DNA of 35,960 nt from Verrucomicrobiota bacterium JB024 (GTDB taxonomy: Bacteria; Verrucomicrobiota; Verrucomicrobiia; Opitutales; Cerasicoccaceae): the NCBI GenBank assembly GCA_030673825.1, contig JAUTCS010000066.1, positions 1 to 35,960 of the forward strand, written 5' to 3'. Positions 1-35,960 of the stretch are shown here, piece by piece. Both the position numbers and the translations under genes were made by a program. A model generated the notes under the pieces. The model worked only from the letters and a program-made list of their open reading frames with translations, ran no database searches and had not been told where the DNA came from. The stretch's first letter is position 1, and the number at the start of each line of letters is the position of its first letter.

Positions 1-1614
1 GCCCTGACCGAGTACGAGCCGCGCTACTATGATGTGCTTGGCATCGGAACTTATTTTGGCCCCAAGCGGATCGCGTGGGATACGGATGTGTACGATTCCT
101 CGACCGGCATCCATGTGGCGACGACGGGCGACGACTCCACCGGAGACGGCAGCGTGGGCAATCCGTATTTGACCATTAGCAAAGGCTGGGACATTGCTGT
201 CGCGGCTAACGGCGGCACGGTCTGGGTACACGCTGGGGAATATGCCGAAAATGTGTCCGCTGGCTATTTCCTCAAGAACGCGGCTGCGCCCTCAAGTACG
301 GTGACGATTCGGGGCGTACCCGGGGAGAAGATTATCTGGACGAACACGGCAACCGGCGCTTACGTTTTCAGGCTGACCGGCGCGTGCTCAAACATCACGA
401 TCCGGAATGTCACCTTCCGGCAGGCTTACGCCTCGGGCTCTGGATTTGTGTACTGTAACGATGCGTCGAACGCATTGAGCGCCCTGCAATTGATCGAGTG
501 CCACTTCGACGGAGCGGTGAACCGCGCAACCTATTTTATCCAGCTCGTCGGCGCGGGCGGATCGAGTGGCGTCAAGGTCAAGCGGTGCAGCATGACTGCC
601 GCCGGAACCGGGATGAGCACGATATTCAGTAACCACGTCGGGCTGGAAGTTGTTGGTAATTCGTTTGTCAATACCGCCTCGGCAACGTCGTGGTTCGGCG
701 TAAGGCTGAACGCAGGGAACAGCGGCAATATTTACCTCAACTCGAACTACATGCGCGGCGCTGACGGCGACGGCATCAATCAGGATACCGCTTTTACCGG
801 GACAGCCGCTGTTGTGGCCCGCCGCAACGAGGTCATCTTGACCACTGGCGGAGACGGTCTTTACCTCTATGGCGGATCGGCCACCTACCCGGCCACGGTG
901 GACATCCGGCGTAACCGGATTACGGTGCCAAGCGGGAACGGATTAGTCGTCGTGCAGGCAGTCAGCGGCGGAACGATGGAGAACAACCGGGTTGTTGCCG
1001 GTGCGGATCGTGTGATGAACTGTGGCGCGGATGGCGTCGGGCTTGAGCCCGTTGAAAACGTCGTCGTGCGGCACAATCACGCGATTGGCCAGGACGCCGG
1101 CACAACGCACACGCTGCTCATCGGGCCTTTCTCGTCGGGAATCACTGCCGACTATAACATCGTGGACGGCAGTGACGGTGCTCACTACGGACTGGTGTTT
1201 AAAGGCGCAAACAGCAGCTTCACGGACAGCATTATCTACGGCGGCACGGATTCGGCCTTGTACCTCAAAGGCACGGATACCTGTACCGTCAGCCGATGCC
1301 TGGTCGTGCAAAATCAGTCCACCGTCGATGCGACTCTGGAGTTCCAGGACGGCTCTGCTCTTGAGCCTCTGGTGGACTCATCCGTGACGGAGTGCATTTT
1401 TGAGCTTACTGCTGGCAAACTCTACGGCTTTGGGGCCGGGTCCACTCACCTGAGCACCGGCAACGTCATCAATAGCAATGCCTACCTGCTCAGCGGGACA
1501 GCCACATGGGGAACCATGTTTGCCTCTGCCGTCACCTCGCTGGCCGAAGTCCGCGCCTCCTGGGCCGCTAACTACGACGTGACCACCAACGACGCAGATT
1601 CGACCGACGAGTAG
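1..1614 (+). CDS. Right-handed beta-helix protein, N-terminus cut off by the window edge
   Basis: The reading frame is open from base 1 (A-L-T-E-Y-E-P-R-Y-Y-D...), so the GTG at 34 is probably not the real start and about 537 residues of a longer protein are visible. From about residue 40 on it shows short repeating turns with N-N, N-x-I and G-N-x-I/V patterns (IYLNSNYMRG, VDIRRNRITV, VVRHNHAIG), typical of right-handed parallel beta-helices. Early text such as STGDGSVGNPYLTISKGWD resembles the start of many pectate-lyase-like or phage tail-spike helices. No catalytic motif was recognised. The next genes look like a phage lysis/membrane cassette, so a tail-spike or receptor-binding role is plausible, but a secreted glycan-binding protein is also possible. 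The fold is fairly sure; the function is unknown. Confidence 0.7.
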   Translation, partial: ALTEYEPRYYDVLGIGTYFGPKRIAWDTDVYDSSTGIHVATTGDDSTGDGSVGNPYLTISKGWDIAVAANGGTVWVHAGEYAENVSAGYFLKNAAAPSSTVTIRGVPGEKIIWTNTATGAYVFRLTGACSNITIRNVTFRQAYASGSGFVYCNDASNALSALQLIECHFDGAVNRATYFIQLVGAGGSSGVKVKRCSMTAAGTGMSTIFSNHVGLEVVGNSFVNTASATSWFGVRLNAGNSGNIYLNSNYMRGADGDGINQDTAFTGTAAVVARRNEVILTTGGDGLYLYGGSATYPATVDIRRNRITVPSGNGLVVVQAVSGGTMENNRVVAGADRVMNCGADGVGLEPVENVVVRHNHAIGQDAGTTHTLLIGPFSSGITADYNIVDGSDGAHYGLVFKGANSSFTDSIIYGGTDSALYLKGTDTCTVSRCLVVQNQSTVDATLEFQDGSALEPLVDSSVTECIFELTAGKLYGFGAGSTHLSTGNVINSNAYLLSGTATWGTMFASAVTSLAEVRASWAANYDVTTNDADSTDE

Positions 1615-1640
1615 CAACTTAACACCAAACTCAAACATCT

Positions 1641-2330
1641 ATGAAAAAGATTATCGCAATCATCGGGCTGGCCTGCGCCGCCCTGTTTGTCGTCGGTGGA
1701 ATGACCGGCTGTGGCACTGTCAAGAGTGCCGTTTATGATGAGGTCCGAACGCCGACCGGCGAAGTCAAGACCGGCGACGGTGTGCTTGTCTCTGATCTTC
1801 CTGCCGAGATCCAGCAGGCCGCGCTCGATCAGGGCTACGACATGACGGACGTGATCTTCTTGGACGAAATGGACGCCAGCACGGCGGCGGTCATCCGCGC
1901 AGATAACCCGGCCCTGGTCACTCAGAAGACCCGAGAATACTACACCGTCGAATACAAGCTCAAGCCTATCACGGAATCCCTCGTCCAGACGACGGGAGCT
2001 ATTCCGGTGCCTGGGGCAAACTACATCCCGATAGCCCTTACGGCGGTGTTGGGCGTGCTCGGGACCTGGCTCAAGGGCAGGCAGGCGACCAAGGCCCAGC
2101 AGACGGTCGCCACACAGGACAAGATTATCAAGACCTTCGCCATTGCCGACGACACGCTCCAGAACGTGGTTGACCAGATCGCCGCGAGCAATCCCACCTT
2201 CGCGGCCAAGTATTACGAAATTCGTGATCAGGTGCTCAAGCAGGGTGGAACCGCCAATCAGGTTCTGGCCGAAGTTCTCGCAATCATCGAGAAGAATCAG
2301 ACGCCGACACAGATCCTCTCAGCTGCTTAA
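1641..2330 (+). CDS. Small lipoprotein with internal membrane segment, phage-module-like
   Basis: This is a 229-residue protein starting 26 bases after the beta-helix gene. The N-terminus is a lipoprotein signal: two lysines, a hydrophobic stretch and a lipobox-like M-T-G-C ending at Cys24. A second hydrophobic stretch near residues 122-145 begins with V-P-G-A-N-Y-I-P and is followed by a basic K-G-R-Q patch, so the protein may span from the outer-leaflet anchor to another membrane. The C-terminal third is polar and helical. The order lipoprotein, single-helix protein and tiny protein after a beta-helix gene resembles phage lysis (spanin/holin) cassettes, but no family was recognised. Function is inferred from context only. 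Confidence 0.65.
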   Translation: MKKIIAIIGLACAALFVVGGMTGCGTVKSAVYDEVRTPTGEVKTGDGVLVSDLPAEIQQAALDQGYDMTDVIFLDEMDASTAAVIRADNPALVTQKTREYYTVEYKLKPITESLVQTTGAIPVPGANYIPIALTAVLGVLGTWLKGRQATKAQQTVATQDKIIKTFAIADDTLQNVVDQIAASNPTFAAKYYEIRDQVLKQGGTANQVLAEVLAIIEKNQTPTQILSAA

Positions 2331-2338
2331 TCCCTCTC

Positions 2339-2368
2339 GCCCGCCCGGACAGGATGCGCCGGGCGGGC
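2339..2368 (+). terminator. Strong GC hairpin after the lipoprotein gene
   Basis: A perfect 10-bp inverted repeat (GCCCGCCCGG / CCGGGCGGGC) with a 10-base loop starts 8 bases after the lipoprotein stop codon. It is followed by TTCACTTT rather than a clean T run, so it may terminate or only attenuate read-through into the next small gene. Confidence 0.6.
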
Positions 2369-2393
2369 TTCACTTTATGAACGAAACCGACCG

Positions 2394-2675
2394 ATGAGTA
2401 TCAAGGAAGCCAAGGACCAGTTGTCAAAAGGAGTCATGCTTGCCGCGGCAACGCTGCTATTCGGCGGCGGAGCTATCGGTGGCACATGGGTTTACGACAA
2501 ACTCAGTGCGGTCGAGCAGCATGAGGTTCGTATCACGGTGGTCGAAAACGCGATGACCGACGTGGACAGCCTGGCCGAATCCGTCGACCGGCTGAACACG
2601 GCTATCAACGTCCAGAACGCTCTGCTCGGGCGGATCGACGAACGGCTGAAGGCCCAGGAACGGACCTCAAAATGA
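2394..2675 (+). CDS. Holin/XhlA-like one-helix membrane protein with coiled coil
   Basis: This 93-residue protein has a single predicted transmembrane helix near residues 13-34 (G-V-M-L-A-A-A-T-L-L-F-G-G-G-A-I-G-G-T-W-V-Y). A long amphipathic helix follows, with heptad-like hydrophobics (V-x-x-V-E-N-A-M-T-D-V, then L-x-R-L-N-T-A-I-N-V). That layout matches phage hemolysin XhlA or holin-associated proteins in size and order, although those often place the helix at the other end. Its stop codon overlaps the next start codon as ATGA, so the two are probably translated together. The membrane topology is clear; the holin link is inference. Confidence 0.6.
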   Translation: MSIKEAKDQLSKGVMLAAATLLFGGGAIGGTWVYDKLSAVEQHEVRITVVENAMTDVDSLAESVDRLNTAINVQNALLGRIDERLKAQERTSK

Positions 2676-2848
2676 GCGAGCAGGCGCCAGAGCCGACTTT
2701 TTCCCTTGCGGCTCAGGCACAGGCACACCTGAATTGTGAGCGCGAATACCTCAAGCGCGCCGAGGAGCACTACGACGAAGCCTACGCCGCGTGGTACTGC
2801 CAACTCAGTAACCAGTTTGTAACCAAGCCCACTGAGGCTAGTAAATAA
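2672..2848 (+). CDS. 58-residue acidic helical protein, translationally coupled
   Basis: The ORF starts at the ATG inside the ATGA that ends the upstream gene and runs 58 codons to TAA. The product is mostly helical and rich in Glu, Ala and Tyr (C-E-R-E-Y-L-K-R-A-E-E-H-Y-D-E-A-Y), with no signal peptide or membrane helix. The ATGA overlap and matching base composition support it as a real gene. No family was recognised. It is the last gene of the putative phage-like cassette. Confidence 0.55.
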   Translation: MSEQAPEPTFSLAAQAQAHLNCEREYLKRAEEHYDEAYAAWYCQLSNQFVTKPTEASK

Positions 2849-3233
2849 GCCATGTGTTTGGCGTCCTCTCAGCCCGACCACCTAAGCCAGTCTCTGGCAA
2901 AGAGATACTAACAGATCACTCCTGTTGATTCGCGGAATCCATCCGTGAATCCAGGTTTTTAGCTCAAGTCGAGCTGGTTGACGGCCGCCTGTTCGTAATA
3001 TTGCAGAATCTTGAGAAAGCGCATGCTTAATCGGCCCCGGAATACTTCCCAGGCAGCTTATTGCGAAAGGGTGAAATCGTTCTGTAATTGCCATCATGGA
3101 ACATTTCGGTACGGTGAAAACTGCCTCAGCAAATTCATCTATGCAGCCAGGTCATATGTCCTTGGTGTGACTGGCTTAATGAAGTATTAACAGTCAACCT
3201 GCTACGATAGGTAGCATAGTGACAAATTCTGCA
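2849..3233. other. Lower-GC intergenic stretch with no supported gene
   Basis: About 385 bases clearly poorer in GC than either flank. Both strands carry only short or stop-broken frames; a 71-codon minus-strand frame at 2882-3097 has no recognisable motif. The region separates the phage-like cassette from a broken response-regulator gene and most likely represents deletion or integration debris. No tRNA or clear attachment repeat was seen. Confidence 0.5.
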
Positions 3234-3490
3234 ATGAAAGTCCTTGTCATCGAAGACGATCGCGATGTCCGAGACAACCTTGTCCAGGTGCTCAGGGATG
3301 AGTCGTTTATCGTTGATGTTGTTGCAGATGGTGCCGAGGGCCTCTATCGAGCTAAGGAATGGCAGTATGACCTGTGCTGATTCTGGATGTTATGCTTCCA
3401 GAGTTCAATGGATGGCAAGTGCTGAAGCACTTGCGTCGAAATGGCATCAAGACCCCGGTCCTGATATGCTTATCCAAAGGATTGCCGATC
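3234..3490 (+). pseudogene. Frameshifted, truncated OmpR-type response regulator receiver
   Basis: From ATG 3234 the frame encodes 48 residues of a receiver domain with the acidic pair E-D-D at positions 7-9, and stops at TGA 3378-3380. The frame shifted at 3374 resumes exactly where the family continues: [14 protein letters not shown], which contains the phosphoacceptor Asp, then [13 protein letters not shown]. One missing base in the L-V codons at about 3373 explains the break. After about 3470 the match ends, with no beta-5 Lys region and no DNA-binding domain. This is therefore a decayed 5' fragment of a two-component regulator. It sits in low-GC debris and no partner kinase lies beside it. 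Confidence 0.8.
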
Positions 3491-3534
3491 AGCTCATGGA
3501 ACTTTCACAGTATGATTGTCCAAGCGGGCCGATG

Positions 3535-4578
3535 TCACTCTTCCAGTGCCTCGACATCCCCAGTGAGGTTGCCGGAGTGTGCCCAGCGTCCGGAGAAGTG
3601 CAGGACGTGAGGAAAGGTAGGGGTGCCGTATTCGTTGTTGTTGAGCTGCCCGGCCACGAGGTCCACGGCGTTGGCCGCGATCTGATCGTAGCACTGGTCG
3701 ATGCCCCACATGTCGGGATCGTTGGGCCGCAGGTACAGGCTGACGATGGGCAGGCCCATCTCCGATTGCAGGCGCTTGACCAGCTCCTCTCCCAGGTAGC
3801 GGTATGAGTTGATAATCAGGCCGTCGGTTTTGAGCGATCGCAGCCAGCCAACCATTTCCTCGCCGTCCCGCCATCTGGTCAACCGGAGATAGCGGGAGGG
3901 AGTCGGCTGAGGGGCGAAGGTGTTGAAGGCGGCCTCGTAGCTGCGGCGGCAGCGTTCGTTCACCGAGGGGTCGATGATCGCCGCCGGCCGCTCAATGCCT
4001 GTTTGGCTTAGTTGGGAAAGGCACTCCATCAGGCCGCCGTAGTGGTCGTGGGCGGTCCGGTGGCACTCGGGCGTCCACGAGGTGCTGCCGATGACGGCGC
4101 TGGCAAACGGGCTCAGGTCGATACCCAGATTGATCGAATCGTGCATCGTCGCCGCCGAAAAGATGATCCCGGTGATCCCTTGGGCCAGCAGGATATCGCG
4201 GATGCGGCGTGGGGACATCCCCGGATCCTCCAGCCAGAACTCCTGGAGCTTGTAGCCAATCTGATCTGCGCGTTTGCGGGCACCGAAGATCAGCAACTGG
4301 AAAAAGTGAGTCTGCTGGCTGCGGAGGCGGTCGCAATCCACCCAGATAAACGCGATCGTCTCGATCGCCTGGCGCGAGTGGGCCTGACGAATGTGGGACA
4401 TTAGCCCGGCCACGCGCGTGTTCGGGCGGTAGCCCAATTCACGTGCCAGGCTCTGGACCTTCAGGCAGGTAGCCCGCGAAACCTGCGGGCTGTTGCGCAG
4501 CGCATAGGAGACGGTGGAGACGGCCAATCCCGCTTTTTCAGCGATTTTTTTCAGCGTGATGGGGGAGTGGTCGGCCAT
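3535..4578 (-). CDS. LacI-family transcriptional repressor of glycan locus 1
   Basis: This 347-residue protein starts with a LacI helix-turn-helix ([21 protein letters not shown], residues 7-27) and hinge, followed by a periplasmic-binding-protein-like effector domain. It is divergent from the PEP-CTERM gene at 4644, and a perfect 7+4+7 palindrome lies between them, so it probably represses both itself and that operon until a sugar inducer binds. It is a clear paralogue of the LacI protein encoded at 22569-23597: both contain G-M-S-P-R-R-I and N-E-Y-G-x-x-T-x-P near the same places. The 3' end abuts the low-GC debris. The effector is unknown. Confidence 0.93.
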
Positions 4579-4581
4579 GGC

Positions 4582-4599
4582 ATCTGAACGATTTCAGAT
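4582..4599. promoter_or_regulatory. Candidate LacI operator, locus 1
   Basis: ATCTGAA-CGAT-TTCAGAT is a perfect inverted repeat of 7-bp arms with a 4-base spacer, placed 3 bases upstream of the lacI-type start codon and 45 bases upstream of the PEP-CTERM start. Its position and symmetry fit an operator for the divergent regulator; binding is inferred. Confidence 0.6.
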
Positions 4600-4643
4600 A
4601 AACTTCATTTGCTGCCCCTGTCAATAGATGCTTTTCTGAAGCC

Positions 4644-5465
4644 ATGAAAAATACCCTGACCCGCACCTTGAAATCCTTATCCATGAACGCCCGTTTTCCG
4701 GTTCCGCTGAAAGCGTCTCTGCTCGGCCTGATCGGGTTCGGCTTCGTATCCGCCAGCGCCTTGTCGGCGCAAGTCACGCTGGATGCCCTCGGCGATGCCT
4801 ACGTCAAAGACGGCGCCTCCGCCGGTTCGAACACGGGCGGCAGCAGCGTGCTCGAAGTGGCCGCCCGCGGTACCGGCAACGACCGCAAGATCTACCTCAG
4901 CTTCGATGTGTCGACGCTGCCCTACAGTTCGTATTCGGGCTCCTCGCTGAGCCTGACCCTCAGCTCGCTCCTCGGGACAGCCGACGGTAATGTCTCGATC
5001 AGCTTTTACGCCATCACCGACAGCACTCCGACCTTTGACCAAAGCACGATCACCTGGAACAATGCCCCCAAGAACGTCACGGACAACTTTATCGAGTTTT
5101 CCGATGTGGGTACGACCGCGCTGGGCAGCGTCAGTATCGATACCACCAGCGCGAGCATCAACGGAACGGTCGTGACGCTGCAAGGCGCGGCCCTTGACAC
5201 CTTCCTGGACTGGGCGACCGGTAACCTGGGTGACTACTACGGCACCGGAGCCACCAGCGCGACTGATGGCAAGGTAACCATCATGATCTCGATGACCGCG
5301 ATTTCGACCCCCTACGAGCCGGGGTTCCGCTTTTACTCCTCCGAGGGCGCAACGGTCGATTTCTCCGGGCCGCAGCTGACCGCCATCCCCGAGCCGTCGG
5401 CGTCTTCCTACGGGCTGGCCGCGCTCGCCCTCGGTCTCGTCCTGTACCTGCGTCGCAAGAAGTAA
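4644..5465 (+). CDS. PEP-CTERM-anchored DNRLRE (CBM96-like) beta-sandwich protein
   Basis: This 273-residue exported protein has a long basic N-region and a signal peptide ending near S-A-L-S-A-Q; a start at Met14 (base 4683) would also give a good signal. The body begins with D-A-Y-V-K-D-G, then S-S-V-L-E-V and R-K-I-Y-L-S-F-D-V-S, the hallmark of the DNRLRE/CBM96-type domain associated with polysaccharide lyases, and has W-N-N-A-P in the middle. The C-terminus is a PEP-CTERM tail: I-P-E-P, a hydrophobic helix, then L-R-R-K-K. Such tails are processed by an exosortase (family knowledge), which is not in this window. It is the first gene of locus 1 and is probably a surface glycan binder (inference). 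Confidence 0.88.
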   Translation: MKNTLTRTLKSLSMNARFPVPLKASLLGLIGFGFVSASALSAQVTLDALGDAYVKDGASAGSNTGGSSVLEVAARGTGNDRKIYLSFDVSTLPYSSYSGSSLSLTLSSLLGTADGNVSISFYAITDSTPTFDQSTITWNNAPKNVTDNFIEFSDVGTTALGSVSIDTTSASINGTVVTLQGAALDTFLDWATGNLGDYYGTGATSATDGKVTIMISMTAISTPYEPGFRFYSSEGATVDFSGPQLTAIPEPSASSYGLAALALGLVLYLRRKK

Positions 5466-5483
5466 GCTCGTTCCTTTATCCGC

Positions 5484-5505
5484 GCACCGGGACTCGTTCC
5501 GGTGC
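5484..5505 (+). promoter_or_regulatory. Hairpin between PEP-CTERM gene and enzyme genes
   Basis: GCACCGG / CCGGTGC form a 7-bp stem with an 8-base loop, 18 bases after the PEP-CTERM stop codon. There is no immediate T run, so it is more likely a partial terminator or a 3'-end stabiliser of the lead mRNA than a full stop. Confidence 0.45.
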
Positions 5506-5531
5506 CATAGACCCCCATTTTTCCCGTATCG

Positions 5532-8042
5532 ATGACAGCCGCCCGTCCAGCCCAACTGGCCGTGCTCGGAGCCCTTGCCCTGAGCGCATCCACACTTGCC
5601 CTTTTGGGACAAGGTTGTGCCCAGCCCAAGAGCGACGCTGTCCCCGAGGCGAAAACGTCTCCGGCGGAAAGCACGCCGATGAAACAAATCGCCTCCGGCA
5701 AGTCTCGGACTCAGGGCGACGCCTCCTCGGATCATGCGGTGGAGTCGCCGATGGTCTGGGCGCACTACGTGACCTGGCCGATCGATGCGCGGGAGAAGTT
5801 CGACGACCCGGACGTGTTCTGGCCGCGCTACAGTGACCGGACGCTTCTGGGGGAGGATGTGGGCACGCGCGAGGGGATGACGGCGGCGGACTGCCGGGTG
5901 CAGATCGAGGCGGCGCAGGCGTACGGGATTCAGGGCTTTGCGGTGGATGTGCCCAACCCGCGCCACTACGTCTCCTCGATGGAGCGGGTGTACGAAGCGG
6001 CGGCGGGCACGGACTTCAAGGTGGCCCTGTGCGTGGACGGTTGGGATCTGGGTAAAAACGCCGTCCCGCGCGTGATCGACAGCCTCGTGCGCTATTTCGA
6101 AGCCTTCGGCGACAATCCGAACAACGTCACCCTCGACGGCAAGCCCGTCATCTTCATTTACAAGACCAACGTGCCCCTGAGCACGAGCCGCGAGATCGTG
6201 GACGGGCTGCGTGAGCGCGGTTACGAGGCGTACTGGCTGATGCAGGCGCAGCGGGAGACAGCGGGATTCTGGGAGGACGAGGAGCTCCTCGACGAGACGC
6301 TGGCGGTCTTCGACGGGCTCTACGACTTCGGGATCAACGGCTACACGCCCGCGCAGATGCGCACGCGGCTGGAGAATGGTCGCCGGGCATTGGAACGCGC
6401 GGGTGGGGGACTGCTCGTCGGTGGCGTTACTCCCGGTTACGCGGGCGCACACAATGCCTACTACCGACCGTTTTTCGGGACCGGCACCCAGCGCGACAAC
6501 TGGCAGGCGGTGATCGACGCCGGAGCGGACTGGGTCTGTATCACCACCTGGAACGACTACACCGAGAGCACGCAGTTCGAGCCCGCGGTCTGGGGGCGGG
6601 ACGTGCGGCTGGTGCTAAACGAAGCCCTCGCCCGCCAGTGGCGGGGCGAGGCCCCGCTCAAGGCCGATGCGCAGGCCGTGGTCGCGTACCGGCAGTTCGT
6701 CCGCTTGGGCGATCCCTGGACGCTCGAAGTCCTCAATCTCGGTTATGACGCTCCCGCTGCCCAGTGCTATATCCTGCTGACGGACCTCGACGGCAACCCG
6801 GTGGAGGCCTATCCGCCGGTCACGCTGGAGGCCGGGCAGATCGAGGCGCAGACGCTCCTCCTGGAAGAACCCGGCGTGCTCACGCCCTACGATTTTCAGG
6901 TTTGGGCGGCGGTCGTTCCGGCGGGGAGCAAGCCCGAGGGAGACGATTGGCAGGCGCTTTATCCCGTCTCGGTCTATGCGGGCACCATGCCCGACATGAA
7001 GCCCCAACTGCTGCGCAGCGGCCAATGGCTCGGGAATGTTAATGTCAGCCTCGACGGGGACGTTATCCTGGCCACCGGGCCGCAGTCCCGGATGTGGAGC
7101 GGTCGGGCGGAGTTGATCCGCGACGGGATCATTGTCGCGACCAAGGACATCCCGGCGGATTCTGCCCGTGTGACATTTACCCGGGAAGAAGCCCGCCGCA
7201 CCCGCCCGGAGAATCTCTACAGCGTACGCTTCAGCCGGTCCGATGGCGGCTACGCGCTTTCGCGGGCGTTTCGTCTGGATGAGCCCGCCGAAGAGGAGGT
7301 CGAGACCGTGGTCCTGTGGCGCGAGGGCGACTTTGACGAGACCTGGGGCGGCTTCTCCGAGGCCAGCTCGACGGAGCCGATGAGTGTGCCCGCCGGGCGC
7401 GTCTATGGCTTTGTCCTGCCAATGGACAGCGGCAGTATCGACCGGATCGAGGACAGCGGCCCGTGGCAGGTCGTCGGCCTGGGTGGCGGCACGCACTGGG
7501 GCCGTGCGGACGCTACAGCCCGCCCCTCCGCCCGCGAAGAAAAGCTCCCCGACGGGACGGCGCGAAAGTACCTTTCCTTCGACGGTGAAAAGGCCCGCGT
7601 CGTCATGCAGTCGCGGACCCTCCCGCATGATGTGATGACGGTCGAGGTCGTTTTCCGTCCGCAGCCGCAGGGGCGCGAGGCGTACTTTTTCTCCGATGCC
7701 GGACAGGCCAAGTACCTGGGCATCGACAGCGAGGGGAGGCTCTTCGCCGAGCGTGCGGGAATGCGCGTCAGCACGGATGCCCAAGTGCGCACCGGCGAGT
7801 GGAACCGCGCTGCCGCCGTTTACGACGGGTCTGCCGTCCGCGTCTATCTGGATGGCAATCTGGTCGGGGAGCAGGCCGTTGCCGCGACGGTGCGGCCCTA
7901 TAATTCCGTGGTCGCGCTTGGGTGCAAAAGCCGGGAAGGCCTCGGTACCAGCAACTATTACAAGGGGGACCTCGGCGGGTTGAGCGTGACGGCACGCCCG
8001 CTCGACCCGGAGGACTTTTATTTCCGGCAAGATGGTGAGTGA
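5532..8042 (+). CDS. GH71-like glycoside hydrolase lipoprotein with C-terminal LamG-like domain
   Basis: An 836-residue protein with an N-terminal hydrophobic segment ending at a lipobox-like G-Q-G-C (Cys29) and then a low-complexity linker, so it is probably outer-membrane attached. Residues about 73-360 form a TIM-barrel-like domain starting M-V-W-A-H-Y-V-T-W-P and containing W-V-C-I-T-T-W-N-D-Y-T-E-S-T near 333-346. The W-N-D-Y-x-E-S signature is typical of GH71 alpha-1,3-glucanases and related GH99-like enzymes. The middle holds beta-sandwich modules, and residues about 680-820 look like a LamG/concanavalin domain (D-V-M-T-V-E-V-V-F-R, W-N-R-A-A-A-V-Y-D-G, V-R-V-Y-L-D-G). It overlaps the next gene by 11 bases. 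GH71 membership is probable; the linkage cleaved is unproven. Confidence 0.75.
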   Translation: MTAARPAQLAVLGALALSASTLALLGQGCAQPKSDAVPEAKTSPAESTPMKQIASGKSRTQGDASSDHAVESPMVWAHYVTWPIDAREKFDDPDVFWPRYSDRTLLGEDVGTREGMTAADCRVQIEAAQAYGIQGFAVDVPNPRHYVSSMERVYEAAAGTDFKVALCVDGWDLGKNAVPRVIDSLVRYFEAFGDNPNNVTLDGKPVIFIYKTNVPLSTSREIVDGLRERGYEAYWLMQAQRETAGFWEDEELLDETLAVFDGLYDFGINGYTPAQMRTRLENGRRALERAGGGLLVGGVTPGYAGAHNAYYRPFFGTGTQRDNWQAVIDAGADWVCITTWNDYTESTQFEPAVWGRDVRLVLNEALARQWRGEAPLKADAQAVVAYRQFVRLGDPWTLEVLNLGYDAPAAQCYILLTDLDGNPVEAYPPVTLEAGQIEAQTLLLEEPGVLTPYDFQVWAAVVPAGSKPEGDDWQALYPVSVYAGTMPDMKPQLLRSGQWLGNVNVSLDGDVILATGPQSRMWSGRAELIRDGIIVATKDIPADSARVTFTREEARRTRPENLYSVRFSRSDGGYALSRAFRLDEPAEEEVETVVLWREGDFDETWGGFSEASSTEPMSVPAGRVYGFVLPMDSGSIDRIEDSGPWQVVGLGGGTHWGRADATARPSAREEKLPDGTARKYLSFDGEKARVVMQSRTLPHDVMTVEVVFRPQPQGREAYFFSDAGQAKYLGIDSEGRLFAERAGMRVSTDAQVRTGEWNRAAAVYDGSAVRVYLDGNLVGEQAVAATVRPYNSVVALGCKSREGLGTSNYYKGDLGGLSVTARPLDPEDFYFRQDGE

Positions 8043-10098
8043 AGGCATACGGATCGAAGAGGTGTTGAGCCAGCCGCGAGGCGTCTGGCGCCAGCGCGTG
8101 CGCCTCGCTCCCGACGGAGTGGGGCCGGGCTGGTCGCATCCGCTGGCACTTCCGGCGTTCCGGCGCTGCCTGTACTTCGCGCCGTTCCAGCGGCACGCCA
8201 TCAACCCGGACCTCGACCTGTGGCCCGAAGCCTACAACCAGTGCCATCCGCTGCCCATCGCCCCGGTGGCCATCGGCGCGGCCAAGCGCGGCGGCATCTT
8301 CGCTCTCTTTGAACTCGCCGAGGGCGGCTACCTCGCGCTGCTGCCGCTGGTGAGCGGCACGCTGATGACCTGGCTGCACGGGGCCGGGGACACGCTGGCG
8401 CTCGGAGCCTCGCACTTTGGCAACGAACCGCTGGAGGACAAACTGCCGCTGCTGGCGGTGGCGATAGATGAGAGCCCCTACCGGGCGATCAAGGCCGTCT
8501 GGGCGTCCGCCCGCGAGGCCTGCGGAACCTTCCGCCTGCGCTCCGAAAAAGCACTGCCGGAAATGTTCGGTTACCTGGGCTGGTGCACCTGGGAGCAGTA
8601 CCGCGACGAGATTTCCGAGCCCGTCATCCTTGAGGCCATTACGGCAATCGAGCGGTCCGGGCTGCCCATCCGGTGGATGCTGATCGACGATGGGCACCTG
8701 CACACTTCCGGGGCCGACACCGCGATCGAAGCCGGGGCCGACGCCGAAGCCCCCGACGACGCCCAGCAGCGCAAGCTCCTCGGCTTCGAGCCGGAGCGGG
8801 GGAAGTTTCCGCAGGGTTGGGAGCGCATCCGCGCGCGCCTGAAACAGTCGGACCTGCTGCGCTGGTCGGGCATCTGGCTGAACTTTAACGGCTACTGGGG
8901 CGGGATCGCCCACCAGAACGAACTTGGCCCGCTGAACGACCACCTGCTCGCGATTTCCTCGGCCACGAAGCTTCCTGCGGACACACCGGAGGACGCCGGG
9001 GCCTTTTACGCGGCCTGGATCGAGCGGCAGGCGGCGGGCGGTTTCGACTTTGTCAAGGTGGACAACATGGGGCAGAACATTCCGCTCTACCGCGACCACT
9101 GCGCCAACGCCGTGCGGGCCACCCACCTTAATCACCAGGCGCTGGAAACCGCCGTGGACGAGCAGCTGGACGGCATGGTCAACTGCATGGCGCACAACAA
9201 TCTGTGCGTCTTCAACGCCCGGCACAGCCCGTTGCTGCGGTGCAGCGAGGACTACGCCAAGGAAAACCTCTGGCGGGCCAAGCACCACCTGCACAACTCC
9301 TTCAGCAATATGCTGTGGATGGGGCAGGTCTTCTGGGGCGACCACGATATGTTCCACTCCTCGGACACCGTGGCCGCGCCGCTCATGGCCCGCAGCAAGG
9401 CCGTCTCCGGCGGACCGATTTACCTGTCGGACGATCCGGCGCATTTCAACGCAGCTCTGGTCAAGCCGCTCTGCCTGGAGAGCGGAAAGCTCCTCATGCC
9501 GCTGGCTCCCGCCGTGCCCGTGCCCGATTCGCTCTTTACCGATCCCTACGAGGATGACGAGGCCTTCGCCGTGGTCGCTCCGCTGGCGGGGCGTTGCGCG
9601 GCCTGGGTCGCCTACAACCTGACCTCTCCCGAGAAGCCCGTGCGTGCGCGCCTTACCGCACAGGACTACGCCGCCGCCGGGGAGCAGTTGGGCGAGTGCT
9701 GGCAAACGCCGCCCGAAGGCCTGTTGGTTTGGGACCCGGATGCGCGTACGGCTACCGTGCTCGGCGCGGAGGGGGATGACGCTCAAGACGGGGAACTGGT
9801 CCTGCCGGGATTTGGCGATGCCTTCCGGCTGCTCGTGCCGGTTGTGGACGGGTGGGCGCTCATCGGTGCCGTGGATAAGGTGCTTTCGCCGCAGGCCTGC
9901 ACGGTTATTCGCCGCACGCCTGCGTTGCTGGAGTTTACCGTCCCGGAGCCGCTGGAGATGTTGGTTTGGACGCGCGCGGCTCAGGTTATTGCCGAAAATG
10001 CCGATATCGAGTCCGTCGGCGCAAACCTATGGGCGGTCCGCCCGCGACCCACACCGGAGGGGTATCAGGTCCGGCTGCTGACAGGAGGACGCATATGA
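8032..10098 (+). CDS. GH36 raffinose-synthase/alpha-galactosidase-type enzyme
   Basis: This 688-residue protein has the ordered motifs of the Sip1/raffinose-synthase branch of GH36: W-C-T-W (184-187), D-D-G-H (219-222), F-V-K-V-D-N with the likely nucleophile Asp344, R-C-S-E-D-Y with the likely acid/base Asp407, and D-H-D-M-F-H-S-S-D further on. It should act on alpha-galactosides by hydrolysis or transfer. No signal peptide is visible, so it is predicted to be cytoplasmic, acting on imported oligosaccharides. It overlaps the GH71-like gene by 11 bases and its stop overlaps the next start as ATGA, so the three genes are one operon. The family is strong; specificity is open. Confidence 0.88.
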   Translation: MVSEGIRIEEVLSQPRGVWRQRVRLAPDGVGPGWSHPLALPAFRRCLYFAPFQRHAINPDLDLWPEAYNQCHPLPIAPVAIGAAKRGGIFALFELAEGGYLALLPLVSGTLMTWLHGAGDTLALGASHFGNEPLEDKLPLLAVAIDESPYRAIKAVWASAREACGTFRLRSEKALPEMFGYLGWCTWEQYRDEISEPVILEAITAIERSGLPIRWMLIDDGHLHTSGADTAIEAGADAEAPDDAQQRKLLGFEPERGKFPQGWERIRARLKQSDLLRWSGIWLNFNGYWGGIAHQNELGPLNDHLLAISSATKLPADTPEDAGAFYAAWIERQAAGGFDFVKVDNMGQNIPLYRDHCANAVRATHLNHQALETAVDEQLDGMVNCMAHNNLCVFNARHSPLLRCSEDYAKENLWRAKHHLHNSFSNMLWMGQVFWGDHDMFHSSDTVAAPLMARSKAVSGGPIYLSDDPAHFNAALVKPLCLESGKLLMPLAPAVPVPDSLFTDPYEDDEAFAVVAPLAGRCAAWVAYNLTSPEKPVRARLTAQDYAAAGEQLGECWQTPPEGLLVWDPDARTATVLGAEGDDAQDGELVLPGFGDAFRLLVPVVDGWALIGAVDKVLSPQACTVIRRTPALLEFTVPEPLEMLVWTRAAQVIAENADIESVGANLWAVRPRPTPEGYQVRLLTGGRI

Positions 10099-10778
10099 GC
10101 AGATTCAAGCGAGGATTCAGCCTGGTCGAGATGCTGGTGTCGATCGCGGTCATCGCCGTGTTGATGGTGATCGTCATCGCCAGCGTGGGGCGCATCCGTA
10201 ACTCCGCCAATCGGGCCCAGTGCGTGAACAATATCCGTCAGCTTGGCAGCGGCATCCTCATGTACGCGCAGGACGATCAACTGAAGTTTCCGCAGGTGTC
10301 CGCCCCGCATTGGGCGACGCATATTGAGGATTTCGTCGGCGCGGAAAAACGCGCGGACGGCAGCTACGGCGAGTCCAGCCCCTTCGTGTGTCCATCCCGT
10401 TTGGGCATGCTCGAAAACTCGCGCAGCTGCCACTACGGGATCAATTTTTACCTGTATTCGGACACGCACGGCAGCAGCATCAGCGAGGCCCAATACAAGC
10501 TCAACCAGGTGGACAACCCGGCGCGGACCATCCTGATCGGGGATGCCCGGCTGGCGGGGGCGGTCGTGTACAAAACCATCCAGTCCGAGAACCTGCCGGG
10601 GCTCAACTCCAGCACCGTTTACGGGACTCCGTCCGTCGGCCTTCACGGTAACGGTGAGGCTAACGTATGTTTCGCCGACGGACACGTGGAGACCTTTGCA
10701 GATGCCAGCGAGCTGGGGCAGGTGCAGTACCGCAACTTCGGCCCGCAGGACATTTGGCACCCGAAAAAATCCCGCTGA
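10095..10778 (+). CDS. Prepilin-like protein with N-terminal methylation site (locus 1)
   Basis: The start is ATG 10095, behind a good ribosome site AGGAGG at 10083-10088 and overlapping the GH36 stop; an earlier in-frame start inside GH36 is unlikely. The 227-residue product begins F-K-R-G-F-S-L-V-E-M-L, a prepilin peptidase site with the +5 Glu, followed by the pilin helix. Then come C-V-N-N-I-R-Q-L-G, an F-V-C-P-S cysteine and a C-terminal F-A-D-G-H-V-E motif. These features match the G/H-type pseudopilin-like proteins (DUF1559-related) abundant in Planctomycetes and Verrucomicrobia. It probably sits in the inner membrane or in a type II pseudopilus. Two relatives lie at 20450 and 24785. 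Confidence 0.85.
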   Translation: MSRFKRGFSLVEMLVSIAVIAVLMVIVIASVGRIRNSANRAQCVNNIRQLGSGILMYAQDDQLKFPQVSAPHWATHIEDFVGAEKRADGSYGESSPFVCPSRLGMLENSRSCHYGINFYLYSDTHGSSISEAQYKLNQVDNPARTILIGDARLAGAVVYKTIQSENLPGLNSSTVYGTPSVGLHGNGEANVCFADGHVETFADASELGQVQYRNFGPQDIWHPKKSR

Positions 10779-10782
10779 CGGC

Positions 10783-12132
10783 ATGCGTCCCAACGTCGTC
10801 ATCTTTTTTACGGACCAGCAGCGCTGGGATGTGCTCGGGCTCAATGGAAACCCGCTCGGGCTGACTCCGAATCTCGACCGGCTGGCCCGCCGGGGCGCGT
10901 TTTTCAAAAACGCCGTCACCTGCCAGCCCGTTTGCGGCCCGGCCCGTAGCTGCCTGCAGACCGGACAGTACGCCAGCGAAACCGGCGTGTGGTGCAACGG
11001 CATCGCCCTCAAGCCCGAAGCCGAGACTCTGGCCAAGAGCTTCTCCCGGGGCGGCTACCGTACCGGCTACATCGGCAAGTGGCATCTGGCGGGTAATGAC
11101 CAGCCACATGGGCCGGTCGCCCCCGAGCATCGCGCCGGGTATCAGGATTGGCTGGCCGCGGAAATCGTCGAACTGACCAGCGGCCCTTACTCGGCGCGGC
11201 TCTGGGACGAGGGTGGGGAAGAGGTCAAGCTGCCAGGCTACCGCGTGGATGCGCAGACCGACGCCGCCATTCGCTACCTGACGGATCGTGCCGGGGAGCC
11301 TGACCAGCCCTTTTTCCTCTGTCTGTCTTACCTGGAGCCTCACCATCAGAACACGAATGACTCCTATCCCGCGCCGGAGGGCTATGACGAGGCTTACCGC
11401 GGCCGCTGGCTGCCGCCCGACCTCCAGGGGCTGGACGGAAGCGCCGCCCGCCACCTCGCCGGCTATTGCGGCATGGTCAAGCGTCTCGACGAGGCGCTGG
11501 GGCGGATGATGGACGCGCTCCACTCGCTCGGCCTGGCCGAGAACACCATCGTCGCCTTTGTCAGCGATCATGGCTGCCACTTTAAAACCCGCAACGCCGA
11601 GTACAAACGCACCCCGCACGAGAGCTCCGTGCGCATCCCGCTGGCGCTCTGGGGGCCGGGCTTCGATGGTGGTGGCGAGCATGCTGAGGCCACGGGCCTG
11701 ATCAACTTGCCGCCCACACTGCTGGAGGCCGCCGGGCTGCCCGTGCCCGGCTCGATGCAAGCCCCCTCGCTGCTGCCACTGCTGCGGGGAGAAAGAACCG
11801 GATGGCCTGCGGAATCGTTTATCCAGTTCGGCGATTACGGGTTCCCCTGCGGGCGCGCGCTGCGGACCAGTCGCTGGAAATATGCGGTCACGATGCCGCC
11901 GGAATCGCCTTCGGGCCCGTCTTCACCGGTCTATGTGGAGACGCATCTCTATGACCTCGATTGCGATCCCTACGAGCTCAACAACCTCGTCGGGATGGAG
12001 GCCTACCACGAGGTGAGTGCGGACCTGCGGGCCCGCCTGCTCGCCCGGATGCATGCGGTGGGAGAGCCCCCGGCAGAAATTCTCCCCGCCCCGGAGCTTC
12101 CGTCCGGGCAGCGGCAGGCCCAGTATCCGTAG
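10783..12132 (+). CDS. S1-family sulfatase, formylglycine type, no signal peptide
   Basis: The start ATG 10783 lies 4 bases after the prepilin stop and gives 449 residues opening M-R-P-N-V-V-I-F-F-T-D-Q-Q-R, the metal-binding start of S1 sulfatases. The active-site signature C-G-P-A-R-x-x-L-Q-T-G places the formylglycine precursor at Cys51 (Cys type). G-K-W-H and F-V-S-D-H-G-C-H supply further conserved sites. Earlier in-frame starts overlap the prepilin gene and encode no family sequence. There is no export signal, so desulfation is predicted in the cytoplasm, alongside the GH36 enzyme. A maturase for the Cys residue is not in the window. It ends locus 1; the sulfated substrate is unknown. 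Confidence 0.92.
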   Translation: MRPNVVIFFTDQQRWDVLGLNGNPLGLTPNLDRLARRGAFFKNAVTCQPVCGPARSCLQTGQYASETGVWCNGIALKPEAETLAKSFSRGGYRTGYIGKWHLAGNDQPHGPVAPEHRAGYQDWLAAEIVELTSGPYSARLWDEGGEEVKLPGYRVDAQTDAAIRYLTDRAGEPDQPFFLCLSYLEPHHQNTNDSYPAPEGYDEAYRGRWLPPDLQGLDGSAARHLAGYCGMVKRLDEALGRMMDALHSLGLAENTIVAFVSDHGCHFKTRNAEYKRTPHESSVRIPLALWGPGFDGGGEHAEATGLINLPPTLLEAAGLPVPGSMQAPSLLPLLRGERTGWPAESFIQFGDYGFPCGRALRTSRWKYAVTMPPESPSGPSSPVYVETHLYDLDCDPYELNNLVGMEAYHEVSADLRARLLARMHAVGEPPAEILPAPELPSGQRQAQYP

Positions 12133-12250
12133 GCTCGCTTCTCAGTGATGTTGGATTGATTCACTCGGATAAAACGGGTGCTGCCGGTTAACGCCCATGG
12201 CTAGCGAAAGCTATCAGTTGGGATTACGAGAAAATTTGAAAAAGTTATTG

Positions 12251-12264
12251 ACCGACCGGTCGGT
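12251..12264. promoter_or_regulatory. TetR operator upstream of its own gene
   Basis: ACCGACCGGTCGGT is a perfect 14-bp palindrome, 19 bases before the TetR start codon. The same 14 bases recur at 12897-12910. Preceding TT gives a TTGACC -35-like element overlapping the site. Autorepression is the natural reading. Confidence 0.8.
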
Positions 12265-12283
12265 ATGGTTTTGTTTGCGAACC

Positions 12284-12856
12284 ATGAAACGCTCCACCGA
12301 GTCGAAAACCAAGCGCGACGACATCCTGGAAGTGGCCTCCCGGCTCTTCTATGAGCAGGGCTATCACCAGACCGGCGTGCAGCAGATCATCAAGGAGGCG
12401 GATGCGGCCAAGGGCACTTTCTACACCTTCTTCAAATCCAAGGAAGAGCTGGGCGTCGCCTGGCTCAAGGCACGTCACGTTGTCTGGAACCAGTGGCTGG
12501 AGGATGCGGTCAAGCCCAAGCGCACCGCCCGGGCAAAGATCCTCGCGGCTTTTGACTTTCTGGAGTCGTGGATGGGCGAGTGTGACTTTCGGGGTTGTGC
12601 CTTTTTGAATACGCTGGCCGAGACGCCGGAGCCCGACAGCCCCCTGCGGAAGCAGGTCCGCGAGCATAAGCAGGGCCTGCACGATTTCTTCCGCAGCCTG
12701 GTCAACGAGCATCACGCCTCGCTGACTGCCGCGCAGCAAGAGAAGATTGCCACCACGATCTTTCTCCTGTTCGAGGCGTCGATCGTGCACATGCAGAACT
12801 TCCGCTCGGACTGGCCCCTGCAAGCGGCCAAAAAACAAGTCACGACATTGTTGTAA
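12284..12856 (+). CDS. TetR-family repressor, NemR/AcuR-like
   Basis: The chosen start at 12284 gives 190 residues with a TetR helix-turn-helix in the first 60 (D-D-I-L-E-V-A-S-R-L-F-Y-E-Q-G-Y...G-T-F-Y-T-F-F-K-S-K-E-E-L). An earlier ATG at 12197 would extend the protein across the operator, so it is rejected. The effector half contains G-E-C-D-F-R-G-C-A-F-L-N, with Cys100 and Cys105. The G-C-x-x-x-N context and cysteine position resemble NemR-type regulators that sense electrophiles through a cysteine near residue 106 (family knowledge). Identical palindromes before this gene and before 12946 suggest control of itself and the following four genes. The inducer is inferred to be a reactive electrophile or oxidant. 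Confidence 0.87.
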   Translation: MKRSTESKTKRDDILEVASRLFYEQGYHQTGVQQIIKEADAAKGTFYTFFKSKEELGVAWLKARHVVWNQWLEDAVKPKRTARAKILAAFDFLESWMGECDFRGCAFLNTLAETPEPDSPLRKQVREHKQGLHDFFRSLVNEHHASLTAAQQEKIATTIFLLFEASIVHMQNFRSDWPLQAAKKQVTTLL

Positions 12857-12896
12857 GGAATACGGACTAACCTCGACTTTATTTGCACAAACTTAG

Positions 12897-12910
12897 ACCG
12901 ACCGGTCGGT
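12897..12910. promoter_or_regulatory. Second TetR operator, before the AhpD-like operon
   Basis: This is an exact second copy of ACCGACCGGTCGGT, 35 bases before the start codon at 12946 and preceded by TTAG, so that TAGACC-N-GGTC resembles the published NemR box. Two identical 14-mers 646 bases apart flank the regulator gene. Confidence 0.8.
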
Positions 12911-12945
12911 TTTTATTTAATTAACCACTAAAAAACGAAAACATA

Positions 12946-13506
12946 ATGAGTAGAATATCCACCCTCGAACCTGCCGAAGCTCCGCAACCGATTGCCGCTC
13001 TCTATGAGGCGGTGCAGAAGAAGCTGGGCCTCGTTCCCAATATGGTCAAAACGCTCGGTCACAGTGCCTCGGCGCTGCAGGTCTACCTCAACCTGAGCGG
13101 CGCGGTCGCCGGTGGCAAGCTCCGGGCTTCCACCCGCGAGAAGATCGCCTTGCTCGTGGCCGAGCAGAACCAGTGCGATTATTGCCTGAGTGCGCACACG
13201 GCGATTGGCGGTATCATGAAAGTCCCCGCTGACGAGATCGAGGCGGCGCGTCGTGGCGAGTCCGAGAGCCGCAAGGAGCAGGCCCTGCTTGTCCTGGCCA
13301 ACCATGTCCTCGCCAAGCATGGCGATGTCTCCGAGCGGACCTACGCGAGCATCGTTGCGGAAGGGGTGACGCAGGAGGAGGCCTTGGAAGTCGTCGCCAA
13401 CGTGGCGCTGAACGTCTTCACGAACTACTTCAACCGCTTTGCGCAGACGGAGATCGACTTCCCCGTCGTCAAGTCGCACGGGCCCGGCTGCGCCTGCTCC
13501 CGGTAA
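12946..13506 (+). CDS. AhpD-like carboxymuconolactone decarboxylase-family protein
   Basis: A 186-residue cytoplasmic protein of the CMD/AhpD fold. The redox motif [12 protein letters not shown] gives Cys77-x2-Cys80-x3-His84, the peroxidase-reductase active site of this family. The N-terminal [11 protein letters not shown] is also typical. It ends with a G-C-A-C-S-R tail holding two extra cysteines. It is the first gene after the second TetR operator, which supports induction under oxidative or electrophile stress. It is not obviously a decarboxylase; peroxide or disulfide chemistry is more likely. Confidence 0.88.
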
Positions 13507-13570
13507 CGCACAACCTGAACCGTATCCCGGCGGCGGAGGTCAAGCCCTCCGCCGCCGCACGGCACGAGCA

Positions 13571-13990
13571 ATGAGTACGACAACACAACGGCTTCCGCTG
13601 CCGCCCTTTACCGAGGACAGCGCAAAGGAAAAAGTGCAACTGGCCGAAGACGCCTGGAACTCGAAAGATCCGGTCCGCGTTTCTTTGGCCTACACGGAGG
13701 ATTCCGAGTGGCGCAACCGCGCGGAGTTTCTCTACGGGCGCGAGCAGATCGTCGCCTTTTTGACAGGGAAATGGGAACGCGAGCTGGACTACAAGCTCAG
13801 GAAGACGCTCTGGGCCTACAGCGATAACCGCATCGCGGTGCGCTTCGAGTACGAGTGGCGCGATGCTTCCGGCCAGTGGTACCGCTCGCACGGGAACGAG
13901 AACTGGGAGTTCGACCCTAACGGACTCATGGCCCGCCGCTATGCCTCGATCAATGATCAGCCCATCCAACCGTCCGAGCGCAGGCTCTGA
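13571..13990 (+). CDS. NTF2-like protein, DUF1348 type
   Basis: The start ATG 13571 gives 139 residues matching the SnoaL/NTF2-like DUF1348 pattern: [24 protein letters not shown] near the start, [16 protein letters not shown] in the middle, and [13 protein letters not shown] near the end. The family is a small cone-shaped barrel with a ligand pocket; its exact reaction is not established. It lies 64 bases after the AhpD-like gene, in the same TetR-controlled operon. An earlier in-frame start overlapping the AhpD-like gene was rejected for lack of family sequence. Confidence 0.85.
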
Positions 13991-14030
13991 TTTTTTCGCC
14001 CCCTGTGATTCACATCAACCGACACAACCG

Positions 14031-14492
14031 ATGACATTAACAAACGAGAGTATTGATCTGCGTACGCGCGCGCCGAGAAGCCCGCGCGTGCGCCTCGGTG
14101 GCTATGCCCACCTCCCGCGCCTGATCGACAAGGCCCGCGCCCGGGCGGCTGACACCCTGGGTGAGTATGTCTATGGCGAGGACAGCCTGCTCGATCTGGA
14201 GTTTTTCAGGCTGACCGGACTAACCCCCGAAGGGCTGCTGGAACAGGTCAAGGCGCAGGCAGGTGACTGGGCGATCCTGGAGTGGGTGCGCGCCAACGCC
14301 GTGCCCAAGCTTCGCCCGGATGAGATTCAGGCCTGGAGCCACTGGATCGAGACCTTGCCCGGGCTCAGCATCGAGGCGCGAGCCTGGTTTGCAGAGTACT
14401 CCTCGGGGCTCAGCCCGGCTCGTCCGGATGTGACCACGTTGTTCGAGTACCTGGATCTGGACGATTTTCTCCGCTTTGGCGGACGCGCATAA
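14031..14492 (+). CDS. DUF5069-like protein
   Basis: The start ATG 14031 gives 153 residues beginning with I-D-L-R-T-R-A-P-R-S-P-R-V-R-L-G-G-Y, then H-L-P-R-L-I-D-K-A-R-A and L-G-E-Y-V-Y-G, the order seen in DUF5069 proteins, which are common in Verrucomicrobiota. It has no signal peptide or membrane helix and a small all-alpha look, with W-A-I-L-E-W-V in the middle. Function is unknown. It lies 40 bases after the NTF2-like gene, probably co-transcribed. Confidence 0.75.
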   Translation: MTLTNESIDLRTRAPRSPRVRLGGYAHLPRLIDKARARAADTLGEYVYGEDSLLDLEFFRLTGLTPEGLLEQVKAQAGDWAILEWVRANAVPKLRPDEIQAWSHWIETLPGLSIEARAWFAEYSSGLSPARPDVTTLFEYLDLDDFLRFGGRA

Positions 14493-14530
14493 GACATCAA
14501 AATCAAACACATACACGGAAAGGTAATACA

Positions 14531-14989
14531 ATGAAAGTCAACTGGCCTAAAGCCATCCTCGCCGGTATCATCGGGACCTTGCTCTTCGATATCACCGGCT
14601 TCCTCTTCAACGGGACGTGGTGGGATATCCCGCGCGTGCTCGCGGGCGCGATCGATATCCCGCTCCCGGTCGCCGTCTTCATGCACTACGGCAACGGCGT
14701 TGCCCTGGCCGCCATCTATGCGGCGATGGCGCCTTCATTACTGGGGCCCGGCTGGTTGCGGGCTTTGTTTTTCACCACGCTGGAGACGCTCATGCTGGTC
14801 TGGTTCCTTCTCTTCCCGCTGCTCGGGTTGGGCATCGCCGGGCTGGAAGGCGGGGTAATCTTCCCGGTGCTGTCGATGGTCCGTCACTGGCTCTACGCCA
14901 TCCCGCTGGCATACTTCTTCCCTGTGGCCTGCGAGGAGGAGTCGGCTCCGACGTCGTCGAAAGGCTGCGCTGAAATCGCCGCCTGCTGA
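14531..14989 (+). CDS. Four-helix integral membrane protein
   Basis: This 152-residue protein starts behind GGAAAGG at 14518-14524. It shows about four hydrophobic helices (near residues 8-28, 45-68, 75-105 and 110-133) with W-W-D-I-P and M-H-Y-G-N-G-V-A-L-A-A-I-Y in between, a pattern found in small DUF-type membrane proteins encoded beside NTF2-like and CMD genes. The tail has two cysteines. It is the last gene of the TetR operon, followed by a clear terminator. No substrate can be named. Confidence 0.7.
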   Translation: MKVNWPKAILAGIIGTLLFDITGFLFNGTWWDIPRVLAGAIDIPLPVAVFMHYGNGVALAAIYAAMAPSLLGPGWLRALFFTTLETLMLVWFLLFPLLGLGIAGLEGGVIFPVLSMVRHWLYAIPLAYFFPVACEEESAPTSSKGCAEIAAC

Positions 14990-15020
14990 CGCGGTGGGAA
15001 AGGCACTTCCTCGTGCATAC

Positions 15021-15049
15021 AGCATGGGCTCTTGAGGGCCCATGCTTTT
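15021..15049 (+). terminator. Rho-independent terminator after the TetR operon
   Basis: AGCATGGGC and GCCCATGCT form a perfect 9-bp stem with an 8-base loop followed by TTT. It lies 32 bases after the membrane protein stop codon and closes the stress operon. Confidence 0.85.
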
Positions 15050-15167
15050 CGTGCGGTGGGGTGGGCCGGGGTAACCTCAGGTTCTCCATCTGTTCTATCC
15101 GGTGCCTCTCTTGCGGCCTAAAGGCGTGACACGTATGGTCATTCGGGCTATAGCTTCGATTTTGAAC

Positions 15168-16205
15168 ATGGCAGCCAAGCCCTCCAAACCGATTGAGTCG
15201 ACCGCAGACCTTGCCCGCTTTCTGAATGTTTCGCAGTGGACCATCTCCCGCGCCATCAACGGGCACAAGGATGTCAGCGAGGAGACGCGCAAGCGAGTGT
15301 TCGAGGCGATGGAGGCGTCCGGCTTTCAGCCCAATATGCACGCGCGTCGACTGCGGGGGCAAACCAGCAAGCTGATCGGGGTCTGCTTTCACAACTTCAG
15401 CATCCCTATCGTTAACGTTAAGCTGATGGAGCTACAGCGCGTGTTGCGGCTCTACGGGTTTCACTATCTGTACGAAACGACGATGGGGGAGCCCGAGCGC
15501 GAGATTAACGTCATCCGGGATTTCCAGCGCTTTGGCGTGGACGGCATCGTGAACATTAACTCCACGCTGGAGGCCGCCGTGCTGGAGGAGCATCTGGGCT
15601 CCACCCCGTGTATCCTCGTCGAGCCCACCCGGACGAGTTTAAGCCGGATCGCCCACGTCACGCTCGACCGTGCCCGTGCGATGCGTGAGATACTGATGCA
15701 CCTGTACGGGCTGGGGCACCGCCGTTTCGCGCTCATGGGGATCGGCAAGGGCAATCCCTGGCGCTGGGAGCCCTTGGCGCAGGCCGTTCAGGAGCTGGGA
15801 CTCGATCCCGAGGACGCCTTGTACACCTCCGGGGAATATAAAGAGAAGGACCATTACCTGAGGGGAGGGCGTAGGCTCGCGGAAGCGTTACTGGAGCTGC
15901 CGGAGGCGAAGCGACCGCGTGCTCTGATCTGTCTGGACGATCTGATTGCGGCGGGAGTTATTCAGACCCTGTTGCGTAAGGGGTGCCGGGTGCCCGAGGA
16001 TTATTCCGTCACCGGCTTTAACAACGAGGAGGTTTCCCAGGAGCTCTATCCCTCCATCACCACCATCGACCAGAACGCGCGCAAACTCATGGATCGGGCG
16101 GGAGAAATGCTGGTCCAGTTTATCACCGAAAAGAACATCCCCGGGTACGCCGAGATGATCGCCCCGACGCTGCTGGTGCGCGAATCGACCGGTCCTCTGC
16201 AATAA
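15168..16205 (+). CDS. LacI-family transcriptional repressor of glycan locus 2
   Basis: With the start at 15168 the protein has 345 residues and the helix-turn-helix lies at the normal place (S-T-A-D-L-A-R-F-L-N-V-S-Q-W-T-I-S-R-A-I-N-G-H). Starts at 15135 or 15102 would add an untypical leader, but no start has a strong ribosome site, so this is uncertain by a few codons. The rest is the sugar-binding effector domain (G-L-G-H-R-R-F-A-L-M-G near 185, V-T-G-F-N-N-E-E near 283, S-I-T-T-I-D-Q). It belongs to a different subgroup from the other two LacI proteins here. A perfect 18-bp palindrome lies 48 bases after its stop, ahead of the PEP-CTERM gene it probably controls. Confidence 0.9.
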   Translation: MAAKPSKPIESTADLARFLNVSQWTISRAINGHKDVSEETRKRVFEAMEASGFQPNMHARRLRGQTSKLIGVCFHNFSIPIVNVKLMELQRVLRLYGFHYLYETTMGEPEREINVIRDFQRFGVDGIVNINSTLEAAVLEEHLGSTPCILVEPTRTSLSRIAHVTLDRARAMREILMHLYGLGHRRFALMGIGKGNPWRWEPLAQAVQELGLDPEDALYTSGEYKEKDHYLRGGRRLAEALLELPEAKRPRALICLDDLIAAGVIQTLLRKGCRVPEDYSVTGFNNEEVSQELYPSITTIDQNARKLMDRAGEMLVQFITEKNIPGYAEMIAPTLLVRESTGPLQ

Positions 16206-16253
16206 ATCGCGAGATTCCGCTTGCATAATCTTGGGAGTTATAGCACATTCTTA

Positions 16254-16271
16254 ACCTAATACGTATTAGGT
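16254..16271. promoter_or_regulatory. 18-bp palindromic operator, locus 2
   Basis: ACCTAATACGTATTAGGT is a perfect 18-bp palindrome with a central ACGT step, 55 bases before the PEP-CTERM start codon at 16327. A 16/18 copy occurs at 17102-17119. It is the best candidate site for the LacI protein encoded just upstream. Confidence 0.75.
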
Positions 16272-16326
16272 AAGTGCCGATGCGTAGGAAAACGAACTCT
16301 TGCAACACCCAAAAACCACCGACCAT

Positions 16327-17004
16327 ATGAAGCTCTCTCGACCCCTTACACTCGTTGCGGCCATGAGCTTTGCGCTCTCCGCACAGGCTGTCACCGTTTC
16401 AGATTTTGGTGCCAACCCGCCCACCGAAAACGTTGAAGTCAGCCAAACCATCAGCAACGGCGCCTACCAGTGGCGTAACAATGAAGCCAGCCGGCGTGAC
16501 CTCGGCCAGTCCTTTCTGGCGGAGACTGATTTCACCCTGGACTCGTTCAGCTTCCAGGCCAACGGGAACGTTCAGGTTGGCGCCAGCGGGGCTGCCTTCA
16601 CCGTGACGATCTACGAGAACAACAACCGGGATGCGGTGGGGACGGCCATTTCCACGCAGACGGGCACATACCTGACCTCGGCCAGCAACCCAGTTGCCAG
16701 TAACTGGCTGCTGTTTGACCTGGCCGAAAATGTCGATGTCACCGCGGGGAACTACTACACCATCATGCTCTCCTGGAATGTCGCCAGCGTCACCGACCAG
16801 GATCAGGTGTTCCAGATTGATTCCACGGGCACTAGCTACTTGCCCGGCCGTCTGTGGGAGTATAACGGCACGACCTTCACTCCCATGGGGTATGATATGG
16901 CGTTCACCGTTCAGGCGATCCCTGAGCCGAGCACGATGGCCTATGGCCTCGGGGCGGGTGTCCTGATCGTTTCGCTGTTCCTCAAGCGTCGCCGCAACCG
17001 CTAA
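16327..17004 (+). CDS. PEP-CTERM-anchored beta-sandwich protein (locus 2 lead gene)
   Basis: The start at 16327 gives 225 residues with a clean signal peptide (M-K-L-S-R-P-L-T-L-V-A-A-M-S-F-A-L-S-A-Q-A). The body is a single jelly-roll-like domain with R-R-D-L-G-Q-S-F-L-A-E-T and W-L-L-F-D-L-A-E-N-V-D-V-T-A-G-N-Y-Y. The tail is I-P-E-P-S, a hydrophobic helix and K-R-R-R-N-R, a standard PEP-CTERM sorting signal. The same domain pattern occurs at the N-terminus of the beta-helix protein at 18834. It is followed by an intrinsic terminator, so it may be made in excess over the downstream enzymes. A glycan-binding role is inferred. Confidence 0.88.
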   Translation: MKLSRPLTLVAAMSFALSAQAVTVSDFGANPPTENVEVSQTISNGAYQWRNNEASRRDLGQSFLAETDFTLDSFSFQANGNVQVGASGAAFTVTIYENNNRDAVGTAISTQTGTYLTSASNPVASNWLLFDLAENVDVTAGNYYTIMLSWNVASVTDQDQVFQIDSTGTSYLPGRLWEYNGTTFTPMGYDMAFTVQAIPEPSTMAYGLGAGVLIVSLFLKRRRNR

Positions 17005-17016
17005 CTTTTTTGTCAT

Positions 17017-17056
17017 GCCTGCCGGATGCCATCCCCTGACCTCCGGCAGGCTTTTT
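17017..17056 (+). terminator. Intrinsic terminator after the locus 2 PEP-CTERM gene
   Basis: GCCTGCCGGA and TCCGGCAGGC form a perfect 10-bp stem with a 15-base loop followed by TTTTT. It lies between the PEP-CTERM gene and the GH110-like gene and includes the in-frame ATG at 17015, which argues that the downstream gene starts later, at GTG 17063. Confidence 0.88.
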
Positions 17057-17062
17057 CTTCCC

Positions 17063-18802
17063 GTGAAAACCATCGTTACCCTTTTTACTTTGGCAACCGC
17101 TACCCAATACGTACTAGGTAGCACTCCGACTCAGGCTGTTAATGACCCGGTAGCTTACTTGCAGACCCTTCCCGCGGACGTGCGTGAGGTCGTGATCGAA
17201 CCCGGCGTCTATCGTCTGCCCGAGAAGGGGCTCCACCTGACGGATGTGTCGGACCTCTCTATCGTGGCCGACGGGGTGACCTTTCTGGCGACCAATCCGA
17301 CCGGTCCGGCGCTGACCTTTACCCACTCCGCGGACATTACGGTCCGGGGGCTGACGATCGACTACGATCCGCTGCCCTTCACGCAGGGGACGATCACGGC
17401 AGTGGACCGGGAGGCTCGCACGGCTGAGGTCGAGATTGATGCCGGCTATCCGGTGTTGACCGAGCTGTATCTGGTCAACCGCATGCACCTGTTCGAGCCC
17501 GACGTGCACCAGTTCAAGCCCGGGGCGCCCGATTACTACTTGAAACGTTTCGAGCGGATCAGCGACACGCGTGGGCGGATGATCTTCCGGGAAAACGAGC
17601 CGGGGCTCGATTTTGTCGAGGTCGGCGACCGTGCGGCCTTTAATCCGCGTTCGGAGTCGGGCGTCAAGATCATGGAGGGCTGCCGCGGGCTGCGCTTCGA
17701 GGATGTCACCATCCATACCTCGCCCGGCCTGGGGGTCATCATCCGCTTCGCCGACGAGGCGGGGGTGTTCGAGGGCTTGAAGATTCTGCCCGGTCCGCCG
17801 CCTGCGGGGGCCACGACTGAGCGCCTGCTGTCCACCTGTGCCGATGCCTTTAACGCCGCCTACACCCGCAAGGGGCCAGTGCTCGACGGCTGTGAATTCG
17901 CCTACATGGGGGATGACTCGCTGAACCTGCACGGGGTGGTGCTGCCGGTCCTGCAGTGGATCGACGAGCGGACTTTCCTGAGCATGCGCCATCAGGCCAA
18001 CGAGCGTTTCGACCGTGTGATTCACCCGGGCGATGAGGTCCGGTTCCTCGGCGACCGGGACTACGGCCTGCTCACCACGGCGACGATTGAGAGCTTCGAG
18101 ATCGTGGATGAGCCCTACAGCAAGTGGCGTCCGCTGGCTCTCCAGTTCTGGCCGACCTTTAAGCATTCCAAGGCCGCGACCTTTTTCCGGGTTCAGCTGA
18201 CCGAGCCCGTCGAGGGGGTGCCCGTCGGCTCGATCAGCGAGTACCTGATTACGGCGGCCTCGGATTTCGTGGTGCGCGACTCGTACTTCCACGACCACCG
18301 CGGCCGCGGCCTGCGCATCATGGCGGGTAACGGCGTGATCGAGAATAACCGCTTCGAGCGCATCAAGGACGCGGGCATCAGTATGGGGCCGGAGATCGAT
18401 TTCTGGCGGGAGGCCGGCTGGGTGAAAGACATCACCGTGCGCGGCAATACCTTTGTCCGGGTGGGCGAGGGCATGCCGGCCATTCCGGAAGATCTGTATA
18501 CCTTTGGCGTGATCACGGTGTTCGCCCGTGCCACTCCCGAGGGGCACGGCACGGTTTACTACCCGGGCAATGAGAACCTGCTCATCGAGGGCAACCGGAT
18601 CGAGCAGAGCCCCCGCGACGGTATCAACATCTCCGCCGCCCGCGATGTCACGGTCCGCGGCAACCACATCGAAGCGGTCAATCAGGGCGACTTGAGCGCG
18701 ATGGGCGAATCCTTTGGGCTGACCAACGGCCAGCCCATCACGATCAACCAGGCCTCCGTGCTGATGGAGGATAACACGATCATCGTTAACGACACCCTTT
18801 AA
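17063..18802 (+). CDS. GH110-like beta-helix alpha-galactosidase candidate, exported
   Basis: I choose GTG 17063, since the earlier ATG 17015 lies in a terminator stem and the residues after the GTG form a signal-like start (K-T-I-V-T-L-F-T-L-A-T-A). The 579-residue protein is a right-handed beta-helix (I-T-V-R-G-L-T-I-D-Y, V-I-E-N-N-R-F-E-R-I, V-T-V-R-G-N-H-I). S-T-C-A-D-A-F (Asp261) and M-G-D-D-S-L-N-L-H-G (Asp284/285) match the D...DD arrangement of GH110 alpha-1,3-galactosidases; as I recall, characterised enzymes have three acidic residues with the same 23-24 residue spacing. G-R-G-L-R-I-M-A-G-N-G-V-I-E-N-N also fits GH110. The assignment is probable; other beta-helix hydrolases remain possible. 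Confidence 0.75.
   Translation: MKTIVTLFTLATATQYVLGSTPTQAVNDPVAYLQTLPADVREVVIEPGVYRLPEKGLHLTDVSDLSIVADGVTFLATNPTGPALTFTHSADITVRGLTIDYDPLPFTQGTITAVDREARTAEVEIDAGYPVLTELYLVNRMHLFEPDVHQFKPGAPDYYLKRFERISDTRGRMIFRENEPGLDFVEVGDRAAFNPRSESGVKIMEGCRGLRFEDVTIHTSPGLGVIIRFADEAGVFEGLKILPGPPPAGATTERLLSTCADAFNAAYTRKGPVLDGCEFAYMGDDSLNLHGVVLPVLQWIDERTFLSMRHQANERFDRVIHPGDEVRFLGDRDYGLLTTATIESFEIVDEPYSKWRPLALQFWPTFKHSKAATFFRVQLTEPVEGVPVGSISEYLITAASDFVVRDSYFHDHRGRGLRIMAGNGVIENNRFERIKDAGISMGPEIDFWREAGWVKDITVRGNTFVRVGEGMPAIPEDLYTFGVITVFARATPEGHGTVYYPGNENLLIEGNRIEQSPRDGINISAARDVTVRGNHIEAVNQGDLSAMGESFGLTNGQPITINQASVLMEDNTIIVNDTL
17101..17120. promoter_or_regulatory. Degenerate second operator inside the GH110-like gene
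   Basis: ACCCAATACGTACTAGGT (17102-17119) matches the palindrome at 16254-16271 in 16 of 18 positions, keeping the central AATACGTA. It lies in codons about 14-19 of the enzyme gene, about 850 bases from the main site, a layout reminiscent of auxiliary lac operators that allow DNA looping. Confidence 0.5.
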
Positions 18803-18833
18803 ACCGGTCCCGAACTTTATCTCGCTTTACACT

Positions 18834-20426
18834 ATGAATACCCCGCGCTTTTTCATCTCAGCCGCCCTTCTCCTGTTGGCTTGGCTGCCGGTCACGGCGG
18901 CCGAGACGACAGGGGAACTGGAGGGTTCCCTGGTCAGCGGCGAACCGCAGCTCGTCCAGAACGTGGCCTTCACCACCCCGAGCAAATCCGGCGGGATGCG
19001 TGTCTTCTGGATCGAGGGGCAGGGGCGGCGCGACATCGGGCAGCAGTTCACCGTGGAGACGGCGTTCGAGGCGCATCAGCTGGCGATCCAGATCAACGCC
19101 GGGACGGACGGCTTCGACGCGAAGGCGCCGATGAAGCTGACCTTTGCCAAGGTCGATGGCGGCCGTGCGCAGCCGGGCGACGTCCTGGCCGAGTTCACCG
19201 GGACACTCTCCGGCGGCAGTGAAAAGCCCTCCAGCGGCAAGTGGCTCGTCTTCAGCTTCCCGGCGGTCGAGTTTCAGCCGGGGCGCTATGTGTTTCTGTT
19301 GCAGTACACCGAGCCGGGGGCCAAGGGGCGCTCGCTGGTACTCAATGTCAGCACCGTGGCCAACGATTACGCGCAGGGGAAGGGCGTGATGTCCGACTCC
19401 AGCGATCCGGACAAGTTCAACTTTGGCGTGCCTGTCTGCTTCATCCTTTCCTCCTCGCTGCCCGGCTCGGGGCAGGGGGCCAGCCTGGAGCCGCGCACGC
19501 TCAAGGTCGATCAGCGTGGCGGGGCCGACTACACGAGCCTGCAGGCGGCGGCGGCGGCTGCGCGCCCCGGCGACATTATCAGCCTCGCGCCGGGGAGTGG
19601 CCCGTACCGCGAAGCACTGGAGGTCACGCAGTCGGGCACCGCGAATGCGCCCATCATCATCGAGGGCAACGGCGAGCTGATCACGGGTTTTGATCCCTTA
19701 ACCGGTTTTCAAAAGCAGGGGGATGCCTACGTCTGCGCGATCCCGGTACCCTTTCCCTACGTCCTGACCTACCAGGGGGAGCGCCTTCGGCAGGACGCGG
19801 CCACGGGCCAGTTCTCCAAGTACGCGGAACTCTCCGAGGACAAGCAGAGTATCCGGCTCCTGCCCGGCGTCAGCCCGGAGGGCTGGGAGGTCTCGACCCG
19901 CACCTATGTGGTGAAAATCTGGAATGTCTCCCATCACCTTTACCGCAATCTGCGGGCCTCCGGCGCACTGAACGACGGGTTCAACCTGCACGGGGTGGGG
20001 GACGACCTGGTCTTTGAAAATATCGAAGGCTTCCATTGCCTCGACGAAGGTTTCTCGGCGCACGACGACATCCGTTGCGAGATTCGCAAGGGGGCTTTCT
20101 ACGGCAACGACAACGGCCTTGTGAACATCGCCCGCAGCTTTATGGCGGCCTCCGACGTGGACATCTACGATAACCTCGGCTGGGGCCTGTACCTGCTGGA
20201 GTGCGGCGCGACCCTGGACAACGTTACCGTGCGGGACAACGGCCTCGCCCAGATCATCCTGGCGGATGCCGATGTGACCTGGACGCGCGTCACTGCCGCC
20301 ACCCCTGCGTGGACCACCCGCCGCTGGGTTACTTACAAGGAATCCGCCGGCAAGGAGGCACAGCCGCACCCGCTGGTCACGGATTCGCGCACCAAGCTGG
20401 ACGGCGGCCTGCCCACTCTCCTGTAG
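18834..20426 (+). CDS. Exported beta-helix polysaccharide-degrading enzyme candidate with lead-protein-like N-terminal domain
   Basis: This is a 530-residue protein with a signal peptide ending near V-T-A-A-E. Residues about 30-205 are a beta-sandwich whose G-R-R-D-I-G-Q-Q-F-T-V-E-T-A-F and W-L-V-F-S-F-P-A-V-E-F-Q-P-G-R-Y match the PEP-CTERM protein of the same locus. From about 222 a right-handed beta-helix starts (V-D-Q-R-G-G-A-D-Y-T-S-L-Q-A-A, then A-P-I-I-I-E-G-N-G), with D-G-F-N-L-H-G, C-L-D-E-G-F-S-A-H-D and Y-G-N-D-N-G-L-V-N later. The helix resembles pectate-lyase-like and galactan-cleaving beta-helix enzymes, but no specific family motif was fixed. It probably acts outside the cytoplasm on the same glycan as the GH110-like enzyme 31 bases upstream. 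Confidence 0.75.
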   Translation: MNTPRFFISAALLLLAWLPVTAAETTGELEGSLVSGEPQLVQNVAFTTPSKSGGMRVFWIEGQGRRDIGQQFTVETAFEAHQLAIQINAGTDGFDAKAPMKLTFAKVDGGRAQPGDVLAEFTGTLSGGSEKPSSGKWLVFSFPAVEFQPGRYVFLLQYTEPGAKGRSLVLNVSTVANDYAQGKGVMSDSSDPDKFNFGVPVCFILSSSLPGSGQGASLEPRTLKVDQRGGADYTSLQAAAAAARPGDIISLAPGSGPYREALEVTQSGTANAPIIIEGNGELITGFDPLTGFQKQGDAYVCAIPVPFPYVLTYQGERLRQDAATGQFSKYAELSEDKQSIRLLPGVSPEGWEVSTRTYVVKIWNVSHHLYRNLRASGALNDGFNLHGVGDDLVFENIEGFHCLDEGFSAHDDIRCEIRKGAFYGNDNGLVNIARSFMAASDVDIYDNLGWGLYLLECGATLDNVTVRDNGLAQIILADADVTWTRVTAATPAWTTRRWVTYKESAGKEAQPHPLVTDSRTKLDGGLPTLL

Positions 20427-20449
20427 AAGCTTTTGGCGATGGCATAACC

Positions 20450-21097
20450 ATGAAAAGACGTCAGACAAGTCTCCCGGGGTTTACCCTCATCGAGTTGCTT
20501 ACCGTGATCGCGGTGATCTCGATCCTTGCGGGCATCCTCATCGCCGCGATTTCGAGTGCCCGGCAGATGGCACGGACCGCCGAGTGTGCTTCGAACCTGC
20601 GCAACCTGGGCATTAGTTTGAATTTATTTGCGCAAGAGAACAGCGGCAAGCTGCCCACCGCCGGTAATTACAATGTCGTGGAAGGGGCGGGCACGAATAT
20701 GAGCTGGATGTACGCGCTGAACGATTTCCTCGCCGCGCGTTTCCCCGACATGAACGAGAAGTCGATCCTGCTTTGCCCCTCCGCCGCCGAGACGTATCCC
20801 AACGGCGACGCGCGGCGCACCTACGGTATGAACGCGGCAGGGACCGGCGGCGACATCGCCATGAACCCGAACTGGTTCCTCAAGCCCGCTTCGACCGTGC
20901 TGCTGATGGATACCAAGCACAACGGGGGCGGTGACGGTTACTTCGCTTTTGGCGCGGGCAGCTATGACCAGTATGTGGACTGGCGGCATGACGACGGCAC
21001 CAACGTCCTGTTTATGGACGGCCATGTGGAGAGAATTGAGAAAGCCGATGTCGCGCAGCTGCGCGAATACGTACTGAACTACCAGTTAAGAGAATAG
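20450..21097 (+). CDS. Prepilin-like protein with N-terminal methylation site (locus 2)
   Basis: The start ATG 20450 gives 215 residues beginning L-P-G-F-T-L-I-E-L-L-T-V-I, a canonical prepilin cleavage/methylation site and helix. E-C-A-S-N-L-R-N-L-G, L-L-C-P-S-A and the C-terminal F-M-D-G-H-V-E align with the proteins at 10095 and 24785. It lies 23 bases after the beta-helix gene and 4 bases before the GH4 gene, in one operon. It is a pseudopilin-like envelope protein; whether it joins the general type II secretion pseudopilus or binds substrate is unknown. Confidence 0.85.
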   Translation: MKRRQTSLPGFTLIELLTVIAVISILAGILIAAISSARQMARTAECASNLRNLGISLNLFAQENSGKLPTAGNYNVVEGAGTNMSWMYALNDFLAARFPDMNEKSILLCPSAAETYPNGDARRTYGMNAAGTGGDIAMNPNWFLKPASTVLLMDTKHNGGGDGYFAFGAGSYDQYVDWRHDDGTNVLFMDGHVERIEKADVAQLREYVLNYQLRE

Positions 21098-21101
21098 TCG
21101 G

Positions 21102-22526
21102 ATGATGAGTGACGTAGCAACAGAACCGTACACGGAAACGAACACTGAGAGCCTCCCAGTCACGGGTGGCTTGTCGGCGCTTAAGCGGATCACCTTTATC
21201 GGCGGGGGCAGTTATCAGTGGGTGCCGGTGCTCTTTCGGGACCTGGCCGTCAACGCCTCTCTACAGGACGCTCGCTTCGTCATGCACGATATCGACACCG
21301 AGCGCAACGCGGAGTTGGCCGGGGTCTGCCGGACCATCGCCCGCAAGGTGGAGTCGAACATCCGGATCGAGACCGAGGACTCCCTGACACGCGCGCTGAC
21401 GGGGGCCGATATCGTTGTGCTGTGCATCTCCACCGGTGGGCTGGAGGCGATGGCGCACGACATCGAGATCCCCAAAAAGTACGGGATTTATCAACCTGTC
21501 GGCGATTCGACCGGCCCGGGCGGCATCTCGCGCACGCTACGGAATGTTCCCGTGGTCGTTCGGATCGCCAAGGAGATGGAGAAGCACTGCCCGCAGGCTT
21601 GGCTGCTGAACCTGAGTAACCCGATGGACCAGATCGTGCAGGCCATCAGCCGGACGACCTCGATCAAGGTGGTCGGCCTGTGCCACGAGTACATGGGCTT
21701 CATGGGCAAGGCGCAGGAGTGGCTGGGCTTCGAGAATTTCCAGAAAAACTGTTCGGCCACGATCGCCGGTATCAATCACTTTGCGTGGATCACCCAGCTG
21801 GATGTGAATGGCGAGGACGGCCTGGAGATGCTCCGGCGCTTTCACGCGAAGGGCGGCGTCAGCAAGCTGAGCGCTTCCGAGAGCAAGCTGGTTAACCTCA
21901 GCGCCAAGCGCAGCCCGGAGAAGGTGAAGTTCCAGCTCTTCGAGAACTACGGCGTCATGCCTTACCCGGGTGACCGTCACCTGGTGGAATTCTTTCCCTA
22001 CTTCCTCTCCGAAAAGACGCAGTATGGAGCGGCCTTCGGGGTGGACCTGACCTCGATCGAGGATCGCCGGACGACGTGGATGGAGTACTTCATGGACCGG
22101 ATCAAAGACTGGACAAGCGACGACCCCGCGTCGGTGCCGCTGCAGCCGTCCGAGGAGTCACTGGCTCCCATCATCGCCGCTCTGCTCGGGGGCGAGTCGA
22201 CAATCCAGCCCGTCGCCGTTCCCAACCGCGGGCAGGTCTCCAACCTGCCGATGGGCTCCGTGGTGGAGACGCTGGGCACCTTCCAGCGTAACCTGCTTTC
22301 GCCGCATGTTTCCGGCCCGTTGCCGGAGGCGCTGGTCGCGTTGACCTACAAGCACTGTGTCAATCAGGACCTGACGGTCGAGGCCGCGCTCACGGGTAAC
22401 CGCGAGAGGGTGCTGCACGCCATGCTGGCCGACCCGCTGAACAACTGCAACGACTACCGGGAAATCACCGCCATGCTCGACGAGCTCATGGAGGCTAACC
22501 GGAGTTTGCTGCCGCAGTTCGGCTGA
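21102..22526 (+). CDS. GH4-family NAD- and metal-dependent alpha-glycosidase
   Basis: A 474-residue cytoplasmic protein, four bases after the prepilin-like gene. G-G-G-S-Y-Q-W-V-P near 35-43 is the Rossmann NAD-binding start. G-D-S-T-G-P-G-G-I, L-L-N-L-S-N-P-M-D-Q, G-L-C-H-E-Y (Cys194-His195) and G-I-N-H-F-A-W (His226) are the GH4 catalytic and metal sites. GH4 enzymes use oxidation-elimination chemistry on free or phosphorylated alpha- and beta-glycosides. The C-H-E-Y motif is closest to the C-H-E-V type linked with alpha-glucosidases, rather than C-H-S-V of alpha-galactosidases (family knowledge; tentative here). It probably finishes the breakdown of imported products of locus 2. Confidence 0.92.
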   Translation: MMSDVATEPYTETNTESLPVTGGLSALKRITFIGGGSYQWVPVLFRDLAVNASLQDARFVMHDIDTERNAELAGVCRTIARKVESNIRIETEDSLTRALTGADIVVLCISTGGLEAMAHDIEIPKKYGIYQPVGDSTGPGGISRTLRNVPVVVRIAKEMEKHCPQAWLLNLSNPMDQIVQAISRTTSIKVVGLCHEYMGFMGKAQEWLGFENFQKNCSATIAGINHFAWITQLDVNGEDGLEMLRRFHAKGGVSKLSASESKLVNLSAKRSPEKVKFQLFENYGVMPYPGDRHLVEFFPYFLSEKTQYGAAFGVDLTSIEDRRTTWMEYFMDRIKDWTSDDPASVPLQPSEESLAPIIAALLGGESTIQPVAVPNRGQVSNLPMGSVVETLGTFQRNLLSPHVSGPLPEALVALTYKHCVNQDLTVEAALTGNRERVLHAMLADPLNNCNDYREITAMLDELMEANRSLLPQFG

Positions 22527-22568
22527 GCCAGGTGTCTTCCGTTTAGCGTTTGGCGAGCTTGACGCATC

Positions 22569-23597
22569 CTAGGATGTCGCCGGGCGGACGGTTTTGCCCT
22601 CGCGCCAGTGGCCGGTGACGAGGGTGACCTTGGGCGTGGTGAGGCGGCCGTACTCGTTGTGGATGATTTTGCCCGCCACCAGATCGACGAGGGTGGTGCC
22701 CATCATGGCGCTGTCCTCGATCACGCCGCTGAAGGACTCGTCCGTGGTGGTGGCGAGGCAGGCGATGGCTATGTCTTCGGGGACGCGCAGGCCGAGGGCG
22801 CGGATCCATTTCATCTCGTGCTCGGTCGGGCACAGGAGGGCGTCGGGTTTCCAGCGCTCGTACCATTCTTTAAACTGCGCGAAGGGGACCTCCTCGGGGT
22901 TCCCCCGCATGATGGGGAGCGACTCCATCTGCGAGGAGAAAAGCTGGCAGCCGATGTAGCCGTGAGCCCAGTAGGTACGGACTTCCTTCTGGAACTGCTC
23001 AAGCGGGAGGCAAAGACCGATGCGCCGGTATCCCCGGGAGCGCAGGACCTCCCAGGCGATTTCGACATTTTTGAGGTGATTGTTCACGACGAGATCGGCC
23101 GGACAGTTCTGCCATGAGAGGCCGTTGCCGACGCAGGCGTAGCTTTTCCAGTCCAGGCCGCTAAAGGGTGTGGTCTTGCGGTAGGGGGCGCCGAGAATCA
23201 GTCCGTTGATTCCGCGTGCCTGGAGAATCCCGTCGATGCGGCGCGGGCTCATTCCCGCGGCTCTGAGGAAAAAACACTCGGTGTAGAAGCCGAGCTTTTC
23301 GGCCTGCATCTGGATATTATTGTACTGCTCGACGTAAACCTGGTTCGTCAACCAGTCGTCGAGGGATTTCGCGTCGGCGAGGATGGCGATACAGATTTTG
23401 TCCCGGATGGAGCGTCCGGAGCGGATGTGCTGCATCAGGGTGGAGACATACGCGTTACTGCGGTAGCCCTGCCGCTCGGCTTCGTCCAGTACGAGCTGGC
23501 GGGTCTCCTCGGGGATGCGGGGGTGGCCGCGCAGGGCGAGGGAGACCGTTGTCTGGTTCAAGCAAAGAGCTTGCGCAATGGATCGCTGGTTGGACAT
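22569..23597 (-). CDS. LacI-family transcriptional repressor of glycan locus 3
   Basis: This 342-residue protein opens directly with a LacI helix-turn-helix (Q-R-S-I-A-Q-A-L-C-L-N-Q-T-T-V-S-L-A-L-R-G-H). The effector domain contains G-M-S-P-R-R-I-D-G-I-L-Q-A-R-G-I-N-G-L and I-I-H-N-E-Y-G-R-L-T-T-P, very like the locus 1 regulator, so the two are paralogues. It is convergent with the GH4 gene (42 bases apart) and divergent from the PEP-CTERM-like gene at 23900. A palindrome at 23698-23715 lies in the shared intergenic region and is its likely site. Confidence 0.92.
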   Translation of the reverse strand: MSNQRSIAQALCLNQTTVSLALRGHPRIPEETRQLVLDEAERQGYRSNAYVSTLMQHIRSGRSIRDKICIAILADAKSLDDWLTNQVYVEQYNNIQMQAEKLGFYTECFFLRAAGMSPRRIDGILQARGINGLILGAPYRKTTPFSGLDWKSYACVGNGLSWQNCPADLVVNNHLKNVEIAWEVLRSRGYRRIGLCLPLEQFQKEVRTYWAHGYIGCQLFSSQMESLPIMRGNPEEVPFAQFKEWYERWKPDALLCPTEHEMKWIRALGLRVPEDIAIACLATTTDESFSGVIEDSAMMGTTLVDLVAGKIIHNEYGRLTTPKVTLVTGHWREGKTVRPATS

Positions 23598-23899
23598 GGG
23601 GTGGGGTGTTCGGTCGTGTCATTCAAAGGATCGCAGGTCGCCCACTGGGGCTCAAACCAGCATGCGTGGACTCACTCTATAATTTGAAGACGCGACGCAG
23701 TCATCGTGATGACTGATGCGCAAATTGCAAGTGTGCACTGAAACCCGTTTGATGGGGCCATGTTCTTCAGCCCCCACCGTGCTTTACCCCTGCCATGGCT
23801 GAGGGCGCGTCGTCCCGGCTCGGGGCGGCCGGTGGGCTCTTTCCTGTAAACGCCAACCCGACGATACCCGCTTCTCCAAACCCCAACGACATACCAATC
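23598..23899. other. Divergent intergenic region of locus 3
   Basis: About 300 bases between the LacI start and the PEP-CTERM-like start. It holds the palindrome at 23698-23715 and an AT-richer stretch around 23675-23735 (TATAATTTGAAG at 23678-23689) where the divergent promoters probably lie. An ORF extension of the plus-strand gene back to 23795 is possible but adds no signal peptide and is not used. Confidence 0.5.
23698..23715. promoter_or_regulatory. Candidate LacI operator, locus 3
   Basis: CAGTCATC-GT-GATGACTG is a perfect inverted repeat of 8-bp arms and a 2-base spacer, just downstream of a TATAAT-like element and about 100 bases from the LacI start. It fits an operator for the divergent regulator. 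Confidence 0.6.
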
Positions 23900-24679
23900 A
23901 TGAAAAACGTATTCTGCTCCCTGCTCCTTACCTTTGCGCTGACGGCTTTTTCTCAGGCCGTCACGATCACGGAGGATTTTGACGACTACTCCGGCGGTAC
24001 GACCGGCACCGCCGCCGGCTGGGTGGGTCTTTTCGGTGGTAATCCCGACAACTGGACCGTGACGGTGCCGCCCACCGCCGGCGACCCCAGCACGGCCAGC
24101 TTTGTGGAAGGCTCCGGCACCTCGGATATGCAAATGTACAAGACCTTTGATATCGCCAATACCTTCACCAGCAGCGACACGGTTTACTATTCGGTCTGGG
24201 TGCGCCCCCAGCAGACGGGCGGCCTGGTCAAGGGCATCCGCTTCGGGGCGACGACGAGCGATAATAAGCCAACATACCTGTTCGGGGTTTCGGCCACGGA
24301 TGCGACGCTCTCGACCTTCCGGTTCTTTGTCGGCAGTGAGGTCTCGACGAATCTTTATGACGCCAACGACTGGTATCAGCTGATGCTGGTGATCGATCAG
24401 AGCACCGGATCGACGAACGCGACCGGGACGCTGATGGCCCGCAACGTGACCGACGGGGAAACGGTGTTTTCGACGGTGGCCGGGCTCGAAAATATCAGCC
24501 TGGGCCTGACATCGAGCACGGAGGTGTCCGATTGGACTGCCTGGCTGATTCGCTCCAGCTACCGTCAGGAAATCGACAATCTTTACCTGTCCACCAATAT
24601 CCCCGAGCGCTCAAGCGTCGCCGCGATGCTGGGCATATTTGCGTTGCTGGCGGGTCTTATTCTTCGCCGCCGTAAATAA
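23900..24679 (+). CDS. PEP-CTERM-like anchored beta-sandwich protein with PER variant (locus 3 lead gene)
   Basis: The start at 23900 gives 259 residues with a signal peptide ending F-S-Q-A. The domain starts V-T-I-T-E-D-F-D-D-Y-S-G-G-T and ends W-L-I-R-S-S-Y-R-Q-E-I-D-N-L-Y-L. The tail is N-I-P-E-R-S-S, a hydrophobic helix and L-R-R-R-K: a PEP-CTERM layout in which the usual P-E-P is P-E-R. The whole domain is paralogous to the unanchored protein at 28606 in the same locus. It is the first gene facing the LacI regulator and is followed by an inverted repeat. A surface glycan-binding role is inferred. Confidence 0.85.
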   Translation: MKNVFCSLLLTFALTAFSQAVTITEDFDDYSGGTTGTAAGWVGLFGGNPDNWTVTVPPTAGDPSTASFVEGSGTSDMQMYKTFDIANTFTSSDTVYYSVWVRPQQTGGLVKGIRFGATTSDNKPTYLFGVSATDATLSTFRFFVGSEVSTNLYDANDWYQLMLVIDQSTGSTNATGTLMARNVTDGETVFSTVAGLENISLGLTSSTEVSDWTAWLIRSSYRQEIDNLYLSTNIPERSSVAAMLGIFALLAGLILRRRK

Positions 24680-24698
24680 CGCGGCTGCTTTGCGCTCT

Positions 24699-24744
24699 CG
24701 ACGGTTCTCCTGACCGGAACGATGATTGGTCCGGCGGACCGTCG
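24699..24744 (+). promoter_or_regulatory. Inverted repeat after the locus 3 lead gene
   Basis: CGACGGT (24699-24705) and ACCGTCG (24738-24744) are perfect arms, with a second inner pair CCGGA / TCCGG. This allows a long bulged hairpin between the lead gene and the prepilin-like gene. There is no T run, so partial termination or mRNA protection is more likely than full termination. Confidence 0.5.
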
Positions 24745-24784
24745 ATAGCTACCCACCTCCCTCGAGCGCTTACCCCTTCCTCCC

Positions 24785-25480
24785 ATGCGTCCAATGAGTC
24801 AGAAAACCAGTGGCGGCTTTTCCCTGATGGAGTTGCTGGTGTGCATCGCCGTCATCGGTGTGCTGGTGGCCCTGAGCTTCCCCGCCATCCGGCAGATGCG
24901 GATGATGTCGGCTTCGGCGCAGTGCAGTTCGAACCTTCGGCAGATCGGCGTAGCCACGGGACTCTACGTGGCCGAGCACAACGGGAATTTCCCCCCGCTG
25001 CCGGAAAACGCCAGCAACAACTGGTACTCTTACACCATCTGGAATAACCCCGGTGGCAAGCGGCAATGGATGTACATGGGCAAGCTCTTCGAGGGCGGGT
25101 ACATCGAGGATGGGCGCGCCTTCTACTGCCCCACGGCGAAAGAGGGGACCTTCGATTACGAGAGTCAGTGGGCGCAGAGAGTGGAGGGCACCACGGTCAA
25201 TGAACACTTCCGCATCGGCTATCTCCAGCGCGTCACGGACAACCAGCCGACTCCGGGCGTGCTGACTCCGTCTGACCACGCGCACCCCCGCATCCTCATG
25301 ACGGACAACTTCCTGGCCCGCGACAACTCCCTGCATCCTTACGCTGACAAGTCCACGCAGGGCCAGCGGGAGCTCCACGTTCTCTTCAGCGACGGCCATG
25401 TCGGGGTCGATGCCTCCGGCAACCGCTGGTATCACCGTGCCACCGGCTCCCTTTACGACGACTGGGAACAGAATTTTTAG
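24785..25480 (+). CDS. Prepilin-like protein with N-terminal methylation site (locus 3)
   Basis: 231 residues; a start at codon 4 (ATG 24794) is also possible. S-G-G-F-S-L-M-E-L-L-V-C-I-A-V-I is a prepilin peptidase site with the conserved Glu. It shares Q-C-S-S-N-L-R-Q-I-G, F-Y-C-P-T-A and L-F-S-D-G-H-V-G with the two other prepilin-like proteins of this window. The lyase gene starts 4 bases after its stop, so both are in one operon. Unlike loci 1 and 2, here it directly follows the PEP-CTERM-like gene. Confidence 0.85.
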   Translation: MRPMSQKTSGGFSLMELLVCIAVIGVLVALSFPAIRQMRMMSASAQCSSNLRQIGVATGLYVAEHNGNFPPLPENASNNWYSYTIWNNPGGKRQWMYMGKLFEGGYIEDGRAFYCPTAKEGTFDYESQWAQRVEGTTVNEHFRIGYLQRVTDNQPTPGVLTPSDHAHPRILMTDNFLARDNSLHPYADKSTQGQRELHVLFSDGHVGVDASGNRWYHRATGSLYDDWEQNF

Positions 25481-25484
25481 TTTT

Positions 25485-27581
25485 ATGAAGCATACCCTCA
25501 TTCCTTTTTCCAAGAGCGCCCGGGCGTTGTTGTTCACGCTGACCGCCTGCGGAGCGCCAACGGTCCTTGCCGCCGGAGAGACGCCGGTTGCGGCTGGCGG
25601 CTTTTATGCCGAGGCCGTCGATCACGCGGCGCAGATGGCACAGGCCGACCCGTCGGTCCAGGCCCGGCTCGATGCGATACTGGCCGAGGCGGACAGCATT
25701 TGCGGGCTTCCGCTGGTCAAGCGCGCCTACTCCCTGCAGGAACTGCGCGAGAACACGGACGAGCGTTGTGGGGGGATCGATGCGCGCACGTTCGTGACCG
25801 AAAAGATTTATCCGCGCAAGGCCGAGATCTTCGCGCTGTCCATGGCGGATACCGGCACCGCGGCGAAGATCGCCCGGGAGCTGCCGTTGCTGGCTGCCGC
25901 CTACCGGCTGACCGGCAAGGCCGAATACGCCGAGCGGGTCGAGGCTCAGCTGCGCGAGGTTCTGACCTGGCAGCCCTTGCAGCGCCCCGGCTGGACGCTC
26001 CATGTGCCCGAGAACGATCTGCCGCCCAGCGGCTACGATGGCGTCTGGCTCTCCACCGGACTGGGGCTGGTAGCGCTGGTGCAGACTTTGCAGATCATGC
26101 CCGAGGGGGTGCTTCCCGAGGATCTGACCGCCGCCGTCAAGGAGCAGCTCGGCTCTGAGGTCGAGCGCATCCGCAACGACTGGGAAAAGCATATCCCCTG
26201 GTTTGTCCGCTCACATAATGTGGTCACGAACCAGTGGATCGTGCCCAGCGGTGGGCTGGTCGTGGCGGCGGCCTATCTGGGGCGCGAGGCGCATCCGGAG
26301 GCTTACGACCTGGGCATCGCCAACCTGACCCAGAGCATGAACGAAATGGGCGAGGACGGCTCCGCCGCCGAAGGTGCCGTCTATGCCTCGCACTGGACCG
26401 CGCCGCTGCTGTACCTTGCAGCCCGCGCCACGCTGGAGGCCGGGGACGACAGCCTGTCTTCCTCGTCCTTCCTGCAAAATTTCCCCATTTGGCTCTCCGG
26501 TTCCTATCAGCCAGGCGGGCATATTATCAACTGCTTCGATGGCTTCACCGCCAACCGGGGGAGCAACGTCCTGCAGGTTGAGGACATCACGCAACTGGCG
26601 GTTCTCAGCCAGGACCCTTCGCTCATCTGGGTGCTGCGGAATATCTTTGGCCCGAAGATGCAGGTGCTCAATGCTTACGGGCTGATGGCGCTGGGTATCC
26701 CCGAGGGGGCAGGGCGGGAGCCGCCGCTTTACGGCGTGTATGAGCGCGCGGCCTGGGCGGTCTGGCGGGACTCGTGGCGGGAGGACGCCTCCGGAGTCTG
26801 GGTCCGCGGCGGGCACAAGACGGACTTCCACGACCACAACGACCGCGGCCACGTGAACTTCATCGTGGACGGCAAGGCGGTGCTGATTGAGGCGGGAACG
26901 CCCGGCTACGACCAGGCGGACAAGGCCTCGAACTTTAACTCCGTCAAGGGGCACAACGTGTTGCAGATTGACGACGAGCTGTTCCCGCGCCGTCAACCGG
27001 CGGCCCTGACCGTCAACCGTCTCGATGCCGAGGGGGGCGATGTGACGGTGGACGCGGGCGCGGGCTACCGCGACGGCGTGACGGAGTGGTCATACGGGGC
27101 GAGTCCCGTCCCGGATAAACGTCTCAATACCGTCCAGTGGCAGCGGCATGTCGTCTGGGATGCGCATGAGATGGTGGTGACGGACCGCGTGGTGCTGGAA
27201 ACGCCCGGCAAGCTGACCTTCCGCTGGCACTTGGGCTCGGAGCAGCCGCTGGCCATTGATGAGGAGTCGGAAACCGATGCCTCCGCCCACCTGCCCGCCG
27301 GGAGCATGACCTTCCGCGGCTGGAATGGCCGCAAGGGTGAGAGCACGCTGGAAGGGATCGCCTGGACCGCGCCGGACAAGGATATCGTTCCCACGCCGGA
27401 GGTGGATCTGGAGGTCGGGGCGGACCAGCCCATCCGCGTGTATCAGGAGAAGAATTTCGACCATACGTTTAAGTTCCGGGTCATACGCCACGAGCATACG
27501 ACTTTGGTCGTTCAAACGCGGGAGGCGGTCACCGAGTTCGAGCTGACGACCGTCATCCGCTCAGACGCGCAAGAACAATGA
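25485..27581 (+). CDS. Heparinase II/III-like polysaccharide lyase, exported
   Basis: The start ATG 25485 gives 698 residues with a signal peptide ending near V-L-A-A-G. Residues about 50-370 are an alpha/alpha-toroid domain (alginate-lyase-like) with R-S-H-N-V-V-T-N-Q-W near 242 and D-G-S-A-A-E-G-A-V-Y-A-S-H-W near 292, the usual place of catalytic Asn/His and Tyr. The C-terminal beta-sandwich starts at F-H-D-H-N-D-R-G-H-V-N-F near 448, with V-L-I-E-A-G-T-P-G-Y, the heparinase II/III signature. Such lyases cleave uronate-containing glycans by beta-elimination (PL12/15/17/21-like group); the exact family is not assigned. Its stop overlaps the next start (ATGA). It implies a uronic-acid substrate for locus 3. 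Confidence 0.87.
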   Translation: MKHTLIPFSKSARALLFTLTACGAPTVLAAGETPVAAGGFYAEAVDHAAQMAQADPSVQARLDAILAEADSICGLPLVKRAYSLQELRENTDERCGGIDARTFVTEKIYPRKAEIFALSMADTGTAAKIARELPLLAAAYRLTGKAEYAERVEAQLREVLTWQPLQRPGWTLHVPENDLPPSGYDGVWLSTGLGLVALVQTLQIMPEGVLPEDLTAAVKEQLGSEVERIRNDWEKHIPWFVRSHNVVTNQWIVPSGGLVVAAAYLGREAHPEAYDLGIANLTQSMNEMGEDGSAAEGAVYASHWTAPLLYLAARATLEAGDDSLSSSSFLQNFPIWLSGSYQPGGHIINCFDGFTANRGSNVLQVEDITQLAVLSQDPSLIWVLRNIFGPKMQVLNAYGLMALGIPEGAGREPPLYGVYERAAWAVWRDSWREDASGVWVRGGHKTDFHDHNDRGHVNFIVDGKAVLIEAGTPGYDQADKASNFNSVKGHNVLQIDDELFPRRQPAALTVNRLDAEGGDVTVDAGAGYRDGVTEWSYGASPVPDKRLNTVQWQRHVVWDAHEMVVTDRVVLETPGKLTFRWHLGSEQPLAIDEESETDASAHLPAGSMTFRGWNGRKGESTLEGIAWTAPDKDIVPTPEVDLEVGADQPIRVYQEKNFDHTFKFRVIRHEHTTLVVQTREAVTEFELTTVIRSDAQEQ

Positions 27582-28609
27582 AGCTGAAGCTTTGCCTGAT
27601 CGGTTGCGGAGGCTTCTCCGCCGATGTCCATGGTCCCGCGCACATGAGCTACGCGGCCACGCATCCGGGCGTCGAGCTGGCGGCCTGCTGCGACCTGGAT
27701 GCCAAGCGGGCGCAGGACTATGCCCTGCGTTTCGGCTACCGGCGTGTCTATACGGACGCGGAGCGTATGCTCGAACAGGAGGCGCCGGACGCGGTCTTCG
27801 TGTTGGTCATGCCGCGTGTCTCCGCCGCCGTTGCCTCCGTGGTGCTGCGGCGGGGGATCCCGCTTTTTCTGGAAAAGCCGCCGGGCATGACCGGGCGCGA
27901 GATCGAGACGCTGTCTGCGCTTGCGCGGGAGCATCAGGTGCCAAGTCAGGTGGCGTTCAACCGCCGCTACATGCCGATCATGCAGGCGGCACGCCGGATT
28001 CTGGACGAGCGGTTCCCATCCGTCTTACAGGTGAACTACCACATGATCCGCTACAACCGGGCGGACCCGGATTTTTCCGTGACGGCGATCCACGCCATCG
28101 ACGCGGCCCAGTTCCTGGCCGGAAGTCCTTACCGGCAGGCCAGCCTGCGTTTCGAGTACAAGGTGGGCGTGGAGGCCAGCCGCTCGAACGTTACCGTGCT
28201 GGCCGAGACCGCGTCCGGCACGGCGGTTAACATCCACATCCAGCCCATGGCCGGGCTCGTCTCGGAGAGCTTCACCGTGCATGGGGTGGGGATGTCCCTC
28301 TCGGGAAGTGTTTACGGCCCCGGAGGGCAGGCGAACTCCGGCTTTCTGGAGCACTGGATCGGGGACCGGTTGGTGAGCAGCCACACCGACGAGGGGCTGG
28401 AGCGGCCCGTGCGCATGGGGATCCATGCGGAGGTGGAGGCGTTCTGTGAAGCCGTCCGGCAGGGTGGGCCGATGACACCGTCGCTGGAGGAGTGCCAAAG
28501 TCAGGTCCGCCTGATGGAAGCGATTCGCAACCGCGAGACCGGGAACCTGACCTTTACCTTGCCGCGGGAAATGCCCGCCACCCGTTACCCTCAAAATATT
28601 GCCACATGA
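27578..28609 (+). CDS. Gfo/Idh/MocA-family oxidoreductase
   Basis: A 343-residue cytoplasmic protein. The N-terminal Rossmann fold has L-C-L-I-G-C-G-G-F-S-A, C-C-D-L-D-A-K-R-A and F-L-E-K-P-P (Glu99-Lys100-Pro101, the family's E-K-P site). The C-terminal domain has A-I-H-A-I-D-A-A-Q-F-L at the usual catalytic His region. The family reduces or oxidises sugars and sugar acids with NAD(P). Joined by ATGA overlaps to the lyase before it and the beta-sandwich protein after it, it probably processes the monomers released in locus 3. Confidence 0.9.
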   Translation: MKLKLCLIGCGGFSADVHGPAHMSYAATHPGVELAACCDLDAKRAQDYALRFGYRRVYTDAERMLEQEAPDAVFVLVMPRVSAAVASVVLRRGIPLFLEKPPGMTGREIETLSALAREHQVPSQVAFNRRYMPIMQAARRILDERFPSVLQVNYHMIRYNRADPDFSVTAIHAIDAAQFLAGSPYRQASLRFEYKVGVEASRSNVTVLAETASGTAVNIHIQPMAGLVSESFTVHGVGMSLSGSVYGPGGQANSGFLEHWIGDRLVSSHTDEGLERPVRMGIHAEVEAFCEAVRQGGPMTPSLEECQSQVRLMEAIRNRETGNLTFTLPREMPATRYPQNIAT

Positions 28610-29319
28610 AAACCCGACACCTCCTCAGCTTCGGCTGCCTCACACTGGGCGCCGGCCTGCTTCACGCGGGTGAAAGCGTCACCGAAGATTTTGAAAGCTA
28701 TCCAGAAGGGACATCCGTTGTCTCCGCCGGGTGGAAGTACTTTTCCGGGCAGGGCTCGATTGACGACGCCATGGTCGGAAGCCCCAGCGCCGCCGCCAAC
28801 CCGAGTGCCCGTGTCCTGACCGGAAGCGCGGACGGGCGCGACCTGCAAATGACCAAGCCGTTCGGTGCGCCCTGGGCGTACACCGGCGCTAACAACAAAA
28901 TCGAATACCGCGTGAAGGTGGTGCCGCAGGCCACCGGCTCGGGCGTGCAGCCGATCAGCTTCGGGGTGGCTACCGATTCGGGAAAGGTCCTGCCGCTGTT
29001 CGGTGTCTGCGCCAATCCCGAGTCCCGTCAGGAATGCCGGTTCCAGGTGAACGAAACGGAGTCGGGCGAACTTTTTCCCGCCGGGCATCTCTACGAACTG
29101 TGGTTGACGATCGATACGGACAAGGGGCTGCCGAATGCCCGTGCCACCCTGAAAATGCGTGACCTGAGCGCCGGACAGAAGGAGTGGACGACGGTGCCCG
29201 GGCTGGAAGAGGTCAAGTTTTACCTGGAAGGAGCGTGGAATCCCCGGGCCTGGAAGGGCTGGTACATCCGCAGTTCTTACCGCCGCGAGGTTGACGACCT
29301 GTCGCTTTCAGCGTCTTGA
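28606..29319 (+). CDS. Unanchored paralogue of the locus 3 lead protein, exported
   Basis: 237 residues with a signal peptide ending L-H-A-G-E. The remainder aligns from end to end with the protein at 23900: S-V-T-E-D-F-E-S-Y-P-E-G-T at the start, P-Q-A-T-G-S-G-V-Q-P-I-S-F-G-V-A-T, L-F-G-V-C-A, L-W-L-T-I-D, and Y-I-R-S-S-Y-R-R-E-V-D-D-L-S-L at the end. It stops right after this domain and has no PEP-CTERM tail, so it should be a soluble periplasmic or secreted form. The start overlaps the oxidoreductase stop (ATGA). No catalytic motif was seen; carbohydrate binding is inferred. Confidence 0.82.
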   Translation: MKTRHLLSFGCLTLGAGLLHAGESVTEDFESYPEGTSVVSAGWKYFSGQGSIDDAMVGSPSAAANPSARVLTGSADGRDLQMTKPFGAPWAYTGANNKIEYRVKVVPQATGSGVQPISFGVATDSGKVLPLFGVCANPESRQECRFQVNETESGELFPAGHLYELWLTIDTDKGLPNARATLKMRDLSAGQKEWTTVPGLEEVKFYLEGAWNPRAWKGWYIRSSYRREVDDLSLSAS

Positions 29320-29325
29320 TAGCGC

Positions 29326-30300
29326 ATGGCCAGTTACTTGTTGAAAGCGTGCCGCCGGAGCATCGTGTGGGGATGCGTCCTGCTCGCCGCTGTTAGTGGG
29401 CCAGTTGTTGCCGCGCAGGATGGAGAACCGACGCAGGAGCCGCTCATTCTTGGGGACGCCGCCTTTCGCGTGACGGTGCTGCCCGGACTGGAGGAATGGA
29501 TCCCGCGCCGGGGGCCGCGCTTCGACACGACGGCGGCGGTCGTCTCGGTCGAGATTGAGGGGGAGGAGTTCCTCTGCCAGGGCGGACTGGCGGATGAGTT
29601 TAATCCGCGGTTTGTCCCGCCGCCCGGCTATATCGAGGCGCGCCTGGGCGATCCGTTTCTGAAGATCGGGGTTGGGATCCTGCTGTCGCGGCTGGAGGAG
29701 AATTACCTGTTTGATAATCCCTATCAGGTGGAGCGTCTGGCTCCGAACACGCGCATCCTGCAAGAGGAGGCGAATGAGGCGGCCTTCAGCCAGTCGATCG
29801 ATTCGGGGCTGGGCTGGGCCTATGCCTACACGAAGACCTATGTCGTCGATCCCGCCGCGCGCACACTGACGATCCGCTACCGCCTGGAAAACACCGGGAC
29901 CAAGCCCTTGCTGGTCGAGCAGTATAACCACAACTGGTTCCGGTACGATTCGGACGACGGGAAGGCGAAGGTGACCGCGACGGCGCCGTTTCTGCTCAAC
30001 TCGGAAAAGGTAAACGCCTATCCCGGGTGGTCCCAGTCGGGGTACACCGTGACGGTTTCCCGGCAGGTGCCGCCGTCGTATTTTCGGCTGCCGCAGGACA
30101 TTACGCCCGCCGAGAACCGGGTGTTGGTGACTGACCACCTTGGCGGTCGGTCGGTGCTTGTCACGGGCGATTTTCAGGTCCGCCGTTACGCAGCTTTCGC
30201 CGATGAGGAGAGCTTTTGCCCGGAGGTATTCTGCCTGTTGGAAATCGAACCGGGCGAGACGCAGAGTTGGAGCAGGACTTACATTTTTATGCTGGAGTGA
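29326..30300 (+). CDS. Exported galactose-mutarotase-like beta-sandwich protein
   Basis: A 324-residue protein with a signal peptide (I-V-W-G-C-V-L-L-A-A-V-S-G-P-V-V-A-A-Q). A Cys at residue 17 precedes the predicted cleavage site, so a lipoprotein is not favoured. The body is all-beta, with E-Q-Y-N-H-N-W-F-R-Y-D-S-D-D-G, reminiscent of the catalytic His loop of aldose-1-epimerase-type folds, and L-T-I-R-Y-R-L-E-N-T-G-T-K-P just before it, which is common in that superfamily. It starts 6 bases after the paralogue gene and ends locus 3. It may be a mutarotase, an oligosaccharide-binding protein or a lyase-like sandwich; I cannot choose among them. Confidence 0.65.
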   Translation: MASYLLKACRRSIVWGCVLLAAVSGPVVAAQDGEPTQEPLILGDAAFRVTVLPGLEEWIPRRGPRFDTTAAVVSVEIEGEEFLCQGGLADEFNPRFVPPPGYIEARLGDPFLKIGVGILLSRLEENYLFDNPYQVERLAPNTRILQEEANEAAFSQSIDSGLGWAYAYTKTYVVDPAARTLTIRYRLENTGTKPLLVEQYNHNWFRYDSDDGKAKVTATAPFLLNSEKVNAYPGWSQSGYTVTVSRQVPPSYFRLPQDITPAENRVLVTDHLGGRSVLVTGDFQVRRYAAFADEESFCPEVFCLLEIEPGETQSWSRTYIFMLE

Positions 30301-30305
30301 CAAGG

Positions 30306-30359
30306 GCTCTGGTGTAACAGATTGAAAAACCCGGGTGGTCCAGAGCATAATGGCTCTGG
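30306..30359 (+). promoter_or_regulatory. Three-arm repeat able to form two exclusive hairpins
   Basis: GCTCTGG (30306-30312), CCAGAGC (30340-30346) and GCTCTGG (30353-30359) lie just after the mutarotase-like stop and 78 bases before the kinase gene. The middle arm can pair with either outer arm. This may be a terminator region for locus 3 or a switch in the kinase leader. Confidence 0.4.
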
Positions 30360-30437
30360 CGGACGTTGGCGTTATGGAAAGGTTTGCTAAATCGGGGTTG
30401 GCAACGCCTGCTAATTCGTCCTAGTAAGTTATGTGTT

Positions 30438-32576
30438 ATGTTCCGCCGTCGATGTATCGGGGCGCTTCTTCTGGTATGTCTTTGGCCGGTGGTGGCGCCT
30501 TTGCTTCATGCCCATGACGACGCTCTGGCCCGGTCGGAGCGGACTCGTGTGCAGTTGAAGTGGCTGCATCAGTTCCAGTTCGCGGGGTATTACGCGGCGC
30601 TGGAGAAGGGGTTTTACGCCCAACGCGGGCTTAACGTCGAACTGCTGGAGGGGCGTCCGGAGCTGGACCCGGCGCAGAGTGTGCTCTCCGGCGAGGCGCA
30701 GTACGGGGTCGGTACGCCGGAAATCCTGCTGGATTATGCCGAGGGCGAACCGCTGGTGGCCCTCGGGGTGATCTTCCAGCACTCCCCCTACGTGTTTCTG
30801 GCCACGGTGGAGTCGGGCATCACGGACATCAACATGCTGGCCGGCAAGCGTGTCATGATCGAGCCCCAGGCGGCGGAGCTGTACGCCTATCTGGTCCGGG
30901 AACGGGTGCCGTTGGGCAGCCTGATCGTCCTGCCGCACTCCTTCAGCGCGCATGACCTGATCGATGGCACCGTCGATGCCATGTCCGCCTACTCCACGGA
31001 CGAAGAGTTTACCCTCCAGCGCGACGGGGTGCCGTACTCGGCCTTTTCGCCACGCTCGGGCGGGGTCGATTTTTACGGTGACCTGTTTTTTACCACCCGC
31101 GCGGAGGTCGATGAGCACCCGGAGCGGGTACGCGCCTTTTACGAGGCCACGGTCGAGGGCTGGCAGTACGCCCTCGAACATCCGGACGAGATGGTTGACC
31201 TGATCCTGGAGAAATACCCGACGGAAAAGAGCCGGGATGCGCTGCTTTTCGAGGCTGCGAAAATGCGCCAGCTCATGCACCCCGAGATTATCCCGGTCGG
31301 CTACATGTACGCGGGGCGCTGGCAACACATCGCCGAGACCTATCAGGAGCTCGGGATGCTCGATGCGATTCCGAAGCTGGAGCCGTTCCTCTACGACTCG
31401 AATCCGCCCAAGGACTACCGTTGGGCGCTGTGGACGAGTGGGATCACACTGGCGGCCGCGCTCGTGGCTTTCGGGATACTGCTGCCCGTGTGGCGCCTGA
31501 ACGGACGCCTGCGCCGGGAGGTGGAGCAGCGCCGCCGCACCGAGGTCAAGCTTCACGAGGCCAAGGAGGCCGCTGAGCAGGCCAACCAGGCCAAGGCGCA
31601 GTTCCTGGCCAGCGTCACTCACGATTTGCGCACGCCGCTCAATGCCATCCTCGGGCTCTCGGAGGTCATGCTCCACGAGGAGCGCGGCGAGGAGGACCGC
31701 GACCATTTGGAGAATATTCACCGGGCCGGGGAGTCGCTGCTGCGGCTGGTGGACGAACTGCTCGATCTCAACCGCATCGAGTCGGGCCGCCTGGAGTTGA
31801 GAGACGAGCCCTTCCTGCTGGACGAGGTTTGGGACGAGGTGGCTAACCTGCTCTCCGTGCCCGCCCAGCGCAAGGGGTTGGAGCTGACCGCGTGCCTGGA
31901 GTCTGCTGCGTGTGCTCCCCTGAGGGGAGACGCCGAGCGTTTGCGGCAGATCCTTTTCAACCTCGGCGGCAACGCCGTGAAGTTCACCGAGCGGGGCTTC
32001 GTGCGCATGAGCGCGCGTGTGGACAGTGAGGGCTGGCTTTCCCTGCGGATCGAGGACAGCGGTCCGGGCATCCCCGAGGAGATTCGCGAGCAGCTTTTCG
32101 AGCCCTTCGTGCGCTCGCAGGAGATGAAGCTCAAGGAGGGCTCGGGGCTCGGGCTGAGCATCGTCCGTCGCGTGGCTGAGGCCATGGGCGGCACGGCGGA
32201 AGTCGGCGCCCGTGAGAATGGCAGCGGGGCGGTTTTCTGGGTGCGGCTGCCAATCATTGACAAGGAGCCCAACGCCGCGGCCTCGGAACTGGGTAACTGC
32301 CTGCAAGGCCGCCATATTGCGGTTCATTCCCGGAGTGACGAGCAGGCCGCCGCCGCCGTGCGCAACCTTGAGAGCCTGGGGGCACAGGCCAACCGTCTCA
32401 GTGAGGCTCACTTGAGCGGCTGCGATCTGGTCCTGGTCGATACGCCTACCGTATCGCAGGAGCTGATTCAGCGTTTGGAACAGGCCGGGATTCCGAGCCA
32501 GGTCATGTCTCCGCCGCGCGCGTTGACGACTCGCCGGGGACTGGCCCGCCTTGTGCAGGCGGGGCTTCCGCGTTAA
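30438..32576 (+). CDS. NMT1/THI5-type substrate-binding domain fused to a histidine kinase
   Basis: I choose ATG 30438, which opens a signal peptide (F-R-R-R-C-I-G-A-L-L-L-V-C-L) in a 712-residue protein. Residues about 35-310 form a periplasmic NMT1/THI5-like domain (Q-L-K-W-L-H-Q-F-Q-F-A-G-Y-Y-A-A, V-G-T-P-E-I-L-L). A transmembrane helix at about 330-352 and a coiled-coil linker follow. The kinase core has V-T-H-D-L-R-T-P-L-N (His395), N-box N-L-G-G-N-A-V-K-F-T, E-D-S-G-P-G-I-P and G-S-G-L-G-L-S-I. The last about 100 residues resemble a degenerate receiver. The THI5 family binds pyrimidine precursors of thiamine or other small ligands, so this is a ligand-sensing kinase. No response regulator is adjacent. 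Confidence 0.9.
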   Translation: MFRRRCIGALLLVCLWPVVAPLLHAHDDALARSERTRVQLKWLHQFQFAGYYAALEKGFYAQRGLNVELLEGRPELDPAQSVLSGEAQYGVGTPEILLDYAEGEPLVALGVIFQHSPYVFLATVESGITDINMLAGKRVMIEPQAAELYAYLVRERVPLGSLIVLPHSFSAHDLIDGTVDAMSAYSTDEEFTLQRDGVPYSAFSPRSGGVDFYGDLFFTTRAEVDEHPERVRAFYEATVEGWQYALEHPDEMVDLILEKYPTEKSRDALLFEAAKMRQLMHPEIIPVGYMYAGRWQHIAETYQELGMLDAIPKLEPFLYDSNPPKDYRWALWTSGITLAAALVAFGILLPVWRLNGRLRREVEQRRRTEVKLHEAKEAAEQANQAKAQFLASVTHDLRTPLNAILGLSEVMLHEERGEEDRDHLENIHRAGESLLRLVDELLDLNRIESGRLELRDEPFLLDEVWDEVANLLSVPAQRKGLELTACLESAACAPLRGDAERLRQILFNLGGNAVKFTERGFVRMSARVDSEGWLSLRIEDSGPGIPEEIREQLFEPFVRSQEMKLKEGSGLGLSIVRRVAEAMGGTAEVGARENGSGAVFWVRLPIIDKEPNAAASELGNCLQGRHIAVHSRSDEQAAAAVRNLESLGAQANRLSEAHLSGCDLVLVDTPTVSQELIQRLEQAGIPSQVMSPPRALTTRRGLARLVQAGLPR

Positions 32577-32585
32577 GGCGGTTCC

Positions 32586-33491
32586 TCAGGTACGGCTGAA
32601 GCGCAGGAAGGTGCCCATGGGCAGGACGTGTGTGAGGGCCTGGAGGAAAAGCTCCCCGGCGTGAAGGTCGGCATCGGGAAAATGCGCCCGGGCGATGTTC
32701 CGGCTGACGAGGGCGGAGAGCCCGGCGGCGTAGGTGCTGAGCACGAAAAAGGACGGGCGCGGGTGCAGGAGCTGGGCGGCGAGCCCGACGAGTTCGTCGA
32801 GCTTTTCCTGGAGGGTCCATTTCTCGCCGGTGGGGCCGCGGCCATAGGGTGGGGGGTCCATGATGAGGCCGTGGTAGCGGTTGCCGCGCTTGACCTCGCG
32901 CTTGACGAACTTGAGCGCGTCCTCATAGACCCAGCGGATGTCGCTGAGGCCGTTGAGCTGCATGTTCTGATTGGCCCAGTTGAGGCCGGGACGCGAGGCG
33001 TCCACGTGGGTGACGTCCGCCCCGGCGGCGCGGGCCACGACCGAGGCCGCCCCGGTGTAGGCGAACAGGTTGAGTACGCGCGGGGTCAGGTCCGGCTGCG
33101 CCTGCCGCCAGGCCCGGACGTTTTCAAAGATAAAATTCCAGTTACAGGCCTGCTCGGGGAAGAGCCCGACGTGGCCGAAGCTCGTGAGCGCCAGGCGCAG
33201 GGTGAGCTTGAGCCCCTCGTGGGCGTAGTGGATCTGCCAGCTCTCGGGCATGGAGGAGGCGGGGTCCCAGCCGCCGTTGACGTCGCTCTGGAAGCGGTAC
33301 TTGTCCTTTTGCGCGCGGTCGAAGCGGTTGGCGGCGAGCTGGCGCCACTCGCGCTCGTCGAGGGACTTTTGCCAGATTGCCTGCGGTTCGGGGCGGATGA
33401 GCACGTAGTCGCCGAAGCGTTCGAGCTTTTCGCCCGCGCCGGAGTCCAGCAGTTCGTACTCGTGCCAGGAGGTGGGTTGCAGCAGTTCCAT
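32586..33491 (-). CDS. SAM-dependent methyltransferase, RlmI-like
   Basis: The start at Met of M-E-L-L-Q-P-T-S-W-H-E-Y (33491) gives 301 residues; the longer frame up to 33662 runs into the ROK gene and has a basic, low-complexity leader, so I reject it. V-L-N-L-F-A-Y-T-G-A-A-S is the SAM-binding loop, D-A-S-R-P-G-L-N-W-A-N-Q-N the second motif and D-P-P-P-Y-G-R-G the catalytic DPPxY-type motif. The family methylates rRNA bases (COG1092-like). It is convergent with the kinase gene (9 bases apart) and shows no tie to glycan use. Confidence 0.85.
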   Translation of the reverse strand: MELLQPTSWHEYELLDSGAGEKLERFGDYVLIRPEPQAIWQKSLDEREWRQLAANRFDRAQKDKYRFQSDVNGGWDPASSMPESWQIHYAHEGLKLTLRLALTSFGHVGLFPEQACNWNFIFENVRAWRQAQPDLTPRVLNLFAYTGAASVVARAAGADVTHVDASRPGLNWANQNMQLNGLSDIRWVYEDALKFVKREVKRGNRYHGLIMDPPPYGRGPTGEKWTLQEKLDELVGLAAQLLHPRPSFFVLSTYAAGLSALVSRNIARAHFPDADLHAGELFLQALTHVLPMGTFLRFSRT

Positions 33492-33558
33492 GTCGGCCAA
33501 AGTTCCTATCCCAAACGCGTGAGCCGGGAAAAGGCGACCCTCAATCCACCGTGGCGAA

Positions 33559-34797
33559 TCATGGGCGTGGATTTTTCTTTTTCGCTGATGTTTTGGCGGA
33601 GCCGGCCCGCGTTGCCTTTTGCCGTTGGGGGCGCCAGTGGTGCAGGGCGACGGCGGCGGCACCGATGGCGCCGTCGTAATCGGCGAGGCCGGAGGCGGTC
33701 ACCTGCGGGAAGGGTTTCTGCCGCAGCGAAGCCTGCGCCAGCAGCGTGTCCTGTACCTGACGGATGAAGCCTTCGCCGAGCGAATTAAACGGGTGGCTGA
33801 TGATGATCCGCTCCGGGGCGGCCAGGTCGGTGATGCGCGCGGCGCACCAACCCATGGCGGCTGCGGCTCCGGCGAGGGCGGCGACGCTGAGCTTGTCCCC
33901 GTGGGAGTACCCGTGCACGAGCGTGCGGAAGGGCAGCTCGCCGTTCTCCAGGACGAGTTCGGAGTCGGGGAAGTTGGGCAACAGCTGCGTACACAGGCCG
34001 AGCAGGCCGGGGACGGAGGCGAGCTGGTTCACGGTGAGGGGGGCGGGGGCTGCCTTGAGCAGCGCGGGGGGCAGCAGGTCGTCCGGCAGGAGCCAGGTGC
34101 CGATCTGCCCGGCGTCCGGGTGGCGGTTGGTCAGCATGCGCCCGTCGATGACGAGTTCGGCCCCAACAGTCCCGCGCACCTCCAGCGATAGAAAGCTCCC
34201 GATCTCACGGCCCGCGCCAAACCACAGCTCGGCGGTGCCGATGGCGTGGTGGCTGAAGGCGATGGACGGCCTCACGCCCATTTCACGCTTGAAGAAAACG
34301 GCGGCCCGTTCGTCGTCCCAGTGTTGGATGTGCGGGGTCTTCCGGGCCCAGTCCCCGGGCGGGGCATGAGAGATGCCGATCCCGAGCAACTGGCCCCGAC
34401 CACGGGCCGCGCAGGTGCGGGCGACGTCGAGGGCGACCCGCAGGAAGTCCTCAAAGGGGGTGCCCAGGTCCAGCCAGACGGATTTTTCGGCCAGCACCTC
34501 GCCGTCGAAGCCCAGCGCGACCGCGCGGGCATAGTGGTAGGCGGCATCCAGCCCGATGATAAAGCCTGCCTCCGGGGCGAGCTGGAGTTGGGTGGCGGGC
34601 CGCCCGCGCGGAGTCAGCATGTGCCGCTCGCCCTCCAGCAGAAAGCCGCGGGCCAGGAGCTTTTCGATGTAGTCGCCGGTGGTCGAGGGAGACATCCCGG
34701 CCAGCCGCGCCAGCTCCACCCGTGAACGGCCGGGCTGGAGCCGTACCAGGCGCAGCAGTTCGGCTTCGATCTCGCTGGCTTGTTCGGGACTGATCAT
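33559..34797 (-). CDS. ROK-family transcriptional repressor
   Basis: A 412-residue protein with an N-terminal winged helix (L-L-R-L-V-R-L-Q-P-G-R-S-R-V-E-L-A-R-L-A-G-M-S-P-S-T-T-G-D-Y) followed by a ROK ATPase-like fold (F-I-I-G-L-D-A-A-Y-H, L-L-G-I-G-I-S-H). The zinc motif C-x-C-G-x-x-G-C and the A-G-E-I-G-H site are not seen (the corresponding text reads A-G-Q-I-G-T-W), so it should bind sugar or its phosphate without being a kinase. A lysine-rich tail (K-T-S-A-K-K-K-N) ends the protein. It is divergent from the PEP-CTERM gene at 35007, across an AT-rich region with inverted repeats. It probably controls that gene. Confidence 0.88.
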   Translation of the reverse strand: MISPEQASEIEAELLRLVRLQPGRSRVELARLAGMSPSTTGDYIEKLLARGFLLEGERHMLTPRGRPATQLQLAPEAGFIIGLDAAYHYARAVALGFDGEVLAEKSVWLDLGTPFEDFLRVALDVARTCAARGRGQLLGIGISHAPPGDWARKTPHIQHWDDERAAVFFKREMGVRPSIAFSHHAIGTAELWFGAGREIGSFLSLEVRGTVGAELVIDGRMLTNRHPDAGQIGTWLLPDDLLPPALLKAAPAPLTVNQLASVPGLLGLCTQLLPNFPDSELVLENGELPFRTLVHGYSHGDKLSVAALAGAAAAMGWCAARITDLAAPERIIISHPFNSLGEGFIRQVQDTLLAQASLRQKPFPQVTASGLADYDGAIGAAAVALHHWRPQRQKATRAGSAKTSAKKKNPRP

Positions 34798-34846
34798 GGC
34801 CCGATGATTTAATGCGGAATGAAAAAATCAATGCCAATACGGATCA

Positions 34847-34860
34847 GATATGCCCATATC
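34847..34860. promoter_or_regulatory. Inverted repeat, candidate ROK operator
   Basis: GATATG-CC-CATATC is a perfect 6+2+6 inverted repeat, 49 bases upstream of the ROK start codon in the divergent intergenic region. Confidence 0.45.
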
Positions 34861-34880
34861 GTCCAAACGTCCCGGATTTC

Positions 34881-34940
34881 AGACTTATGTTTATATAAAA
34901 ATAAAGTCTTGATTTGTGGGCGTGGATTATATTTTTATAT
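34881..34940. promoter_or_regulatory. AT-rich divergent control region (ROK / PEP-CTERM)
   Basis: AGACTT (34881-34886) and AAGTCT (34904-34909) flank the AT-rich core TTTATATAAA. A second near-palindrome ATTTTTATATAGAAAT lies at 34931-34946. In a GC-rich genome such AT blocks mark promoters, and their symmetry recalls the AT-flanked sites of NagC/Mlc-type ROK repressors. The stretch 34798-35006 holds no gene. Confidence 0.5.
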
Positions 34941-35006
34941 AGAAATTAAAGGCAATTCCTGCTTTTACCAACCCTGATTCTGAGCAACCCCAATCTGACA
35001 ACCGCT

Positions 35007-35750
35007 ATGAAATCCTGGATGAATACCGCCTGCCTCGCCAGCCTTTGCGCGCTGGGAACGGCTTTTTCCGCCGCCAGCGCTTCCGCCGTCAACATCGCCT
35101 ACTGGGACAGCTACACGAACTATACAACAGGCACGACGTACCCGACCGACTATCTGTTGAGCGACATGAGCGCATCCATCACGGGCGGGCAAGGCGTCAA
35201 CCGCAGTTTTGGCTCGCGCACGGGCACCTTTGGCGATGTGCCGGGGGCCACGAGCGCCATCGACGGGGCCATCCTGGTGCGCAGCGACACCTCCACGCTC
35301 CTGACCATCACGCTAACCAACAATACCGGCGAGACCTATTACCTCGAGAGCGTCAACTTCGACTTCGCACCCCGGCAGGTGGCGACGAAGTACGGCCCCA
35401 ACTCCGTGGCCGTGAGCTATACGGACGCCGATGGCGGCACGACGCAGATCGATTCCCAGACCGGGTTGGCCTATATCATCGACAGCAACCAGGACCTGTG
35501 GGCCGAAGGCCAGTACGACGGTTTCTCCTACAGCCTGTCCAGTTATTTGACCATCGCCGGGCTGACTATCGAAAACGGCGAGTCGGTCACCTTCACGCTC
35601 GATTTCGGGACGGCTCCCGCCGGCGATGTCTCCAGCATGGTGGACAACATCCTCATCACCGGGAGCACGACCATCCCCGAGCCCGCCACCAACGCCGTGC
35701 TGATCGGCGCGGGCGTCCTGCTGATCGCATTTCTTCGCCGCCGCCGGTAA
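35007..35750 (+). CDS. PEP-CTERM-anchored exported protein next to ROK repressor
   Basis: 247 residues with a signal peptide ending near A-S-A-S-A-V-N, a beta-rich body (L-T-I-T-L-T-N-N-T-G-E-T-Y-Y-L-E-S-V-N-F-D and V-T-F-T-L-D-F-G), and a PEP-CTERM tail: I-P-E-P-A-T, a hydrophobic helix, then L-R-R-R-R. The body shows the beta-strand pattern of other single-domain PEP-CTERM proteins but no named domain. It is divergent from the ROK repressor and followed by a strong terminator, so it forms a one-gene transcript. By analogy with loci 1-3 it may be a surface glycan binder. Confidence 0.85.
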   Translation: MKSWMNTACLASLCALGTAFSAASASAVNIAYWDSYTNYTTGTTYPTDYLLSDMSASITGGQGVNRSFGSRTGTFGDVPGATSAIDGAILVRSDTSTLLTITLTNNTGETYYLESVNFDFAPRQVATKYGPNSVAVSYTDADGGTTQIDSQTGLAYIIDSNQDLWAEGQYDGFSYSLSSYLTIAGLTIENGESVTFTLDFGTAPAGDVSSMVDNILITGSTTIPEPATNAVLIGAGVLLIAFLRRRR

Positions 35751-35781
35751 AGGAACGTTCCGGCAGCGGTGTTTTCAGGAG

Positions 35782-35817
35782 TCCGTCAGGCGCACCCCGC
35801 GCCTGGCGGATTTTTTT
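35782..35817 (+). terminator. Rho-independent terminator after the last PEP-CTERM gene
   Basis: TCCGTCAGGCGC and GCGCCTGGCGGA form a 12-bp stem with one G-T pair and a 5-base loop, followed by seven T residues. It is the strongest terminator in the window. On the other strand it may also serve the minus-strand gene that ends at 35852. Confidence 0.92.
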
Positions 35818-35851
35818 GGGATGGCTGAAGGCTCGGTCTCTTTCGGCGTCT

Positions 35852-35960
35852 TTACCAGCGCAGGCGGCAGTTGAAGCGTTGGCGCTGGGCGGGGGTCAGT
35901 TCCGGCAGGTCGGCCACCTGATAGACGGAGAAGTAGGTGGCGACGAAGACCCGGGCCAAC
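35852..35960 (-). CDS. C-terminal end of an unidentified minus-strand gene
   Basis: Read on the minus strand, an open frame enters from the window edge and codes for 35 residues ending R-Q-R-F-N-C-R-L-R-W before TAA at 35854-35852. The text A-T-Y-F-S-V-Y-Q-V-A-D-L-P-E-L-T is helix-like and protein-like in codon use. The convergent terminator just beyond supports a gene end here. No family can be named from so little. Confidence 0.55.
   Translation of the reverse strand, partial: LARVFVATYFSVYQVADLPELTPAQRQRFNCRLRW

Follow-up and report, generated by a model that had tools for sequence, protein, structure and literature searches.

Introduction

Why would a bacterium keep one domain twice in the same gene cluster, once with a C-terminal tail of the sorting type and once without it? 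The question arises on contig JAUTCS010000066.1 of Verrucomicrobiota bacterium JB024 (assembly GCA_030673825.1), of which positions 1 to 35,960, hereafter the window, were analysed. An initial annotation, made from the letters alone, had noted that the proteins starting at 23900 (P1) and 28606 (P2) align along their whole domain and that only P1 carries a sorting tail, and had suggested that one binding domain occurs here in bound and in free form, either in a hand-over chain or as a membrane-held and a periplasmic lectin. SusD and the surface glycan-binding proteins of Bacteroidota catch glycan outside the cell for neighbouring enzymes. For polysaccharide uptake in Verrucomicrobiota, the outlook of one paper urges that outer-membrane transporters besides SusCD be studied (PMC8857213). 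PEP-CTERM proteins are described as mostly without known function (PMC1569441; PMC7783341), and a term look-up in PMC10880615 found no mention of them.

Results

Two copies of one domain

The genes and features of the cluster are, in order of position, those listed below; P2 is followed by a protein for which no family was found:

22569..23597, minus strand: LacI-type regulator, divergent from P1 (Peripla_BP_3 above cut-off, E = 1.3e-9; LacI HTH below cut-off)
23900..24679, plus strand: P1, the tailed twin, 259 aa; signal peptide, jelly-roll-type domain, sorting-type tail
24599..24676, plus strand: C-terminal tail of P1, residues 234-259; IPER variant, hydrophobic stretch, RRRK
24698..24745, plus strand: RNA hairpin in the gap 3' of P1, within a fold of -38.3 kcal/mol (z -2.1)
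24785..25480, plus strand: pseudopilin-like protein (N_methyl above cut-off, DUF1559 below cut-off)
25485..27581, plus strand: heparinase II/III C-terminal-type protein, a putative lyase (PF07940, E = 4.7e-11)
27578..28609, plus strand: GFO/IDH/MocA oxidoreductase (profile match)
28606..29319, plus strand: P2, the tail-less twin, 237 aa; signal peptide and the domain of P1, nothing after the domain

Both signal peptides were called by eye rather than by a predictor. The GFO/IDH/MocA reading frame overlaps that of the heparinase-type protein and that of P2 by 4 bases each; a search by sequence found no PDB relative of the heparinase II/III-type protein.

P1 and P2 align by BLASTP at 36% identity over 227 residues with two gap positions (E = 2e-41), and in a shuffle test of the mature domains (1000 shuffles) the pair scored 326 against a mean of 33 and a maximum of 67 (Z = 53), which rules out chance similarity and bears out the whole-domain alignment described earlier. 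The four motifs quoted at that time (TEDF-x-x-Y, P-Q-x-T-G, L-F-G-V and I-R-S-S-Y-R-x-E-x-D) are present in both proteins, as TEDFDDY and TEDFESY, PQQTG and PQATG, LFGV in each, and IRSSYRQEID and IRSSYRREVD. Judged by their sequences, the two are unmistakably paralogues, homologous over the entire domain.

Neither twin matched a Pfam or NCBIfam profile above cut-off, the LamG-type profiles included, and no convincing solved relative was found by sequence. When the whole of its own genome was searched with P1 (E up to 1), nothing but P2 matched besides P1 itself. Among a sample of 132 relatives, P1 matched four genomes, its own being one of them, and the matches in G056, G061 and G089 were weak (E 2e-5 to 9e-4) and ran on into the tail. 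A profile search through a sample of 273 genomes of the order matched the own genome alone, and in a sample of 387 genomes of the phylum P2 matched its own genome and one 41-residue stretch (E = 8e-4). Scanning of genome contigs and viral contigs confirmed no relatives of the pair. A phage origin was rejected: P1 was unmatched in annotated phages and the pair in viral contigs.

A tail on P1 and none on P2

The C-terminus of P1, IPERSSVAAMLGIFALLAGLILRRRK, shows by eye a Pro-Glu motif, a hydrophobic stretch and a basic cluster at the extreme end, and it is caught by the tail rule that we used in the genome survey. P2, on the other hand, stops right at the end of its domain, and the next ORF starts at 29326, 6 bases later, leaving no room for a frameshifted tail, which was therefore discarded as an explanation. 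The claim that only P1 has a sorting tail thus holds for P2 and agrees with the layout of P1, but the PEP-CTERM profiles PF07589 and TIGR02595, at E up to 1, did not report the P1 tail, so that the label rests on layout and on similar tails elsewhere in this genome. Three PF09721 matches over cut-off mark exosortases in this genome.

Strong hairpins such as that behind P1 were seen 3' of 40 of 75 tailed ORFs (z below -2) as compared with 14 of 75 in a crude control, an excess that carries no weight because the controls include false ORFs; these hairpins may be terminators or transcript-stabilising ends.

Predicted fold

For modelling, the mature domain of either twin was aligned with its partner alone; rather than differing in fold both came out as jelly rolls, at moderate model confidence (P1, pLDDT 67 and pTM 0.73; P2, pLDDT 64 and pTM 0.70), the first 50-58 residues being poorly modelled in each. 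ERGIC-53 and legume lectins were the top VIA-align matches of both models, with Z 12.5, rmsd 3.5 and 159 aligned residues for P1 (model pLDDT 67) and Z 12.1, rmsd 3.4 and 166 aligned residues for P2 (model pLDDT 64). Foldseek, run for P1 only, returned GH131, PL7 alginate lyases and galectin-8, all at low TM; galectin-like and other families that stood low in the structure lists or were missing from them were left out of the evidence. With moderate confidence, both proteins are likely to be ConA-like jelly rolls.

Another tailed/tail-less pair in the window

The window holds a further tailed protein with a tail-less relative downstream:

16327..17004, plus strand: second tailed protein (weak DUF4082 and PEP-CTERM matches, below cut-off)
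18834..20426, plus strand: second tail-less twin; N-terminal domain akin to 16327, then a beta-helix-like region (weak match, below cut-off)

The protein at 16327 and the N-terminal part of that at 18834 share 24% identity over 121 aa (E = 1e-8; Z = 16.5 with 200 shuffles).

The two pairs lie among three successive clusters (3535-12132, 15102-22526 and 22569-30300), each of which has a short tailed protein together with a DUF1559-like pseudopilin and a regulator of the LacI type; their carbohydrate-type genes are, in order, GH71/99, raffinose synthase and sulfatase; beta-helix and GH4; and heparinase II/III. Genome-wide, 9 of 71 TIGR02595 matches had a LacI within 2 kb as compared with at most 3.5 expected, and 11 as compared with 8.3 at 5 kb. 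To the counts of genes near PEP, three window tails missed by the model were added, which favours those counts. Ten of 21 DUF1559 genes (22 matches, two in one gene being merged) had a LacI within 5 kb as compared with 2.4 expected. A genome-wide module of LacI next to PEP-CTERM is therefore only modest, and the link of DUF1559 with LacI is clearer. Further along, one ORF at 30366-32576 joins an NMT1/THI5-like binding domain to a histidine kinase, and between 33559 and 35750 an ORF that we take to be ROK-type repressor-like faces a tailed protein at 35007, which matches TIGR02595 over cut-off; the contig ends soon beyond.

Tailed and free twins recur in the genome

We surveyed 60 stretches around TIGR02595 matches together with the window (61 stretches, 908,106 bases, 76 tailed ORFs), covering 66 of the 71 TIGR02595 matches and leaving five outside. 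Each ORF recognised as tailed by a widened tail rule was stripped of its tail and compared with the ORFs of all 61 stretches. Before counting we discarded overlapping ORFs, tailed ORFs whose K+R reached 9%, alignments shorter than 80 residues and pairs more than 98% identical. Local paralogue pairs were tailed/free in 10 cases (8 of them outside the window) and tailed/tailed in one, whereas distant paralogues were tailed/free in 2 and tailed/tailed in 15 (Fisher p = 5e-5, a guide only, because some ORFs figure in more than one pair and the ten include both pairs of the window). With phmmer and the control stretches added, the local counts were again 10 and 1 and the distant ones 4 and 12. The 20 control stretches (399,992 bases) held no tail-less relative, their four matches all being to two tailed ORFs. 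Besides the pairs counted, the ORF at L013:7899 is tailed, and another distant relative, at L034:1338, is tail-less.

Of the ten pairs, two are in the window and one each in L017, L019, L024, L031, L040, L041, L044 and L047. Every one exceeds 200 shuffles (Z 16.5 to 70.5) and is read from a single strand, with the tailed gene first in seven. The twins are deeply diverged (24-51% identity). P1 and P2 are thus one case of an arrangement that recurs in this genome, and the idea that one binding-type domain occurs in bound and in free form draws support from their homology, the moderate-confidence jelly-roll models, the heparinase-type gene between them and the nine other pairs, some of which have carbohydrate-binding-type domains recognised by Pfam. 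A general rule is opposed by the 66 of 76 tailed ORFs for which the survey detected no local free twin, and by the relatives, which favour tailed/tailed pairs.

The twins also differ in composition. In all ten pairs the tailed twin has less K+R (mean 3.2% vs 8.7%, p = 0.002) and more S/T/N (29.6% vs 19.2%, p = 0.002); at aligned positions, 133 basic residues occur in the free twin alone as against 18 in the tailed twin alone, the lost ones being most commonly replaced by S, T, N, G and Q. The 15 tailed/tailed pairs show no such split (mean K+R difference of 0.7 percentage points). Among seven further pairs, K+R was lower in the tailed twin in six (L127 was equal) and S/T/N higher in five (exceptions L095 and L127). 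Few basic residues and much S/T/N are a trait of the PEP-CTERM cohort (PMC1569441), but the split seen here runs between twins of one domain.

Several twins have no family match. LamG was found in both L017 twins, both L047 twins (below cut-off in the free one) and the L019 free twin, where it is joined to a sulfatase; CBM96 was found in both L162 twins, a weak F5/8C in the L044 free twin, a weak Disaggr_repeat in the L040 tailed twin, and beta-helix-like regions on the free twins at window 18834 and in L058. Neighbours were scanned for the pairs in L017, L019, L031, L040, L041, L044 and L047. Glycan-type or sugar-regulator genes adjoin the pairs in L031, L040, L041 and L047 (AraC, GH99 with LamG, GntR/LacI, GH42, SASA, BNR and pectate-lyase-like genes), L017 has a LacI regulator and L019 a weak GH43 match nearby, and the scan found no glycan genes next to L044. 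That pair (L044:7394-9231, 50% identity) has a Na/Ca exchanger and a dihydroorotate dehydrogenase as neighbours. The genome, which is about 95% complete, gave no SusD_RagB match (PF07980, the only SusD profile used) at E up to 0.01; in a control, the same profile matched one of 14 genomes, a Bacteroides.

Pairs in relatives and their co-inheritance

In stretches around the best-scoring TIGR02595 matches of four related genomes, a local tailed/free pair occurred in 1 of 20 (G001), 0 of 20 (G004), 1 of 20 (G007) and 3 of 18 (G002), that is in 5 of 78 stretches as compared with 9 of 61 in the own genome; testing 10 of 61 against 5 of 78 gave p = 0.10, which overcounts because only nine stretches of the own genome hold the ten pairs. 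Among local pairs in these relatives tandem tailed arrays predominate, with 13 tailed/tailed pairs, in three stretches (L101, L102 and L136), to 5 tailed/free. When all five genomes were pooled, partners were free in 15 and tailed in 14 local cases, and free in 3 and tailed in 30 distant ones (p = 3e-4). Two pairs escaped these counts, that of L095 in G001 because its alignment was shorter than 80 residues and that of L058 because it was not detected as a local pair; both were seen separately. Also in G001, which is of the same genus, L102:1054-10223 has seven tailed paralogue ORFs in tandem, in two groups, and L101:7028-9878 a trio of related ORFs in the order tailed, tail-less, tailed.

Four families with two pairs each could be examined for co-inheritance by distance quartets (gap-free columns, 1000 bootstraps). 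Tailed forms grouped with tailed ones, and free forms with free ones, in all 1000 bootstraps for L041/L169 (tailed-tailed identity 51%, free-free 49%, across 33%), for L024/L095 (58%, 57% and 24-29%) and for window 16327-18834/L058 (38%, 32% and 20-25%), and in 999 of 1000 for L127/L164 (32%, 48% and 27-36%), where the free side carries the result. This grouping implies that the tailed and free forms predate the split of species or loci and that both were kept in one locus; on these quartets, the pairs of the four families are old and have been retained together. The evidence comes from families other than that of P1 and P2, which themselves are without close relatives. L157 in G002, where the tailed form is alone, is an exception. 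Queried with the L041 free twin, 2 of 273 genomes of the order matched, each with a tailed twin close by; the L044 free twin matched its own genome alone among 243, and a scan of genome contigs with the L041 and L169 free twins confirmed nothing.

Discussion

We propose, with a probability of roughly one half, that P1 and P2 are a twin glycan-capture module, one anchored and one free, which would bind the same ligand in two places. Their cluster would be a regulator-linked cluster for polysaccharide breakdown. An exosortase would process the tail of P1, which could then be displayed at the cell surface or in exopolysaccharide and catch polymer outside the cell, while P2 would be exported, stay free, probably in the periplasm, and bind fragments or keep the enzymes of the cluster on their substrate; in some other pairs, the free twin is itself fused to an enzyme. 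We infer surface display of the tailed twin, export of the free twin and the shared ligand.

The same facts about P1 and P2 would fit equally if, instead of handing glycan over, the anchored twin bound the free one as a pseudo-homodimer and so held the free protein, or an enzyme fused to it, at the surface. Docking of this kind would suit the same-strand proximity of all ten pairs, the co-inheritance in four families, and the free twins fused to a sulfatase (L019) or a beta-helix-like region (18834, L058) beside tailed twins of about one domain. Most free twins are without an enzyme, however, and a shared ligand explains the binding-type folds just as well; we regard docking as unlikely. No higher do we rate the view that the pairs reflect nothing beyond local copying with loss or gain of a tail, the copies differing in job or ligand. 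Haft et al. (PMC1569441) report that PEP-CTERM genes are often duplicated and often lost and that tailed and tail-less proteins occur as homologous pairs, tandem tailed arrays occur in the relatives (L102, L136), and twins at 24-51% identity have had ample divergence, all of which would follow from unlinked duplication; what this view does not readily accommodate is the ratio of tailed/free to tailed/tailed in the own genome, 10 to 1 locally and 2 to 15 at a distance, and the keeping of both forms side by side in four families.

One could also envision the twins as matrix proteins that build or organise the organism's own exopolysaccharide or flocs rather than serve feeding on outside glycan, given that PEP-CTERM genes have been linked to exopolysaccharide (PMC1569441) and to floc formation (PMC9850573, PMC9012009). 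However, several of the clusters contain sugar-type regulators along with genes of catabolic type (GFO/IDH/MocA, symporter, DHDPS), which fit feeding better, and of the explanations considered this one seems to us the least probable.

Glycan capture by twins would combine features of several known systems. Like the PEP-CTERM/exosortase proteins (Haft 2006, PMC1569441), the tailed proteins have a tripartite tail, few basic residues and much S/T/N in a genome with exosortases, but the P1 tail itself escapes the models. Homologous pairs with one tailed and one tail-less member were already noted in that paper; in contrast to those, the tail-less homologue here is a same-strand neighbour, recurs across families and is co-inherited in four. 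No description of neighbouring tailed/free twins stood among the literature matches listed, and an earlier account may exist. P1 and P2 resemble LamG/ConA-like lectins and carbohydrate-binding modules in their moderate-confidence jelly-roll models, and some other twins have LamG or CBM96, but unlike LamG_3/CBM96 proteins they have no sequence match to such families and are not fused to an enzyme. The job proposed for the twins, capture of glycan outside the cell, is that of SusD and the surface glycan-binding proteins of Bacteroidota, from which they differ in predicted fold, in anchoring and in that SusD_RagB is unmatched in the genome. It is conceivable, though we hold it only tentatively, that a general two-form capture strategy, with any binding fold and both forms acting jointly on one glycan by hand-over or docking, replaces SusD-type proteins in this group.

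Regardless of how the twins work, P1 and P2 present one domain in two forms within one cluster, beside an enzyme gene that may make their ligand, and the recurring anchored/free pair offers a concrete object on which to test both glycan capture in Verrucomicrobiota and the function of PEP-CTERM proteins. If the two-form strategy is real, each polysaccharide cluster could carry an anchored copy stripped of basic residues and a free copy, the two being inherited as a unit.
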